Shown here piece by piece: positions 1 to 64,000 of a DNA stretch of 64,000 nt (within the stretch, counting starts at the first letter, position 1; every line of letters starts with the position of its first letter). Position numbers and translations under genes: made by a program. The notes below the pieces were generated by a model. The model worked only from the letters and a program-made list of their open reading frames with translations. It ran no database searches and was not told where the DNA came from. Source of the DNA: Bradyrhizobium sp. CB1650. Its GTDB lineage: Bacteria; Pseudomonadota; Alphaproteobacteria; Rhizobiales; Xanthobacteraceae. The stretch covers positions 5,795,501 to 5,859,500 of the forward strand of contig NZ_CP121695.1 in the NCBI RefSeq assembly GCF_029761915.1. The letters are read 5' to 3'.

Positions 1-546
1 GGCTTGCGCCGGGGGATCATTGCGGAACCCTCTTGGGGAGCCTTGGCGCTGACGTCGCGTCAGCGACGAGTGCTCGAAAAATAAATGAATGGATAAACAG
101 AATAGTAGAGCGGCGAGTGTAGCACGCGCAGCCGTCAATTGAATGGTCATGAGGGGGTACCTCATGCGCCGCATTTCAGATCGAGAGTATCCTTTTGGGG
201 TAGTCCCAAATCGCGGCGCTGCGGTCATGTGCTTGTCACGCCAATGCCTCACTCCAGCACATGCCGACATGGAGACCGCGAACTGCGGGTACGACTGCGA
301 CCACGGCTTCGAGATCAGTCTCGTGCGACGTAGAGCAAATTGGGCTGAATGCATACGCGGCGGCAAACATGACCGAGCGCTCCCTCTCCGGAGGAGCGCT
401 CGATGCGTTTGACCAAGGCTGGATTCGGCGTCAGTGCCGAGGTGTTAAGCGACGATGCTATGCGATCGTGTCTTGACTTAACTCATCCACGGCAGTCCGT
501 TCCCTGCGCGCACCAAGCCCAGCACCAGCTTGCGCCGGAAAAAGCC
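1..546. other. Left-edge non-coding stretch with inverted repeats
   Basis: I see no convincing gene here; the short open frames lack a ribosome binding site and any recognisable motif. Three inverted repeats stand out: CATGAGG/CCTCATG at 148-166, TTTGGG/CCCAAA at 194-210, and a strong 10-bp perfect stem at 374-402 (listed separately). The stretch lies downstream of the export gene that ends at 547. The two upstream palindromes could be operators of a gene beyond the left edge, but nothing in the window confirms that. Confidence 0.5.
374..402. repeat. Strong hairpin, possible terminator downstream of the polysaccharide locus
   Basis: Perfect 10-bp inverted repeat (CGAGCGCTCC / GGAGCGCTCG) with a 9-nt loop. 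It lies about 145 bp beyond the stop codon of the minus-strand export gene. There is no clear T-run on either side, so a role as an intrinsic terminator is only possible, not shown. Confidence 0.45.
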
Positions 547-1935
547 TTAGCGTTCGTTCAACGTGTACGTGCGGTTCTGAGGAGGCTCGGACTGCGGTGC
601 GGGACCGAGCAGGCTTGGCGAGACCGCAGACGTCGTCTTGGCGATCACCTTGAGCACGTCGCCCGGCATCAACGACGACGTCTCGGTCGCCTGGAACGTC
701 TGGGGACCTTCCCTGGACTGACGCACGATCTCGTAGCCCTCCGCCTGTGCTGCGCTGCTGGTTTTCTGCAGAACCACCACGAGCGCCTTGGCCGATGTCA
801 TGGTTTCTTGGGCTGACGCGATCTCCCTGTCGATGGCGGCGATCGCCTTCGCAAGGTTCGCAGCGTCCTCAGAAGTCAGTCGCGGACCGGCTTCCTCTGC
901 GTCCGCCAGCCGCGTCTCGGCCTGCGCGATCTCCACGAGATAGTCTTGCCGACGCGCTTCGATGTCGGACAATTCCGTACGCAGCGTGACGACGTTATTG
1001 CTCGTCACCCAGCCCTTGTCCTTGAGCTTTTGCAAGTCGCCGAGACGCTCGAGCCGCATGTCCCGCTGGGCATCGGCCTGCTCGAGCTTGCGTCGCAACG
1101 CTTCCACCTCGTTGCGGACGGACTCCGCTTTCGACGCGACTTCTCGAACCTGCTGCATACGCCTGGCTTGCTCGGCGCGAAGAATGGTATTTTCGGTCGC
1201 GATGAAAGTCTTGGCGACCGCCTCCTCGCCGCCCAGCGAGGCCAGTTGAACCGGAATCGACAGCGACGAGGCGCCATCGCGCTCCGCTTCCAGCCGTGCA
1301 CGACGGACCAGCAACTGCTTGACCTGAACGGTCGCGCTGCGCAGCCGCTCCATCTCCCGCACGCCCTCGATAACGCTGGTCAGATTGTTTTCGCCACGGT
1401 CGAGCCCGCCGGCGAGCGCGACCGCATGGAGCACGATCATGCCGGGCACGTGCTTGTATGACCCGGGATTCTTGACCGCACCGAGCACGTAGACCGGCGC
1501 GCGCTCCGCGATCTTGACCTCGATATTTGCGCTGCGACCCATCATCGACATGAACGAGACCGCGATGTCGGCCCTCAGATCTTCAAGCGCGCGTCCCTGG
1601 ACCGCGAAGCGGCCAAGCATGGGGATCGAAATTGCGCCGTCCGGCTCGACCGTATAGTCGCCGCCGAGATCCGTACGCTGGTAGAAGGTCCGCAGCACGC
1701 CCTGCGGTTCGGCCCGGTCGCGACCGCCCTGTTTCGCGGCTCCGACATCGATCGTCTCGTAGAACGAGATCTTGAGCTTATCGCCAATCTCAAGCGACGG
1801 TTCGCCCGGCGACGATGCTGTCCTGGCAGCATCGGGGGCGCTTTTCTGGGGCGGACTCGTTTGACCGAGGACCACGCCACCCGCCAAGGCGACAGCGACC
1901 AGGACTGTAGCGCAACTTCTGACGATCGCGAGCAT
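547..1935 (-). CDS. ExoF/Wza-like polysaccharide export protein (Poly_export + SLBB + coiled coil)
   Basis: Encodes 462 residues. A hydrophobic N-terminal signal (about residues 1-24) without a lipobox cysteine is followed by a polysaccharide-export domain starting near EIGDKLKISFYE. Next come an SLBB-like segment (VYVLGAVKNPGSYKHVPG) and a long predicted coiled coil rich in Arg, Glu and Ala (about 210-370). A C-terminal portion ends with a second short export motif (SLMPGDVLKVI). This layout resembles rhizobial ExoF-type proteins more than the octameric lipoprotein Wza. Likely role: periplasmic part of the export path for the polymer made by the adjacent Pel-like genes. It is the last gene of the locus and has its own 208-bp upstream region with a palindrome shared with two other units. 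Family assignment is firm; the exact partner is inferred. Confidence 0.85.
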   Translation of the reverse strand: MLAIVRSCATVLVAVALAGGVVLGQTSPPQKSAPDAARTASSPGEPSLEIGDKLKISFYETIDVGAAKQGGRDRAEPQGVLRTFYQRTDLGGDYTVEPDGAISIPMLGRFAVQGRALEDLRADIAVSFMSMMGRSANIEVKIAERAPVYVLGAVKNPGSYKHVPGMIVLHAVALAGGLDRGENNLTSVIEGVREMERLRSATVQVKQLLVRRARLEAERDGASSLSIPVQLASLGGEEAVAKTFIATENTILRAEQARRMQQVREVASKAESVRNEVEALRRKLEQADAQRDMRLERLGDLQKLKDKGWVTSNNVVTLRTELSDIEARRQDYLVEIAQAETRLADAEEAGPRLTSEDAANLAKAIAAIDREIASAQETMTSAKALVVVLQKTSSAAQAEGYEIVRQSREGPQTFQATETSSLMPGDVLKVIAKTTSAVSPSLLGPAPQSEPPQNRTYTLNER

Positions 1936-2083
1936 CGGACTGCTCCATTCCTGCAGTGGCCCAGCAACCTCCTGGGTCTCCGACCTCGCATTTACCCGTC
2001 ACACGCGAGCAACTCAGCACGGAGACACGGGCTGTGGCCACGCATCAGACTGACGGGTTGCGAGCGGCAAAGCGAGCGCAAAA

Positions 2084-2099
2084 CTCTGACCTGCATCAG
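2084..2099 (-). promoter_or_regulatory. Shared palindrome upstream of the export gene
   Basis: The plus strand reads CTCTGACCTGCATCAG, an imperfect palindrome of the form TCTGA-N-to-TCAG. It lies 148 bp upstream of the ATG at 1935. Closely related sequences occur at 9707-9724 and 12615-12632, also in front of units of this locus. On the minus strand the first two copies also share the following GTT. Probably a binding site for a shared regulator; the protein is unknown. Confidence 0.5.
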
Positions 2100-2143
2100 C
2101 AACGACGGAGGCGCACGCAAAGATGCTCAGGCGGCACAACACG

Positions 2144-3526
2144 CTACCGGGGACTACGCCCGTCCGGTTGATACCTGATGGAATTCCATATCCTCTCGTG
2201 GACCCTCACGCGCCCCTGTTTGACCGCTTCATCGGCGAACTGGGGAAGCAATTCGGGAGGCAGACGCCCCTCGCTCCAAAGCGTCGTCAAATGGGTCACC
2301 ACCTCGGCGTCGGTCTCCACGCGGTGCAGCATCGCAAGCCAGTCGGCCGCCCGTTCAGCCGAGAGCTGCGCCGGGTCAACCCGGGTCAGAAACCAGCGTG
2401 CCAACTCGCTATTGCCTTCGAACAACGACAGCTCCGCGGCAAACAGCGGTCGTGTGAGCAGCGCCTCGGTGGACAGGAAGGGCCGGATCGGAGCCAAGGC
2501 CGGCTTGCCGAACGAATTTGCCACTTCCTCGGCCAGCACACCCTGGGCGACCGGGTCGGTGCCCCCGCGCGCAAGCTGCGCCAGCTTCGTCAGCGGTGCA
2601 CCGACGTTGCCGGCCGCAGCCGACGCCTGAACGAACGAACGCAATTGCTGCCCACTCGGCTTCGACATGCGGTCACCCCAGCGCAGCAGCATCCGCTGCG
2701 CGATGTCCTTGCGTCCCTTGCTGGCGAGGTAGCTGATCATTCCCGGCGTGTCGTCCGGCATCAGCTCAGCACAGTCCGATGCCAGATCGGACGCGCCTGC
2801 AGTGAGGCCGGATCGCGCCAATCTGAGGATCAGCTTCCCGCACAGGAAGGGGCTACGCCAGGCTTTCGTCCAGGCCCGTACGCGTTCGATGGCACGAGCG
2901 TTCTCCTTGGCCTCGATCAGCAGCTCGAGCAGCAGAAGACGCCCGGCGCTGGCCTCGGCCGGCGCCCGTTGGTCAGCCAGCTCCAGCCACTCGCGGCCCT
3001 CGCGCCAATTCCCGCCTTCGGCAAGGATCGTTCCCAGCCGCTCGAGCTGAGAGCCTTCCAGCATCCCCTTGCGCGCATAGGTCTGTAACGTTGACAGTTC
3101 GTCCGCGTACCGTCCGTCCAGACGGAGAAGAGCGGTCAGCCGGTCGACACTTGCCGGAGACGGCTGCGCGGCAACCAGGCGCGCCTGAACGTCGAGATAA
3201 CGATCCCTCGACCCGCTCAGCAGCAGGAGCTGTGCTTCGCTCCGCAGCGCCGCCACATCGTTCGGACGCACCGCCAGATACGCATCAAGCGCTTCGACTG
3301 CACGAGGCAAGTCGCCGAGCGCTGCGTGGGAGCGGCCAAGCGCCGCCAGCGCATCCGAGTCCCCGGGCGCGTCGGCCGACTGGCGCTCGAGCAGAGCAAT
3401 CGCCTCCTCGTGCCGCCCCTCGCTGGCGAGCACGGCAGTATGTTCTTCACGCCGGGGCGACAACACGACCGCCGCAGCAATGAGTGCGACAATCACCATG
3501 AGAATGAATTGTCGCGAGCTCTTCAT
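2144..3526 (-). CDS. Membrane-anchored TPR protein of the Pel-like locus (PelB TPR-like, no β-barrel)
   Basis: 460 residues. An N-terminal membrane anchor (about residues 7-24) precedes TPR-type helical repeats; the clearest is EAIALLERQSADAPGDSDAL followed by AVEALDAYLAVRPND. The rest is helical with weaker repeats. P. aeruginosa PelB is a much longer protein whose TPR region ends in an outer-membrane β-barrel. This protein stops after the helical part, so it can only match the scaffold portion. GAGGT lies 6 nt before the ATG. It sits between the SDR gene and the export gene in the same direction. Likely role: periplasmic scaffold recruiting the hydrolase or deacetylase during export (inferred from PelB). 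The PelB link rests on position and architecture, not on strong sequence identity that I can see. Confidence 0.7.
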   Translation of the reverse strand: MKSSRQFILMVIVALIAAAVVLSPRREEHTAVLASEGRHEEAIALLERQSADAPGDSDALAALGRSHAALGDLPRAVEALDAYLAVRPNDVAALRSEAQLLLLSGSRDRYLDVQARLVAAQPSPASVDRLTALLRLDGRYADELSTLQTYARKGMLEGSQLERLGTILAEGGNWREGREWLELADQRAPAEASAGRLLLLELLIEAKENARAIERVRAWTKAWRSPFLCGKLILRLARSGLTAGASDLASDCAELMPDDTPGMISYLASKGRKDIAQRMLLRWGDRMSKPSGQQLRSFVQASAAAGNVGAPLTKLAQLARGGTDPVAQGVLAEEVANSFGKPALAPIRPFLSTEALLTRPLFAAELSLFEGNSELARWFLTRVDPAQLSAERAADWLAMLHRVETDAEVVTHLTTLWSEGRLPPELLPQFADEAVKQGRVRVHERIWNSIRYQPDGRSPR

Positions 3527-3595
3527 GTTGACACCTCATGCGTCGCGTGTTGGCACCCGCGGCAGGCTATCGTGCATAGCAGTGCGGTCAGGAAC

Positions 3596-4582
3596 TTACC
3601 TGACATAGCTCCCCACTTGGCTGCTCAGCGAATGCGTGCGGAAAAATGCAATCGTCCGCTGCAGGCCTTCATCGAGCGATACCGTGGGCGTCCAGCCCAT
3701 GACCTCCCGCGCCCGCGTGTTATCCGAAACCAGCTTCATGACCTCGCTCAGCGCCGGGCGCAACCGCGCATCGTCCTGGACGAGCCGCTTCTGGACTCCC
3801 ATCAGCTTGAGAATCCGCTCGGCGAACCAACCGACCGAGTAGGTCCTGCCGGTACCAAGATTGATCGTCATACCTTCAAGTCCCTGGGTCGTCCCCGCCG
3901 CCATGAAGCCGGCGACCGTGTCGCTGACGAGCGTCATGTCTCTTTCGGGCGTGAGAGAGCCGAGCCGGATCTCGTCGCGCTCGAGTGCCTGCGAAATGAT
4001 GGTTGGAATGAAAGCGCGTGCGCTCTGGCGGGGCCCGAATGTGTTGAAGGGACGCACCGTCGTGACCGGCGTGCCGAACGACCGATAATAGCTCTCCGCC
4101 AGCTTGTCGGCGGCGATCTTCGTCGCCGAATACGGTGATTGTCCCTGCAACGGGTGGTTCTCGTCGATCGGAGTCCTCAGCGCGGTGCCGTAAACCTCGG
4201 AGGTACTGGTATGCACCACCCGCTCGGTGCCGTAGCGCCGGGCGGCCTCCAGCACATTCAGCGTGCCCTCCACATTGGTGCGCACATAGCTGCGCGGCGC
4301 CTCATAGGAGTATGGGATGGCAATCAGCGCGGCCAGGTGGAACACAATATCCTGGCCCTCGACGACCCGGTTGACGAAGTCGCTGTCCTCGATATTCCCG
4401 CTGACGATCCGTATCGCGTCGCGCGTCTTCGCGTCGACAAACGCGAGGTTGCCGATCGACGAGGAGGAATTGTATCGAACCATGGCGGTCGTGATCGCTC
4501 CCGTCTGAGCGAGCGCTTCGGTCAAATGACTGCCAATGAAGCCACCCGCACCCGTCACCAGAACTTTCTTGCCTTTCCACAT
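3596..4582 (-). CDS. NAD-dependent nucleotide-sugar 4,6-dehydratase (LegB-like extended SDR)
   Basis: 328 residues from the ATG at 4582, chosen because GGAG lies 8 nt upstream; a longer frame reaches 4609. The Rossmann motif GAGGFIG is near the N-terminus. The active-site Tyr-Lys pair is in YSATK, and the preceding STSEVYG is typical of extended SDRs. The stretch IAIPYSYEAPRSYVRTN matches the LegB / UDP-N-acetylhexosamine 4,6-dehydratase type more closely than simple 4-epimerases. Expected reaction: NAD-dependent 4,6-dehydration of a nucleotide-activated (probably UDP-N-acetyl) sugar to the 4-keto-6-deoxy intermediate in the cytoplasm. Lying directly behind pelG, it suggests that the exported polymer contains a 6-deoxy sugar. 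Substrate is inferred; a 4-epimerase role is the main alternative. Confidence 0.8.
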   Translation of the reverse strand: MWKGKKVLVTGAGGFIGSHLTEALAQTGAITTAMVRYNSSSSIGNLAFVDAKTRDAIRIVSGNIEDSDFVNRVVEGQDIVFHLAALIAIPYSYEAPRSYVRTNVEGTLNVLEAARRYGTERVVHTSTSEVYGTALRTPIDENHPLQGQSPYSATKIAADKLAESYYRSFGTPVTTVRPFNTFGPRQSARAFIPTIISQALERDEIRLGSLTPERDMTLVSDTVAGFMAAGTTQGLEGMTINLGTGRTYSVGWFAERILKLMGVQKRLVQDDARLRPALSEVMKLVSDNTRAREVMGWTPTVSLDEGLQRTIAFFRTHSLSSQVGSYVR

Positions 4583-4683
4583 CGTGTATCTCCGCTCCAG
4601 AAATCGCATACGTGATGAAAACTTACCGGAAGAGCCGGCAATCGAGTTGCCGTAGGATCAACGCTGCATCTCTCTCGACTCCC

Positions 4684-6057
4684 TTACAATGACGGATTGT
4701 TGGTGACAAAAGCGTGGAAATGCAGCCAGGACAGTTCTTTGAGGACGAGGCTGAAGCCCACCAGAAGGCTGACGGCAGCCGCCGTCATGTTTCCGTAGCC
4801 GTAGAAATCCGGACCGAGAGGCAGAAGCGCCAGAGTCAGAACGGCGTTGAGTACGAGGAACGTGAGCACGATCAGCAGCGCCGGCCGGCGCAGATCGAGA
4901 TGGAGCAAGAACGTGAAGCAGAACATCGCGCTGGTGTAGAATGCCATCGAGCACAGCGAAATTCGCAGCGTGCCCATGTAGGCCGGACGCAGGCCGAGCT
5001 CAGGCATGAATACCAGGGAGAACATGATCATCATTCCGGCTACGATGCCGAGTGCCGAGAACAGGGCGAACATGCTCGACAGCACGTACGTCCCGACGTT
5101 GCTGACGATCTCATTCAGCTCACGCAGCGTCGCGCGTTGTTGCATTCGCGTATGATAGTTGTGGGTCATGACGGAGAACCGCGTTTCCACATGAACGAAG
5201 AACACCGCAATGATCGGAATCGAGGACAACTGCGCCCAAAACATCGCGGTGTCGTAGCTCGGCATGGTCTGCAGCGCGCCAGCCACCACCAGCCCGCCCG
5301 ATGGCGCGGCATGCCACATGATGATCTTGTCGATCCACAGGCCGAGCGCATATGTAAGGCCCGCTACCGGGAGCTCCCAGTGCCTGATCAAGCTGGCCTT
5401 CAACTTGCCGTCGACCACGATCCGGCTGCCGAAGCGATAAACCACGTTGCCAAGCATGATCAGGTTGATGATCGCGAAGCTGCCGTTGAACGCCAGCAGA
5501 AGCGCTGCAGCCCGCGGCTCGTGCAGCGCGTTGCCACAAAGCAGCATCGAGATTGCACCTGCGCCAAACGCCACCAGAACGGCGTTGTAGGCCCGCACGC
5601 CGCCAAGGAACGGTATCAGCAACCACGAGCAGCCTATCATAATCGCGTTCTGGATGCCTGCCACCTTCTCGGTGTCGTCCAGCGTGGTTGCAAAGATGTA
5701 GAATGGTGCAACGCTCACGAGTGTGAGCAGGCTGAAAGCCCCAACCGAAACGACGAGGGCAAAAAATACGTTGTCGCAGCATCCGCCCTGTACCTGCTGC
5801 GCGACGAACCGGCCGCACAGGAACGCGAGCGGGCTCGTCACGATCAGCGCATACATCGAATTGTAGATGACGACGGAGCGAAAGATCGTCAGGTCGATGC
5901 AGTTTCCCGAGCATTCTGTGCCCAGACTGAACAGGCCGAGGACGGTGAATATCCAGGGCCCGGCGACGAGCAGCGCGGCATATGTATAGGCGCCGAACAC
6001 GCCAGCGAGCGTCCCGCGTCGCGTCATCGCTTCAATGGTGATGTTGATGCCGGTCAT
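4684..6057 (-). CDS. pelG: PelG-like inner-membrane polysaccharide transporter
   Basis: 457 residues and about 12 hydrophobic segments, the size and layout of PelG, a MOP/Wzx-like flippase-type membrane protein of Pel biosynthesis. I place the start at 6057: MTGINITIEAM followed by AYTYAALLVAGPWI mirrors the PelG N-terminus (MAGIGFEL...AYAYAG...GPW). The open frame extends further upstream, but that part overlaps pelF and is out of register with the family. It overlaps the 3' end of pelF by 26 bp, so translation is probably coupled. In Pseudomonas, PelD, PelE, PelF and PelG form the inner-membrane synthase complex; all four are present here in the order D-E-F-G. Likely role: translocation of the growing polymer across the inner membrane. 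Confidence 0.9.
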   Translation of the reverse strand: MTGINITIEAMTRRGTLAGVFGAYTYAALLVAGPWIFTVLGLFSLGTECSGNCIDLTIFRSVVIYNSMYALIVTSPLAFLCGRFVAQQVQGGCCDNVFFALVVSVGAFSLLTLVSVAPFYIFATTLDDTEKVAGIQNAIMIGCSWLLIPFLGGVRAYNAVLVAFGAGAISMLLCGNALHEPRAAALLLAFNGSFAIINLIMLGNVVYRFGSRIVVDGKLKASLIRHWELPVAGLTYALGLWIDKIIMWHAAPSGGLVVAGALQTMPSYDTAMFWAQLSSIPIIAVFFVHVETRFSVMTHNYHTRMQQRATLRELNEIVSNVGTYVLSSMFALFSALGIVAGMMIMFSLVFMPELGLRPAYMGTLRISLCSMAFYTSAMFCFTFLLHLDLRRPALLIVLTFLVLNAVLTLALLPLGPDFYGYGNMTAAAVSLLVGFSLVLKELSWLHFHAFVTNNPSL

Positions 6058-7594
6058 GATCGTTCTGGCCATCGGAGACGGATTGCGCGGCGAGATCGGC
6101 GTATAGGCCTTCGTACAGCGCCCGGACGCGGTCCTTGTGGTAATAGTCGGCGACGCGACGGCGCATGACGTCCGCCATCTCTGCCCGCATGTCGCGATCA
6201 CGCAGGACTGTGGCCAGCGCTTCGGCCATCGCCTTGGGATTGCAGGGCTCGACGACGAACCCTCCACGTCCCTTGACCGGATCCCCTTCGAAACCCTCGA
6301 GGATCTCGCGACACGATCCCACATCGGTCGACACGATCGGAATCCCGATCGCTGCCGCCTCCAGCACCGCGATGGGCTGGGCTTCACTGATGCTCGATAG
6401 CGCCAGTACATCGGCCGCGCCGAGGTAAGCCAGGACATCCGGCACCCGACCGGGAAACTGCATCGACGAGCCGACACCGAGCTGATCGACGAGCCGGTGA
6501 CAGCTTGCCGCGTATTCGGGATCTTCGTCCTCCGGCCCGATCAGGATCGCCACGACGTCAGGCACCAGTTCCTTCAGCAGCGCGACGGCCATAATGAAGC
6601 TTCTGACATCTTTGATTGGCACGATGCGACCGATCATCAGCACCGTCGGCGGCCGAGGCGTCGTGTTTTTCGGGACAGCCGCGAACTTTGCGACGTCGAT
6701 GCCATTGGGGACGATCCGCAGCTTCTCGTCGGGTGCGCCGTCATTGCGCTGGAAGTTCTGGTTAGCGCGGTACTGCGTCGTGATGACGTCGGCGACATCG
6801 TAGCTGATCTTCGAGAAGGATTTGAACGCCTCCAGCCAGGTCGATCGCAGCTCGATCGGCTCGGCGGTCACGTAACCTCCGGCGCCCGAGTCGAATAGCC
6901 AGTCGGACACCGCGAGCTCGATCCGGCGCTCGTTCGTATAGATTCCGTGCTCGGTGACCAGTAACGGCACTTTCGCGGCCACCCGGGCATAGCTGCCCAC
7001 GATCCCGGCGAACCCCGTTGCCACCGCATGAAATACGCGAGCCGGTGGCAACGGGGTGGTGATCACGGCGAGCACGCTGCACACGAGGAAGCGCCATGAC
7101 CAAAAGAAATCGAGCAGCGGCCCGTTAGGCAGAAGGCCTTCGTAGGCCTCCTCCATGGCTCGCCAACCTTCTTTGGAGTCCAGCAAGGCTGCCCGCCCAA
7201 ATCCTGTGCTCCGCACGAGCTCGATCAGTTCCGCGAACTCGTCTCCGTTTCCCGTAGTCAGCGCGCTCCGCAATCCCTTGAAAATTCGCTTCAGGCTGTC
7301 CGCGTCACGAGACGTCGGAATGCGCCCGCGCGGACAGACGTCCAGGAGGATGTCGGTGACGCCGAGGACGTTGTCGGGAAGCACGAAACTGCGACGCCGC
7401 GGCTGGCTGGAAATGCTGATCGCAATGACATGGAACGTCAGCGTCGGCGAGGCCCGCATCAACGCGTCGGACCATGACGCCACACCGCCGAGCACATAGG
7501 GGTAACCTCCCTCGACGATCAGGCAAACGTCAGCCGTACCTGTCGCTGTAGACTGTTTCGAAACAATCCGGTGCTCGGATGGCGACGACGACAT
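6032..7594 (-). CDS. pelF: PelF-like cytosolic glycosyltransferase (GT4)
   Basis: 520 residues, close to the usual PelF length. The N-terminal DVCLIVEGGYPYVLGGVASW is the PelF signature. The second Rossmann half carries MIGRIVPIKDV, and the family's paired glutamates are in SEAQPIAVLEA (E404 and E412, spacing E-x7-E), the donor-sugar site of GT4 enzymes. The ATG at 7594 overlaps the pelE stop (TGATG) and has GGAGG 5 nt upstream; a GTG one codon earlier is possible. PelF polymerises UDP-activated amino sugars in the cytoplasm in the known system. The sugar used here is not evident from sequence, and the nearby nucleotide-sugar genes suggest it may differ from GalNAc/GlcNAc. Confidence 0.93.
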   Translation of the reverse strand: MSSSPSEHRIVSKQSTATGTADVCLIVEGGYPYVLGGVASWSDALMRASPTLTFHVIAISISSQPRRRSFVLPDNVLGVTDILLDVCPRGRIPTSRDADSLKRIFKGLRSALTTGNGDEFAELIELVRSTGFGRAALLDSKEGWRAMEEAYEGLLPNGPLLDFFWSWRFLVCSVLAVITTPLPPARVFHAVATGFAGIVGSYARVAAKVPLLVTEHGIYTNERRIELAVSDWLFDSGAGGYVTAEPIELRSTWLEAFKSFSKISYDVADVITTQYRANQNFQRNDGAPDEKLRIVPNGIDVAKFAAVPKNTTPRPPTVLMIGRIVPIKDVRSFIMAVALLKELVPDVVAILIGPEDEDPEYAASCHRLVDQLGVGSSMQFPGRVPDVLAYLGAADVLALSSISEAQPIAVLEAAAIGIPIVSTDVGSCREILEGFEGDPVKGRGGFVVEPCNPKAMAEALATVLRDRDMRAEMADVMRRRVADYYHKDRVRALYEGLYADLAAQSVSDGQNDHDRHQHHH

Positions 7595-8508
7595 CACGCC
7601 CTCCGGCTCGATAGTTGTCGCCGCGCGGCGTCCAGGCGATCGGCCGACACCTGATCGGCAGGATCCAGCTCCTTTGCGCGCGACAAGTCTCCGACGGCAG
7701 ATTCAATCTGTGCACGCGCCTGCTCGCCTTCGAGCAGTCCGCTCGCAGCATAGGCAAGGCGGGCTTCCGCGAGATTGCGCCAGCTCAGTGCGGTCAGGGG
7801 ATGCGCGGCCGCTGCGGTCTGGCAGGCGCCGACCTTGCCGACAAATACGGCGTGGAGCTTGGATATGACGGTCGCCGCCAGCACGCGCACCGACGCGTCG
7901 GAGTCGCGCAAGCCGCGCCTCAAGACGCCAACCAGCCGCGTCTCGAACTTCCGCCAAACGACGCCCAAAGCCTCGAGCTTCGCCGGCTGCGAACCATCGG
8001 AGATTGCGTCCATCAGCGGATGGATAAGAGAAGCTCCTTCTATGCGCATGCGGTGGTCGAGCAAGGCGATGTGAACGCGCTCGCAGTACTCGACCTCGGA
8101 ATGCTCCGTTGTCATGCGCGCAATACCCTGGTCGCGCGCCATCCGCAATTGAAGCGGCGACGAGAACGCAACAGCCGTCGCAACGAGCGTGCCGAACGGC
8201 CCCGCCACGGCCGACCACGCGACAATCTGCAACGCTGCCGCGCAGCGGTTGCCGCTCCCGGCGCGGCGCGCGTACCATACCAGGGGAGCTGCCAGCGCCG
8301 CGCTGCCCAAGACATCGGCTGTGATGTACGTCCCGAGGCCGATCTGGCCGTCGAGGAGCGCATCGAGCAGCGCGGCTTGACAGCCAAACAGCGCGACGGC
8401 GAAACCGGAGAGCCAGAGCGTGGATCTGACAAGGCGGTGGACGCGCCGCACGAACTGGGCAACTCCCCTTCGGTCGACCGCGCGTTGGAGGGCCGCGGCG
8501 GGCATCAT
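7594..8508 (-). CDS. pelE: PelE-like inner-membrane protein
   Basis: 304 residues from the ATG at 8508, which overlaps the pelD stop in an ATGA arrangement; a start ten codons upstream is also open. Two or more hydrophobic helices (FAVALFGCQAALLDALL, LGSAALAAPLVWY, IVAWSAVAGPFGTLVATAVAF) fill the N-terminal half. The C-terminal half is soluble, alanine-rich and helical, with TPR-like character. This matches PelE, which bridges PelD to PelF and PelG in the membrane synthase complex. The sequence itself is poorly conserved, so the call rests on topology, length and its place between pelD and pelF. Confidence 0.82.
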   Translation of the reverse strand: MMPAAALQRAVDRRGVAQFVRRVHRLVRSTLWLSGFAVALFGCQAALLDALLDGQIGLGTYITADVLGSAALAAPLVWYARRAGSGNRCAAALQIVAWSAVAGPFGTLVATAVAFSSPLQLRMARDQGIARMTTEHSEVEYCERVHIALLDHRMRIEGASLIHPLMDAISDGSQPAKLEALGVVWRKFETRLVGVLRRGLRDSDASVRVLAATVISKLHAVFVGKVGACQTAAAAHPLTALSWRNLAEARLAYAASGLLEGEQARAQIESAVGDLSRAKELDPADQVSADRLDAARRQLSSRRA

Positions 8509-9554
8509 GAGCGCGCCTCCGGCGCTGCCTCCGGGCACGCGTGCAGAATTGTTGCAAACGCGCGTCCGATCTCGTCGGCGCGGCGGTAGAACTCGTTTGC
8601 GTCGCGCGATTCATCCAGGTCACAGACGATCACCGCCAACTGCGCCGCGGCATCACCGGACGGCGGCACCCGAACGACATGACGCTCGAGCCGCGGCTCC
8701 AGATCGCTTGCGCTGGGGCGGAGTTCGCGGCTCTCGTCTTCAATGATCATGGCCTCGACCGCGAGGACGGAAAGCGACTGCATCGAACCTGTGGGGCGGA
8801 TGTTGTCATCCGCGATGGCCCACACCGGCACGTAACCGCCACGATCCCTCAGATAGACCGCCATGGTCGAGGCGCCAGTGGCGACGCGGAACAGCTCGCC
8901 ACAGCTCTGCGCGGCGGACCGCCGATTACTGAGATCGATCAGCGCGAGACTTCGCGAGAACGCCGCTGCGCTGCCGGTTTCGAGTGCAAGCCGGCGTTCA
9001 AGCGCGTAGATCTCGATTGCTGCACGCTCGATGCCGCCACTAAGGTCGTTGGCGCGCCGACGCATGACCGCAAGCTGGTCGGCCAGCTCCTGGAATTGGT
9101 GAATATGCAGGTTACGCAGGCCACCGAGGACCAGGGCCGTCGCCAGCCAGGTTGCAGGCTGGACCGCGACCATCCGGGCATATGCGTAATAGTCCTGGAC
9201 CGCAGAAGGCGGCGACAATTGAGCAAGGTATATCGCCGACGCCGCAATGCTCGCGATCAGGCCGCCGTTGACCCCGTATTGGCAAGACGCCAGAAGGACC
9301 GGAAGCCAGTAAGGATGCGGCAGCCCGAGAACGTCGACCGTGCCGAACAGCCAGTGCTGCAAGGCAGTGATGACGCCGAGCATCACGAATGTTTCCAGGA
9401 GCAGCCTCCGCCACTCCGCGAGCGAAAGAATTTCGAGCAACGGCAGCTCCCGGTGCGGCACGCCGCCGTCGCCGGTCTTCACACTTCGATCCTCCGCGCG
9501 GTTCCTCACAGAGGCCGGAACCGCCAGATCACTCTTGATCGAAGTGCTCGACAT
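8505..9554 (-). CDS. pelD: PelD-like membrane protein with GAF domain but no GGDEF domain
   Basis: 349 residues from the ATG at 9554 (GGTGAG about 9 nt upstream); an open frame continues to 9599. Several transmembrane helices (about residues 50-150) are followed by a short helical linker and a GAF domain. The linker and domain run from ALERRLALETGSAAAFSRSL through YLRDRGGYVPVWAIADDN to the C-terminus. Pseudomonas PelD has about 455 residues and ends in a degenerate GGDEF domain whose inhibitory-type site binds c-di-GMP. Here the protein stops at the end of the GAF domain and pelE begins at once. The usual c-di-GMP receptor part is therefore missing. Role: scaffold of the PelDEFG complex, probably activated differently. 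Confidence 0.88.
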   Translation of the reverse strand: MSSTSIKSDLAVPASVRNRAEDRSVKTGDGGVPHRELPLLEILSLAEWRRLLLETFVMLGVITALQHWLFGTVDVLGLPHPYWLPVLLASCQYGVNGGLIASIAASAIYLAQLSPPSAVQDYYAYARMVAVQPATWLATALVLGGLRNLHIHQFQELADQLAVMRRRANDLSGGIERAAIEIYALERRLALETGSAAAFSRSLALIDLSNRRSAAQSCGELFRVATGASTMAVYLRDRGGYVPVWAIADDNIRPTGSMQSLSVLAVEAMIIEDESRELRPSASDLEPRLERHVVRVPPSGDAAAQLAVIVCDLDESRDANEFYRRADEIGRAFATILHACPEAAPEARS

Positions 9555-9706
9555 GACCGGATACTCACCAGAGAGCGCTAGCGGCCTGACGATGCACACA
9601 CTTTTTCAGGCCACAGGCGATCATCGCGCAAAGCACGCATCGGACGGCACGTGCGAGCGCCGGATGATTGGTGTAACGGCTGATTTTGGAGAACGCCAAC
9701 CAAGAA

Positions 9707-9724
9707 CTCTGACCTGTATCAGAT
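9707..9724 (-). promoter_or_regulatory. Shared palindrome upstream of pelD
   Basis: The plus strand reads CTCTGACCTGTATCAGAT, 152 bp upstream of the pelD ATG and in the 220-bp gap behind the hydrolase gene. It is nearly identical to the copy at 2084-2099 and shares its inner TCTGA/ATCAGA arms with 12615-12632. This implies that pelDEFG has its own promoter in addition to read-through. Confidence 0.55.
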
Positions 9725-9774
9725 CGCCGTCGGCCCTGTCGGTGGTCGGTATTTCTCGCGCGACTGCCCGGAAA

Positions 9775-10686
9775 TCAGCGACTCTCGGGTACGATCAGGT
9801 CCAGCGATCGCGTCGCGACGTAGGGATGATGACCAAGTTCGCGTTCTCGACGATAGATTTCCGCGATCGTGCTGGCGTCATCTGGATTCCAGTAGTCGAG
9901 GCTCAAAATCGGCAATGGCGGAATTCTGCGCGTCGCGGGCTGGAGCAGTTCCAGTTGCAGGTCGAGCTGATGACGATCGATCCATGCAAAGCCTTCGCCG
10001 CGCGGCCCGGGTGAAGTCATCAGGCTCTCGGCAATCACGGCGTCGATCTGCCCAACGAGATCCGGCAACAAGGCATAGCCCCTGTTCATGATCAGCATCA
10101 TGTCCGGCCAGCGGGCGCGGATCGACACCACCAGCTCGATGGCGGCGGCACGCATGCCGCTGTAGCGGTTCTGATCCAGCTTTTCGAGATAAGGCGGCGT
10201 GTCGAGAGCATCGAACATGAGGCCGGTGAAGCCTTGCGCCGCGAGCGCCGGGACCCTGACGTCCAGGATGAGCGACCGCCATGTCGGATGCCTGATGTCG
10301 ACCCGGTGGGTCCCGGGCCAGTCCGGGTTCTCCGGAAGCAATGCCGCGGGGTCGAGCCGTGCGACGAGCGGGTCCGACATCCTGATTTCGGCGAGGCTGA
10401 GATACCCGCAGACCTTTCCGCCGCCGTCGGCGACCCGACCGATCGAGCCCTGAAAATCAGGGTCCAGCACCACAATGTCGTAGGTTGCCAGGACAGCCTC
10501 CTCGGCCGTCACTCCGTAGAATGCCAGCCAATGGATGGTCTTCCGCGCGTCCGTATTCACCTCGACCGAGCCGGCTGCTCCAGTCCCCGCAGACAGGAAG
10601 GCTGCACCCGCGGCCAGAAATCGTCGGCGTGTCGGCCGCCCCAAGCCGGCGGCGAGCCGGTCGATCAAGGATCGTGCCTCGATCAT
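9775..10686 (-). CDS. PelA-type endo-acting glycoside hydrolase (GH166/GH114-like), Tat-exported
   Basis: 303 residues. The N-terminus carries a twin-arginine signal (TRRRFLAAGAAF, residues 19-30). The rest is a TIM-barrel hydrolase like the N-terminal domain of PelA. HWLAFYG begins strand 1, GFTGLMFDALD supplies D159 and D162, and DAVIAESLMT supplies E220. E220 corresponds in position to the catalytic Glu of Pseudomonas PelA (about residue 218). The family hydrolyses α-1,4-galactosaminogalactan-type polymers in the periplasm. In Pseudomonas this domain is fused to a deacetylase; here it stands alone. The start codon overlaps the reductase stop (ATGA), so translation is coupled. Tat export rather than Sec implies periplasmic delivery after folding. 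Confidence 0.88.
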   Translation of the reverse strand: MIEARSLIDRLAAGLGRPTRRRFLAAGAAFLSAGTGAAGSVEVNTDARKTIHWLAFYGVTAEEAVLATYDIVVLDPDFQGSIGRVADGGGKVCGYLSLAEIRMSDPLVARLDPAALLPENPDWPGTHRVDIRHPTWRSLILDVRVPALAAQGFTGLMFDALDTPPYLEKLDQNRYSGMRAAAIELVVSIRARWPDMMLIMNRGYALLPDLVGQIDAVIAESLMTSPGPRGEGFAWIDRHQLDLQLELLQPATRRIPPLPILSLDYWNPDDASTIAEIYRRERELGHHPYVATRSLDLIVPESR

Positions 10687-11606
10687 GACACCCGCATTGC
10701 GCGTTGTTCCATTGCGCGAGATATCCGCGCGATCACGCCTTGGAAGTTGGTCGGCGGAGGCGGACAGCCGAGCCTTTCAAGCAGATCGGTACTGCCGATG
10801 ATGGTGCGCGGCTCGTTGCCTCGCACCCGCGACCAATCCACCTCGATGTCCACCTTTCGCCCTGAGAAATCGATCAGCATTTCGACCAGATCGCGCAGAA
10901 GCGGCGCCTGGCCGCTGCAGATGTTCACAACGCCGCGAGCATCGCGCTTGTCCGCGAGCTGGCACAGCAGCGTGGCAATGTGCTCGACGTCGATCATGTC
11001 GCGCCGCACGTCGATGTTGCCGACGTGCAGCGTGCCGCAATGGCCCGGCATGGACGCAATCTGGTTGGCAAAATCCCCGATCGCCAGGTGCGTCGGCATG
11101 TCGGGCCCCAGCGCGTTGAAGATGCGCGCCACCAGCACGGGTGTGCCGGTCGCATCGCCGTAGGCAAGCGCCGCGCGGGTCTGAGCCTGCTTGCTGACGC
11201 CATAGGGAGAAAGCGGCGCGCAAGTCGCCGTTTCCGGGACGGGTTCGCCGTCTCGGATCGCGCTGCCGTACTCGGCGGCACTGCCGGCCAGGATCAATCG
11301 CGGCCGCAGACCGGTCCGCTTGAGCGCTCGAAACAGGGCCCGGACCAGATCGGCATTGGTGTGCGTGAGCTCGGCCGGCGTTCCGCGCGCCTGCCCTGCG
11401 AGATGAAAGATGCAGTCGGGCTCCGCATCCTCGAGAGCCCAGTCGAGAGCTGGCGAATCCCAGGATGCATCGTCGAGGACAACATGCGCCACGTCGGCCG
11501 CCGGCCGGCGACCGATCGTTGTGACGGCCACGCCGCGCTGGCGAAGCGCGCCGACAAGATGCCGTCCGATGAAGCCCTGACCGCCCGTGACGACGGCGCT
11601 ACGCAT
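10683..11606 (-). CDS. NAD(P)-dependent nucleotide-sugar reductase/epimerase (RMD-like SDR)
   Basis: 307 residues from the ATG at 11606, which overlaps the end of the nucleotidyltransferase gene by 8 bp; the open frame upstream runs through that gene and is rejected. The cofactor motif is GGQGFIG, an active-site-like Ser-Ala-Ala-Glu-Tyr lies in AGSAAEYG, and the catalytic Tyr/Lys pair is in YGVSK. The sequence HLAGQ and the short length fit GDP-4-keto-6-deoxy-mannose reductase-type enzymes. Expected role: reduction of a 4-keto-6-deoxy nucleotide sugar, the step after a 4,6-dehydratase such as the one at 3596-4582. Whether the nucleotide is GDP or UDP cannot be told by eye. Confidence 0.8.
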   Translation of the reverse strand: MRSAVVTGGQGFIGRHLVGALRQRGVAVTTIGRRPAADVAHVVLDDASWDSPALDWALEDAEPDCIFHLAGQARGTPAELTHTNADLVRALFRALKRTGLRPRLILAGSAAEYGSAIRDGEPVPETATCAPLSPYGVSKQAQTRAALAYGDATGTPVLVARIFNALGPDMPTHLAIGDFANQIASMPGHCGTLHVGNIDVRRDMIDVEHIATLLCQLADKRDARGVVNICSGQAPLLRDLVEMLIDFSGRKVDIEVDWSRVRGNEPRTIIGSTDLLERLGCPPPPTNFQGVIARISRAMEQRAMRVS

Positions 11607-12396
11607 GACCCAAAAACGCCTCGCGATCTTCCTCAAACATCTTCTGCGCAAGTGCAAAGTCGTCGGGTCGCCCGATATCAAGCCAGACGCAATTGTCCTG
11701 ATAGCAGACGACGTTGCCATTGTTTCCGTTGATCTTCAGCAACAGATTTGGCATGTCGAGATAGTCGACATTGGACACGTGAGGCCGCACCGCCTCGCGC
11801 TGGAGAATGTAGACACCCATGCTGACGTGATATTTGCTGGTTGGCTTCTCGCGGTACGCGCACATCCGATTCCTGGCGTCAAATTCGATCAAGCCGAAGT
11901 CGATCTTGTTTTCGCGCTCGTAGACGCCGACCGATGCATCTGCATTTTCGGCGATATGGCGCAGCGCCATATTCCTGAGGTTCATCGTGGTCAGGAGATC
12001 TCCGTTCGTCACGAAGAACGTGTCGTCCAGGTGGGGCAGCATGTTGCCGAGGGCGCCTGCGGTACCCAGCGGCTTCTCCTCATCGCTGTAGTACAGCTTG
12101 AGTCCGAGGTCCGACCCGTCGCCGAAATAGACTTCGATCAGATGTCGAAGGTGATTGACGGCGATTATCACCTCGCGCACTCCGGCCGCTCTCATCCGCC
12201 TGAGAAGGAGCTCCAGGATCGGCATATCGCCAAGCGGCATCAGAGGCTTCGGAAACAGGGCCGAATATGGATGGAGACGTGTCCCCTTACCTCCCGCCAT
12301 GATGACCGCCTGGCGAACGATAGCCGGCGGCTGTTCGCAGATAGGATAGGCGTGGCTGATCGCAGATCGAGACCCAGGAAAGGAAAGCTCATTCAT
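11599..12396 (-). CDS. Sugar-1-phosphate nucleotidyltransferase
   Basis: 265 residues. The nucleotide-binding signature VIMAGGKGTRLHPYSALFPKP is followed by the base and sugar pocket segments (PLGTAGAL, FFVTNGD) and the metal-binding region near WLDIGRPDDF. It is a single-domain pyrophosphorylase without the C-terminal hexapeptide-repeat or isomerase extension of bifunctional enzymes. It makes an NDP-sugar from NTP and a sugar 1-phosphate, probably the precursor for the dehydratase and reductase of this locus. The gene opens a run whose members overlap (nucleotidyltransferase, reductase, hydrolase). The 364-bp region in front carries the best copy of the shared palindrome and no gene. Confidence 0.87.
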   Translation of the reverse strand: MNELSFPGSRSAISHAYPICEQPPAIVRQAVIMAGGKGTRLHPYSALFPKPLMPLGDMPILELLLRRMRAAGVREVIIAVNHLRHLIEVYFGDGSDLGLKLYYSDEEKPLGTAGALGNMLPHLDDTFFVTNGDLLTTMNLRNMALRHIAENADASVGVYERENKIDFGLIEFDARNRMCAYREKPTSKYHVSMGVYILQREAVRPHVSNVDYLDMPNLLLKINGNNGNVVCYQDNCVWLDIGRPDDFALAQKMFEEDREAFLGHA

Positions 12397-12614
12397 TCGC
12401 CGTCTCCATAATTGCGGTGACGGTCACCCTCACCTTCGCGATTGGGGCGGGTGCCGCCGCATGCTGATGACGCATAACTTCGAAATAAGGTACGCCGCTG
12501 GAGCTTCGCTCTCGTCACATCCAGCAGCGCTCGGAATCCAGAAATATCTTTTCGATGGCCACCATTAATGTCACGGACTGTAACTTATCGAATGCACCGA
12601 CAGCCAACGCCAAT

Positions 12615-12632
12615 ATCTGATTTGCATCAGAT
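12615..12632 (-). promoter_or_regulatory. Perfect 7-4-7 palindrome upstream of the nucleotidyltransferase
   Basis: ATCTGAT-TTGC-ATCAGAT, a perfect inverted repeat 218 bp upstream of the ATG at 12396. It sits inside a 364-bp non-coding gap (12397-12760) in which I find no gene. It is the cleanest member of the set at 2084 and 9707. Size and symmetry suit a dimeric helix-turn-helix regulator. Confidence 0.6.
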
Positions 12633-12760
12633 GGGCCTTGAGGGCCCGCTTCCCGTTGCCCGCATCGCCCTGCTCGCTGCGACAATTGTCGTCAACCACC
12701 AGGCGAAGAGGACAGAGAGCCACACCGTCCAGTCACGACGCCGTCGTGCTGTCTGCGAGA

Positions 12761-14671
12761 CTATTGCTCCGGCGCGCGGACGGGTTCGACGCAGTTCATC
12801 TTGATCTCGACCGCATCGGTCGCGCTGGCAGGAACGACGAACTTCAAATTTCCGGCATTATCGGCATCCGCAGTCTGCTGCCAGATGTCCTCGCCTGCCC
12901 GACTGGCCTTGATCGCGTAGTGTCCAGGCACGGCGCCCGACCAGAGGAACGAGCCGTTACCGTAACCGCGCGCCTCGAAACGCGCCGCACATGAGCCTTT
13001 CACGAGGCGACTGATGAACCATCGACTTTCGACCAGAGCCAAGCTCCGAGCGCTCGTGCCGGAGGGGCGCAGGACGACAATGGCCTGCTCGATTGCCCGG
13101 TCCAGCGCCACATAAAGCGTGCCACCAACCCGCTTTTGTCCTACGACCCCGACGCTGAGGTCGAGGTCCACTTCGCGGTCATCGGCGGCGTCGAACCGGA
13201 TCGTCTGCAGCGCGCCGCGATTGCTAATCCGCCAGGCCGCGCTGCCTACGCGATCTATGCGCGTACGAAAGAACCCGTCGACTATGGCCGCATAGCCGTC
13301 CACCGACACGGGGCTGAGGGCGCCGGAATTGGCCTCACGCAGCAGATCCTTCACCGAGCGCAGCAGGGCCGGATATTCGCCCGCATAGGCATGATAGCTC
13401 ACGGTGAACGGCTTGAGGCGACGTGGTGCTTCGGTGTTGAGGAGGGTTTCCTTCAGCGCAACAAACCCATTTTGACCGATCGGCCCCTCCTTGATGTAGT
13501 AGCTGTCATCACTGATCGGCATATTGATGAGCTCATCGGGACCCGCAGCGCTCAAAGGCGCAAGGTTTGAAATCGATGGATACTCCGCGTCGAACCGGGA
13601 GAGCGTCGCGCGCAGTCGGCGTTGCGGCAGAACGACGTGGCTGGAGGCCAGCAGGCGTTCCCGCAGGATTTGTGCCTGCCTGGCGCTCCTGCCGAAATTC
13701 GTGGCTGCCTCCTCGCGAAGCTCGACGGTCGTCGAGAAGCCGTCGAACGGCTCGATCAGGTCACGCAGGACGACATCGCCAGCCGTCAGAGAGTTGTCCC
13801 GGGCGTCTTCGATCTTGCTCGATCGAGTCCAGCCTTCGTTGTCGAGCACACCAAGGAACAGCCGATTGCCCGATGCGGTTGTCACGTCCGGCACCGGCTG
13901 CTCGTTTGCATCGAACGCCGCGCCAAAGAAGGCGAACGGATTGAGCAGCCACCTGCCCTGGAACAACGGGGGTCGTTGATGACAGAACTCGTAGCCGAAC
14001 GCGGCATAGCCGCCTCGCGCACCGAGCGCCACCAGAACCGCCGACCGGCGTCCGTCAGAGGGCGGCGTTTCGAGCATCAGTCCGACGTGCGTACCGGGCC
14101 CGTTCGCCGCAATGACCGGATAGTCAGGGATGACCGGGTCGAGGCTGCACTCGAACTCGATCAGGCCTGCATCCTTGTAGGCAATGCGCGTTCCCAGCGT
14201 CGGCGCGACGTAGTCGCCGGTGTGACGGATACCGAGTACGCTGAGCAGCCGGTTCACCGCCAGAAGGTTGGCCGAATCGGGCGCAACGCCGATGTCGCCC
14301 AGGATGACGTAGCGCAGGTTCCGGCGCGAGACCTGGTTCGCCCAAGCGAGATAGGCATCGCTGTTCGCAACCGGTCCGGCGAACCAGGTGATCACGCCGC
14401 GGTAGCGCTCCATCTCGGCCGGACTTGGCAATCCGCTGACAATGTCTCGAAATTTGACGATGAAGCCCAGATGATTGAGCGGCAGTTCGGCAAAGCGATG
14501 AATCCGCGAAAGCTCGGCACTGCCCTCCTGCGCACCATCATAAAGCGCGAGGATTTCGCGCTTGACGGGCGTCGGCTCCTGCGTTGCGGCGGCGAGCGCG
14601 CCACAATTGGCAACAACGGCTAAAAGACCGGCTGCGAGCAGGCTTAGGCGAAGGCGTGCTGAGATGGCCAT
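12761..14671 (-). CDS. PelA C-terminal-like protein with degenerate deacetylase domain
   Basis: 636 residues from the ATG at 14671, chosen because a signal peptide (residues 1-28) then begins directly; the frame is open to 14701. The order of parts follows PelA after its hydrolase domain: a reductase/flavodoxin-like domain (ILALYDG...ITWFAG), a deacetylase-like domain, then a C-terminal β-rich domain. VSYHAYAGEYPALLRSVKDLL corresponds to the YYHFYSG...AL segment of PelA. In the deacetylase domain, the HxDGDG motif that supplies base and metal ligand reads GVLDNEGW (D277, E279). The HxxxH metal pair reads around YPSISNLAPL (about 362-372), with no histidines. It therefore looks catalytically dead for deacetylation and may be a binding or scaffold protein. 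The alignment is by eye. Confidence 0.72.
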   Translation of the reverse strand: MAISARLRLSLLAAGLLAVVANCGALAAATQEPTPVKREILALYDGAQEGSAELSRIHRFAELPLNHLGFIVKFRDIVSGLPSPAEMERYRGVITWFAGPVANSDAYLAWANQVSRRNLRYVILGDIGVAPDSANLLAVNRLLSVLGIRHTGDYVAPTLGTRIAYKDAGLIEFECSLDPVIPDYPVIAANGPGTHVGLMLETPPSDGRRSAVLVALGARGGYAAFGYEFCHQRPPLFQGRWLLNPFAFFGAAFDANEQPVPDVTTASGNRLFLGVLDNEGWTRSSKIEDARDNSLTAGDVVLRDLIEPFDGFSTTVELREEAATNFGRSARQAQILRERLLASSHVVLPQRRLRATLSRFDAEYPSISNLAPLSAAGPDELINMPISDDSYYIKEGPIGQNGFVALKETLLNTEAPRRLKPFTVSYHAYAGEYPALLRSVKDLLREANSGALSPVSVDGYAAIVDGFFRTRIDRVGSAAWRISNRGALQTIRFDAADDREVDLDLSVGVVGQKRVGGTLYVALDRAIEQAIVVLRPSGTSARSLALVESRWFISRLVKGSCAARFEARGYGNGSFLWSGAVPGHYAIKASRAGEDIWQQTADADNAGNLKFVVPASATDAVEIKMNCVEPVRAPEQ

Positions 14672-14781
14672 AGCTCGCTTCCATAACGTCCTGTCCCCCA
14701 TCGCAATATGGGCATATTCTGGTGAGCAGGCAACGCGTTCTCTCCCTCCTTGTGCACCACTCCCTTCCTCCGGGTCTGTCG

Positions 14782-17700
14782 TCAGACCAGATGGAAGTCG
14801 ACCGAGACGCCTGCCTTGAGCGTTGCAAGCGACACATTGTTGAGCGTGATCGAGTCGGTCGGATCGATCGTAATCACGACGTTGGTGCCCTGCTGGGCCA
14901 CCGTGACGAGCCCGCCTGCGGCGTTTTGGGCGGTGCCGTTGACGAGGGCGGTCGCGGTGGTGCCGGACATGAACATCGACAACGAGAGCTCAAGCACGTC
15001 GTGGCTGGTGTTGGTACCGTTCGCGAGGAAGTCGGTGATCACGTCCTTGCCGAAGCCTGCGACGTATACGCCGCCGCTGGTGGTGGTCGGATTGACCGGC
15101 GCGAAAGCGAAGGTGTCGCTGCCGTTGCCGCCGGTCAGCAGATCGTTGCCGGCGCCGCCGATCAGCCTGTCATTCCCCCCTCCGCCCGAGAGCGTGTCGT
15201 TGCCGGCGCCACCGGTGATGGTGTTCGCCAAACCGTTGCCGTTGCCGACGAAGTTGCCAGAGCCGGTGTAGGTCAGGTTCTGGACGTTCGCGGGCAGGGA
15301 ATAGCTGGCCAGCAAGGTCATAACGGTCGAACCTGTCGCACCGGCTGTCTCAGTTACAATGGTCTGGGCATTGGTCACGGTGAACGTGTCGGCGCCGCCC
15401 CCTCCTCTAAGCGTGACGTTGGCAAACCCGCCGTCGCCGAGTGTATCTGCGCCCACTCCTCCGGTGATCGTTTCCCCTGCGGCAGTAGCCGTCGAGCTGA
15501 AGCTTCCCGATCCGGTGTAGACCAACCGCTCGACATTGGCCGACAGTTGCAGGGTCGACAGCGTCGTCTGCACGGTGTCGGTACCCTCGTTGGGATTCTC
15601 CTGGATCACGGTCGCCGCATTGGTGACGACGAAGGTGTCGTTACCGGCACCGCCGATCAGTGTGATGCCAGACTGATCGTTGTCTTTCAGGATATCGGCG
15701 CCGGCGCCGCCGTTCAGGGTCTGATTGGCAGCTCCAGCCGTCAGGGTATCGGCCCCTCCCAGACCATTGATGATCGCGCCCGGCGTCGTGCTGGTCAGAT
15801 TGTCACTCGATCCCGTTCCGTTGACGAGCACTGCCGCGGCAAGCTGCGCGGCGGTCACGAGACCGTCACTGAACTGAAATAGTTCGACATTGGAAAACGT
15901 CGCCGTGCCGTTCGGGCTGCCTGATCTCGTGTCCACGAGCGTGATGCTGCCGTCCGGATTCGTGGTTTTGGTATATTGGCCAAGTTGGCCGCTGAAGATG
16001 GCCGTGTCGGTTCCGTCGCCGCCATTGATCGTGCTGATCCCGTCAAAGCCGCGGAAGGTGTTATCCGACACGTTGCCGGTCACGGTGGTGCCGGTGTTGC
16101 CCGTGTACACGAAGTTCTCGACGTAATCTGGCATCACGAAGGAGGCGAGATTCGTCTGGATCGTGTCGGTGCCACCCGTCGGCTGCTCTGTGATGACGTC
16201 GTTTGCCCTGGTAACGACATAGGTATCGTTGCCGGCCCCGCCGATCATGGTATCGATGATGCTTGCGGGTGCCGTCCTGCCGGCATCGCGAAGCGTATCG
16301 TTGCCGTCACCGCCGTCGAGGGTGGTGTTGCCGCCGATGCCAGCCGTAAGCGTGTCATCGCCGCCGAGGCCGAGGATCGTCTGGCCCACATTCGCCGTCG
16401 AGGTGCCGGTCAGAGTGTCATTGCCGGCGGTCCCGATGATGAAGCTGCCGTCCACCCCCTGGATATTGATCGTCAGCATTGCGGAGGATTGACTGCCATC
16501 CGCGTCCTTCACGGTGTAGTTCAGCGTGAAGGACAGATTACTTGCCGACGTCAACGCCTGCGTTGCCGCGCGGTTGCTGTCAAGCGCATAACTCCAGGTG
16601 CCGTCATTGTTCTGCACCAGCGTGCCGTAGGTGTTCAGCGCGGTGATCGCCGCCGCATCGTTCGCCCCCCAGGACACGAAGCTCAATGGCGCATCCGCCC
16701 CGGACGCGTCGTTGCTGAGCACGTTGCCCGTCAGCGGGCTGAGGCTCCCTTCCGTCACGGTGGACGGGCCATCATTGACCGCCTTCGGCGTGTCATCGAC
16801 CGCCCGGATCACCAGGTTGTCGCTGGCCGTCGCGGCGGTAGATCCGTGCACTGTCAGCAGGACGCTATCGTTGAACCCGGTGGCATCGACGGTATCGCTG
16901 CCGGTCGGAACCTTGGTGGCATTGTTGATCGGTCCCGACAGTGTGTAACTGAAGCTCACCGTGCCGCTGAGGCCGTCGCCGGTGTAACTGGTCAGCGTCA
17001 GAACGCCTTCGCCCGTATTCACGACTCCGTTGGTGGAGGCAAAGGCCTGGATCTGCGCCAGCGTGAACGTCGTCCCGCCGACCACGAGGTCCTTGATCCC
17101 GTCGCTTGCCGAGATCGTGAAGGTGCCGGTGGTGGTCGCGCTACCCGACCCCGAGCCGGTCGGGAGCCCAGCCTCGGACACCGTGGCGTCCGGGCCGGTC
17201 GCCTGCGCCGTCACCACCGTGGCGGCGGCGGTGGCGTCCGCACCCGTGATGGTGATCGTCAGCGTCGACGACGATTGATCGCCGTCGGCATCCGTCATCG
17301 TGTAGTTCAGCACCTCGGGGAGAACATCTTTCGATGTCAGCGCCTGCGTCGCCGCACGGCTGCTGTCCAGCGTGTACGACCAGGTGCCGTCATTGTTCTG
17401 AACCAGCGTACCGTAGGTGTTCAACGCGGCAATCGTGGTCGCATCGGCTGCGCTCCATGAGACGAAGCCCTTGGGCGCATCCGCACCGGAGAGGTCGTTG
17501 TTCAGCACGTTGCCCGACACCAGGCTGACGCCGTTCTCCACCACCCCGTACCCGCTGTCGGCGACCGCGGTCGGCACGTCGTCGAGCGCCCGGATCACCA
17601 GGTTGTCGCTGGCCGTCGCGACGCCGCCGGCGCCATGGATTGTCAGCAAGATGCTGTCGTTGAACCCGCTCGCATCGACAGTGTCGTTGCCGGTGGGCAC

Positions 17701-20700
17701 CGTGGTAGTATTGTTGATCGGTCCCGACAGCGTGTAGCTGAAGTTCACTGTGCCGCTGGAGCCATCCCCGGTGTAACCGGTCAAGGTGAGAAGACCTTGG
17801 CCTGTGTTCACGACCCCGTTGGTGGTGCCGAAGGCCTCGATCTGCGCCAACGAGAAGGTCGTGCCGCCGACCACGAGATCCTGGATCCCGTCGATTGCGA
17901 GGATCGTGAAGCTGCCCGTCGTGGTCGCGCCGCCCGACCCGGCAGCCGAACCGTTCGGACTGAGCCCGGCTTCGGACACCGTCGCATCCGGGCCAGTCGC
18001 CTGTGCCGTTACCACGGCGGCGCGGTTCAGCAACTGAGCCTGCGTGAATGTCCCGTTGCCGAACCGATAAAGCTGAATATTAATGTCGGTGTCCGTGCCG
18101 TCAGGAGAGCCGCCACGCACGTCGGTCACGGTGAGACTGCCGTTCGGATTCTGCACGAAGCTGTAGTTGCTCGTCGTTCCCGAATAGACCGCGGTATTGG
18201 TGCCGCCGCCGCCGTCGAGGACATCGTTGCCGCCGCCGCCCGTGATGACATCATCGGCGGTCCCGCCAAAGACCAGGTCGGCACCTGCGGAGGTGACCGC
18301 GGCCGCGCCGTCAGAGATCGCGACATTGTGCTGGACCGCCAGCCCCTGCGGGCCGTTCGGGTTGATCGCGAGTGCGCCGTCATTGAATGTCAACGAGAGA
18401 TCGTCTCCGCTCAGCGTCGCGGTCGGCGCGCCCTGGATCGACACGACATTCGCGCCGGGAGTCTTGACGTGGACGTCGACGACGCCGTCGCCCGTCATCG
18501 CAAACGATAGATTCGATCCATCGCCGGTCGCGGACAACAGATCGGCGCGCATCGGCAGCAGATCGATATGCGTGACGTCATCCTGCGTGGTACCGAGCGT
18601 GACAGTGAACGTGCCGCCGCCATAGGGCAGGAAGATGCTGTTGCTGTCGTAGGCATACCAATTGCCGGCGTTCTGGATGACCTGGCCGGTGGCGGCGTTG
18701 GTCACGTTGAGCGCCATCGCGCCGAGATCGGGCGCCGTCGGATCCGGTGTGATCGTCGCGGTGATCACGTTGCCGTTGGTGGTCTCGGAGAGGCTCGCCT
18801 TCTGCTGCGCGGCGATGCGCGCGGCGAGGTCCTCCGAGGTCACGAACTCATAGCCCGCATTGAAGGCATAGGCGATGAAGTTGGTGAACATCTGGGTGGT
18901 GTAACCGGCTCCATGGCCCGCCCCGCCGGTGCCGTTCGTATCCCAGTCAGTCGCGCCATAATCGTGCCAGGGCCACACAACGATAGGCGTCTGCGAATTT
19001 GCCGAGACCTGGTTGAACAGCGATTCCCAGTCGGCGAGCGCCTGCGCGACCGTCTTGTGCTGATACTCGATCTCCGTGAAGTCGAAGGTGATGTTCGGAG
19101 CGATGTAGACCGAGCCGGTGTGGTTCGGGTCGATGTAGCCGAACGCGTTCGGATAGCCGGAGCCGACGCCGGTCCATCCGCCGTTCACATAGCCGGTGAG
19201 GCCACCACCGCTCGGGTAATATTGCAGGATATTGGCCGACGTTCCGACGGTGTCGTTGGCGCCAGGCACCGCCGCTCCGGCGACCTTGATGCCGAGATTC
19301 TGATCCAGAAGCGTATTCGACTGTCCGAATTCGTACGCAAAGGTCCAGTTCGGCGCATTGGCTGGCGCGTTGACATAGAGGGTGTTGGTGTTCTCACTCC
19401 AACTGGGGTCCGGTGGATTGATCAGGTGGGTATACGAGTGGCTGCCAATCTCGCTGCCCATGGCCATGATCGCCTTGTAGTAGGGAGCGGAGACGGCCCA
19501 GTTGGTGGTTTCCCCTTTGGCAGGACTATCGCCGATATTGGCATAGAACGAGCCGACGAAATTATATTGCTGCTTCCACTGCTGCAGGATGGGGATCAGC
19601 GCGTCATAGATGCCCTGTTGGCCCGCGCCCGGCGACACGTCAGACGGGAATTGGGACTGATCGAGGTCGGTGCGGGAGTCGACGATCCCGGCCATCCGCG
19701 TGATATCGATCGCCAGGCTCGGCGTCGTGCCAAACACGGCGTTCTGGATCGCGTGTTGCAGCAGGTTGCTGTCGCCGAGCAGGCCGGTGGTCGCAAAATG
19801 CGTGTTGGTGCCGCCCGTGGTGGTCTGCACCACGCCGGCCACCGTCGCTCCGTTCTGGATGTTGATGTCCGCCAGCACCGTCGTCGCGGTCTGGCCATAG
19901 CCCGAGAAGGTGAGATAGCCGGTATTGGTGTAAAAGCCCTGGGTCGTCCCCGCGAACTGACCGCTGGCGCCGCCGATCATTTGGCCTGCGGTGTAACCGC
20001 TGACCACCGGATTGTGATTGGCGAGCGCGGTGGGATCGGCCGTGAGCGAATAGGTTGCCGTTCCAGAACTGCCCAGCGTGAGGCCCAGCAGCGCCTGCAT
20101 GTTGGCGTAGGAATTGAGGGGCAGCGGCGCGCCAGTCTGGTCATTGGTCAGGAAATTGCCGGCCGTGATGATCGGCACATGATAGTCGTAGACCACGTGG
20201 GTCAGCGCGCTGACGATTGCCGACACCTGGCTCGACTGCACATCCTCCATGCTCGGGAAGATTAGCGCGCTGTACTGCGACAGCTTCGCGACATTGGTCA
20301 GGTCGGCCTCGGTCAGGAGGTCATAGGAGACGCCCGCCGCCTCCGCCTGGTGCTGCGCGGCCATGAACAGATCGGCATAGGCGGTCTGGCCTGCAGCTCC
20401 GCCGCCGAAATACAGGGCCGCCGTTGTCGCCGAATAGACGATGCCGACTTTCTTGACCGTGTGGTCGACCGGGACCAGCGTCGACGGATCTGTGATGGTG
20501 TATTGCGGAGCGGTGAAATCGGCTGGCAGTCCGACGCTACCGTTGATCAAGGCGGCGAAATTGATCGAGGTGGGTGCGGAGCCCCCCGTGGGCGTCAGCA
20601 GCACCTGCGGGATCGCCAATTCGACGCTCTTGCCATCGGCCGACATGGCGAACTTGAGCGGAGCGCCGTTGTTGAGCAGGGTCTCGGTGTGGTTCGACGT

Positions 20701-21585
20701 GACTGAATACAGATAGGGCTTAAGGAGATTGTCGTCGCTCGGGTCAAGCGCGAACTTTACCTCATATTCTGCGCCGACGCTGCCGAACGGCGAGTAACCG
20801 GTCGTGGCGTTTTGATCCGTGTTCAGATAGATGACGGTGGTTGATCCGATCACCTGATCGCTCGCATCGGTCGCGTCGATGCCGATCACATAAGTCTTGC
20901 CGAGTGTCGTATCATTGATCAGGGCACCGTCGACCTGGTAATTCGCAACGGTGTTTCCCGGTCTCTCGACGGAATCGGCCGCCGGCCAATCCGCGAACTG
21001 ACCATCGAGCGTGATCACGTTTCCGATCGTGACGGGGGTTACCGGGACAGAGGGATCGGTGATGACGTAGAGCGGGGTGGCACTGAAATTTGCTGGCAGG
21101 GCTTCCCCCGCGCCATTGTTGATCAGGGCCGTAAAACCAATCGAAGTGGGCGCAGTCCCGCCCGATGGCGTCAGCAGCGCCTGTGGGATCGCGACTTCGA
21201 CGCTCTTTCCATCGCTGGAAATACCGAAGTCGAGCGGCGCGTTACCGTTGAGCAGTGTGTTTGTGCTGTCGTACAGGTAAGGATGAAGGCCTGTCGCATC
21301 AGCTACGAACAGCACGTAATACTCGGCGCCGCCGAACACCTGCAGGCCTGTCGCGGTGTTTCGGTCCGTATTGAGGTAGATGGCGGTTCCGGCTTGGATA
21401 AGCGGATCGCCTGGCGCCATCGCCTCGATGCCGATCACATAGGTCTTGACCGACGCATCGGAGAGCAACTCACCGAAGACCTGATAGTCTGCCACGCTGT
21501 TGAGCGGCCGCTCAACGAGATCGGCCAACGTCCAGTCGCTGAAATCGCCATCGAGTGTGATCCGGTTTCCGATCTTTGTCGGCAT
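14782..21585 (-). CDS. RTX protein with polysaccharide deacetylase domain, probable T1SS substrate
   Basis: 2,267 residues, no signal peptide. Order of parts: two copies of a β-sandwich module starting ITLDG-x-F-x-DW (about 1-180 and 182-365), similar to CBM9-like domains; a reductase/flavodoxin-like domain as in PelA (about 375-590); and a deacetylase domain (about 620-910). The deacetylase has D636 (GIVDSRTD), the histidine pair H716 and H720 (SHSYTH) and a later H874 (WPWHDYG). A β-rich region and a short RTX block (about 1100-1135) follow, then two VCBS/cadherin-like modules (about 1190-1710). Further calcium-binding GGxGxDxL nonapeptides end in a typical RTX C-terminus (about 2115-2160 and beyond). 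Expected role: an extracellular, calcium-folded enzyme that deacetylates the polymer. GAGGG precedes the ATG by about 10 nt. Exporter not linked by sequence but present at 31555-36945. Confidence 0.85.
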   Translation of the reverse strand: MPTKIGNRITLDGDFSDWTLADLVERPLNSVADYQVFGELLSDASVKTYVIGIEAMAPGDPLIQAGTAIYLNTDRNTATGLQVFGGAEYYVLFVADATGLHPYLYDSTNTLLNGNAPLDFGISSDGKSVEVAIPQALLTPSGGTAPTSIGFTALINNGAGEALPANFSATPLYVITDPSVPVTPVTIGNVITLDGQFADWPAADSVERPGNTVANYQVDGALINDTTLGKTYVIGIDATDASDQVIGSTTVIYLNTDQNATTGYSPFGSVGAEYEVKFALDPSDDNLLKPYLYSVTSNHTETLLNNGAPLKFAMSADGKSVELAIPQVLLTPTGGSAPTSINFAALINGSVGLPADFTAPQYTITDPSTLVPVDHTVKKVGIVYSATTAALYFGGGAAGQTAYADLFMAAQHQAEAAGVSYDLLTEADLTNVAKLSQYSALIFPSMEDVQSSQVSAIVSALTHVVYDYHVPIITAGNFLTNDQTGAPLPLNSYANMQALLGLTLGSSGTATYSLTADPTALANHNPVVSGYTAGQMIGGASGQFAGTTQGFYTNTGYLTFSGYGQTATTVLADINIQNGATVAGVVQTTTGGTNTHFATTGLLGDSNLLQHAIQNAVFGTTPSLAIDITRMAGIVDSRTDLDQSQFPSDVSPGAGQQGIYDALIPILQQWKQQYNFVGSFYANIGDSPAKGETTNWAVSAPYYKAIMAMGSEIGSHSYTHLINPPDPSWSENTNTLYVNAPANAPNWTFAYEFGQSNTLLDQNLGIKVAGAAVPGANDTVGTSANILQYYPSGGGLTGYVNGGWTGVGSGYPNAFGYIDPNHTGSVYIAPNITFDFTEIEYQHKTVAQALADWESLFNQVSANSQTPIVVWPWHDYGATDWDTNGTGGAGHGAGYTTQMFTNFIAYAFNAGYEFVTSEDLAARIAAQQKASLSETTNGNVITATITPDPTAPDLGAMALNVTNAATGQVIQNAGNWYAYDSNSIFLPYGGGTFTVTLGTTQDDVTHIDLLPMRADLLSATGDGSNLSFAMTGDGVVDVHVKTPGANVVSIQGAPTATLSGDDLSLTFNDGALAINPNGPQGLAVQHNVAISDGAAAVTSAGADLVFGGTADDVITGGGGNDVLDGGGGTNTAVYSGTTSNYSFVQNPNGSLTVTDVRGGSPDGTDTDINIQLYRFGNGTFTQAQLLNRAAVVTAQATGPDATVSEAGLSPNGSAAGSGGATTTGSFTILAIDGIQDLVVGGTTFSLAQIEAFGTTNGVVNTGQGLLTLTGYTGDGSSGTVNFSYTLSGPINNTTTVPTGNDTVDASGFNDSILLTIHGAGGVATASDNLVIRALDDVPTAVADSGYGVVENGVSLVSGNVLNNDLSGADAPKGFVSWSAADATTIAALNTYGTLVQNNDGTWSYTLDSSRAATQALTSKDVLPEVLNYTMTDADGDQSSSTLTITITGADATAAATVVTAQATGPDATVSEAGLPTGSGSGSATTTGTFTISASDGIKDLVVGGTTFTLAQIQAFASTNGVVNTGEGVLTLTSYTGDGLSGTVSFSYTLSGPINNATKVPTGSDTVDATGFNDSVLLTVHGSTAATASDNLVIRAVDDTPKAVNDGPSTVTEGSLSPLTGNVLSNDASGADAPLSFVSWGANDAAAITALNTYGTLVQNNDGTWSYALDSNRAATQALTSASNLSFTLNYTVKDADGSQSSAMLTINIQGVDGSFIIGTAGNDTLTGTSTANVGQTILGLGGDDTLTAGIGGNTTLDGGDGNDTLRDAGRTAPASIIDTMIGGAGNDTYVVTRANDVITEQPTGGTDTIQTNLASFVMPDYVENFVYTGNTGTTVTGNVSDNTFRGFDGISTINGGDGTDTAIFSGQLGQYTKTTNPDGSITLVDTRSGSPNGTATFSNVELFQFSDGLVTAAQLAAAVLVNGTGSSDNLTSTTPGAIINGLGGADTLTAGAANQTLNGGAGADILKDNDQSGITLIGGAGNDTFVVTNAATVIQENPNEGTDTVQTTLSTLQLSANVERLVYTGSGSFSSTATAAGETITGGVGADTLGDGGFANVTLRGGGGADTFTVTNAQTIVTETAGATGSTVMTLLASYSLPANVQNLTYTGSGNFVGNGNGLANTITGGAGNDTLSGGGGNDRLIGGAGNDLLTGGNGSDTFAFAPVNPTTTSGGVYVAGFGKDVITDFLANGTNTSHDVLELSLSMFMSGTTATALVNGTAQNAAGGLVTVAQQGTNVVITIDPTDSITLNNVSLATLKAGVSVDFHLV

Positions 21586-21781
21586 GGATGTGATCCCTCA
21601 AATTAGATCATCGTGCCGCAGCAATTGACTCGCATGACCGCGTGATGCGGCGCGATGAATTCGCAAAGGCCTGAATTGTTCGAAATTGCGAAATGCTGAG
21701 ATCTTGACGGACTGCTAAACCCCGCCTCCCGGTTGACGCGCCACTACAAGGCCAAACGGGTGACCTGTCCAACGCGAAACC

Positions 21782-21797
21782 CTGTTGCGTGTCAGAG
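21782..21797. promoter_or_regulatory. Weak copy of the shared palindrome, upstream of the RTX deacetylase
   Basis: CTGTTGCGTGTCAGAG matches the minus-strand form of the other sites (CTGATGCAGGTCAGAG) at 13 of 16 positions, but in the opposite orientation. It lies 196 bp upstream of the deacetylase ATG. The 408-bp gap 21586-21993 otherwise holds nothing I can name. Confidence 0.3.
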
Positions 21798-21993
21798 TTT
21801 CTGGACGCGCTCGCCGCCGTGACGCCGGTCGGCATTCGCGCACCGCGCGCCACGTCATCGCACACTCAAGGTGCCGTCTCAGACGACGTCAATTCTCCCC
21901 GAGAGCATCAAAGATGCCGCCGCGCGACGCAGTACCGTCGGCTCGACGAACACGACGGGATCGGAGGGATTGACCGGCGGCGGCGAATGCTAC

Positions 21994-22668
21994 TCAGCTA
22001 CGGCGAAGGCGTGGCCGCCTCTTCTTTGAAGCCTGTGCACTCGTGCTGCCGACCCGCGCGAGAGCAAGCGCCGCCAGCACGGTGCGATTGGAGACCTGGA
22101 GCTTCTGGAAGACGTGATGAAGGTGCACCTTGATCGTGCCATCCGCAATATTCAGCCGGCGCCCGATTGCCTTGTTCGATAATCCTTCCGACACCAGACG
22201 CATGATCTGGCGTTCGCGATCCGTCAGCGTCTTCAAGGCATTCTCGGATGCCAGGTCGCGAGGAGCCGGATGCTCGGAAGGCAGAGGCAGGGAGTCCCGA
22301 CCTTCCGCGATCCGGCGCAAGGTCTGCAGAAGCGCTTCGGGTGCCATCTCTTTCAAGAGGATACTGTGACCATTGATCGCGGATGATGCGACCAATTCGT
22401 GATCTCGCTCCGATGCAGTGAAGAACACCAATCGCGTGTGAAGCTCTTCCGAGTTCACAATGGAGAGTAGTTTGAGACCGGAGAGGCCGGGCAGCGCGAC
22501 ATCGACGATGGCGATATCCGGCTTGAGATTGCGCAAGGCCTCGATGCAGCCCGCTCCGTCACCGCAGGATGCGACGATTCTGAAGTCGCGATGAGCTTCG
22601 AGCAGACCACTCAAGCCCAATAGCACCACCGGATGCCGGTCCGCTATGACGACGCTGATACGACCCAT
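21994..22668 (-). CDS. NarL/FixJ-family response regulator
   Basis: 224 residues. The receiver domain has the acidic-pocket D10 (ISVVIADRHP), the phospho-acceptor D56 (DIAIVDVALPG) and the conserved Lys in ILLKEM. The LuxR-type DNA-binding domain (LTDRERQIMRLVSEGLSNKAIGRRL and the recognition helix GTIKVHLHHVFQKL) occupies residues about 145-205. No histidine kinase is encoded nearby. Its position directly upstream of the RTX deacetylase gene, same strand, makes the polysaccharide locus a plausible target; the dimeric palindromes described above would suit such a protein. This link is inference. Confidence 0.87.
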   Translation of the reverse strand: MGRISVVIADRHPVVLLGLSGLLEAHRDFRIVASCGDGAGCIEALRNLKPDIAIVDVALPGLSGLKLLSIVNSEELHTRLVFFTASERDHELVASSAINGHSILLKEMAPEALLQTLRRIAEGRDSLPLPSEHPAPRDLASENALKTLTDRERQIMRLVSEGLSNKAIGRRLNIADGTIKVHLHHVFQKLQVSNRTVLAALALARVGSTSAQASKKRRPRLRRS

Positions 22669-23294
22669 CTGGGCGATCCCAACTTCCCCCTAGCGTGATG
22701 AGCCGCACCCAGCCCCCGCCTATTCCGCGAACACTGCCACGTTTCCGCTGACGGCGCATCCCTCAAGCGCCGGTCGGATTGCCACGACAGACTGCTCCCG
22801 ATTACGGTAAATAGCACACGAGGTTCGCCGGTTCTGTGAAGCAGGACACACAATTCCTGTTTGATGCCTCGTCGTTAATTCACGCATGGGATGCAGCACC
22901 GTACGTGCAGCGGTAAAGTTATGCCGTCCGACGCCTCAGCACGACAATCGCCTTCAGCGCACGCGACATCCGTTCACGGTCAGAACGGCTATACCCAAAG
23001 ATATATATGGATATCGGGAATTCGAATCTAACATTTGTCAAATGCTCTGCGAAGTACGGAGCGTGCGAGTTCCGGCAACGAGAGAAAGGGAGGAAGGCAG
23101 AGGAGAGATGAGAGGACAGCCGTCGATCTACACGATCGACTGATTTCGAGACCAAGATCTGATTTCAAAAACCAATACCTGATTTCAAGACCGAAACCCG
23201 ATTTCAAGACGAAGACATCATTCGCTCGAGTTAGAGAGTCGGATGTCGACTGCCCCGTCTAGATTGTCATTGCGTCAAGGGCTGGGAGAGTAGA
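22669..23294. other. Divergent intergenic region between two LuxR-type regulators
   Basis: 626 bp without a supported gene; open frames here lack ribosome binding sites and conserved motifs. It must contain the promoters of the two diverging regulators. The right half carries the four-unit tandem repeat listed separately. The segment 23000-23040 is AT-rich compared with its surroundings, as expected near a promoter. Confidence 0.6.
23140..23216. repeat. Four tandem 19-20-bp repeats upstream of a LuxR-type regulator
   Basis: Four consecutive units beginning at 23140, 23159, 23179 and 23198 follow the pattern (C/T)GATTTC-A/G-AGACC-N. Unit lengths are 19, 20, 19 and 19 bp, close to two helical turns, so bound proteins would line up on one face. 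The array ends about 80 bp before the ATG at 23295. The first three units begin with CTGAT, the same half-site as in the shared palindromes of the polysaccharide locus. Confidence 0.6.
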
Positions 23295-24167
23295 ATGCAG
23301 AGGCGACGATTTATCGCAACCGTTGTTATTGGCAAAAGCGTATTAATAAGAGAAGGCATCGCTGGAATTCTGCGATCCGCAAATTTTCGTACTCTAAGCT
23401 CCGTATCATGTGTCGAAGACCTGCCGCCGAGCAAGCTGCAGCCCCAGGATCAGCTCGCTTTGATGGTACACACAGGCGGCGAGTTCGATGCGGTGATCGA
23501 ACAGCTCGAATTCCTGCGGGATCGCAATCCGAGGGCTCGCATTGCGATCGTCAGCGATCACTATCGGCTGGATGAGGTGGTCGCAGCGTTTCGTGCGGGT
23601 GCCAACGGCTATTTCGTCGATGTCATGACGTGCGACGTCTTCATCAAATCCGTCGAACTTCTGATGATGGGCGAAACCGTTTTCCCGCAGGCTTCTCTGA
23701 TGTCGTTTGCGTTCGAACCCGGGAACGGAAAGCCGGAGCGGCAGGGCAAGGGCGATCACGGGCTCCCTGCCCCTGAGAACGGCCAGATGGCGCAGCAATT
23801 GTCGCCACGCGAGAAGTCGATCCTGCAGTGCCTGATCGAGGGCGACTCGAACAAATCCATCGCGCGCAAGATCGACATTGCCGAGGCGACCGTAAAGGCT
23901 CACGTCAAGGCCATCCTTCGCAAGATCCGGGTTCAGAACCGGACCCAGGCGGCGATCTGGGGGATCAACCACTGGTGTTTCGCTCGCCCAGCAAATGCAG
24001 GGAGCGCACCTACGCCTCCGACCGTCAAGATCGGCAAACGGCCCTTCGACACGATCGAGGTAGCTTCCGACATCAAGCAGATCGAGGCGTCTTCGATGGA
24101 GGTGCCCGCGCCGCTGACAAACCATGTCAAGGTGCGCCGTCTCGGCCGCCAGCTTCGAGGCAATTGA
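23295..24167 (+). CDS. LuxR-family regulator with degenerate receiver domain
   Basis: 290 residues; GGAG lies 7 nt before the ATG. The N-terminal 125 residues fold like a receiver (TVVIGKSVLIREGIAGIL at the start), but the acidic pocket is absent. The position of the phosphorylated Asp is occupied by MVHT in QLALMVHTGGEFD. Regulation by phosphorylation is therefore unlikely. The LuxR-type helix-turn-helix is intact (LSPREKSILQCLIEGDSNKSIARKIDIAEATVKAHVKAILRKI, about 172-215). A 75-residue basic C-terminal tail follows and has no obvious family. It may bind a small molecule or another protein instead. Target genes are unknown; the neighbouring surface-polysaccharide genes are candidates. Confidence 0.85.
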   Translation: MQRRRFIATVVIGKSVLIREGIAGILRSANFRTLSSVSCVEDLPPSKLQPQDQLALMVHTGGEFDAVIEQLEFLRDRNPRARIAIVSDHYRLDEVVAAFRAGANGYFVDVMTCDVFIKSVELLMMGETVFPQASLMSFAFEPGNGKPERQGKGDHGLPAPENGQMAQQLSPREKSILQCLIEGDSNKSIARKIDIAEATVKAHVKAILRKIRVQNRTQAAIWGINHWCFARPANAGSAPTPPTVKIGKRPFDTIEVASDIKQIEASSMEVPAPLTNHVKVRRLGRQLRGN

Positions 24168-24332
24168 GGCGTGGCACGACGTTGCGCGTCGTCCCTGCCG
24201 CCGGACCTAAGGACTGCCGCGCTCAATGCATCGTGAGGGCGACAGTTACGCCTTGAAACAAGCGCAGAGCTTGCGCCTCCATGCCGAGATGCCGCGCCCA
24301 TTCGACCTGAATCATAGGCCGCATTGGCTGGT

Positions 24333-25100
24333 CTAACCGAGGCCTCCGTCGACCTGGAAGCACTGGCGCGTGATGCGCTGACTCTCGTCGGAGGCCAGGA
24401 ACAGCGCCATACGCGCGACGTCATCGGACGTCACCGCATCGGGAATTGCCTGCCGCGCACGCAATTCGGCAATCTTCTGCTCATCCGGAAACCAGAGCCG
24501 GCGCTGGCGCTCCGTGATCACCATGCCGGGCGCGATGGCATTGACGCGGATACGGTCGGGGCCGACGAGCCGGGCGAGCGAGTTGGTGAAGCCGACGATC
24601 GCCGCCTTCGCTGCGGCATAGGCCGGCAGTGCCGGCGCACCGCGCATCCAAGCCACCGACGACATGTTGATGATCGACCCGCCGCCGCGCGCCTGCATCT
24701 GCGGCACGATCGCTTGCGCCGCGAAGAACACATGCTTGAGATTGACGCCGATCATCCAGTCGAATTCGGCCGGCGTCACTTCGGAGAGCACGTGACGTTG
24801 GTCGTTGGCGGCGTTGTTGACCAGCACCGCCGCATCGCCAAGTGCCCGGCGAACCTGCGTCATGGCGATCCGAAAGGCCTCGATGTCCAGGAGGTCGCAC
24901 GGCACGAACAGCGGCGCGGAGCCTGATGCGTCTGCCACCTCCTCCACCAGAGCCTCGCCTGCCTCGGTGTCGATGTCGAGAAAGGCAATGCGGGCCCCTT
25001 GAGCCGCAAACGCCCGCACGAAGGCGGCGCCGATGCCGCTGGCGCCTCCGGTGATCAACACCACCCGGCCCGCGAGGCCGGAATAACTCGTCTGGGTCAT
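24333..25100 (-). CDS. Short-chain dehydrogenase/reductase of a sugar-uptake operon
   Basis: 255 residues, the typical length of a classical SDR. Visible motifs: cofactor-binding GGASGIG, the acidic residue after β2 (FLDID) that favours NAD, NNAA, the catalytic Ser (MSSVAW) and Tyr/Lys (YAAAK), and the C-terminal QVDGG. The ATG overlaps the stop of the upstream ATPase gene (ATGA), so it belongs to the ABC operon. It probably oxidises the imported sugar or polyol; substrate unknown. The stretch 24168-24332 to the convergent regulator holds no gene. Confidence 0.9.
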   Translation of the reverse strand: MTQTSYSGLAGRVVLITGGASGIGAAFVRAFAAQGARIAFLDIDTEAGEALVEEVADASGSAPLFVPCDLLDIEAFRIAMTQVRRALGDAAVLVNNAANDQRHVLSEVTPAEFDWMIGVNLKHVFFAAQAIVPQMQARGGGSIINMSSVAWMRGAPALPAYAAAKAAIVGFTNSLARLVGPDRIRVNAIAPGMVITERQRRLWFPDEQKIAELRARQAIPDAVTSDDVARMALFLASDESQRITRQCFQVDGGLG

Positions 25101-26206
25101 GCGATCAGCCGCTCCGTCTCAGGGTCGAACAGGCAAATGCGCCGCGTCTCGAGGGCAAATGCCGCGGACGTACCAGACGTTGGACGGATATCCGGCGTGA
25201 TACGCGCCATCGCAGCCTCGCCGCCGAGGCGCAGCAGCACAATCGTTTCGGCACCGGTGGGCTCGACCATCTCTACCGGCGCGCTAACGACGATCGGCGC
25301 ATCGCCGGAAAATACCCGGCTGGCTTCGGCGATGCATTCGGGCCTGATCCCAAGCACCACCTCCCGGCCGACAAACGAAGCTGCCGCATCGTATCCCTGC
25401 AGGCGAAGGCGGACTTCATCCGGCCGCCCCGCGCCGATCACGACCACCAGCCTGTCGTTCTCGGCTTCGAGCCGTGCCGGCATCGTGTTCATCGGCGGCG
25501 AGCCCATGAAGCGCGCGACGAACAGATTGGCCGGATAGCGGTACACTGTGTCGGGATCGGCGAACTGCTGCACTTGTCCATGATGCATCACGGCGATCCG
25601 CGTCGCCATCGTCATCGCCTCGATCTGATCATGGGTGACATAGACGATAGTGGCGCCGATGCGTTGATGCAGGCGCTTGATTTCCATCCGCATCTCGACG
25701 CGCAATTTGGCGTCGAGATTGGAGAGCGGCTCGTCGAACAGGAAAAGCAGTGGATCGCGCACCAGGGCCCGCCCCATCGCCACGCGCTGACGCTGGCCAC
25801 CCGAGAGCTGCGACGGCTTGCGACCGAGCAGTGGCTCGATCTGGAGCAGCCGGGCAACGTCCGCGACCGCCGCCTCCTGCTCCGCCTTCGGCACATGGCG
25901 GCATTCCATGCCGAAGGTGATGTTCTGCCGCACCGTCATTGACGGATAGAGCGCATAGGACTGGAACACCATGGCGATGTCCCGATCTTTCGGGGGGATG
26001 TCGTTGACGACCCTGCCGCCGATTTCGACGGTCCCGGCGCTCGGGCGGTCGAGCCCGGCGACGATGTTGAGCAGCGTGGACTTGCCGCAACCGGAGGGCC
26101 CGACCAGCACGGTGAATTCACCCGGGCCGATCTCGAGGCTAATTCCTTTCAGCACATCGACGGCGCCGAACCTCTTGTGAACATCGCGGATGGTGAGAGC
26201 TGACAT
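25097..26206 (-). CDS. Sugar ABC transporter ATP-binding protein (UgpC/MalK type)
   Basis: 369 residues. Walker A GPSGCGKST, Q-loop VFQSYALYP, signature LSGGQRQRVAMGRAL, Walker B LLFLFDEPLSNLD and the switch histidine (YVTHDQ) are all intact. The C-terminal third is a TOBE-type regulatory domain, as in the CUT1 carbohydrate importers. It lies 8 nt behind the second permease and overlaps the SDR gene, in one operon. It energises uptake of an unidentified sugar. Confidence 0.94.
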   Translation of the reverse strand: MSALTIRDVHKRFGAVDVLKGISLEIGPGEFTVLVGPSGCGKSTLLNIVAGLDRPSAGTVEIGGRVVNDIPPKDRDIAMVFQSYALYPSMTVRQNITFGMECRHVPKAEQEAAVADVARLLQIEPLLGRKPSQLSGGQRQRVAMGRALVRDPLLFLFDEPLSNLDAKLRVEMRMEIKRLHQRIGATIVYVTHDQIEAMTMATRIAVMHHGQVQQFADPDTVYRYPANLFVARFMGSPPMNTMPARLEAENDRLVVVIGAGRPDEVRLRLQGYDAAASFVGREVVLGIRPECIAEASRVFSGDAPIVVSAPVEMVEPTGAETIVLLRLGGEAAMARITPDIRPTSGTSAAFALETRRICLFDPETERLIA

Positions 26207-26214
26207 GCGGGCCC

Positions 26215-27072
26215 CTACTTTACGGCGCCGGCGGTGAGGCCGCGTACGAAGTACCTGCCACCGAGGAGATAGACCAACAAAGTGGGCAGAGCCGCGATCA
26301 TCACCGCGGCGCTTTGCACGCCATGCTGCGGGATATCGGCGATCGCGGCGGAGAGCGCGATCAGCGCGGCGGTGACCGGCTGCTGTTGGCCCGTCGTGAA
26401 TGTCACGCCATAGAGGAACTCGTTCCAGATGTGCGTGAACTGCCAGATCACTGTGACGATCAGGATTGGCGGCGAGAGTGGCAGAATGATGCGCCAGAAA
26501 ATGCGAAAGAACCCCGCGCCATCGATGCGCGCGGCCCTTATCAACTCCTGCGGGATGGCAATGTAGTAGTTTCGGCAGAACAAGGTGGTAAAGGAGAGCC
26601 CCTGGATCGTGTGGATCATCACGAGGCCCGCTAGCGTGTTGATCAGACCGATATCGCGCAGCACGATGGTCCAGGGCAGCAAACGCATCTGCTGCGGAAG
26701 GAAGATGCCGAGCGTGACGATCCCATAGATCCAGCGATCGCCGCGAAAGCGCCAGAGCGAAACCGCGTAACCGGCGACCGCACCAAGCAGAGTGGAGAAG
26801 ATTGTCGCGGGAATGGTCACAAGCGCGGAGTTCAGCATGTAGGGACGGATGCCGGCGCAGGTCTGCGCAACGCAGAAGTCAGACCAGGCCGTAAGATAGT
26901 TGCCAAAGGCCCACTGCCGTGGCCAGCCGATCATCGAGGTCTGTGCGATTTCCTCATTGCTGCGCAGCGAGTTCAGCACGACGACCATCAGTGGCACAAG
27001 ATACGCTGCCGCGACCAGCGAAACGACGAGGTAGACGAGCATGCGGCCCGGCACGAAAGAACGATCATGCAT
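26215..27072 (-). CDS. Sugar ABC transporter permease (MalG/UgpE type)
   Basis: 285 residues with six predicted transmembrane segments. The coupling-helix EAA motif is IRAARIDGAGFFRIFWRIILPLS, near residue 190. It is the second permease, matching the MalG-type half of a CUT1 importer. Its ATG overlaps the end of the first permease by 8 bp. Confidence 0.92.
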   Translation of the reverse strand: MHDRSFVPGRMLVYLVVSLVAAAYLVPLMVVVLNSLRSNEEIAQTSMIGWPRQWAFGNYLTAWSDFCVAQTCAGIRPYMLNSALVTIPATIFSTLLGAVAGYAVSLWRFRGDRWIYGIVTLGIFLPQQMRLLPWTIVLRDIGLINTLAGLVMIHTIQGLSFTTLFCRNYYIAIPQELIRAARIDGAGFFRIFWRIILPLSPPILIVTVIWQFTHIWNEFLYGVTFTTGQQQPVTAALIALSAAIADIPQHGVQSAAVMIAALPTLLVYLLGGRYFVRGLTAGAVK

Positions 27073-27994
27073 GGGTGGCCCGCCGTCGCTGGAGATATCG
27101 CCACGCTGCGTACGGCAGCAGCACCGCGAGAAGTATCAGCAACATGAGCACGGCCGCCGCCGCACCACGACCGAGCAAGCCCCGCTGGAACATCAGATCG
27201 TAGACGACGAGAGCCGGTAGCTGGGTCGCGAGTCCAGGGCCGCCGCCGGTGAGTGCGCGGACGAGGTCGAAGGCCGAAATCGCGAACTGCAGTTGGATTA
27301 CGACGACAGTTATGGTGATCGGCCACAGTGTCGGCAAAATGACGCGCCCGCATATTCGGATCGGTCCAGCGCCGTCGATCTGCGCGGCCTTGATGAGGTC
27401 GCCGTCGACGGACCGAAGGCCGGCGAGGAAGAGCGCCATGGCGAAGCCCGAGGATTGCCAGATCGCAGCGATGACAATCGTCCAGATTGCCATGTCGCGG
27501 TCGACCAGCCAGTCGAACCGGAAGGAAGTCCAGCCGAGGTCGTGGACGAGCTTCTCGATACCAATGCCAGGATTGAGCAACCAACTCCAGACCGTGCCGG
27601 TGACGACGAAGGACACCGCCAGGGGGTAGAGGAAGATGGATCGCAGCGCGTTCTCGCCGCGAATGCGCTGATCGAGCAGGATCGCAAGCATGAGACCGAT
27701 CACCAAGCTTAGCAGCACGAAAGCGCTGCCAAACAGCAGCAGATTGTTGAAGGCGATCTGCCAGTTCCGCGTCGCCATGACCGCCGTGTAGTTGCGCAAA
27801 CCCACCCAGCCCGAGACCGGAACAAGAGTGGATGGCGTGAACGAGATCCAGATCGTCCACAGCGAAAACGAAACGAGGTGCGCGGCGGACAATAGCAGCG
27901 GCAGCCAGATCGTCAGATACTCGGGCAGCCGGCGCACCACGCCAAGTTTCGTCGACCGCCCTGTTCGCGGCGCCGCGGCGACGGTGTTGGTCAA
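27065..27994 (-). CDS. Sugar ABC transporter permease (MalF/UgpA type)
   Basis: 309 residues, six transmembrane segments and the EAA motif IKAAQIDGAGPIRICGRVILPTL. Translation apparently starts at TTG (27994), overlapping the stop of the binding-protein gene (TTGA). This is tight coupling and explains the unusual start codon. First permease of the CUT1-type importer. Confidence 0.92.
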   Translation of the reverse strand: MTNTVAAAPRTGRSTKLGVVRRLPEYLTIWLPLLLSAAHLVSFSLWTIWISFTPSTLVPVSGWVGLRNYTAVMATRNWQIAFNNLLLFGSAFVLLSLVIGLMLAILLDQRIRGENALRSIFLYPLAVSFVVTGTVWSWLLNPGIGIEKLVHDLGWTSFRFDWLVDRDMAIWTIVIAAIWQSSGFAMALFLAGLRSVDGDLIKAAQIDGAGPIRICGRVILPTLWPITITVVVIQLQFAISAFDLVRALTGGGPGLATQLPALVVYDLMFQRGLLGRGAAAAVLMLLILLAVLLPYAAWRYLQRRRATHA

Positions 27995-29277
27995 CGCGCC
28001 CCCTCGACGGCTTCGGCGAGGCGGGTGACCGCCTGCTCTGGCGTAATCGTCTTGTTCTTCACGTACTCGGTGATCACGTCGATCATTGCTGCGGTCAGGC
28101 CGTTTTCTTGCGCCATGTTGTGCGCGAAGCTCAGAACGGCCTGATTGTTGGCGACAGCGTCCTTGAGCGCGCTGGCGGTTCGCCGTTGACCGTCCGACCA
28201 GCCGGCACCGGAGAGGTCGACATCGGTGCGAACGGGTATCGATCCCGTGATCTGCGAATACATTGTCTGGATCGTCGGATCCATGACGAGCTGGGCCATC
28301 AGCGTCTGACCGGCCTGCAGGTCGGGCTCGCTGCGCTGCCAGAATATGAAGGCATCGGCATTCAACAGGAAGACCGGCTTGGCATTGTCGCTGGGGCCCG
28401 GCGCGATGATGAAATCGTCGAACTTGAAGCCGGCGTTACGCAATACGCCCTGCGCCCAGCCGCCCTGGATCATCATGCCCATGTCGCCGTCGACGAAGCG
28501 CTTCAGGTTGGTGGCATAGGGTTGGGCGCCGATGTTGGGGTCCATCCAGTCGGCGATCTTGCGCACCTGTGCGAAGGCAGCCTTTATCTCGGCGCTGTTC
28601 AAGGCCTTCTCGTCAAGATTCATGATCGCGGCGCGGTATGAAGCGGGACTGATGCCGGCGAAAGAGGCCTCGAATTTCTGCCCGTCGTCGGGGCGGGTGC
28701 CGCCGTTGGCGATGGGATAGGTGATTCCGCCCGCTTTCATCTTTTCGGCAAGATCATTGAATTCAGCCCAGGTGACGGGGATCTTGTCGGCCTTGGCTTT
28801 GTCCATTGCGCGTTTGGAGAGAAACAGCATGTTGGTGCTGTAGATCTGCAACGGCAGCGAAATCCACTTGCCCCCCGGCTTATGCAATCGTGCAAGGTCT
28901 GGAGCGACAACCTTTTCGTAGCCGGCGGCAGCGACAAGGGCGTCGAGATTGACGGTCGGGGCAATCTTCGACCAGGCCGCGATCTCGGGGCCCTTGAGTT
29001 GCGAACAGGCCGGCGGGTCGCCAGCTATGATTTGAGCACGGAGCTTGTTCATCATCTCGGTGGTGAACCCGGGGACGGGCGAGTGCTGCCAAACACCGCC
29101 CTTCTCCTCGAATTTCTTGCCGAGCGCCGTGATGGCCGCGCCATCGCTGCCTGCGGACCATTGCGAGATCACGGTCAGGCGCGGTTTGGCTACGCCCTGG
29201 GCACGGGCAAATGCCGGCAGCGCGAGCGTGGCAGCAGATCCAGCGAGCAGACGGCGCCTTGTTGTTGTGATCGGCAT
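27991..29277 (-). CDS. Extracellular sugar-binding protein of an ABC importer
   Basis: 428 residues. The N-terminus has a twin-arginine-type signal (TTRRRLLAGSAATLALPAFARA), so the protein is exported to the periplasm, likely folded. The rest is a type 1 extracellular solute-binding protein (SBP_bac_1), with the usual VISQW-x-GSDGAAI start. GGAG lies about 10 nt before the ATG. It sits between the ROK regulator and the permeases, and captures the unknown carbohydrate taken up by this operon. Confidence 0.92.
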   Translation of the reverse strand: MPITTTRRRLLAGSAATLALPAFARAQGVAKPRLTVISQWSAGSDGAAITALGKKFEEKGGVWQHSPVPGFTTEMMNKLRAQIIAGDPPACSQLKGPEIAAWSKIAPTVNLDALVAAAGYEKVVAPDLARLHKPGGKWISLPLQIYSTNMLFLSKRAMDKAKADKIPVTWAEFNDLAEKMKAGGITYPIANGGTRPDDGQKFEASFAGISPASYRAAIMNLDEKALNSAEIKAAFAQVRKIADWMDPNIGAQPYATNLKRFVDGDMGMMIQGGWAQGVLRNAGFKFDDFIIAPGPSDNAKPVFLLNADAFIFWQRSEPDLQAGQTLMAQLVMDPTIQTMYSQITGSIPVRTDVDLSGAGWSDGQRRTASALKDAVANNQAVLSFAHNMAQENGLTAAMIDVITEYVKNKTITPEQAVTRLAEAVEGAR

Positions 29278-29335
29278 GGCAAGTTTCTCCCGGGTGTGAA
29301 CTCTGTTGCGCGAAGCCGCGTGGCCTTAGGGGATC

Positions 29336-30508
29336 TCAGGCGGCCTCCCTCGAGGCGGCCGGCATGCCGCCGCGGCAAGCAAGGCAGAAGGCGGCGAACG
29401 CCAGGGCAGCCCTTGGATCATTGCCGTTCGACGGCGGCACGAAAGCGAGCGACACCCGTGCGAGCTTGCGCCCGCCGAGCAGGCAGGCGTCGATCCCGTC
29501 GATCAGCGCCTTTCGATCATCCTCCACGAGCAGCGACGGCCAGCCGGAGATGGCCACGCCACGACAGGGTTTCACGTTCAGCGTGTTCCCGACCGCGAGG
29601 CCGAGCCGATACAGGCGGTGCCGCAGCTCTTGCCGTATGTGGGACGACATCGGGATCGCGGTTACCCAATCGCTGCCGAGCTGGAGCAGCTCCGGCTCCG
29701 ACGTGCCGAGAAGTCCGGCCAACGCGGGAAGCGAAGTATAGGCTTCGACGCAGCCATGATGACCGCAGCGGCAACGCGGCCCGCCCTCGCCGAACACCAT
29801 GTGGCCGAGCTCGACAGGCTGCAGGGCGTCGGCCTCGGTCGCATCGTCCATCCAGGCGCCGGCAACGCCCTGGCCGACGAAGACGAACAAATGCGCGCCG
29901 CTGAACGGATAGTCCTCCGTGCGGCAGCGGTGAAAGATGGCATGCGCCACGACCGAGTTGGTGAATTCGGCCGGCACGTCCGCAAACATCTCGCCAAGCA
30001 GGCCGCGAATGCGCCCGATGTCGCAGGGAATGATGGGATTGCCTGATACGCTCAACCGGCCGAGACCGGGGACCGAGACGCCGATCTGCGATAGCCGGAC
30101 CCGGCGTCGCCGCGTCCAGCCGCCCAGTAGCGTCAGCGCATCGAGAAACACGAGGCCTACCGACTCGACGGTCGGCACTTTCGGCAGCGGCAACCGCTCG
30201 GTGTAGTGCAGCTCGCCCGACATTCCGCCGACGCCCACGCTCAACCGCTGGCCGGTCAGCTCAACGGCGGCCAGCGCCACGGAACCATCGAAGGATACCA
30301 GACCTGTCGGCCCACCCACGTAGGGCGCGGGCCGCCGGACCTCCTCGATCAGGCCCTCCGCCTTGAGGTCAAACAGAATGCGCGACAGGCTCGCCTCGGA
30401 CAGATGCACTGCCTTGGCCAGAGGTGGCCGAAACATGCCGCCCGATTGAAGCAGATGCCCCAGGATGGCCGCACGCGTCTGCCGCCGACTTCTCGGCTGC
30501 TCAGACAT
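29336..30508 (-). CDS. ROK-family transcriptional regulator
   Basis: 390 residues. An N-terminal winged helix-turn-helix (AILGHLLQSGGMFRPPLAKAVHLSEASLSRILFDLKAEGLI) precedes a ROK domain with the zinc-binding signature GHMVFGEGGPRCRCGHHGCVE (about 240-262). The strict sugar-kinase phosphate motif (DxGxT) is not visible, so it is a sensor rather than a kinase. First gene of the sugar operon, 58 bp ahead of the binding protein. It probably represses the operon until the sugar is present, acting at the palindrome at 30525-30545. Confidence 0.9.
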   Translation of the reverse strand: MSEQPRSRRQTRAAILGHLLQSGGMFRPPLAKAVHLSEASLSRILFDLKAEGLIEEVRRPAPYVGGPTGLVSFDGSVALAAVELTGQRLSVGVGGMSGELHYTERLPLPKVPTVESVGLVFLDALTLLGGWTRRRRVRLSQIGVSVPGLGRLSVSGNPIIPCDIGRIRGLLGEMFADVPAEFTNSVVAHAIFHRCRTEDYPFSGAHLFVFVGQGVAGAWMDDATEADALQPVELGHMVFGEGGPRCRCGHHGCVEAYTSLPALAGLLGTSEPELLQLGSDWVTAIPMSSHIRQELRHRLYRLGLAVGNTLNVKPCRGVAISGWPSLLVEDDRKALIDGIDACLLGGRKLARVSLAFVPPSNGNDPRAALAFAAFCLACRGGMPAASREAA

Positions 30509-30524
30509 TTCCGTCCCTGTCGTA

Positions 30525-30545
30525 ATTCTTACTTAGTGTAAGAAT
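30525..30545 (-). promoter_or_regulatory. Palindromic operator in front of the ROK operon
   Basis: Perfect inverted repeat ATTCTTAC-N5-GTAAGAAT, 16 bp upstream of the ROK start codon. Binding here would block transcription or initiation of the whole sugar operon. Size and TTAC/GTAA arms resemble known ROK operators. Confidence 0.65.
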
Positions 30546-31554
30546 GTGCGCGTGGACCGTTTCGCCTGTCAAGGCGTTTGCCGGCCGGTGCGAGAACTGT
30601 TGTTGTGCGCGGCAGTAAAATTGGATTCGTTCAGAGTCGTCGGCCCTTGGATCGAATTCTTCAAGATCACCGCAAACGATCTCATCCAAGACCTCAGCGC
30701 AGGTCCAAGGCCGGAGCAGAGACGTCGGAACATGTGGCGCCCGCCAACCCCGTCATCCCGCGCGATGGCGGAGCGGTTGTGCCGGAGGTGCGAGCATAGC
30801 GAGCCTCGAAGGATGACGGTGAAAAGGTGAGTGCTGGCTGCTCGATCTCGCGATTGCGAGCCAACGGGTCCGCGCGAAGCGCGGCCCGTTAACAGGCTCC
30901 GCGAGGCAATCCAGAGTCTTTCGGTGGTCCTCGACGGCAGGTAAGGAATACTGGCGCAATCGCGCCTGCGCGTCGGACGGCGCGAGCCCGATCGAATTGC
31001 TTCCGATCACGCTACACGCGGAGCAGCATCGAAAAACAGCTCCGACAATGGGAGAGGCAAAGCCAAGCGCGCGCCCTCAGGACCACCGAGAAGTTGCATC
31101 AGTACCAGCCCAAAGACTTCCGACGATGCAGCTCTGGGAGCAGCATCACCAACATACGGCGCGAAGGTGTTCGCTCTCAGTTGGGTGTGACATTTCGGAC
31201 CACTTGCAGCATTTGAATTGTCGTTCCAACCCGCGATCGGGCGCGCAGAAATTTATGTTACATATCAGTAACTTATGAGAATTATCATTTAGCGCAAGAG
31301 AATCAACGGTATTTCCGTCGGCGCAACTGATCGGATGAAGTCATGACAAAGCCCCATCTGCCCCGCCGGGTTTCGGCAAAGAGGTACTAAACTACCGTAA
31401 CACCGCCTCCGACGTGGCAAAAATGCGACAATCCCACGCCATTTGCGCAACTTTTACGGGTTTGGCCTAGATTGTCGCGTCAGTCCCTGCAAATCTCATT
31501 TTGCATTTCCAGGGGCCCCGCGTCCGTAGAAGACGGCGGCGGGTGGAGGTTAAA
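30546..31554. other. 1-kb intergenic region between sugar operon and T1SS genes
   Basis: I find no gene here. It contains an interspersed inverted repeat (30750-30819, listed separately), a GC-rich hairpin around 30870-30910 and a small palindrome GTTAC-N6-GTAAC at 31257-31272. The divergent promoters of the ROK operon and of the TolC-like gene must lie inside. Confidence 0.55.
30750..30819. repeat. Interspersed inverted repeat (CCGTCATCC / GGATGACGG)
   Basis: 9-bp perfect arms flank about 52 nt that can themselves fold. Elements of this shape, with CGTCAT ends, are common in intergenic regions of Bradyrhizobium-type genomes; that comparison is from memory. No coding capacity. Confidence 0.5.
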
Positions 31555-33228
31555 TTGTTTGGGCGCATTCTCATTTCCGGTGCATTGTTTCTCGTCCCAT
31601 GCGGCAGCGCGTTGGCGGAGCAGTTCTCGATCAACGATGCCTTGAAGCAGGCCGTACACACCAATCCCGGGGTCGGCGAAGCGTCTGCCAACCGTCGCGC
31701 AACCGAGAGCGAGCTTCGGCAGACGCAGAGCACCCTGCTTCCGCAGGTGCGTGTCGAAGCCCGGTGGGGGCCGGAAAAATTCGACCAGAGCGCTGCCGTG
31801 GCAAGCGGTACCGCCCTACCCATCCCGGTGGCTGGAAACGGTGCGTGGCGAAACGGATCGCAGGAATCCGTCGTCGTCCGGCAGATCTTGTTCGACGGCT
31901 TCGCATCGATCCAGGACATCTGGCGACAGACCGCCCGCGTTAACGCGGCGGCTTTCCGTGTGCGCGAGCGCACCGAGCTGATTGCTCTGGACGCAGCGGA
32001 AGCCTATGTCGACGTCACGCGCTATTTGCGACTGGTCACGATCGGCGAGCAGAACGTCGCCGCTCACGAGAAGATTTTCGCCAACGTCAACACGCGCTTC
32101 TCCGGCGGACGGGCCGGCGAAGGCGACCTTGAACAGGCGCGCGAACGCGTTGAAGCTGCACGCGCCGCGCTCACCGAATTCCGCCGGAGCCTGGAGGAGG
32201 CCCGCGCCAAGTACCGTAAGGTCGTGGGACTCGAGCCCATCAATGTTCGCTTTCCGGGTCCACTGGGCGGCTTGCCGTCGACCCGCGACGAGGCCCTTGC
32301 AACCACAGTCCGATTCAACCCGACCATTCAGGCCGCGCAGGCCGATGCAGATGCGGCAAAGCACGCATTTCGCGTGACGGACGGCGCTTTCGTTCCGACC
32401 TTCTCGCTGGAGGGCCGGGCGACGCACAATGACAATACGTATCCTTACCTTGGCGTCACGCACGACGACTATAGCGGCAAGGTCGTCATGTCCTGGGATA
32501 TCTTCCGGGGCGGCCAGGATGTCTGGCGGCGATCCGAGATGGCTGAGCGCTATGTCGAGACCACGGCGCGACATGCGCGCCTGCAGCGTGACGCCATCGA
32601 GTCCATCGACAAAGCCTGGGCGGCGCGCACAGTTACCGCGACGCGGATCGCGACCTTGTTGCGAGAACTCGACGCCGCCCGGAAGACCATTGCGGCGTAC
32701 CAGAAGGAATATGAGCTCGGCCAGCGCTCGCTGATTGATCTCCTGAATGCCCAGAACCAGTATTTCAACACGCTGGTCTCGTTGACGTCGGCACGCGGCG
32801 TCGTGGTGTTTGCCGATTACCAACTCTTGGCAGCCATGGGCACGCTGCTCGAGTACCTGAAAGCTCCGCCGCCGGTTGATGCTGCACCGGTGGATCTCGG
32901 GATCTTCGGGACCCCCAATTACAGGGCGCCCACGCTGCGCGTGAAGCTGCCCCAGACCGGCTCCGAGCCGTTGAACGTCCCGGTGCCTGCACCCGAGGCG
33001 GCTCCGCAGCGTCTGGGCTATGCAAGCGAAGCGCCCGAGGCTGATCTGTTCAAGGATAGGTGGCCTGCACGGTCGTCCCGTCAGGCGAGCCTGCTGGGAG
33101 CATCCGAGTGGCTCACGCAGCAGCGCACGGGCGATCCGGTGGTGTTGAACGGCTCTCCTGTCACCGCGTATGCGGCGGATAAGAAGCCGCATTGGCTGGC
33201 GACGGCATTCGAGCCGGTTCAGAGATAG
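31555..33228 (+). CDS. TolC-family outer-membrane protein of the T1SS (LapE-like)
   Basis: 557 residues. I start at TTG 31555 because a perfect GGAGGT lies 5 nt upstream and a signal peptide (FGRILISGALFLVPCGSALA) follows at once; an earlier in-frame TTG at 31501 has no such support. The body is an outer-membrane efflux protein: FSINDALKQAVHTNPGVGEA and EAYVDVTRY are typical of the first repeat, and AYQKEYELGQRSLIDLLNAQNQYF of the second. About 110 extra residues follow the domain. It forms the outer-membrane channel through which RTX proteins leave the cell. Upstream of the ABC exporter and HlyD genes, same strand. Confidence 0.92.
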   Translation: MFGRILISGALFLVPCGSALAEQFSINDALKQAVHTNPGVGEASANRRATESELRQTQSTLLPQVRVEARWGPEKFDQSAAVASGTALPIPVAGNGAWRNGSQESVVVRQILFDGFASIQDIWRQTARVNAAAFRVRERTELIALDAAEAYVDVTRYLRLVTIGEQNVAAHEKIFANVNTRFSGGRAGEGDLEQARERVEAARAALTEFRRSLEEARAKYRKVVGLEPINVRFPGPLGGLPSTRDEALATTVRFNPTIQAAQADADAAKHAFRVTDGAFVPTFSLEGRATHNDNTYPYLGVTHDDYSGKVVMSWDIFRGGQDVWRRSEMAERYVETTARHARLQRDAIESIDKAWAARTVTATRIATLLRELDAARKTIAAYQKEYELGQRSLIDLLNAQNQYFNTLVSLTSARGVVVFADYQLLAAMGTLLEYLKAPPPVDAAPVDLGIFGTPNYRAPTLRVKLPQTGSEPLNVPVPAPEAAPQRLGYASEAPEADLFKDRWPARSSRQASLLGASEWLTQQRTGDPVVLNGSPVTAYAADKKPHWLATAFEPVQR

Positions 33229-33422
33229 TCCCCGCCCCCGCACGAACACGGGGTCGGGCCGCAAATGCGCTTGGCAGGCTTGCCGAGCGGCGCAAGGCGA
33301 TTCTAAGATTAACCCTTAGGAGCGCTTTCGCCGATTAACCAAATGATTCGTCTGCGTTTTCCGCTATGCTGGAATGACGGTTCGCTTCCCGCTCCGCACC
33401 ATTTCATTTTGGGCATTGGCAA

Positions 33423-35687
33423 TTGTTGTTTCGATCATCCGAGTCCAGGCGCGCGCCTGGCCGCCCCGTTGCCGAGGTAACGGCTGCGCCTGCACCCAAG
33501 CAAGCGGCGAGTCACCTCGAAAGGGATGACCCACTCGCATCATCGCTGATGTACCTGGCCGCCTATCATGGCCGCGCCGTCAGCCGCGAAGCTTTGCTGG
33601 GCGGCCTGCCGATCCTCGACGGGCGGCTGTCGGTCCCGCTCTACGAGCGCGCAGCTCGGCGTGCGGGGCTCGAGACCGAAGCCGTCAAGCGCGACATTGC
33701 CGACATTCCCGCGCTTGTGCTGCCGGCCGTTCTGATCATGAAGAACGGAACGACGCTGATCCTCCTGGACTTCGACAAGTCCGGAAGCAGCGTCAAGGTC
33801 CTAGATCCGTCCTTGACGCCCCACAGTCCGGAGCTTCACGCGATCCAGGCCATCTCGGCCGGGTACACCGGATACGCGTTCTTCGTCCGGGCCGCAGTCG
33901 AGAGCAACGCACGCGCGGTCGCCGCCGGCGATCTGCCGCGAAGCCACTGGTTCTGGTCGACCGCCACAATGCATTGGCGCAGCTACGGTCACATTGCGCT
34001 CGCCGCCCTCCTCGTCAACATGCTCGCGCTCGCCACGCCGCTGTTCACGATGAGCGTCTACGACCGCGTCGTTCCCAATGGCGCCGTTCCCTCGCTGATC
34101 GCGCTGTCGGTCGGAATGGGTCTGGCCATCCTGTTCGACTTCGTGCTGCGAACCGTGCGAAGCAAGATGATCGACGTGACCGGCAAGACCATGGACGTGG
34201 TCTTGGCCGCGAACATTTTCGAGCACATCATGTCGGTGAAGATGGCGCAGCGGCCGACGTCGGTCGGCATCGTCGCCAACCAGCTCCGCGACTTCGATTC
34301 GGTCCGCGAGTTCTTCACCTCGGGCAGCGTGGTTTCGGCGACCGATTTGCTCTTCGCCCTGATCTTCATCGGAGTGCTCTTCACGATCGCGGGTCCGCTT
34401 GCCTGGATACCGCTCGCGATGCTGCCAATCATGATCATCATCGGCCTGACGGTGCAGCGTCCGCTGGACCGCGCGATGAAGCGATTGCAGGCGGAATCGG
34501 CGGCACGGCACGGGGTGCTCGTCGAATCGCTGTCCGGCATCGAGACCGTGCGAGCGACCGGCGCCGAGTCCCGGATGCAGACGGCTTGGGAACGCTCCGT
34601 CGCGGCCACCGCACGCTCGGGCGAGGATGTGCATTTCTGGGCCTCGCTGGCGCTGACCGGCACCAACACCGCCCAGCAGGCGACAAGCCTGCTGCTTGTC
34701 GTGATCGGCGTTCTCCTCATTCTCGACGGCAAGCTCTCGATGGGTGCGCTGGTCGCAGCCAACATGCTGGCCGGTCGCGTGCTGGCGCCGATCGCCGGCA
34801 TCGCCTCGGTCATCACGCGCGGCACCCAGACGTTGTCGTCGCTGAAGTCGATCGACCGCATCATGTCGCTGGAACGCGAGCGGTCGCCGCAGCGTGCCTA
34901 CGTGTCCCGAAAAATCGACCAGGGGCGCATCAGCTTCGACAATGTCAGCTTCACCTATCCGAATGCGCCGGGCAAGGCGCTCGACAAGGTGACATTCAAA
35001 ATCGAAAGCGGTGAGCGCGTCGGCATCATCGGGCGCGTCGGATCAGGGAAGACCACGGTTGGCCGGCTCCTGGTGGGCTTCTACGAACCGCAGGAAGGAC
35101 GGATCCTCGTCGACGGCGTCGACTCGCGCCAATACGATCCCGCCGATCTCCGCGCCGGCATCGGCTTTGCCTTGCAGGATACCGATCTCTTTTTCGGCAA
35201 GCTCCGCGACAACATCGCTCTCGGCAAGCCCGAGGCGAGCGACGAAGAAGTTCTTCATGCTGCCCGTCTGTCCGGGGTGGAGAACTTCATCGCCGGACAT
35301 CCGATGGGATATGACATGCCGATCGCCGAGGGCGGCCGCAGCCTCTCGGGTGGCCAGAAGCAGGCGATCGGGCTGGCGCGCGTCCTGATCAGGAATCCGC
35401 GCATTCTGTTCATGGACGAGCCGACGGCGCATTTCGACGTGCGCAGCGAAGCCGAATTTCTCGATCGGCTGAAGGCGATCCATGGCGATCGCATGACCCT
35501 GATCATCTCGACGCACCGCCTCTCGCTGCTGAATGCGGTCGATCGGCTGCTGCTGTTCGACAGCGGCCGTCTCGTCGCCGACGGGCCGCGGGACAAGGTG
35601 CTCGCTCTGCTCCAGGGCAAGCCGAACGGACAATCCGCCGAGAACCCGCCTCACCCCAATTTGTCCCGGACTCAATCACAGGGCTGA
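33423..35687 (+). CDS. T1SS ABC transporter with C39-like domain (LapB/RtxB type)
   Basis: 754 residues. The N-terminal 130 residues are a C39-like domain in which the protease cysteine is missing (DDPLASSLMYLAAYHG in place of a Cys-containing motif). This is the usual state in exporters of large RTX adhesins, where the domain binds substrate without cutting it. A six-helix membrane domain follows (about 190-460), then the ATPase: Walker A GRVGSGKTT, signature LSGGQKQAIGLAR, Walker B ILFMDEPTAHFD and the histidine ISTHR. The start is TTG at 33423, with weak ribosome binding; start uncertain. Followed after 4 nt by the HlyD gene. Confidence 0.93.
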   Translation: MLFRSSESRRAPGRPVAEVTAAPAPKQAASHLERDDPLASSLMYLAAYHGRAVSREALLGGLPILDGRLSVPLYERAARRAGLETEAVKRDIADIPALVLPAVLIMKNGTTLILLDFDKSGSSVKVLDPSLTPHSPELHAIQAISAGYTGYAFFVRAAVESNARAVAAGDLPRSHWFWSTATMHWRSYGHIALAALLVNMLALATPLFTMSVYDRVVPNGAVPSLIALSVGMGLAILFDFVLRTVRSKMIDVTGKTMDVVLAANIFEHIMSVKMAQRPTSVGIVANQLRDFDSVREFFTSGSVVSATDLLFALIFIGVLFTIAGPLAWIPLAMLPIMIIIGLTVQRPLDRAMKRLQAESAARHGVLVESLSGIETVRATGAESRMQTAWERSVAATARSGEDVHFWASLALTGTNTAQQATSLLLVVIGVLLILDGKLSMGALVAANMLAGRVLAPIAGIASVITRGTQTLSSLKSIDRIMSLERERSPQRAYVSRKIDQGRISFDNVSFTYPNAPGKALDKVTFKIESGERVGIIGRVGSGKTTVGRLLVGFYEPQEGRILVDGVDSRQYDPADLRAGIGFALQDTDLFFGKLRDNIALGKPEASDEEVLHAARLSGVENFIAGHPMGYDMPIAEGGRSLSGGQKQAIGLARVLIRNPRILFMDEPTAHFDVRSEAEFLDRLKAIHGDRMTLIISTHRLSLLNAVDRLLLFDSGRLVADGPRDKVLALLQGKPNGQSAENPPHPNLSRTQSQG

Positions 35688-35691
35688 ACCC

Positions 35692-36945
35692 ATGGCGTTC
35701 TCCGATTTCGCCTTCGCCAACGACGTTCGTGCCGCCGCAACGCTGCGCACGCCGCGAACCTCGCGCATGCTTCTGATGACATTCCTCGCCATGCTGGTGG
35801 TCTTCGTCGGCTGGGCGCATTTTGCCATCCTGGACGAGGTCAAGCGCGGCAACGGCCGCGTTGTGCCGTCGCGGCAGATGCAGGTGGTGCAGAGCCTCGA
35901 AGGCGGGATCGTCGGCGAGATCCTCGTGCAGGAGGGAGCGATCGTCCAGCAGGGACAATCCCTGATGCGCATCGACGATACCAAATTCGCTTCCGAATTC
36001 GGCGAGATCCGTGAACGGCGGGCTGCGATGGCCGCGCGCGTCGCGCGCCTCGAGGCCGAAGCCAGGGGAAAGAGCGAGGTGAGCTTCCCCGATCAACTCG
36101 ACCAGGTGGTGCCGTCGGCCGTGGCCACGGAGACCAGCGTCTTCAAGATGCGCGGGCAGAAGCTGGCGCAGGACGTCGACGTCCTGAACCAGCAGGTCAC
36201 TCGCCTGACCGGCACGCTCAAACTGCTGGAGCGGGAACTCGCGCTGACCCGGAAGCTGTACGAGCAGAAGGTCGTGCCGGAGATCGAGATGTTGCGCCTC
36301 GACCGTCAGGCGACCGAGATGAGGGGACAGCTCGCGGAGGCCCAATCCAAGATCGCGAGCACGGTCTCGTCTTTCCGCTCCCAGGCGGACGAGGATCTTG
36401 CCAAGTCCAAGGGCGACCTCGCCGTGCTCGATGAAAACATCAAATCGGCGCAGGACCGGGTCCGGCGAACCGACCTGAAGGCGCCGGTGCACGGGATCGT
36501 CAACAAGCTGAACGTAACCACCGTGGGAGCGGTCGTGCAGCCCGGCGCCAACGTGATGGACATCGTTCCTCTCGACGACACGCTGCTGGTCGAAGGCCGC
36601 ATCCGACCGCAGGATATCGCCTTCATCCGGCCCGGCCAGGACGCCGTGGTGAAGATCTCGGCCTACGACTCCTCCGTGTACGGCTCGCTGAAGGGCAAGG
36701 TCGAGCGCATCAGCGCCGATACCATCGTCGACGACAAGGCCGAAAAGACACCGGACCGCCAGGAGAGCTTCTACCGCGTCATGATACGGACGGAGAAGAA
36801 CCATCTCGGAACGGAAGAGAAGCCACTGCCGATCATTCCCGGCATGGTCACGACGGTCGAGGTCCTGACCGGCGAGAAGTCGGTTCTGGACTACATCCTC
36901 AAGCCGGCCCGCACCCTGAAGGATGAAGCCCTGCGCGAGCGCTGA
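35692..36945 (+). CDS. T1SS periplasmic adaptor (HlyD/LapC family)
   Basis: 417 residues from the ATG at 35692, 4 nt behind the ABC gene; the longer frame upstream lies inside that gene. One transmembrane anchor (MLLMTFLAMLVVFVGWAHFAI, about residues 24-44) is followed by a lipoyl-like half (QSLEGGIVGEILVQEGAIVQQGQSLM) and a long coiled coil (about 110-255). The second lipoyl half comes next (RRTDLKAPVHGIVNKL), then the β-barrel domain. This is the classical membrane-fusion protein linking the ABC transporter to TolC. Probably co-transcribed with the ABC gene. Confidence 0.94.
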   Translation: MAFSDFAFANDVRAAATLRTPRTSRMLLMTFLAMLVVFVGWAHFAILDEVKRGNGRVVPSRQMQVVQSLEGGIVGEILVQEGAIVQQGQSLMRIDDTKFASEFGEIRERRAAMAARVARLEAEARGKSEVSFPDQLDQVVPSAVATETSVFKMRGQKLAQDVDVLNQQVTRLTGTLKLLERELALTRKLYEQKVVPEIEMLRLDRQATEMRGQLAEAQSKIASTVSSFRSQADEDLAKSKGDLAVLDENIKSAQDRVRRTDLKAPVHGIVNKLNVTTVGAVVQPGANVMDIVPLDDTLLVEGRIRPQDIAFIRPGQDAVVKISAYDSSVYGSLKGKVERISADTIVDDKAEKTPDRQESFYRVMIRTEKNHLGTEEKPLPIIPGMVTTVEVLTGEKSVLDYILKPARTLKDEALRER

Positions 36946-37159
36946 GGCGGCGGCAGGGTTAATGAAGCACAAAGGCCTCGGTGACAATTTACCAGCCGCT
37001 CGAAGCGCGCGATTGACCGCCTTTGCGACAATCGCCCCGCCCATCCCGTCTCTTAACTCCGCCTAAGCCTCGCAGACCGCAGTCTCGATCCAACAACAGG
37101 ATCGGGACGTGGATCGACGCGACAGACGTTGACGACGCTCCCGGCAGGGGATGTCGTCT

Positions 37160-38167
37160 ATGGCACTGCATTTGGAATTGCAGCGAACGAGGCTGCGCGC
37201 GCTTGGCGTGGGGCTGGCCGCACTGGTCGCGGCCTGCGCAACATCGCCCTCCTGGGCCGATGACGCCACGGCTCAGGACAATCTCGCGCCCGGCGTCGAC
37301 GCGACGGCGCGTCCTCCGGCGAGGTTCTTCCGCATCAACGACGTGCTGGCGAAGCTCGATGCCATGCGCGGCCGCGGGCCGAATGCGATCCGCCTGGCGG
37401 CGCTGACGCCCCCCAATCTCGCAACAGACGCCGCGCCCGAACCCAAGCCGGCAGCCCCGAGGGGCGACGAGCCGTTCGGCCTGTTCACCTTCCGCGCGCC
37501 GGAGGGGCTATTGTGGCGCAAATGGCGAGGCGTCGAGGCCAAGCTGACCCGGGACGCCGAGACGCTGAAGCAGTGCGAGGCCGATGCCGGCAATTGCCCG
37601 TCCAACGCCGCACAGTTCCTGCGGTTGATCGGCGCCGTCAAAGCGAAATCGGGACGTGAGAGGCTCGACGAGGCGAACCGCGCCGTCAACATGGTCGTCC
37701 GCTATGTCAGCGACTTTGCCCAGCACGGCGAGCCCGATCGCTGGAGCTCGCCGCTGGAGACCTTCGCGACGGCCAAGGGTGATTGCGAGGACTATGCGAT
37801 CGCCAAATACGCCGCGCTGCGCGAAGCCGGATTTCCGCGTGAAGATTTGCGGCTCGTGCTGGTCCGCGACCGCGCCGTGCGGCAGGACCACGCCGTGCTC
37901 GCCGCGCGCCTCGATGGACAGTGGCTCATTCTGGACAACCGGCGAAACAGCTTGATCGAGGATGGCGAGGCGACGAGCTTCATCCCGCTGTTTGCGATCA
38001 ACCATGAGGGGGTCCACCTGTTCGCAACGCCTTACGCGAAACGGCAGCCGCTCACCGGCGAAATCGCGGCCTCTCCTGCTGCCGAAAGCGGCGATCAGGT
38101 CGAATGGACCGGAGACGAGGCGCTCGCCAGCGGCGGCGGGATCGGCTCCTTGCCGCCTTTGATATGA
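37160..38167 (+). CDS. lapG: LapG-like periplasmic transglutaminase-type cysteine protease
   Basis: 335 residues from the ATG at 37160 (AGGGG 9 nt upstream); an ATG at 37151 directly abuts the AGGGG. The N-terminal signal peptide ends near ADDA; the string VAAC could also be read as a lipobox. The bacterial transglutaminase-like (BTLCP) domain has the triad C209 (KGDCEDYAI), H244 (RQDHAVL) and D259 (LILDNR). The spacing is close to Pseudomonas LapG (C135, H172, D187). LapG cuts the N-terminus of LapA-type adhesins in the periplasm and releases them from the cell, controlled by c-di-GMP through LapD. It faces its likely substrate, the giant adhesin ending at 38262. No lapD is present in this window. 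Confidence 0.9.
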   Translation: MALHLELQRTRLRALGVGLAALVAACATSPSWADDATAQDNLAPGVDATARPPARFFRINDVLAKLDAMRGRGPNAIRLAALTPPNLATDAAPEPKPAAPRGDEPFGLFTFRAPEGLLWRKWRGVEAKLTRDAETLKQCEADAGNCPSNAAQFLRLIGAVKAKSGRERLDEANRAVNMVVRYVSDFAQHGEPDRWSSPLETFATAKGDCEDYAIAKYAALREAGFPREDLRLVLVRDRAVRQDHAVLAARLDGQWLILDNRRNSLIEDGEATSFIPLFAINHEGVHLFATPYAKRQPLTGEIAASPAAESGDQVEWTGDEALASGGGIGSLPPLI

Positions 38168-38196
38168 GACGGGCAGAGACAGTGCTGAATGAGAAA

Positions 38197-38220
38197 CGCC
38201 GCCGGCAAATGCCGGCGGCG
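38197..38220. terminator. Bidirectional terminator between lapG and the giant adhesin
   Basis: Perfect 10-bp GC-rich stem (CGCCGCCGGC and its complement) with loop AAAT, flanked by AAA on the left and TCTTCATT on the right. It lies between two convergent genes, 30 bp past lapG and 41 bp past the adhesin stop. Confidence 0.8.
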
Positions 38221-38261
38221 TCTTCATTCAACATTCATCCTACGCGGCCGGAGGCTCCGGC

Positions 38262-41200
38262 TCATTGGTGGATTGCATTAGCGTTCAGGGTGCTGGCGTT
38301 AACTCCCGTTAGAACCAGCATCATGTCTGCATTCGGCAAGTTCTCGGTAGCGCCACTTGCATTGGCGTAGACATGTGTGTCTGCGCCGCTCTGGAAATAG
38401 ACGATCGAGTGGGCCGCCACAGATGTCGGAGTCGTCGAAGAATAGACTGCATCGTTGGTAATCCCGGAGATGGCCGTGAAATCGATCACGTCCGAGTTGG
38501 TGAAGTCCGAGATGACATCATGTGCCGCAACGGTGCTGTCAGAAGTTGCGTTGTACTTGAACGTGTCGTTGCCGGAGCCGCCGGTGAGATTGTCGGCCCC
38601 ACCATTGCCGATGAGCGTGTCATCGCCACGGCCGCCCGACAGCGTATCGACCTGATTGATGCCGGTCAGCGTGTCGTTGCCGTCTTCACCAAGCAACGTT
38701 GTGATCGTTGCGTTGGTCGTCAGCGAATCGGCCCCCGATGTCCCCTGCGTCGTGGACGCATCCGGTGAAAGGTGAACGGTGACCGAGCCGGAGGTTGAAT
38801 CCCCGTCGCCATCCGTCGCGGTCACCGGCGAAGAGATGTCGAAAGGCGTAGCCGAGTTTCCGGTGGTGAACAGCGGCGAGGAGACCTTGAACGTGTTCGT
38901 TCCGAACCCTCCCGCGATCTCGACGGCATCGAAGGTATGGGATCCGGCTGTGATGGTGAAGGTATCGCCGTTGTCCATGTTGGACAGCGTAACGGTACCA
39001 TCCCCGTTGTACGTGACGATCGGCGCAGTGCCTCCGGAATTGTTCACGACCGTCACTGTAATCCCGGTCACCGTGCTTTCGCCCGAGAGGTCGCCAACGA
39101 ACGACTGATCGTTGTCGGCATTGACGGCGCGTACCGTGAAGATTGAGTTGCTGCCTCCGCCGTGGTCGATCGCGGCGGTGAAGCTCTGGATATCGTAGTG
39201 GTCGGTGTAGCTCGTTCCGAGAACCGTGCCGTTGGTCGAAGCGTTGGTTACGAAGTCGAACCGAAGCGTCTCTCCCCATCCGATGCTGTTGCCGCCGTCG
39301 ACGCCGAACTGTGCATTGTTCGTGTTGACCGTGTTGCCCCAGTCGCTGAGGTTCGCCGTGGCCAGCAGATCGTGGTGAGACGTATCCCCGGAATGCAGCG
39401 CGATGACGGGATTATTGCTGCCGCCCGGGTTGGTGAAGCTGCTGGATGTGAACTGAGCACCATTGAAGAGCGTGCCGTTCAGCACGAAGTCCCAGGTATC
39501 CGATCCCGGATGTAGTGTTTCCGTGAAGGCGACATCGGAGCCATTGGCAACAGAACTTTTCCCCTGGATCGTGTGCGAATCCACGATGTGATAGAATAGC
39601 TGCTCGCCGTTGAGGAACACCTTGTTGCCATTGGTGTCCAGAACGGCCGCGCCTTCCGTCACATTGAACTTGACGTCGCCGACACCATCCGCACCTGCGC
39701 TCGCGGCGAAATTGATCTGGCCGGTCAGCGTAGAGTGGCTGACGTCCTCGACATAGATCGTTTCCGGCGTGAACGCGGTCGGGACGTCGTCCTTCACCGT
39801 CACATTGACAATGCCGAAGACCTGGTCGCCGCTGGTGTCCGTTGCGACCACGTGAAGGCCCGTGATCGTCACGTCGGTCGGCGACAGGGCATTCTGGAGT
39901 TGATCCACCAACGTCACCGTCACTATCGGCGTCACCGACGTGTTTGCGGCCGCGGATGTGTTGGTCAGCCCGAGATAGATCGCGGCACCGAGATTGGTCG
40001 CGCCTTGGAACAATGTTCCGACAAGTTGACCGCCGACCACCGACCAGGAGAGCGAGTAGCCAGCCGCCAATCCGTTGACCGTCGGTGCAACCCAGCCGGA
40101 GCCGCTCACCGCCGGATCGCCGAAGGCCACCGTGATCGCCTCGCCGGTCGCGTTGAACGTAATGCCCGTAGTGGCCTGAGCGGTTTCCGCGCGGCTGGAC
40201 GGGCTCGTTCCAGTCACAACGCCCGCATGCAGATCGGCGGGAAGCGGGCTGGCATCCTGAACCAGATCCAGGGCCGCCTCGTTGACCGTCAGCGAGACCG
40301 AGCCGCCGCCGGTGGGCGTGGTGTTGGTCTGAACGTGGACGGTGACAGTTGCAGTCGAGGTGTCTCCGTCGTTGTCCTTGATCGTGTAGGTGAAGGTATC
40401 GTCGCCGACGTACACGCCGGTCGGCGTGTACGTGAACGTATTGTCATTGTTGTACGTGACGGTGCCGTGCGCACCATTGGTGACGGTGACTTGACCGGCC
40501 ACCGGCGAATTGTCGGTATCGACGCCATCGGCGCCAAACACGTCATTGTTGAACAGAGCAGAAATGACGGTCGGGCCACTGATTGTCGGACCGTAGGTAT
40601 CGTCATGCGCCGTCGGCGTGTCGTCGACGATCCGGACCACCAAGTCGTCGCTCGCCGAGGTACCTCCGATGCCGTGCACCGCAAGCGCGACGTGGTCGTT
40701 GAACCCGGTGCCGTCCACCGAGTCCGGCGACGTCGGGGTCGCGCTGTCGTTGTCGATCGTTGCCGACAGCGTGTAGCTGAAGCTCACCGTGCCGCTGGAG
40801 CCGGTGCCGGTGTAGCCCGTCAGCGTCAGGATGCCCTCACCGGTGTTCACGGTGCCGTGGGTCGTGCCGAACGCCTGGATCTGCGCCAGCGTGAACGTGA
40901 TCCCCCCGACCACGATCTCCTTGATCCCGTCCGTCGCTGAGATCGCGAAGCTCCCCGTCGTCGTCTCCGCGTCGGTCGCCGCCGCCGACCCGTTCGGGCT
41001 CAGCCCGGCCTCGTACACCGTGACGTCCGGCCCTTCGAGCTGTACCGTCGTCACCGTAGCGCTGTCGTTCGTACCCGTGACGTTGATCGTCAGCGTCGCC
41101 GGCGAGGTGTCGCCGTCGGCATCCTGCATCGTGTAGTGCAGCGTGAAGCTGAGATGGTCCGACGACGTCAGCGCCTGGGTCGCCGCACGGCTGTTATCCA

Positions 41201-44200
41201 GCGTGTAGCTCCACGTGCCATCATTGTTCTGCAGCAGCGTGCCATAGGTGTTCAGCGCGCTAACCGCCGCCGCATCCGCCGCACCGCCCCATGCCACAAA
41301 ACTCGCCGGCGCGTCCGCACCCGACTGGTCGTTGCTCAGCACGTTGCCGGACACGTTGCTGGCAGCGTCCTCGATCACCCCGTACGGGCCGTCATTGGCC
41401 GCAACCGGGGTGTCGTCGTTGACCACCACCGTGAAGCTGGTGGAGCCCGGGCTGCCGTCGGCATCGGTGACGTGAACGTCGACCGTGAAGGGCAGCGTGT
41501 TGTCCTCGGTGCCGCTCACCGTGTGCTTGACCGGCTGCAACAGCGTCATCGTGTAGGTGGCGCCACTGTCCGTGACCCCGGAGATCGCGATCGTGAACAC
41601 CTGGTTCGCCGCCGCGCTGGAGTCGGTGCCGTGCACATACCCGATCAGCTCGCCGCCGGCCCAGACCGTGTCCACCGCCGCGCCGCTCAGCGTCTGCAGC
41701 GTCGTTGTGTCGCCCGCCGTCGACAGCGTCACGCTGCCGATATCGTCGGCACCCAGCACGTAGGTCACCTGCCCGGTCAACACCGACGCGACGTCGCCCA
41801 GAGCCGCGTCATGGTTGCCGGTCGGCAGGTCGTCTTCGTCCGCCACCAGATTCGCCGACGTCGCCACGTTCGAGACGCCGGTATCGGTCAGCGTCACCGT
41901 GAACGTCGCAGTCGAAGTATCGCCGTCGCCATCCTGGATCGTATAGATGAACGTGTCGTTGACGGTGTGACCGTTGGTCACGTTCTGCGTCGTGTTGCTG
42001 TAGATCAGGTTGCCGGTGCCATCGATCGTCACCGTGCCGCCATGGTCGCCCGCACCGATCGTGATCGGATTCACCACGGCCTGGCCGTCCGCACCAAAGT
42101 GGTCGTTGGCAAGCAGGCCGCCGACCGTCCCGATGTTCAAGCCGCTCACATTCTCCGCATGCGTCGCAAGCAGGCCATCATCGACCGCTTGCGGCGTGTC
42201 GTCGGCGACGTTGACCGTGAAGGTCTGAGTGACCGAGTCGCCATCGCCGTCGATCGCCTTGACCGTGAAGGTCAGCGGCAGCGATGTGCCGTTGCCGCCG
42301 GTGTGGTCGAGCGGCTGATCGAGCTGGAATGCGAAGGACGGGTTGACCAATCCGTTCAGCGCCACAATGAAGACCGGCTGATCGACCGTTTCTCCGGTCT
42401 TGAACGCCACCAGTTCCTGGTCGACGCCATTGGCCGCCAGGCGAACCGCATAGTCGAGCGCAACGCCGCCGGACGTCAGTCCGGTCGGCACGATCAGGTC
42501 ATTGCTGCCGTCCCGTGCGAACTCGAGATGGCTGGTGCCGCGATCGTCAGCGTTCCAGTCGATGTTCAATTTGCCGAAGGTGGTCTGCACCTGCGGCAAT
42601 CCATGCTCGGTCACATCGCCGGACTGCGCCGCACCGGTCACGACCGGAATGTCGTCCGTGACGTGGATGGTGAGGGTCGAGTTGGTCGTGTCGCCGTCGG
42701 AATCCGTGGCGGTGAACCCGAACGACAGCGCCTTGTCGTTCGTGTCCGCGCCGGAGGCCGGGGCGGCATGGTCGATGTTGTCGAGCAGATTGAAGCTGTA
42801 GTTCCCGTTCGCCAAGTCGTCGATCGACACGGTGAAGATCGTGCGGGTGATCGACGCGTGCGTCGCCGTCGCCGTCAGCAAGGTGTTGTCGTTCGACAGC
42901 GTATAGGTGATCGCATCGCCGTTCGAGGTCAGGCCTGCCTGTACGCCGTTCAGCGAGGAGTCGAACGCGACCGAACGGTCGTGCGGGCCGACGTCCGGGT
43001 TTGCGTTGTCGGCGCCCCAAGTGATCGCGAGCGATCCGCTGGTCGATGCCGGAACGAAAGTGTTCGCAAACGAGGTCGACGTGCTCTCGGCCACCGGAGC
43101 GGTGACGATCGCGCCGATGGTCGGCACGTCGTCCACGATGTCGATCGTCAGCGTCGAGCTCTGCGTGTTGCCGTGCGAGTCCGTCACCGTGTAGGTGAAG
43201 GTCTCGTGCTCGCCGTCGATCCCCGTACCCTGCGAGGTGTGGTTCGGGTCGTTCGTCAGCAGCGTGTAGCTGTAGCTGCCGTCGAGGTTGATCGTCAGGT
43301 CGCCATAGGTGCCGTGAACCACCGTGCCGTTCGCCGACACCGTCGTCGCGTTCACCTGCGAGACCGTCACCGTGTCGTTCTGCGGATCAGAGAACGTCAG
43401 ATGATGACCCGTCGCCGTGGTCGCGCCCACGCCCGGGTTCGATCCGTCGGGAAGCCCGGCCTCGTCGACCTGGTCCGTTGCCGCGCTCGCAAGCGGCCTG
43501 CCGTCCGTCACCGTGATCGTCAGCGTCGTGGTCGACAGGTCGCCGTCGCTGTCCTTGATCGTGTAGGTGAAGACATCATTGCCCGATACGTTCGGGTTGG
43601 CGACGTAAGTATACGAGCCATCGCCATGCAGCGTCAGCTTGCCGAGCGAGCCCGTGACCTGCTGGTCGACGTTCGCGCCCTGGTCGCCAGGCAAATTGCC
43701 CGCGCCAACGCCCACGACGATTGCAGGCACATCGGCGCCGGATGAATCGTTGTGCAGCACGCCCGTCGCACTGGTCGTAGTCAACGAAACGCCCGACTGG
43801 TCGCTGACGAGGTCGGAGACCGCCTGCGGCACGTCGTCCGTGATGGTGACGCTGACGTTGCCGGAGGCATGGTGGCCACCGGCATCGGTGGCAACCAGCG
43901 TGATGCCGCTCACCGTGACGTCACCCGAACCCGACGCATGCGGGAAGTTGTCGGTCAGCGTCACCGTGATCGTCGGCGAGACATTGGTGCCGGCTGCGCC
44001 GGTGGTCGTTCCGCCGATCGACAGCACGATCGCGAGCGGTCCGCCTGCCGTGCCGATGTGGCCTTCGAGCTGGTGGGTCGTGTTGTTGAGCACCCAGGCG
44101 AACGTGCCGGTGGCGCCGGTCACGGTGATGCCCGCGGTCGAGCCAAATGCGACGCCCGTCACATCGTCCGAACCGGTGAACGTCACCGCAGTCGACTGCG

Positions 44201-47200
44201 CGGTCTCGGTCTTGCCGTCGGGGTTCGATCCCGTGGTCAGGCCCGGAAGGAGATCGTTGTCCGCCTGGGTGAGGTCGAGCGCCGACTCGTCCACCGTCAG
44301 CGACGCGCTGCCCGATGCCGAGACTGGGGACTTCACGTTGATCAGGAATTCGCCGGCGCCGAGCTTGACGCTGTCGCCGTCGTAGTCCGTGACGGTCACG
44401 AAGTTCGAGAAATCGATCTGCGCGGTCTGGTTGCCGTCGATCGGCGTGAACAGATCGAACGTGGCGTGGCCATCGGCAGACAGCGTCACGGTGAACACGG
44501 TGGTGCCGCCAGCGGAGCCGGTGATGGTGTGCCCATCCGACGCCATCGTGATCTGGACGCCGTTGTAGGTCAGCGTGCCGACGTTCTGCGACGCAAAGGA
44601 GGTCAGCGTCCAGGTGCCGGGCTGATCCGGACCGACTTCGACGAGCGGCGCCAGATTGACGACCGTCTCGGTGTAGTTGACCACGGAGGCAGGAATATCG
44701 CCCTCGTTCACCGTGCCGGCAACCGACTGTCCGGTCAGAACCGGCACGTCGTCGTTGACCACCACCGAGAACTTGCCGGTGACGGCGTCACCGTCGGAAT
44801 CCGTCGCCTTGTAGTTGAACGACAGGTTGATGTTGTTCTCGTTGCTGTCGATCGCGTGGTCGAGCCGATCGAGCAGGACGAAGCGGAACTTGCCGCTGCC
44901 GTCATCCGACAGCGAAACTTCGAACACACTTCGCCCGCTGGCGGTCTTGCCGGTCAGAACCGTGCCGTCGCCGTTGAGCGACAGCGTGATCGCCTCGCCA
45001 TGGGAGGTGAGATTGCCGCCGATCGTTCCGCCGAAGCTTGCCAGCGGATTATTGGCGTCGAACGTGACGCTGCGGTTGCCGATGCCACCCGGATGATCCT
45101 GCACCAGCGTTCCGAACGATCCAGTGCTGCCGTCGGCGCCCTGGTCGGCGTTGTCCGCGCCCCACTTGATGTCGAGCAGGCCGCTCGCCGTGGCCTCGTT
45201 GTTGTCGCCATCCGTGTTCGGCACGACGATGTCGCCCGGCGAGGAATCGTGGTGACCGGTCGGCAGGCCGTCCTCGTCGACGACGATCGCCGCAACCAGG
45301 CTGACATTGTCGATCAGCGCGCCGAGCGAGTTCTCCTGGCCGGCGCCCTGGAAGGCGAGCACGTTGTTCGGCCCGGTGCCCTCGACGAACACCGTGATCT
45401 GCTGCCAGACGCCGGGCGTCATGCCGGTGGAGTCGATCGACTTCACGACATTGCCGTTCCACAGCACGTTCAGGCTGCCGCTGTTCGCATCGCCCTCGTT
45501 CGGCCGCGGCGCGTACCAGAAGGTCAGCTCATAGGTCTGGCCCGCCTCGGTGCCGGCGACGACCTGCTGGATCGTCGCGTTGGTGTGCCCGGAATGATTG
45601 AAGTTGTCAGCGCCGGACAGATTCCCGCTGCCGAGATCGGAATCGAGCTCGATCAGGGCATTGCCGTCCTGCGCCGGGACGCCGCCCACACCACCGGTCT
45701 GCACCTCGAACGGCACGTCGTCGTCCGAGCCCGGCTGGCCGATATCCGCCGAGGTCCAAGCCGGCAGCGTGTGATAGATCGACCACTGGCCGTTGCCGAG
45801 ATCCGGATGACCGTCCTCGAAGCTGCCATTGGTGATCAGGTTCGCATTGCCAGCGACGGACGGGCCGTCGTCGAGGAACTTGATCTGGCTGCCGATATTG
45901 ACCGATGCGGTCGAGCTGTCGCCGTCACCGTCGGTGATGGTGACGGTAGCCTTGATCAGGCCGTTCGACAGCGTCAGCGGTGCGCCCGCCTCGTTCGGAT
46001 CGAGCGGGTTGTTGTGATGCAGCGCCGAGTATTCCGCGACCGTCAACACACCGGTCGATGCGTCCAGCGCAATCGCGAACACGACCGCGCCATTGGGGTT
46101 GGCCGAATTGCCCGCCGTGCCCTCGCGGCCGACGATCAGGTTGCCCTCCTGATACAGGAACACACTACGCCCGTCGGTCGCGTCGAGGCCGGAATCGGCC
46201 CCGTTGATCACCGTCAGGCTGAGCGCGAATTGGACCGCGCCGGGTCCATCGGTCCCGAACGACGCCCCCGCGATCGAAACCACGGGCGCGGCGCCCTGCG
46301 CAATCTCGTGCGGCAAGCCGGGAATGGCCGCGAACAGGCCGCTGACCGCGGCGATGTTGGCGACGTCATCGGTGCCGGCATCCTGGCCGGCCGTTTCGTC
46401 GATCGTCACGATCGTGGATGCGCTCAGCACCGCATGCGGACCATCATCCTGGAACGTCACCTTCACCGGAACCGGCGAGACGACGCTGGCACTGTCGCTA
46501 TCGGCATCGGTGATCGTGCCGGTCACGAACAGCGTGCCCGGCTGGATCGAAACCGCGTCGTCGAACGCCGCGGCATCCGAGCCGGCGATCGGGTTCGACA
46601 CCGCCTGGAACTGCGCGACCCAGAGATGGCCGCTGCTGTCGAACGTGAGCGCAAAGACCTTCGTTCCCGACGACAGATCGCCGTTGGCGACACCCCAGAC
46701 GATCGAGGGATCGCTGCTATCAGTATAGAGATGGATCGCGGCATGGCCGGCGGTCGCAAACAGCCCGGAATCCTGGCCGGTGAAGTGACCGTTCGCCGTC
46801 GAGGTCGAAAGCGCGTAGCTGACCGTCGCCGGCGCGTCCGCGCCGGAATTCGACGTGAAGAACCCGCTGACGGTATCCGGCGACTCCGCAAAGCCGATCG
46901 CGATCAGGCTGTTGGCCGCGATGGCGGCGGCGAGCTGCGAGGGCGGCGCCACGAGGCTCGGATCGACGTCGTTGGCTGGGTTCGGATCGGCGGCGACGTT
47001 GACGCCGTCGGTCTCGTCCTCGATCACCTTGAACACGGTCGGCACAACCACATTCGCCTGCACGCCGCTGAGCGTGAACTCGTGCCCGCCCGCAATGGTC
47101 GTGGTCTGCCCGCTCGAATCCGACGGGAAGGCAAAGTCGTGGTAGTCGCCGACGATCAGGCGGTTGAAGGCGGACGCACCGGTGACGGCGATCGTATCGC

Positions 47201-50200
47201 CCTCGTGCACGCCCGAGATCACGTAGCCGATGAGGGTCGTGCCGTCATACACGGCATGCGCCGAGGCGAACACGCTGGTCCCATTCACGGTGATGTTCGT
47301 GATCGAGCCGATGGCATCGTCGGTGAAATCATGCGACGCCGAACTGTTGTCGCCGCTCGTGTGCTGGATCTGCAGGAATATGGTGGCGGTGTTGTTCTGA
47401 TTGCCCTGGATCTGCGCGATCGAAACGGTCGCCGACGTCACGTCGTCGTGCTGGGTGGCCGTATAGGCGTTGCTCTGACCGTTGGTCGTGGCGACGTGAG
47501 TGACGAAGTCGATCCGAACATAATCGGGGGCGTGAATATTGCCGTCGCCGTTGCCACTGATGGCGTGGTTGCCGACGCCGATATTGCCGGACTGCCCCTG
47601 CGAGGTGTTGACCGTCTCGACGTTGCTGGTCGAGCCGTTGAAGGCGGTCAGCAGGATGTCATGATCGTCGTTGCCATCGGCGCCGCGATAGATCGCGTTG
47701 CCGGCCTGGAGACTATAGGAGACCGTCTCCGTCGAGACGGGAGCGTTGACCGCCGAGATGCTCGGACCGTCATCGTGGAAGGTGACGTGGGTGCCGAGGT
47801 CGATACTGGCCGTTGCTGTGTCGCCATCGCCGTCGGTGATGGTTGCGACCAGCGTCACCAGATTGGGAAGATGATCGAGGCTGATGCCCTCGTTGAAATC
47901 ACCCGGGGTCAGCTCGTGGACCGCACGAAGCTGCGTCAGGATCACGTCGGCGGAATTGGGATCCACTGACAAGGTGAAGACCTGCGGCCCGCCGACCGCA
48001 GCGGTCGCATCGGTGCCCTCGCGACCCACGACCTTGCCGCCTTCCAGGAACAGAAACACCTTGTTTCCTGTGGCGGAGTCGATCAGGCCGGAATCCACAC
48101 CGCTCGTGCTCGTCGCGCCGGAGGCTGCGAGCGCGTAGGTGATGGTGGCGCCGTCGGCACCCGGGGCCGACGTAAAAGCAGACGCGAACGATATGTGGTC
48201 GGTGGTGGAGCCGGCCGGGCCAGTGTGCGAGCCGTCAACGCCGTTGGTCGCGGCCGTCAGATAGCTCTCGTCGACGCTGAGCGACGGCGCCTCGCCCGAG
48301 GCCTGGATGGTGGGGCCGTCATCGTCGAAGCGGATTTCGGTGGAGATATCGACGGTCTTCGATGCGGTGTCGTTGTCGCCGTCCTTGACAGTCACGGTCA
48401 CCGACAGCGAGCCGGTGCTGAGGAACACGCCCTCATCGTTGCTTGCAGTATTCGGCTGATGCAACGAGACATACTGGACCAGCGACAGCTTGCCGTTGCT
48501 CGCGTCGATCGTGAACGCGAACGCCGCGTCGTCAGCCGACGTGACCTGGTGGTCGCCGTTCGAGTCATAACGGCCGACGACATAGCTGACGCCGCCATAG
48601 GTCTCATTGAACAGGATGATGTGCTGGCCGGCCGTCGTCTGAAGGCCTGAATCGGTGACGCCCGAATTGGCCGTCTGCAAGGCATAGGCTGTCGCACCCG
48701 AGGCGGCCTGACCGTCGCTGCCAAAGTTGGCCGAGACGGTGACGACCGCGCCCCTGCCCTCCGCGAATTGCGGCAGCATGTTGAGATCGGTCCCCTGGTG
48801 GGCGATTGCGTCGAAACGGCTATTGGCCGCAACCTCGTTCGAATCCGGCTGGATGCCCGCGGTTTCGTCGATCACGATTTCGCCGACGGACACGTTGGCA
48901 AGATAGGTGCCCTGATTGTCCGGCGTGCCGGTCTCGCGGAATTCGAGCAGGTTGTCGTGATTGGGGCCGGAGCCGCCCACCACCTGGATCGTGTATTCCT
49001 GCATCTGCCCGGTTGGCGAGATGTCGCCGATCTTGACGCCGCCGAACCAGATCTCGAGATGGGCCGAATTCGGGATCGGCGCACCGGCCTCGAAGCGCAG
49101 ATCATAAGTCTGGCCATTGACCAGGCCGGTGACGACCTGGCTGATCTTCACGTCATGCGGCGAAGCGTCCAGGTCGACCATGAAGCCGCCGGTCGACGAG
49201 TGCATGCCCTGATAGCCATCGCCGACGCGTTCGAGCTGGACGGCACCGCTGCCGCCCTGCCCGGTTTCGCTATTTGCGATGGTCCAGGCACCGGTGGTGC
49301 CGGTCGCGACGCCGCTGCCATTGCCCCACTGGTTGTTCACGTCGAAGTTGTTGCCGAAATCCAAGCCGCCGATCACGGCGGGCGCGCCGACCTGCAGGGT
49401 CGGACCGTCGTCCTGGAACTGGATATGGCTCGAAATATCGACGACCTGCGTGGCGTGATCACCATCACCGTCGGTGACCGTGACCACAGCCTGAATGTGC
49501 TGCAGCGTGGTGGTCGGCTCGTCGAGGTCGCTCGGGGACGATCCCGGGCTCGGGTTCTTCAGCGACAGATATTGCGCAAGGCTGATCCGGCCGTCCTGGC
49601 CGATCTCGATGGCGAATGCCGCCGGATCGGCGGTCGAAACGGAGTTATGGCCGTCGGCGAGGACGCGGCCGACGATCATGCTGACGCCGTTGTAGGTTTC
49701 CAGGCTCAGCAGGATGTGCTTTCCATCCGTGGTCTGAAGGCCGGAATCGGTGTTGTTGCCGCCATCGATCTTCAGCGACAACACGGTCGAGTTGGTCTTG
49801 GCCGGACCATCGGTGCCGAAAGTTGCGACCACGCTCACCACCGAGGCGGAGCTCACCGCAAATCCGATTGCGCCGTTGTCCTTGGTCGGAACGTCGGAAT
49901 CCGAGCCCTTGTTCGTGATCGCGTTGAACGACGTGAGCACGCCGCTCGGCAGGTTTGCGCCAGCGACGTCGTCGGACGCATTGGGATCGCCCGCGTTCTG
50001 AACGCCCGGCGTCTCGTCATGGACGACCGTCACCGCAGTCGGGGTGATGGTGACGGTGGGGCCGGAATCCTCGATCTTGATCAGCGAGCTGTCGTGGCTC
50101 GCCAGCGTGACGGTTTTCGAGTCCGAAGCGACGTCGCCGTCGCCGTCGGTCGCGGTGACGGTCAGGGTGACGCCGAGGCTGGCGTCGCGATCATCGAAGG

Positions 50201-53200
50201 TCAGCGCCGCCGGCTCGTCGCTCGAACCGGTGTTGCCGTGCTGGATCGGCAGATACTGCTCGACGACGATGCGCGGCTCGCCGCTGCTCTGGTCGATCAC
50301 GACGTGCAGGGCGACGTAGTCGCTGACGTTCCCGCCGCCGCCGATGCCGATCTTGCCGACGATCGAGCCGTCGGCTTCCTTGAACAGATAGATCGTGCGC
50401 TGGGCGTCCGTGAGGCCCGCCAGCGGCGAGCCGGCAAGCGCGGTAACGACCAGGTTGGTTTCAACGCCGGTCGAGGAGCCGTTCGAAACCGCGTTGCCGT
50501 GATCATCCTTCAACGTAAAAGTATAGCTGAAGGTGGGCGCAGCCTTGGCGCCGTCGGCGCCGAAGTCGACGTCGGTGGTGAACAAGTCCGCAACCGAGGT
50601 CCCCTTGTCGGATGTCGGCGTCCTGGTGATGCCGATTGCCTTGGTGGGGTCGGCGCTGGTCAAGAACGAAGGAGCGCTGACGCCGCCGACGTCATCGCTG
50701 TCGGCGTTCAAGTCTGACTGGCTCGTGCCGATCGACTCGTCGAGAGTGAGCGGCGACAACGTCACATCGTGATGGTCTTTCTGCGCCTGGTCGACATCGA
50801 CCGTCGGCGTGTCGTCGTTGACCTTCACGGTCAGCGACCCGGTATGGTGGTCGCCGTCCCCGTCAGTCACGGTGAAGCCGATCTTCACGGAAATGTCTTC
50901 TTCCGTGGTGCTGTTGGTCGGATGAACCAGCGGCTCGCTGATCTTGAAGGTGTACGAGCCGTCAGCGGCGACATCGAGCGTGAAGACGACGTTGTGCGAA
51001 TCGTGTCCGGTCGCGGTCAGGATGGTATGACCGCCGCTCGTCGTGGTCGTGTAGTCGAGGGTCTCCTGGCCGGCGAGACCGCTATCGAGCTTGTAGATCG
51101 CCTTGAGACCCGAAGGTGCCGCGAAGGTGACGGTCTTGGTGCCGTCGGCGCCGCTGTTGAACAACGTGTTCGGCCCGCCCGTCAGCGTGTTCAGGCTTGG
51201 AAAAACATCGCCGCTGCCGCCGAAATTCGCCGGGAACAGCGATTGCGCCTCGTCGTCGAGAACGACGAACGGCTTGACGTCATAGGCCTGCGGCACGTCG
51301 TCTTCGAACCTGATGTTGCTCGAAATGTCTGCCGACGCGGTCGCCTGGTCCTGGTCACCATCGGTGACGGTGACGGTCGCGCTCACGACGCCATGCGTTA
51401 GCTGGACGGTTTCGTCCGAGGCGAGCGGATTGGGGTGCTTCAGCGACAGATATTCCGCCGTCGCCACATGGCCGTCGTCGTCGATTGCGATCGCGAAGGC
51501 TGCCGGATCGGACGTCGAGACGTGGTGGTCGCCGTTGGTGTCGACCCGGCCGACGATCACGCCGTTCTCGATCGTGAGATAGATTTCCTTGCCGTCGGTC
51601 GTCTGAATGCCGGAATCGACGGACCCGCTGACACCGTTGAGCGTCAGCGAATACACCACGGAATTGTGCACGGCAGGTCCGTCGGCACCGAAGATGGCAT
51701 GAACATCGAGCGCTTCGTGGCCGCTGATGGCAAAGCCGATCGCACCGTGATCCTTCTCGATCGACGAAAGGTCGGGATCGCTGCCCGTATTGACAACCGA
51801 ATCGAACAGGTGGCGGACCGAGGACGAGGCCGTGTCATCGTCTTCGAACTGAACGCCGGGCGTCTCGTCGAGCACGACCGAGAAGCATTCGTCGACATTG
51901 ACGGTGACCTTCGGGCCGTCATCGCGGAAGGTGATCTCGCCGGAGACGTCAACCGACTTGGTGACGGTGTCGCCATCGGCATCCTTCACGGTCAGCGCAA
52001 TCGAGACGCTGCCCGTCGCGAGCGAGACCGGCTCGTTGTAGCTGTTGAAACCGTTGGCGTCGGTCGCGTGGGTCGGGTGATTGAGCGAGACATACTGAGC
52101 CACCGAAACCTGCCCGGTGGTCGGATCGATCGCGATCGCGAACGCGGCCGGATCGCTGCCGTTGACGACGGTATTGCCGTCGTTGGGCGAGTCGTACCGG
52201 CCGACGATGACGCCGTTCTCGAGGAACAGAAAGATCTCGCGTCCTTCGGTCGTCTGGAGGCCGGAATCGACGCCGCTCTGCGACAGAGTCAGCGCGAACA
52301 GTTTCGACTGGGTGGCATCGGCACCGTCGGCGCCGAAATTGATGCTGGCGGAGACAAGGCCTGAATTCACCGCATAGCCGATCGCGCCATGATCGTGGCT
52401 GACGTCGGGATCGCTGCCCTTATGCGCGACGTTGTTGAACGCCGCCTGGGCCGCGGCCGAGAGGCCGCCATACGTGACGTCGTTGGTGCCGACCTGCTGG
52501 CCCGGCGTCTCGTCGATCGTGACGGAGTTCTCGCCGGGCGTCAGGGTCAGCGTCGGACTGTCGTCGTGAATGACGATCGTCGAGCTGATGTCGATGCTGG
52601 CAGAATCGGAGTCGCCGTCATTGTCCGTGATCGTCGCGGTCAATGTGACCGGGACGCCCGATAGCTGGATCGGCTCGTTGCTGGGAACGTTCGCCTGAGG
52701 CGTGAGCTCGTGCACCGAACGATCGAGCGTCATCGTCACGTGGCCGGACGAATCCACTTCGAGCGTGAAAACGATCGCACCCCCGGCGGCCGTAGCGGCG
52801 TTCGTGCCCTCGCGAGCGACCAGGGTACCGCCTTCGTTGAACAGGAACACCTCGTGCCCGGTCAGAGAATCGACCAGATGCGTGTCGACGCCGCCATCGG
52901 CGACCGACAACGCGTAGGTGATGGTGGCCCCGTCGGCGCCGTCGGCATGCGTAAAGAGGCCGCTGAAGTCCTTCGTGACCGTCGCCGCGAACGACTGCGG
53001 TTGCGCGTGGCTCGGCAGCGCGCTTTCGTCGACTTCGAGGACGGGAAGGACCGGAAGCTGCGGCCCCTCGTCGCCGCCTTCGCCTTGCACTACTCCGATG
53101 GTCGGGCTGTCGTCATGAATGACGATCGATGTGCTGATGTCGATGCTGGCGGAGTCGGAATCGCCGTCATTGTCCGTGATCGTCGCGGTCAACGTGACCG

Positions 53201-54695
53201 GGACGCCCGAAAGCTGGATCGGCTCGTCGCTGGGAACGTTCGTCTCAGGGGTGAGCTCGTGCACTGAGCGCTCGAGCGTCATCGTCACCTGCCCTGACGA
53301 ATCCACTTCAAGCGTGAAAACGATCGCGCCTCCGGCCGCCGTGGTGGCGTTCGTGCCCTCGCGAGCGACGATGATGCCACCTTCGTTGAACAGGAACACC
53401 TCGTGCCCGGTCAGGGAATCGACCAGATGCGTGTCGACACCGCCGTTGGCGACCGACAACGCGTAGGTGATGGTCGCGCCGTCGGCGCCGTCGACATGGG
53501 TGAAGGCGCCGCTGAAGTCTTGCTTGGCCGTAGTCGGGAATGACGGCGTTTGTGCCCCGCCCGGCAGCGCGCTCTCGTCAACTTCAAGGGCGGGAAGGAA
53601 CGGGAGCTGTGGCCCCTCGTCGTTGCCCTCGCCCTGCGCCACGTCGATGCTCGGGCTGTCGTCGTGGATCGTGATATGCGGGCCGAGGTCGAAGTTTCCG
53701 ATCGCCGTGTTGCCGCTGACATCGACCGCCGTCGCCGTCAGCGAGACCAGACCCGAGCCGAGGTGCACAACCTCGTTGGTGTTGGTCGGATCATTCTCAT
53801 GGACGCCGCGCAGATCGGTCATCGTGATGTGACCGGTGCTGTCCACAGTCAGCGTGAAGACGACGAGCTGCTGGCCGTTGACCGTTACGACGCCATCGAC
53901 CTCGGCGGTCCCCTTCTGAACCAGGACGACGCCCTGACCACTGAGCGAGTCGATCAGGTTGGTGTTCGGGTTGTCGACCTTGAGTTCATAGGTCACCGAC
54001 TGCAGACCGGCCGGCGCATTCACCGTGAAGACGACCTGGAAGCTTTGGATGTCGACATTGGCCCCCGGAAGGCCGGTGGTCGAACCAGGTGAGTTCGTGC
54101 CGTTGGACTTGATGAAGCTTTCGTCGACCACGAGTTCGGCCGACCCGGTCACAATGACCGTGGGACCGGGCAGCGGTGTCGTCAGGAATTGCGGATCGCC
54201 GGTCCTGAAATTGCCGAGATCTTCCTGCCCGAGCAGGTCGAGCGGATTACCGGCCTGCAACGGATCTACCGCGGAGCTGGTGAAGTTGGCGCCGCTCCCT
54301 TGCGCGTTGCCGTTGCCATCGCCGGCTGCCGGCAGCACAGACTGGTCGGTGGTGATGGGAAAGAGACTCGCGAACTCCTGCACGTTGACGTCGCGCCCGG
54401 GCGCCAGCTCGATCGACAGCAAATTCTCACCGTCATGCCGTGAGTCGAAGACGGGATCGACCGTGATCGTCGACTTGTTGTCGAACAGAATGATCAGCTT
54501 CTCGCCGACATGGACGAGCGTGATCTTCTCGTTGGCGATTGCCGAGAAATCGAGCTTCACCTTCTGGTCGTACCCGAGATGTACGACCACCGCCTGATCT
54601 GTCAGCGGCTTCGCTAGTGAGAAGGTTCGGACGGGGGTTGAGTTGGTCGGAACAGCGGAACCGGTGGCCTGCGCCACCTGAAATTGAGCATTCAT
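38262..54695 (-). CDS. Giant LapA-like RTX adhesin (5,477 residues)
   Basis: Longest gene of the window. Residues 1-120 form a LapA-type retention module with no signal peptide. PAAG follows at residues 122-125 and fits the LapG cleavage motif. From about 170 onward come many repeats of about 200 residues of the T1SS-143 type, each with VDETPG, FGADG, DSGLQTTDGK and DGDGD...DDGP elements. Two jelly-roll, carbohydrate-binding-like modules are inserted at about 1775-1940 and 2950-3135. Further VCBS/cadherin-like modules (about 3200-4700) are followed by calcium-binding nonapeptides near 5330-5380 and a typical T1SS C-terminus. The ATG has AGGGG 6 nt upstream. Likely role: cell-surface adhesion in biofilm formation or attachment to host roots, exported by 31555-36945 and released by LapG. 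Repeat count is by eye. Confidence 0.93.
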   Translation of the reverse strand: MNAQFQVAQATGSAVPTNSTPVRTFSLAKPLTDQAVVVHLGYDQKVKLDFSAIANEKITLVHVGEKLIILFDNKSTITVDPVFDSRHDGENLLSIELAPGRDVNVQEFASLFPITTDQSVLPAAGDGNGNAQGSGANFTSSAVDPLQAGNPLDLLGQEDLGNFRTGDPQFLTTPLPGPTVIVTGSAELVVDESFIKSNGTNSPGSTTGLPGANVDIQSFQVVFTVNAPAGLQSVTYELKVDNPNTNLIDSLSGQGVVLVQKGTAEVDGVVTVNGQQLVVFTLTVDSTGHITMTDLRGVHENDPTNTNEVVHLGSGLVSLTATAVDVSGNTAIGNFDLGPHITIHDDSPSIDVAQGEGNDEGPQLPFLPALEVDESALPGGAQTPSFPTTAKQDFSGAFTHVDGADGATITYALSVANGGVDTHLVDSLTGHEVFLFNEGGIIVAREGTNATTAAGGAIVFTLEVDSSGQVTMTLERSVHELTPETNVPSDEPIQLSGVPVTLTATITDNDGDSDSASIDISTSIVIHDDSPTIGVVQGEGGDEGPQLPVLPVLEVDESALPSHAQPQSFAATVTKDFSGLFTHADGADGATITYALSVADGGVDTHLVDSLTGHEVFLFNEGGTLVAREGTNAATAAGGAIVFTLEVDSSGHVTMTLDRSVHELTPQANVPSNEPIQLSGVPVTLTATITDNDGDSDSASIDISSTIVIHDDSPTLTLTPGENSVTIDETPGQQVGTNDVTYGGLSAAAQAAFNNVAHKGSDPDVSHDHGAIGYAVNSGLVSASINFGADGADATQSKLFALTLSQSGVDSGLQTTEGREIFLFLENGVIVGRYDSPNDGNTVVNGSDPAAFAIAIDPTTGQVSVAQYVSLNHPTHATDANGFNSYNEPVSLATGSVSIALTVKDADGDTVTKSVDVSGEITFRDDGPKVTVNVDECFSVVLDETPGVQFEDDDTASSSVRHLFDSVVNTGSDPDLSSIEKDHGAIGFAISGHEALDVHAIFGADGPAVHNSVVYSLTLNGVSGSVDSGIQTTDGKEIYLTIENGVIVGRVDTNGDHHVSTSDPAAFAIAIDDDGHVATAEYLSLKHPNPLASDETVQLTHGVVSATVTVTDGDQDQATASADISSNIRFEDDVPQAYDVKPFVVLDDEAQSLFPANFGGSGDVFPSLNTLTGGPNTLFNSGADGTKTVTFAAPSGLKAIYKLDSGLAGQETLDYTTTTSGGHTILTATGHDSHNVVFTLDVAADGSYTFKISEPLVHPTNSTTEEDISVKIGFTVTDGDGDHHTGSLTVKVNDDTPTVDVDQAQKDHHDVTLSPLTLDESIGTSQSDLNADSDDVGGVSAPSFLTSADPTKAIGITRTPTSDKGTSVADLFTTDVDFGADGAKAAPTFSYTFTLKDDHGNAVSNGSSTGVETNLVVTALAGSPLAGLTDAQRTIYLFKEADGSIVGKIGIGGGGNVSDYVALHVVIDQSSGEPRIVVEQYLPIQHGNTGSSDEPAALTFDDRDASLGVTLTVTATDGDGDVASDSKTVTLASHDSSLIKIEDSGPTVTITPTAVTVVHDETPGVQNAGDPNASDDVAGANLPSGVLTSFNAITNKGSDSDVPTKDNGAIGFAVSSASVVSVVATFGTDGPAKTNSTVLSLKIDGGNNTDSGLQTTDGKHILLSLETYNGVSMIVGRVLADGHNSVSTADPAAFAIEIGQDGRISLAQYLSLKNPSPGSSPSDLDEPTTTLQHIQAVVTVTDGDGDHATQVVDISSHIQFQDDGPTLQVGAPAVIGGLDFGNNFDVNNQWGNGSGVATGTTGAWTIANSETGQGGSGAVQLERVGDGYQGMHSSTGGFMVDLDASPHDVKISQVVTGLVNGQTYDLRFEAGAPIPNSAHLEIWFGGVKIGDISPTGQMQEYTIQVVGGSGPNHDNLLEFRETGTPDNQGTYLANVSVGEIVIDETAGIQPDSNEVAANSRFDAIAHQGTDLNMLPQFAEGRGAVVTVSANFGSDGQAASGATAYALQTANSGVTDSGLQTTAGQHIILFNETYGGVSYVVGRYDSNGDHQVTSADDAAFAFTIDASNGKLSLVQYVSLHQPNTASNDEGVFLSTGSLSVTVTVKDGDNDTASKTVDISTEIRFDDDGPTIQASGEAPSLSVDESYLTAATNGVDGSHTGPAGSTTDHISFASAFTSAPGADGATITYALAASGATSTSGVDSGLIDSATGNKVFLFLEGGKVVGREGTDATAAVGGPQVFTLSVDPNSADVILTQLRAVHELTPGDFNEGISLDHLPNLVTLVATITDGDGDTATASIDLGTHVTFHDDGPSISAVNAPVSTETVSYSLQAGNAIYRGADGNDDHDILLTAFNGSTSNVETVNTSQGQSGNIGVGNHAISGNGDGNIHAPDYVRIDFVTHVATTNGQSNAYTATQHDDVTSATVSIAQIQGNQNNTATIFLQIQHTSGDNSSASHDFTDDAIGSITNITVNGTSVFASAHAVYDGTTLIGYVISGVHEGDTIAVTGASAFNRLIVGDYHDFAFPSDSSGQTTTIAGGHEFTLSGVQANVVVPTVFKVIEDETDGVNVAADPNPANDVDPSLVAPPSQLAAAIAANSLIAIGFAESPDTVSGFFTSNSGADAPATVSYALSTSTANGHFTGQDSGLFATAGHAAIHLYTDSSDPSIVWGVANGDLSSGTKVFALTFDSSGHLWVAQFQAVSNPIAGSDAAAFDDAVSIQPGTLFVTGTITDADSDSASVVSPVPVKVTFQDDGPHAVLSASTIVTIDETAGQDAGTDDVANIAAVSGLFAAIPGLPHEIAQGAAPVVSIAGASFGTDGPGAVQFALSLTVINGADSGLDATDGRSVFLYQEGNLIVGREGTAGNSANPNGAVVFAIALDASTGVLTVAEYSALHHNNPLDPNEAGAPLTLSNGLIKATVTITDGDGDSSTASVNIGSQIKFLDDGPSVAGNANLITNGSFEDGHPDLGNGQWSIYHTLPAWTSADIGQPGSDDDVPFEVQTGGVGGVPAQDGNALIELDSDLGSGNLSGADNFNHSGHTNATIQQVVAGTEAGQTYELTFWYAPRPNEGDANSGSLNVLWNGNVVKSIDSTGMTPGVWQQITVFVEGTGPNNVLAFQGAGQENSLGALIDNVSLVAAIVVDEDGLPTGHHDSSPGDIVVPNTDGDNNEATASGLLDIKWGADNADQGADGSTGSFGTLVQDHPGGIGNRSVTFDANNPLASFGGTIGGNLTSHGEAITLSLNGDGTVLTGKTASGRSVFEVSLSDDGSGKFRFVLLDRLDHAIDSNENNINLSFNYKATDSDGDAVTGKFSVVVNDDVPVLTGQSVAGTVNEGDIPASVVNYTETVVNLAPLVEVGPDQPGTWTLTSFASQNVGTLTYNGVQITMASDGHTITGSAGGTTVFTVTLSADGHATFDLFTPIDGNQTAQIDFSNFVTVTDYDGDSVKLGAGEFLINVKSPVSASGSASLTVDESALDLTQADNDLLPGLTTGSNPDGKTETAQSTAVTFTGSDDVTGVAFGSTAGITVTGATGTFAWVLNNTTHQLEGHIGTAGGPLAIVLSIGGTTTGAAGTNVSPTITVTLTDNFPHASGSGDVTVSGITLVATDAGGHHASGNVSVTITDDVPQAVSDLVSDQSGVSLTTTSATGVLHNDSSGADVPAIVVGVGAGNLPGDQGANVDQQVTGSLGKLTLHGDGSYTYVANPNVSGNDVFTYTIKDSDGDLSTTTLTITVTDGRPLASAATDQVDEAGLPDGSNPGVGATTATGHHLTFSDPQNDTVTVSQVNATTVSANGTVVHGTYGDLTINLDGSYSYTLLTNDPNHTSQGTGIDGEHETFTYTVTDSHGNTQSSTLTIDIVDDVPTIGAIVTAPVAESTSTSFANTFVPASTSGSLAITWGADNANPDVGPHDRSVAFDSSLNGVQAGLTSNGDAITYTLSNDNTLLTATATHASITRTIFTVSIDDLANGNYSFNLLDNIDHAAPASGADTNDKALSFGFTATDSDGDTTNSTLTIHVTDDIPVVTGAAQSGDVTEHGLPQVQTTFGKLNIDWNADDRGTSHLEFARDGSNDLIVPTGLTSGGVALDYAVRLAANGVDQELVAFKTGETVDQPVFIVALNGLVNPSFAFQLDQPLDHTGGNGTSLPLTFTVKAIDGDGDSVTQTFTVNVADDTPQAVDDGLLATHAENVSGLNIGTVGGLLANDHFGADGQAVVNPITIGAGDHGGTVTIDGTGNLIYSNTTQNVTNGHTVNDTFIYTIQDGDGDTSTATFTVTLTDTGVSNVATSANLVADEDDLPTGNHDAALGDVASVLTGQVTYVLGADDIGSVTLSTAGDTTTLQTLSGAAVDTVWAGGELIGYVHGTDSSAAANQVFTIAISGVTDSGATYTMTLLQPVKHTVSGTEDNTLPFTVDVHVTDADGSPGSTSFTVVVNDDTPVAANDGPYGVIEDAASNVSGNVLSNDQSGADAPASFVAWGGAADAAAVSALNTYGTLLQNNDGTWSYTLDNSRAATQALTSSDHLSFTLHYTMQDADGDTSPATLTINVTGTNDSATVTTVQLEGPDVTVYEAGLSPNGSAAATDAETTTGSFAISATDGIKEIVVGGITFTLAQIQAFGTTHGTVNTGEGILTLTGYTGTGSSGTVSFSYTLSATIDNDSATPTSPDSVDGTGFNDHVALAVHGIGGTSASDDLVVRIVDDTPTAHDDTYGPTISGPTVISALFNNDVFGADGVDTDNSPVAGQVTVTNGAHGTVTYNNDNTFTYTPTGVYVGDDTFTYTIKDNDGDTSTATVTVHVQTNTTPTGGGSVSLTVNEAALDLVQDASPLPADLHAGVVTGTSPSSRAETAQATTGITFNATGEAITVAFGDPAVSGSGWVAPTVNGLAAGYSLSWSVVGGQLVGTLFQGATNLGAAIYLGLTNTSAAANTSVTPIVTVTLVDQLQNALSPTDVTITGLHVVATDTSGDQVFGIVNVTVKDDVPTAFTPETIYVEDVSHSTLTGQINFAASAGADGVGDVKFNVTEGAAVLDTNGNKVFLNGEQLFYHIVDSHTIQGKSSVANGSDVAFTETLHPGSDTWDFVLNGTLFNGAQFTSSSFTNPGGSNNPVIALHSGDTSHHDLLATANLSDWGNTVNTNNAQFGVDGGNSIGWGETLRFDFVTNASTNGTVLGTSYTDHYDIQSFTAAIDHGGGSNSIFTVRAVNADNDQSFVGDLSGESTVTGITVTVVNNSGGTAPIVTYNGDGTVTLSNMDNGDTFTITAGSHTFDAVEIAGGFGTNTFKVSSPLFTTGNSATPFDISSPVTATDGDGDSTSGSVTVHLSPDASTTQGTSGADSLTTNATITTLLGEDGNDTLTGINQVDTLSGGRGDDTLIGNGGADNLTGGSGNDTFKYNATSDSTVAAHDVISDFTNSDVIDFTAISGITNDAVYSSTTPTSVAAHSIVYFQSGADTHVYANASGATENLPNADMMLVLTGVNASTLNANAIHQ

Positions 54696-54759
54696 TAATT
54701 GCCCCTGCCAAACACTTTGTGCGCTTGAAAAACAGAAAGTAAGCCGAAAAACTTAGGTA

Positions 54760-54774
54760 TTAAGCTATTGTTAA
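54760..54774 (-). promoter_or_regulatory. CtrA box upstream of the giant adhesin
   Basis: TTAAGCTATTGTTAA is an exact TTAA-N7-TTAA match, the binding site of the alphaproteobacterial cell-cycle regulator CtrA. It lies 64 bp upstream of the adhesin ATG, in the 235-bp region shared with the divergent small gene. It could link adhesin expression to the cell cycle. Confidence 0.55.
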
Positions 54775-54930
54775 CTGCATCAGTGGTCAACGAAATCAAC
54801 TAGTTAACGAAGACTTTTTGGTCGACCGTGGTAAATTGGTTGATATGGGCGAACGTGGCCCGAAAAGGCATTAGAAATGAATATCTTGCAGCGAATTGAT
54901 CGGAAAAGTTGCGCAAGCTTAGGAGCGGCA

Positions 54931-55350
54931 ATGAAGGTATTATTGTCCGCCGTCGTCGTAATGCTGTGTGGAATCGCCACTCCGGCATGGACCGAGGATG
55001 CACCCGCTCCGGTCGAACGAACGATCAAATCCGCGCCCAACAAGGACACGCGAATCGGCGTCTACATCAATGTGCTTCCTGATTGCACGTCAGGCCCCCT
55101 GCCGACGATCCGCCTCGTCAATGCTCCCGCGTCCGGAAAGGTGACCGTCAAGTCGGCGAAGGTGAAAGCAACCAACTACAAGTCTTGCCTCGCGCTCGAG
55201 GTGCCGGCCTACGTCGCATTCTACAAATCGCAGCCCGACTTCATCGGCGACGACGTGCTGACGATCGAGGTCAAATATGCCGGCGGTCGAACGGAAATTC
55301 AGAAAATCACGGTCAACGTGACCAGTCCGGGCACGCAGCAGAAGATCTAG
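54931..55350 (+). CDS. Small secreted β-rich protein of unknown function
   Basis: 139 residues from the ATG at 54931 (AGGAG 6 nt upstream); the frame is open to 54877 but a signal peptide begins only here (MKVLLSAVVVMLCGIATPAWTED). The mature part (about 115 residues) is β-rich and has two cysteines (LPDCTSG and YKSCLAL) that may form a disulphide. It ends in an Ig-like pattern (FIGDDVLTIEVKYAGGRTEIQKITVNV). I do not recognise a named family. It diverges from the giant adhesin across a shared promoter region, which suggests co-regulation, perhaps as a periplasmic helper. Confidence 0.75.
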   Translation: MKVLLSAVVVMLCGIATPAWTEDAPAPVERTIKSAPNKDTRIGVYINVLPDCTSGPLPTIRLVNAPASGKVTVKSAKVKATNYKSCLALEVPAYVAFYKSQPDFIGDDVLTIEVKYAGGRTEIQKITVNVTSPGTQQKI

Positions 55351-55440
55351 GTGGGGCCCGAATAGAGTTTGCGCTTCTAGCCGTTCCGAGGGCGCTCGCT
55401 ACGTAAGCGACTGCCGGTGCTGAAACGATCGAGAAAGAAG

Positions 55441-55470
55441 AGCCCGGCCGGGACTGCTCCCCGCCCGGCT
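55441..55470. terminator. Bidirectional terminator-like hairpin
   Basis: AGCCCGGCCGGG and CCCCGCCCGGCT form an imperfect GC-rich stem around ACTGCT, with A-rich sequence on the left. It lies between the convergent small secreted protein gene and the cadherin RTX gene. Confidence 0.55.
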
Positions 55471-55543
55471 AATCTGTCTCACTCGTTCAGCATAGCCGCA
55501 GCGTCGTCACACTATTCGATTGCGACGGTCGCGGCTGTAGCGG

Positions 55544-58500
55544 CTAGTGCAGAATAAAGTCCGACGCGGTAACTCCCGTTACACCCGCAATATGGATTTG
55601 CATGATATCGGTTCCCGTGCTGACCGTCTCGGGTCCATTACCTGCGTTCGCATAGACAAACGTATCGGACCCAATCGTGACGATGTCGATTGTATGCGCT
55701 GCCAGCGTCGTCGGTGCTGACGTAGCGGTTACGACCGAAACAGCCTGAGTGTGGTCGTTGAGGCCGGCGATCGCGGAGAAGTCGAACTGATCCAGGCTCG
55801 AGCCCGACACAGAGTAGTTGTAGACTGTATCGATGCCGTGCGTTGCGTCGCTGTCGGAGACGGCCTTGTATTGGAAGACGTCCTTGCCGTCGCCTCCGAC
55901 CAGCTGATCGCCCCCCAATCCGCCATAGAGCTTATCGGCCTGCGGGCCACCGAGCAGCGCGTCGCTTCCCCCGGCCCCGTTCAAGGTATCGGCGCCGTTC
56001 TGGCCAAACTCGATATCGATGCCGCTGCCACCATTTACCGTATCGCCCCCTGGCCCAACGACCCACACGCTCACATCGGTGGATGTCGCGTGATTCGCCT
56101 GGTCCGTGGCGGTGACCGTGAATGAGTAGGCCGCCGCTTGCTGGGCGATGTTGGCGCCACCCACGGACAATTCGCCAGTGTTCGCGTTTATGGAGAATAA
56201 CCCGGCATTCGTTCCGCTGAGCTGATAGTGGAATGTATCAATTTGATCTGGATCCCCGGTCGCAACGAAAGCTCCGAGATCGAGACCCGCGTTGAGCTGG
56301 GCTCCGTTGCTGGTGTTGTCGCCCGCGAGAATGCCGGTCTGGCTCAGAACAAAGTTGATCCCGGTCGGTCCTCCCTGATCGGTTTGCAGGGCATTGATCG
56401 TGAACGAAGACGACGTGCTGGCAAGACCGTGGCTGTCGACAGCATCAATCAGCAGCGTGTAGCTGCCAGCGTCGAGATTCGCGCTGTTGGCCACACTCAC
56501 GACGCCGGTAGTGGCATCGACGGCGAACAAGCTGCCACCGGTGCCGCCCGTGATGTGATAGGTGACCGAGTCGCCAGCATCGGGATCCGTCGAGTGCGCC
56601 GTCAGACCCACGGCGGTGCCGTTCGAAGCGTGAGCATTGACGGAGTTGGCGGCGTTGTCGCTGTCGACGGGCGCCGTGGGTGCTTCGTTGACGTTGTTGA
56701 CGACGACCGTAATGGTCTCGTCCGTGGTGTTGGCGCCGTCGTTCGCCGTCACCTGCACCACATAGGTGTTGTTGTGGTCAGCATCGGCCGGGCTCTCGTA
56801 GTCCTGGGCCGCCATCACCAGATGGCCGGTCGCGTCGATGCTGAACAGTGCCTGGTCGGCGCCGCCGGTGATGGTGAAGGTCGCCGGGTTGGTGCCGACC
56901 GTGTCGACGTCGGTCGAGGTCAGCGCCACGCTGAAGGCCTGGTTCTCGTTCACCGACTGAGACGCTGCCGTGGTGATCACCGGGGCGTTGTCGTTGACGT
57001 CGCCGACCGTCACCGTGATGGTCTCGTCCGTGGTGTTGGCGCCGTCGTTCGCCCTCACCTGCACCACATAGGTGTTGTTGTGGTCGGCATCGGCCGGGCT
57101 CTCATAGTCCTTGGCCGCCATCACCAGATGGCCGCTGGCATCGATGCTGAACAGTGCCTGGTCGGCGCCGCCGGCGATGGTGAAGGTCGCCGGATTAGTG
57201 CCGACCGTGTCGACGTCGGTCGAGGTCAGCGCCACGCTGAAGGCCTGGTTCTCGTTCACCGACTGAGACGCTGCCGTGGTGATCACCGGGGCGTTGTCGT
57301 TGACGTCGCCGACCGTCACCGTGATGGTCTCGTCCGTGGTGTTGGCGCCGTCGTTCGCCCTCACCTGCACCACATAGGTGTTGTTGTGGTCGGCATCGGC
57401 CGGGCTCTCATAGTCCTTGGCCGCCATCACCAGATGGCCGGTCGCGTCGATGCTGAACAGTGCCTGGTCGGCGCCGCCGGTGATGGTGAAGGTCGCCGGG
57501 TTGGTGCCGACCGTGTCGACGTCGGTCGAGGTCAGCGCCACGCTGAAGGCCTGGTTCTCGTTCACCGACTGAGACGCTGCCGTGGTGATCACCGGGGCGT
57601 TGTCGTTGACGTCGCCGACCGTCACCGTGATGGTCTCGTCCGTGGTGTTGGCGCCGTCGTTCGCCGTCACCTGCACCACATAGGTGTTGTTGTGGTCAGC
57701 ATCGGCCGGGCTCTCGTAGTCCTGGGCCGCCATCACCAGATGGCCGGTCGCGTCGATGCTGAACAGTGCCTGGTCGGCGCCGCCGGTGATGGTGAAGGTC
57801 GCCGGGTTGGTGCCGACCGTGTCGACGTCGGTCGAGGTCAGCGCCACGCTGAAGGCCTGGTTCTCGTTCACCGACTGAGACGCTGCCGTGGTGATCACCG
57901 GGGCGTTGTCGTTGACGTCGCCGACCGTCACCGTGATGGTCTCGTCCGTGGTGTTGGCGCCGTCGTTCGCCCTCACCTGCACCACATAGGTGTTGTTGTG
58001 GTCGGCATCGGCCGGGCTCTCATAGTCCTTGGCCGCCATCACCAGATGGCCGCTGGCATCGATGCTGAACAGTGCCTGGTCGGCGCCGCCGGCGATGGTG
58101 AAGGTCGCCGGATTAGTGCCGACCGTGTCGACGTCGGTCGAGGTCAGCGCCACGCTGAAGGCCTGGTTCTCGTTCACCGACTGAGACGCTGCCGTGGTGA
58201 TCACCGGGGCGTTGTCGTTGACGTCGCCGACCGTCACCGTGATGGTCTCGTCCGTGGTGTTGGCGCCGTCGTTCGCCCTCACCTGCACCACATAGGTGTT
58301 GTTGTGGTCGGCATCGGCCGGGCTCTCGTAGTCCTGGGCCGCCATCACCAGATGGCCGGTCGCGTCGATGCTGAACAGTGCCTGGTCGGCGCCGCCGGTG
58401 ATGGTGAAGGTCGCCGGGTTGGTGCCGACCGTGTCGACGTCGGTCGAGGTCAGCGCCACGCTGAAGGCCTGGTTCTCGTTCACCGACTGAGACGCTGCCG

Positions 58501-59956
58501 TGGTGATCACCGGGGCGTTGTCGTTGACGTCGCCGACCGTCACCGTGATGGTCTCGTCCGTGGTGTTGGCGCCGTCGTTCGCCCTCACCTGCACCACATA
58601 GGTGTTGTTGTGGTCGGCATCGGCCGGGCTCTCGTAGTCCTGGGCCGCCATCACCAGATGGCCGCTGGCATCGATGCTGAACAGTGCCTGGTCGGCGCCG
58701 CCGGCGATGGTGAAGGTCGCCGGATTAGTGCCGACCGTGTCGACGTCGGTCGAGGTCAGCGCCACGCTGAAGGCCTGGTTCTCGTTCACCGACTGAGACG
58801 CTGCCGTGGTGATCACCGGGGCGTTGTCGTTGACGTCGGTGACGTTGATCGTCACGTCTTGCGTCGCTTCCTTGAAGCCGTCGCTGGCGTGAACGGTGAT
58901 CTGGTAGGCGTTATCGTGATTCTTGTCGGCCGGGGCCTCGAAATCCGGCGAGGCCTTGAAGGTCACAGCACCAGTCGCGGAAATGTTGAACAGGGCGGCA
59001 TCATCGCCTGTCAACGTGTAGTGGATCGTGTCGCCGTCAGGATCATTAGCTGCGGTCTGATACACTACGTTGGCGACAGCGGTGCTTTCCTGTTCAGAGC
59101 CGGAGGTCCCTGAGGTGATCACTGGCGCGTGATTATCCGTAACGCCGTTCAGATCGCCCAGCGCCGCATTGTCGATCTGGATCTTGATGTCGGCTTTACC
59201 GTCACCAGTCGTATCGACGTACAGGAAATGCGTATTTCCGTTGCCATCGACTGTCTCTGTCCAGACGCTGTGCGCGAGTAGCGAGTTTGCTTGGCCCGCC
59301 GAGCCGTCGGTGCCATATGCGCCTCTCCAGACCAGATGATTCGGACCAGCCCCCGTCAACTGCGTCGTACCGCCGGCCCCAACCTGGGTATCCTCGAGCA
59401 CGGTAAAATCGATCTTGTCCTTGCCGTGCTCGAAGTTCTGGATGATATCCCAGCCATTCGGCGAGCTTACTGGAGCAGGCCCCCCAGCCGCGTAGGAAGA
59501 GTCGGCCGCGTTGCGGTAGAGGAAGGTGTCGATGCCGGTTCCGCCGTACAGCACGTCGCCGCCGTTGCCGCCGACGAGCGTGGTCGTGCCCGCGCCGCCA
59601 TGCAGAATGTCGGAGCCATTGTTGCCGTCGAGATAGACGTTCCCGCTGCCGGCCCACAGCACGTCTTTGCCGTTGCCGCCGAAATAGGAGTCGTCGCCGG
59701 AGGCCTTCCTGCCGTCGATCGTGTCTCCAGCATTGTTGGCATTGATTATGGTGTTGGTCGTTGTTCCCGCGCTGCCAGCTTTACCATCGACGGTGTCGTA
59801 AATCGTCTGGCTCTGATTGCCCGTGATCGTTTTGATTACGGCGCCGGGATCGACGTAGGACGCGGTTTCGGTGCCGTCGTTGTAGACGCTGATCAGAGTG
59901 CCGCCGACGTAATAGGAATAAAGTACGGTCTTGTTGCTGATATTGTTGCTGGCCAC
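55544..59956 (-). CDS. RTX protein with seven near-identical cadherin-like repeats
   Basis: 1,470 residues. It starts at GTG (GGAG 8 nt upstream); no signal peptide. An N-terminal RTX-type block (GGNGKDVLWAGSGN and similar, about 75-150) leads to seven tandem 102-residue cadherin-like repeats (about 370-1085). Each has VNDNAPVIT, ADQALFSID and DYESPADADHNNTY. Two diverged cadherin-like modules follow. RTX nonapeptides (DTVNGGSGIDIEFGQNGADTL, about 1330) and a T1SS C-terminus close the protein. Cadherin motifs DxNDNAP and DADHNN bind calcium. The layout indicates a secreted, calcium-stiffened adhesin or matrix protein, like rhizobial cadherin-domain RTX proteins. It lacks a LapG-type site and retention module, so release into the medium or matrix is likely. 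Exporter inferred to be 31555-36945. Confidence 0.9.
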   Translation of the reverse strand: MASNNISNKTVLYSYYVGGTLISVYNDGTETASYVDPGAVIKTITGNQSQTIYDTVDGKAGSAGTTTNTIINANNAGDTIDGRKASGDDSYFGGNGKDVLWAGSGNVYLDGNNGSDILHGGAGTTTLVGGNGGDVLYGGTGIDTFLYRNAADSSYAAGGPAPVSSPNGWDIIQNFEHGKDKIDFTVLEDTQVGAGGTTQLTGAGPNHLVWRGAYGTDGSAGQANSLLAHSVWTETVDGNGNTHFLYVDTTGDGKADIKIQIDNAALGDLNGVTDNHAPVITSGTSGSEQESTAVANVVYQTAANDPDGDTIHYTLTGDDAALFNISATGAVTFKASPDFEAPADKNHDNAYQITVHASDGFKEATQDVTINVTDVNDNAPVITTAASQSVNENQAFSVALTSTDVDTVGTNPATFTIAGGADQALFSIDASGHLVMAAQDYESPADADHNNTYVVQVRANDGANTTDETITVTVGDVNDNAPVITTAASQSVNENQAFSVALTSTDVDTVGTNPATFTITGGADQALFSIDATGHLVMAAQDYESPADADHNNTYVVQVRANDGANTTDETITVTVGDVNDNAPVITTAASQSVNENQAFSVALTSTDVDTVGTNPATFTIAGGADQALFSIDASGHLVMAAKDYESPADADHNNTYVVQVRANDGANTTDETITVTVGDVNDNAPVITTAASQSVNENQAFSVALTSTDVDTVGTNPATFTITGGADQALFSIDATGHLVMAAQDYESPADADHNNTYVVQVTANDGANTTDETITVTVGDVNDNAPVITTAASQSVNENQAFSVALTSTDVDTVGTNPATFTITGGADQALFSIDATGHLVMAAKDYESPADADHNNTYVVQVRANDGANTTDETITVTVGDVNDNAPVITTAASQSVNENQAFSVALTSTDVDTVGTNPATFTIAGGADQALFSIDASGHLVMAAKDYESPADADHNNTYVVQVRANDGANTTDETITVTVGDVNDNAPVITTAASQSVNENQAFSVALTSTDVDTVGTNPATFTITGGADQALFSIDATGHLVMAAQDYESPADADHNNTYVVQVTANDGANTTDETITVVVNNVNEAPTAPVDSDNAANSVNAHASNGTAVGLTAHSTDPDAGDSVTYHITGGTGGSLFAVDATTGVVSVANSANLDAGSYTLLIDAVDSHGLASTSSSFTINALQTDQGGPTGINFVLSQTGILAGDNTSNGAQLNAGLDLGAFVATGDPDQIDTFHYQLSGTNAGLFSINANTGELSVGGANIAQQAAAYSFTVTATDQANHATSTDVSVWVVGPGGDTVNGGSGIDIEFGQNGADTLNGAGGSDALLGGPQADKLYGGLGGDQLVGGDGKDVFQYKAVSDSDATHGIDTVYNYSVSGSSLDQFDFSAIAGLNDHTQAVSVVTATSAPTTLAAHTIDIVTIGSDTFVYANAGNGPETVSTGTDIMQIHIAGVTGVTASDFILH
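56700..58841. repeat. Seven tandem 306-bp repeats inside the cadherin RTX gene
   Basis: A landmark (ATGGTCTCGTCCGTGG) recurs at 56712, 57018, 57324, 57630, 57936, 58242 and 58548, exactly 306 bp apart. Units are almost identical at DNA level and differ only in a few sites. These include Ala/Thr before GGADQ, Ser/Thr before GHLV, Gln/Lys before DYES and Arg/Thr before ANDG, shuffled between units. Confidence 0.95.
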
Positions 59957-60453
59957 GTCAAAAACTCCAAAAAAGAGCCGCGTCAGGCGTCGCGGTCGCG
60001 TTCAAAAAGTCAATTCAAGTGCAAAGACGCAACTCGTTCCTCAGCCGCCGGACGCGCCGTTGCGCTGCCGGGTTGTTGACGCTGTTGCGGATTGGGGTGG
60101 CAAAGAGAGGCGAGCGACCGCGCGCGAACGCATGGCCCTCAAATCAGAGCGTCGAAATAAGCGTGACTCGCAGAGAATGCCCCCAGCCCCACAGCAATCG
60201 CTTTAACCAAATATTAGGCAAAGGCTATCGTGCGTGTTTGCATTGAGGCAATAGTAGTACCTCGAATTTGTTCGCTCAAAACGATGCGCTTCGCTCAACT
60301 TGAGCCAACGCATCGCAACGTCGCGCACTAATTCCCTATCAGACAGCATTTAAATACCTTCATGCTTCCAGCCCGACACAGCAATGCGCACCATCTCCAC
60401 GTCACCGCGATTCGGCCGCTGCGTGCGCTCGTCGGCCGCGGAGATCTCGGCGG
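59957..60453. other. Divergent intergenic region, cadherin RTX gene / AraC regulator
   Basis: About 500 bp without a supported gene. It holds an imperfect CtrA-like box (TTAA-N7-TTAG at 60203-60217) and a short palindrome GCTCAA-C-TTGAGC at 60293-60305 preceded by a direct repeat TTCGCTCAA. Both diverging promoters must be here. Confidence 0.5.
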
Positions 60454-61533
60454 TTGCGCGTCCGCATGACCAAGCCGGAGTATCTCGGCTCCTTGCCGCG
60501 GCTGTTGCTGGATGGCATTTCGATCGGCGCCGTGCTGCTCGATGCCGAATCGGGCCGGATCGCGTATGTGAACAATGCTGCGCGACGGGCTCTGGCGTAC
60601 GATGCGGAAGAGCTCCCTCAGCTCACCCTGCACAATCTACTGCATCCCGCGCACCGCGACGCGTGGTTTGCCAACTTGCGCCGCGTCGTGAATCGCACGA
60701 CCGATCCGTGCCGCTTCGACGCCCTCTACTTGGCAAAGGACGGCCGCTTCGTGCGGATGAAAACCGTGCAGTCCGGCATCACGACTGATGATGGCTCGGT
60801 CAAATGGATCGGCTGCCTGCTCGAGCAAGTGCCTGCGGCGCATGACGAGGCCACCTCGGATCTTGCGGGCGTGACGATCTGGCGGTGGAGCGTGCCCGGA
60901 CGGCCCGATGGACGGGGCGCATATCGCGTGCTCGCAGGACCGCCTCCGGCCTCCTCTGAGGCCACATTCGATATGCTGACCGCAGCCGTCCATCCCGACG
61001 ATCTCGATCAGGTGCAAGGACTGCTCAGACGAGGGCTGAGCGGGGCGGCGGGCATGCTGGCTTACCGAGAACTCGGCAGCGATGGCGATGTACGCTGGAC
61101 CCGACAGGCGGTGAACCCGGTTGGCGACAGCCAAGGACAGGTGACGCATCTGATCGGAATAGACATCGACATCACCGAGCGAAGGGAGCGCAACAGGACG
61201 TCCGAGAACATGCTGCACTTCATCCAGCATCTGCAAACCCAGTGGGACAAACCCCTTGTCATCGGCGACGTTGCCCGCCAGCACGGCGTCAGCTTACGCG
61301 CCGTACAGAAGCATTTTGCATCGCGGGGGACCTCGGTCGCCGAATTCCTGAAGCGCATCCGCTTGGTGAACGCCTACGACATGCTGGCGCAGGCCGGCTC
61401 GCGGACAACCGTGACCAAGGTCTGTGCGAAATGCGGCTTTGGCAATCTCGGCCATTTTGCCCGCGACTACCGCAGCGAGTTCGGCGAGCTGCCTTCGGAT
61501 ACCCTGCTACGGGGCAGGATGCGCCGCCCCTGA
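60454..61533 (+). CDS. PAS-domain AraC-family transcriptional regulator
   Basis: 359 residues from a TTG at 60454 (GGAG about 10 nt upstream), or 355 from the ATG at 60466. Residues about 15-130 form a PAS domain (GAVLLDAESGRIAYVNNAARRAL). Residues about 145-245 form a second, weaker PAS domain ending in the PAC-like GIDIDITERRE. The C-terminus is an AraC/XylS double helix-turn-helix (IGDVARQHGVSLRAVQKHFASRGTS and VCAKCGFGNLGHFARDYRSEFGE). PAS input suggests sensing of a small ligand, redox or light rather than a sugar. It faces away from the cadherin RTX gene across a shared promoter region and may control it. Confidence 0.88.
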   Translation: MRVRMTKPEYLGSLPRLLLDGISIGAVLLDAESGRIAYVNNAARRALAYDAEELPQLTLHNLLHPAHRDAWFANLRRVVNRTTDPCRFDALYLAKDGRFVRMKTVQSGITTDDGSVKWIGCLLEQVPAAHDEATSDLAGVTIWRWSVPGRPDGRGAYRVLAGPPPASSEATFDMLTAAVHPDDLDQVQGLLRRGLSGAAGMLAYRELGSDGDVRWTRQAVNPVGDSQGQVTHLIGIDIDITERRERNRTSENMLHFIQHLQTQWDKPLVIGDVARQHGVSLRAVQKHFASRGTSVAEFLKRIRLVNAYDMLAQAGSRTTVTKVCAKCGFGNLGHFARDYRSEFGELPSDTLLRGRMRRP

Positions 61534-61662
61534 CCTGTCGCGTGACGGCAACACACGAAAGCCAAGTGCGACCTTCCGCCGTCGCGGCAACGCCGCCGTT
61601 TGACGCTGTTGGCGATTTTTGCTCTGTTAGCGGCCGATTTCAAAATGTCTTTGGGGGCGGCG

Positions 61663-62043
61663 ATGCGCAATTTGATGGCCAAGTGTCTCACGGCGACTGT
61701 TCTTTTCGGAGCCGGACTGGCTGGCAACTCCGGCGGGGCTGTCGCCGCCGACATGGCCTTGAAGGCTTCGCCCGGCGCGGTCGGCAGTTGCTCGGAGTTC
61801 GTCTTCACCTGCGAGAACGGCAGGCAGTATCCCCTGTGTCCGATCGCCGTATCGATCGCGGGCGACGTCGTAACGGCCTCGCTGCATACCGGCCACTCAG
61901 GCGGCGTGCATGTACGCCTGGTCCCGATGGGGGTCGGATATCGCTACGCCGGTCCGGGTATCTGGGTCGACGGCTTCCGTGGCAATGCCTTGCTCAATTT
62001 CGGCAAGCACAGCCAGGTCGCTTGCACGATCGAGAATTACTGA
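61663..62043 (+). CDS. Small secreted cysteine-containing protein
   Basis: 126 residues from the ATG at 61663, chosen because it begins a normal signal peptide (MAKCLTATVLFGAGLAGN...AVAAD); the open frame upstream reaches 61600. The mature part carries four cysteines (GSCSEF, FTCENG, PLCPIA, VACTIE) that could form two disulphides, and looks β-rich. No family recognised. It lies behind the AraC gene and convergent to another small secreted protein. Confidence 0.7.
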   Translation: MRNLMAKCLTATVLFGAGLAGNSGGAVAADMALKASPGAVGSCSEFVFTCENGRQYPLCPIAVSIAGDVVTASLHTGHSGGVHVRLVPMGVGYRYAGPGIWVDGFRGNALLNFGKHSQVACTIENY

Positions 62044-62056
62044 TCGACTGGCCCTG

Positions 62057-62080
62057 GCGGCGCCTCTCGCGAGGCGCCGC
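62057..62080. terminator. Bidirectional terminator-like hairpin
   Basis: Perfect 10-bp stem (GCGGCGCCTC / GAGGCGCCGC) with a TCGC loop, between two convergent small genes. Confidence 0.7.
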
Positions 62081-62096
62081 GCGTCCGTCCCGCCCG

Positions 62097-62354
62097 CTAG
62101 CCCTTGGTGCGAACGACGACAGCCCTCGCGCGAGGGTACATGTAGGCCTTCGGACGAAGATAAACCGGGCAGTGGTCGTCCCACTGGTATTGCTGCCAAT
62201 TCCACTTCCAGCAGCCGGTCGCGATCTCGGGGTCGGGGTACCAGTCCAGCCGGTACGGTTCATCGCCAAACGGATACGTGCCGCCCTGAGCGCTGGCAGG
62301 CGATGCACACATGCAGACGGCGGCAGCAATCGCAACAAGGCATGACTTATACAT
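62097..62354 (-). CDS. Small secreted aromatic-rich protein
   Basis: 85 residues from the ATG at 62354, with GGAG 7 nt upstream; the frame is open to 62507 but a signal peptide (YKSCLVAIAAAVCMCASPASAQ) starts only here. The mature protein is about 60 residues and rich in Trp, Tyr and Pro (WYPDPEIATGCWKWNWQQYQWDDHC), with one cysteine pair. Similar short proteins occur in Bradyrhizobium genomes, without known function. Confidence 0.65.
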   Translation of the reverse strand: MYKSCLVAIAAAVCMCASPASAQGGTYPFGDEPYRLDWYPDPEIATGCWKWNWQQYQWDDHCPVYLRPKAYMYPRARAVVVRTKG

Positions 62355-62663
62355 GACTTTCTCCGAATGTGCCGGCATAGTGCCAAATCGCGACATCCTT
62401 ATCAAGTTGGGAAAACCCAAGCCATATTGGCGATCCCATTCTTGCAGTGCGCCAATGCGTCCGTAGCTACTTCTGACGATAACTGAGACCTGGACCACCA
62501 AGACCAATATCTTGAGAAGGCCCGGGCGTGTCGCACGCCCGAATGCGGACCGGATTGTTCGGACCGAACTTGCTGACGGACCTCGGCACCAATTGCGAGG
62601 GCCGCTCGGATCATTGCATCGAAGTCATTCAGTCACCCGTCCCTACGACACAAGTCTTGTTTC

Positions 62664-62978
62664 ATGAAACAAACCATCTCCCTCAATGCGAAGCTTCGGT
62701 GGCCAGACGTCAAGGACCATTACATCGTCATTTACGAGGGGCATGTGATCGGCAACGTGTATCGTTCCGGAGACAATTGGTCCTGGTCAATAAGCGTCCC
62801 GATGGCCTTGCCTGATTGGTCGGCCGGAAACGCTCCTACTCTGCGCGACGGCATCAAGGCACTCGGCAGCGCCTGGACCGGCATATTGAGTTCAACGAGC
62901 CCCGAGCGCCTGCAGCGGGCGTGGGACCTCGAGAGAGCGGCCGAGACTCGAAGCACGGATTCCGGCCCCGACAAATAA
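62664..62978 (+). CDS. Hypothetical cytoplasmic protein
   Basis: 104 residues, no signal peptide or membrane segment. The first half appears β-rich (YIVIYEGHVIGNVYRSGDNWSWSISV), the second helical (LRDGIKALGSAWTGIL). No family recognised. It is a single gene with ordinary codon use, unconnected to its neighbours as far as I can see. Confidence 0.6.
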   Translation: MKQTISLNAKLRWPDVKDHYIVIYEGHVIGNVYRSGDNWSWSISVPMALPDWSAGNAPTLRDGIKALGSAWTGILSSTSPERLQRAWDLERAAETRSTDSGPDK

Positions 62979-63108
62979 TACCGGGCTGCCGTCTGCGACC
63001 GTCTGCGCGATCGGACGAGGTCGGCGCATTGAAGTGCCAGAACCTCGGTGCCTCTCGTCAGGGTTTCGAAGACCTGCGCCGGACCGACCATGCGGAACCT
63101 CCACCATC

Positions 63109-64000
63109 TCAATAGGCGCGTGCGAAGTCACCTTCCTGTTTGATGTCGGTGAACACCGGAAAGCGTGCCTTCCACGGCGTCCCCTTGGCCGTCGTCAGAT
63201 CGTTGAGCCGCGCGAGCACGGCAAGGCCGTCCTTGCGCAGGCTCGCGGCAACTGCCGCACGGTCGGGGAAGTTCTTCAGCACGGCGTCGAGCCAGATCGT
63301 ACGGCCCGCGAGGAATCCGCCGGCGCCCGCGGCATAGGCGAAGTCGAGCACGCGCTCGAATTTCTCCGGCGCAGCACCACCTGACAACAGCACCCACGGG
63401 ATGCTTCGTTCGCGACAGATATCGCCGATCGCATCGAATTCCTTCTGCGCGGCTTTCGCCGCCGCGCCGCCGTCGCGGGCGGGCAGGCTGTTGGCCGCAA
63501 GCGGGCTCTCCAGTTTCAGAAGATCGACGCCGTATTCCGGTTTGGCAAACTCACGCACACTCTCGATGACGAGCCCGGGAAGCTTGCCGGGCGATTCCAC
63601 GTAGTCGGCGGTGTGACTGGCACTGCCGAGGAACGGATAGACCAACAGCTCCAGGACATAAGGAATGTCGTGGCGGGCACAATCCCGTCCGATCTCGCGG
63701 ACGAAGCGCTTCTGATGCTCGTTCACCGCGGGGTCCGCATCCGGCCGGTACCATGCCAGCACCTTGACGGCGTCGCCGCCCATGGCGCGGATCTTCTCCA
63801 CGTTCCAATTGGTGATCGCCCGTGACTTGCGGCCGCCGGAAGTTTCTTCGACGCGGTGCTCCTCGAGAGTCATGATGAGACCGCAGCGCGGCGGCAAGAG
63901 ATCGATCGCCGCGGGCACCGCGAAGTTCGGATCGAACAGCATCGAGCTGCAGTGCGGCGCAAGGTTCTCCACAAGGAGACGCTTCGCTGCCGTGACGTCG
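63109..64000 (-). CDS. LacD-like aldolase, 5' end outside the window
   Basis: Partial: the frame stays open to the right edge (DVTAAKRLLVENLAPHCSS), so the real start lies beyond 64000. The visible 296 residues match tagatose-1,6-bisphosphate aldolase / LacD-type class I aldolases. Evidence is the LLPPRCGLIMTLE core, GGDAVKVLAWYRPDAD, and the phosphate-binding loop in PWVLLSGGAAPEKF. The internal GTG at 63972 is not a credible start because it lies within the conserved region. It should cleave a ketose bisphosphate to dihydroxyacetone phosphate and glyceraldehyde 3-phosphate; the substrate is uncertain, and some homologues act on other sugar phosphates. Confidence 0.85.
   Translation of the reverse strand, partial: DVTAAKRLLVENLAPHCSSMLFDPNFAVPAAIDLLPPRCGLIMTLEEHRVEETSGGRKSRAITNWNVEKIRAMGGDAVKVLAWYRPDADPAVNEHQKRFVREIGRDCARHDIPYVLELLVYPFLGSASHTADYVESPGKLPGLVIESVREFAKPEYGVDLLKLESPLAANSLPARDGGAAAKAAQKEFDAIGDICRERSIPWVLLSGGAAPEKFERVLDFAYAAGAGGFLAGRTIWLDAVLKNFPDRAAVAASLRKDGLAVLARLNDLTTAKGTPWKARFPVFTDIKQEGDFARAY

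Follow-up and report, generated by a model that had tools for sequence, protein, structure and literature searches.

Loss of the PelA deacetylase site beside an intact-looking RTX deacetylase suggests that Pel modification has moved outside the cell in some Alphaproteobacteria

The 64-kb stretch of Bradyrhizobium sp. CB1650 DNA analysed here (the window) carries a Pel-type exopolysaccharide cluster, as judged from a PelF match to NF038011 above the cut-off by which a pel cluster was recognised (Table 1). PelA normally removes acetyl groups from this biofilm polymer within the cell envelope. In this soil bacterium, a PelA homologue that has lost its deacetylase metal site lies beside an RTX protein with an intact-looking deacetylase unit (RTX-DA), an arrangement suggesting that deacetylation now takes place outside the cell. 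Loss of the metal site together with a neighbouring RTX gene recurs in other genera beyond chance, and this co-occurrence strongly supports a handover of deacetylation to the probably secreted RTX protein. PelA is probably now a pseudo-deacetylase, its work on the polymer taken over by the RTX protein through a metal-dependent de-N-acetylase domain of the NodB type. A sequence-only reading of the window had already proposed that the PelA deacetylase is dead and its work handed to the RTX protein; the co-occurrence bears this out, but the proposal was reached partly via wrong residues.

The genes of the cluster and the sites discussed below are collected in Table 1. The hydrolase-like gene was correctly recognised in the earlier reading as a stand-alone gene of GH166 type: its best solved relatives are PelA 9cgy (1.4e-16) and the PelA hydrolase 5tcb (1.6e-16), with TM1410 at about 1e-6, and it is closer to the PelA hydrolase (GH166) than to TM1410/GH114. 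The proposed split of PelA functions over three genes is less well supported. The hydrolase-like gene is its own open reading frame in six of the eight mapped pel loci and, in Gram-positive bacteria, deacetylase and hydrolase are likewise made as two proteins (PMC7112168, in the part cited); a stand-alone hydrolase was rejected as a mark of novelty.

Table 1. Features of the pel cluster in the window and of its PelA and RTX proteins
Feature	Coordinates	Strand	Basis
Wza/OPX-type export protein (Poly_export, SLBB)	547..1935	-	present in cluster
TPR protein, 460 aa	2144..3526	-	present in cluster
GDP-mannose-dehydratase-like SDR	3596..4609	-	belongs to cluster in relatives
PelG-like transporter	4684..6477	-	true start inside open frame; relatives in pel loci
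PelF glycosyltransferase	6032..7597	-	NF038011 372.4 bits, cut-off 100
PelE-like	7594..8538	-	position and relatives in pel loci
PelD-like	8505..9599	-	position and relatives in pel loci; own family matches all below cut-off
Stand-alone PelA-hydrolase-like glycosidase	9775..10686	-	nearest solved relative PelA, GH166
NAD-dependent epimerase/dehydratase	10683..11720	-	family search
Sugar-1-phosphate nucleotidyltransferase	11599..12396	-	family search
PelA homologue, 646 aa, lacking the hydrolase and most of the NodB core (putative pseudo-deacetylase)	12761..14701	-	alignments; dN/dS 0.23-0.30
Stretch spanning the deletion that removed HxxxH, about residues 326-360	13622..13726	-	alignment with intact P0012 and relatives
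Motif 1 remnant VLDNEGW: D287 kept, metal Asp replaced by E289	13835..13843	-	alignment
RTX protein of 2267 aa containing a putative NodB-type deacetylase unit (RTX-DA)	14782..21585	-	RTX nonapeptide repeats; VCBS/Big_9 repeats
Top-scoring RTX calcium-binding repeat block, residues 2116-2150	15136..15240	-	PF00353
RTX-DA unit, residues 376-935: N-terminal part and NodB-like deacetylase (putative)	18781..20460	-	alignments
H874 in WPWHDYG, putative catalytic acid	18964..18966	-	role by analogy with CE4/CE18/CE21
H716-x3-H720 (HSYTH), putative metal ligands	19426..19440	-	invariant in A3, A5, A7
Asp pair D640-x-D642 (SRTDLDQ), putative base and metal ligand	19660..19668	-	invariant in A3, A5, A7

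The PelA homologue matches the solved PelA 9cgy (E 3.3e-26) and groups with PelAs in a tree. The 9cgy alignment begins at chain residue 255 and the N-terminal GH166 domain is absent, which agrees with the PelA C-terminal-like protein first read from the sequence; its start had been put at 14671, and the longest open reading frame begins at 14701. Compared with the intact homologue P0012, about 120 NodB-core residues are missing, both metal histidines among them, and the SHxxxHP motif is absent for this reason. At the PelA columns H526/D528/D530/H600/H604 the protein reads V-D-E-gap-gap by alignment column. The segment GVLDNEGW, formerly taken as a deacetylase motif, does align with the PelA motif HIDGDGW, with the correction that the base aspartate is kept and that it is the metal aspartate that has become glutamate. 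A second supposed motif, SISNLAP, lies in a block that also occurs in an intact PelA (PSISYLSPIS); it is not catalytic and was discarded as a catalytic position. Since the metal ligands are lost, the protein is treated as a PelA relative and not filed as a CE21 enzyme.

The neighbouring protein was rightly called an RTX protein, its repeats matching PF00353 at E 5.7e-19. The whole protein matches the polysaccharide deacetylase family PF01522 weakly and below the cut-off (E 0.031), as does the window unit (0.0064); nine of 13 RTX-DA members match it weakly at E<0.1, the best at 1.3e-7. Against solved deacetylases the RTX-DA profile gives values of 0.003-0.9 and a broader profile weaker ones (0.009-0.75), with PelA 9cgy absent from the matches of the broader profile at E<=10. 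Comparison with the PelA deacetylase by hhalign gives a probability of 27-33%, a score that comes from the HxxxH motif. On these weak profile matches and on motifs, the unit has a putative NodB fold. The putative catalytic residues (Asp-x-Asp, His-x3-His, W-H-D) do not vary in any of the 24 copies aligned, and the Asp and HxxxH metal triad and the acid histidine of the CE4/NodB type look intact. The site had been placed at D636, H716 and H720; both histidines hold, but D636 is not conserved in the RTX-DA alignment and was dropped as a catalytic position, the conserved acids being D640 and D642. In one species pair the dN/dS of the unit is 0.17. RTX-DA is labelled hypothetical protein in all seven plasmid records, and it likely represents a rare, new family of exopolysaccharide deacetylases.

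The RTX protein is probably exported outside the cell. No obvious N-terminal signal peptide was seen by eye, and no type I secretion system (T1SS) gene lies next to it within the window. T1SS genes adjoin RTX-DA in two of 24 mapped loci: L050 has an ABC/HlyD exporter pair between the RTX and PelA genes, and L022 has one beside RTX-DA. The CB1650 genome has four PrtD-type exporters above the cut-off. The nearest exporter-type ABC gene in the window (about 33.4-35.7 kb) could serve a 5477-aa neighbour.

The survey of pel loci that had been suggested for Bradyrhizobiaceae was extended well beyond that group, and the combination of dead PelA and RTX-DA recurs in other genera. Dead PelA here means throughout that both metal histidines are lost, with sites called by alignment column. 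This is the case in 14 of the 72 named pelA loci, where a deletion removed the histidines in one group and substitutions did so in others; the remaining 58 loci keep the metal aspartate and both histidines. RTX-DA is present in all 13 dead-PelA genomes that were searched, and the 14th dead locus itself contains it; among the 56 genomes whose PelA is intact throughout, one has RTX-DA, beside a second, PelA-less pel cluster (Fisher 4e-13 by genome, with kinship ignored and L089 left out of the genome counts). RTX-DA lies within the locus in 12 of 14 dead and 0 of 58 intact cases, the remaining two dead loci (L049, L051) being cut by contig ends; nine of the 14 dead loci and 42 of the 58 intact ones have at least 5 kb of flank on each side of PelA. 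Plasmids served as a later test, after the named-locus survey: among all 18 PelA matches, the seven with RTX-DA are dead and the 11 without it are intact (p 3e-5, near copies included). The association also separates close relatives, as Aureimonas endophytica has dead PelA and RTX-DA in its locus whereas A. ureilytica has intact PelA and no RTX-DA in its genome. The Hyphomicrobiaceae MAG G809 (= G792) combines the two states, with one cluster in which PelA is dead and RTX-DA present and another in which PelA is intact. Some loci counted as intact, the metal histidines being kept, carry other changes: the base aspartate is histidine in the Chlamydiae PelAs L111 and L118, and L096 has three PelAs in tandem, in one of which Asp is changed to Asn. 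All of these genomes are without RTX-DA, which in the Chlamydiae pair counts against the handover.

In a sample of 385 alphaproteobacterial genomes RTX-DA is found in two, one of them that of CB1650; both also have PelF, a match above the cut-off in 21 of the 385. The four RTX-DA genomes found without the use of pel genes (G000, G044, G074, G955) all have PelF above the cut-off, and the idea that stand-alone copies mark a family unrelated to pel was dropped on this ground. Overall, PelF is above the cut-off in 10 of 11 RTX-DA genomes, the exception being the Devosia MAG G810. In G074 and G044, PelF and RTX-DA are 16-19 kb apart and there is no PelA match. As a weak control, the PelF surroundings of the 19 class-sample genomes with PelF and without RTX-DA showed PelA with both motifs in five, a PelA piece at the edge of the stretch without the motif region in three and no PelA in short stretches in 11; no dead PelA was seen near PelF in these 19, of which the 11 short stretches are too short to judge.

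The pairing of dead PelA with RTX-DA arose separately in two or more lineages (three by the best tree) and is also seen in the plasmid set. The PelA tree, of a quick kind, was built without the NodB columns (L119 and L113 are long rows, and L012, which duplicates L057, was left out). On the best tree there are three changes to the dead state. Placing all 16 dead rows in one clade is rejected (p-AU 0.001), but no longer so when Aureimonas is taken out (p-AU 0.27), and the Loktanella-Rubellimicrobium pair is on a long branch. Two losses of the PelA site are secure, and the best tree has three. RTX-DA follows the state of PelA in three of three independent pairs (sign test p 0.25), a number of pairs with which the sign test is unable to reach significance.

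We lean, by a little, to the view that at least twice (three times on the best tree) Alphaproteobacteria have shifted Pel de-N-acetylation from the periplasm to the outside, where a T1SS-secreted RTX deacetylase would act on polymer exported with its acetyl groups, with PelA either kept as a dead part of the export complex or lost. In the probable takeover described above, PelDEFG would make and move a polymer, perhaps GalNAc-like, which would leave through the OPX-type exporter still acetylated. The RTX protein would be secreted by a type I system, fold in extracellular calcium and deacetylate the polymer outside the outer membrane, while the PelA remnant would remain in the envelope complex and serve in binding or assembly.

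The RTX protein might instead be a co-inherited passenger that is often found in such clusters and serves as a matrix adhesin or acts on a different substrate; the PelA site would then have been lost as the polymer has a different chemistry or is not deacetylated at all. Extra sugar-nucleotide genes in the cluster would fit this, as would the stand-alone RTX-DA copies (two in the CB1650 genome), the restriction of secure independent losses to two, and the draft genome G955, with an intact PelA and an RTX-DA on contigs other than that of PelF; RTX-DA is not bound to dead PelA. This explanation is made unlikely by the recurrence of the switch in separate lineages and in plasmid loci, by the invariant motifs and the dN/dS of the unit, and by the persistence of RTX-DA where no PelA was found (G074, G044).

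Some dead PelA members still hold Asp equivalents, and the histidine aligned with the PelA acid histidine (H437) hardly varies in the mixed alignment A6. Such residues would suit a PelA that still deacetylates via other ligands, with the RTX enzyme as a second, extracellular modifier of the matrix, like AlgE beside AlgG. However, both metal histidines are lost, whether by deletion or by substitution, and alanine mutants of four residues in PtPelA are reported in the cited part of PMC12022489 to have no detectable esterase activity; we consider a still active PelA very unlikely. The truncated PelA is retained under purifying selection (dN/dS 0.23-0.30 overall and 0.21-0.34 across its three parts). 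A decaying pseudogene or an assembly error in a non-functional locus, to which the missing catalytic core might point, is ruled out for practical purposes by these ratios and by the same deletion in two further Bradyrhizobium genomes (83-89% identity), Roseiarcus, a Devosia MAG and a Hyphomicrobiaceae MAG.

In P. aeruginosa, PelA deacetylation is needed for extracellular Pel (passages of PMC10269871), and a survey found active sites conserved in full-length PelA homologues (passages of PMC12022489). The dead-PelA loci are natural exceptions to this Pseudomonas picture as those passages give it, and intact controls are at hand in a sister species and, in one case, within a single genome. Such loci make it testable whether deacetylation is needed for export or only for the role of the polymer outside. 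Extracellular deacetylation by an RTX protein, if true, would make deacetylation unnecessary for export, contrary to the Pseudomonas model. Cereibacter, Methylobacterium and Bradyrhizobium are genetically workable.

The window resembles the Pseudomonas system, in which PelA combines a CE21 deacetylase with a GH166 hydrolase, in having a PelA homologue in a pelDEFG cluster, a hydrolase-like gene and alignable motif positions, but it differs in that the hydrolase-like protein has a gene of its own and the PelA homologue has lost its metal site and most of the NodB core. Gram-positive pel systems have PelA_DA and PelA_H as separate proteins (in part, PMC7112168), and PelA_DA of Bacillus cereus is predicted to be extracellular (in part, PMC13254593 and PMC7112168). 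The separation of hydrolase and deacetylase is common to B. cereus and the window; however, PelA_DA is itself active and membrane-anchored, whereas the PelA of the window is dead and the candidate is an RTX-bearing protein in a Gram-negative bacterium. Agd3 (CE18) is an extracellular exopolysaccharide deacetylase whose bacterial homologues are clustered with GH114 genes and with outer-membrane genes of Pel-like type; it has adjacent aspartates (D377, D378) and more than 120 residues from motif 1 to motif 2 (PMC7229062, sections cited), whereas RTX-DA has 76 residues and Asp-x-Asp in 24 of 24 copies, unlike the adjacent Asp-Asp of CE18. No chain named Agd3 was among the RTX-DA profile matches at E<=10, in a searched copy not certain to include Agd3. 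Weak Polysacc_deac_1 matches and the HxxxH motif liken RTX-DA to the CE4/NodB polysaccharide deacetylases, but the matches are weak and local and the unit sits inside a giant RTX protein. AlgE1-7 of Azotobacter are extracellular, calcium-dependent mannuronan epimerases, exported by a T1SS, that modify the polymer outside the cell (PMC4432689, in the part cited). AlgE R-modules are among the PDB matches of the RTX part of the window protein, but the AlgE proteins are epimerases rather than deacetylases, and the periplasmic AlgG stays active there.

The Pel-type cluster of the window, whose genes are listed below, occurs in further genomes of the genus and suggests that Pel deacetylation may have been handed from PelA to an RTX protein, probably outside the cell. 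In Pseudomonas PelA the putative base is D528 and the metal residues are D530, H600 and H604 (PMC12022489). The PelA-like protein of the window is predicted to be catalytically dead (dead meaning both metal His lost, intact both kept), bearing out the sequence-only reading: in the alignment, motif 1 retains the base Asp but has Glu for the metal Asp, and about 120 residues present in an intact homologue, including both metal His, are absent. SISNLAP, taken in that reading for a deacetylase motif, is rejected as a catalytic motif since it sits past the gap in a block common to the intact homologue. The PelA-like gene is rare, with matches in 2 of 198 genomes of the family (the window genome and G117, whose PelA site is intact) and in 3 of 242 genomes of the genus, window genome included. 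The deletion is shared by two other genomes of the genus (83-89% identity) and, outside it, by two Roseiarcus, a Devosia MAG and a Hyphomicrobiaceae MAG. Among the three copies of the genus, dN/dS is 0.21-0.31 for the NodB remnant and 0.23-0.30 for the truncated PelA; the truncated protein has therefore been kept.

Features of the window, from profile matches and a gene map built on mechanical ORFs
Feature	Position	Strand	Remark
Pel-type cluster	547-21585	minus	
PelA-hydrolase-like glycosidase	9775-10686	minus	cluster member
PelA-like protein	12761-14701	minus	cluster member
RTX protein	14782-21585	minus	cluster member
PelF	within 547-21585	minus	372 bits (cut-off 100); the only one over cut-off in the window genome (single contig, 9.43 Mb)
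PelD-like, PelE-like, PelG-like proteins	within 547-21585	minus	cluster members
Nucleotidyltransferase, epimerase, second SDR	within 547-21585	minus	cluster members
TPR protein, OPX-type exporter	within 547-21585	minus	cluster members
Exporter-type ABC gene	~33.4-35.7 kb	opposite to 5477-aa frame	PrtD model 349.6 bits, below cut-off
Open frame of 5477 aa	38262-54695	minus	DUF5801 in 12 stretches (3231 aa scanned)
Open frame of 1470 aa	55544-59956	minus	cadherin, Big_9 and RTX repeat matches

Of the other long frames in the window, the 5477-aa frame is likely a giant adhesin and the 1470-aa frame perhaps another surface or secreted repeat protein.

The deacetylase unit embedded in the RTX protein (RTX-DA) has a site that appears live: all 24 aligned copies carry D640, D642, H716, H720 and H874 unchanged, and the motifs recur in all six plasmid copies examined. 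The sequence-only reading had proposed D636, H716 and H720; both His stand, but D636 is unconserved and is rejected as the catalytic position, the invariant acids being D640 and D642. Evidence for a NodB-type fold is modest. PF01522 matched 9 of 13 RTX-DA members at E<0.1 (best 1.3e-7; window unit 0.0064). Matches to solved deacetylases were weak for the HxxxH part (E 0.003-0.9) and reached E 0.009-0.75 with a broader profile, while comparison with the PelA profile gave 27-33% probability, resting on the HxxxH motif, too little to establish that RTX-DA derives from PelA.

Dead PelA and RTX-DA co-occur. Named genomes were scanned and 72 pelA loci scored by alignment column; both metal His were lost in 14: by deletion in Bradyrhizobium lablabi, the two Roseiarcus and the Devosia and Hyphomicrobiaceae MAGs; by replacement of H-x3-H with A-x3-R or S-x3-R in six Methylobacterium; and also in Aureimonas endophytica, Loktanella salsilacus and Rubellimicrobium roseum. 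RTX-DA lies inside 12 of the 14 dead-PelA loci versus 0 of the 58 others, and the remaining two (L049, from B. lablabi, and L051) end at contig edges, L049 including the C-terminal part of an RTX gene. Across the 69 genomes searched in full, RTX-DA is present in 13 of 13 with dead PelA versus 1 of 56 with intact PelA only. The sole exception, G830, carries it in a second pel cluster where PelA is absent from the 30 kb examined, its only PelA being the intact one elsewhere. Genome G809 has two pel clusters, one with dead PelA and RTX-DA and one intact. In a sample of the class Alphaproteobacteria (385 genomes, counting that of the window), 21 have PelF over cut-off and two have RTX-DA, both PelF-positive (p 0.003).

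On a quick PelA tree, with the NodB columns left out, the dead state requires three changes: in a Bradyrhizobium-Roseiarcus-Methylobacterium group that includes the Devosia and Hyphomicrobiaceae MAGs, in A. endophytica, which neighbours the intact A. ureilytica, and in Loktanella-Rubellimicrobium. Two losses are secure, because the tests reject placing all 16 dead rows in one clade (p-AU 0.001) but do not reject one clade for the 15 rows other than Aureimonas (p-AU 0.27). RTX-DA follows dead PelA in direction in 3 of 3 independent pairs, below significance at n=3. The main groups of the RTX-DA tree (Rhodobacterales, Aureimonas, Bradyrhizobium-Roseiarcus and Methylobacterium) match the PelA tree, which fits joint inheritance; against the PelA grouping, the RTX-DA of the Devosia MAG clusters with that of G830.

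A later, separate test took in all 18 PelA hits in plasmids. Each of the seven plasmids with RTX-DA (three Cereibacter, three Sulfitobacter, one Paracoccus) has a PelA match, dead in 7 of 7, and HIDGDG and SHTxxHP are retained in all 11 without it (three Azospirillum, one Azonexus, four Caballeronia, three Cupriavidus). The association (p 3e-5) is uncorrected for kinship and counts near copies: two Sulfitobacter plasmids from one strain, two identical Cereibacter RTX-DAs and two Cupriavidus of one species. Two plasmids of Sulfitobacter indolifex DSM 14862 (L207, L218) share one pel-RTX locus. The dead PelA of a Cereibacter sphaeroides EBL0706 plasmid (L205) is split over two open frames, as it is not in its C. 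azotoformans relatives.

Against a transfer of deacetylation, the draft genome G955 has intact PelA and RTX-DA, each on a contig different from that of PelF. Also against it, the window genome has two more RTX-DA genes (80% identity), and the 20 kb around them show no recognisable pel gene. T1SS genes adjoin 2 of 24 mapped loci and none in the window; beside one RTX-DA of G074 lie an HlyD-type gene and one for an ABC exporter. In favour of a transfer, G074 (one contig) and G044 (90 contigs), each with a completeness rating of 100%, have PelF and RTX-DA 19 and 16 kb apart, respectively, and gave no PelA match. Methylobacterium soli has a second window-type pel cluster with RTX-DA (L133, G834:C57), with PelA absent from the 12 kb examined; the genome's one PelA match is dead and in the other cluster. 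Among 19 control loci positive for PelF and negative for RTX-DA, 11 gave no verdict on PelA. In one pel locus (L201, G1001:C16) PelA is intact and is accompanied by T1SS-type genes and by a protein that has RTX repeats but lacks the deacetylase unit. A different kind of site alteration is seen in two Chlamydiae MAGs (L111, L118), where PelA keeps the metal triad and the base Asp is His (THDHH); RTX-DA was not found in their genomes. A third (L096) has three tandem PelA genes, one with the base Asp changed to Asn.

In P. aeruginosa, a PelA D528A mutant lacks extracellular Pel, and deacetylation is thought necessary for export via PelC/PelB (PMC10269871). Active sites were reported as conserved in a survey of full-length PelA (PMC12022489), and pelA rearrangements were already noted in an earlier pel survey (PMC7112194). 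The Bacillus cereus deacetylase is predicted to be extracellular, yet it is PelA_DA itself (PMC13254593). Homologues of the extracellular deacetylase Agd3 (CE18) occur in bacteria within Pel-like clusters; as described in PMC7229062, however, Agd3 differs from RTX-DA in motif 1 and in spacing. A putatively exported RTX enzyme with a dead-PelA Pel cluster is undescribed in the titles and opening abstract lines of the matches listed (15 of 820 in one search), from a collection with no preprints and few papers of subscription journals. The AlgE epimerases (PMC4432689) illustrate how a polymer can be finished outside the cell by Ca-dependent enzymes that a T1SS exports; in the present loci a putatively T1SS-exported enzyme accompanies a Pel cluster in which PelA, the usual deacetylase, is predicted to be dead.
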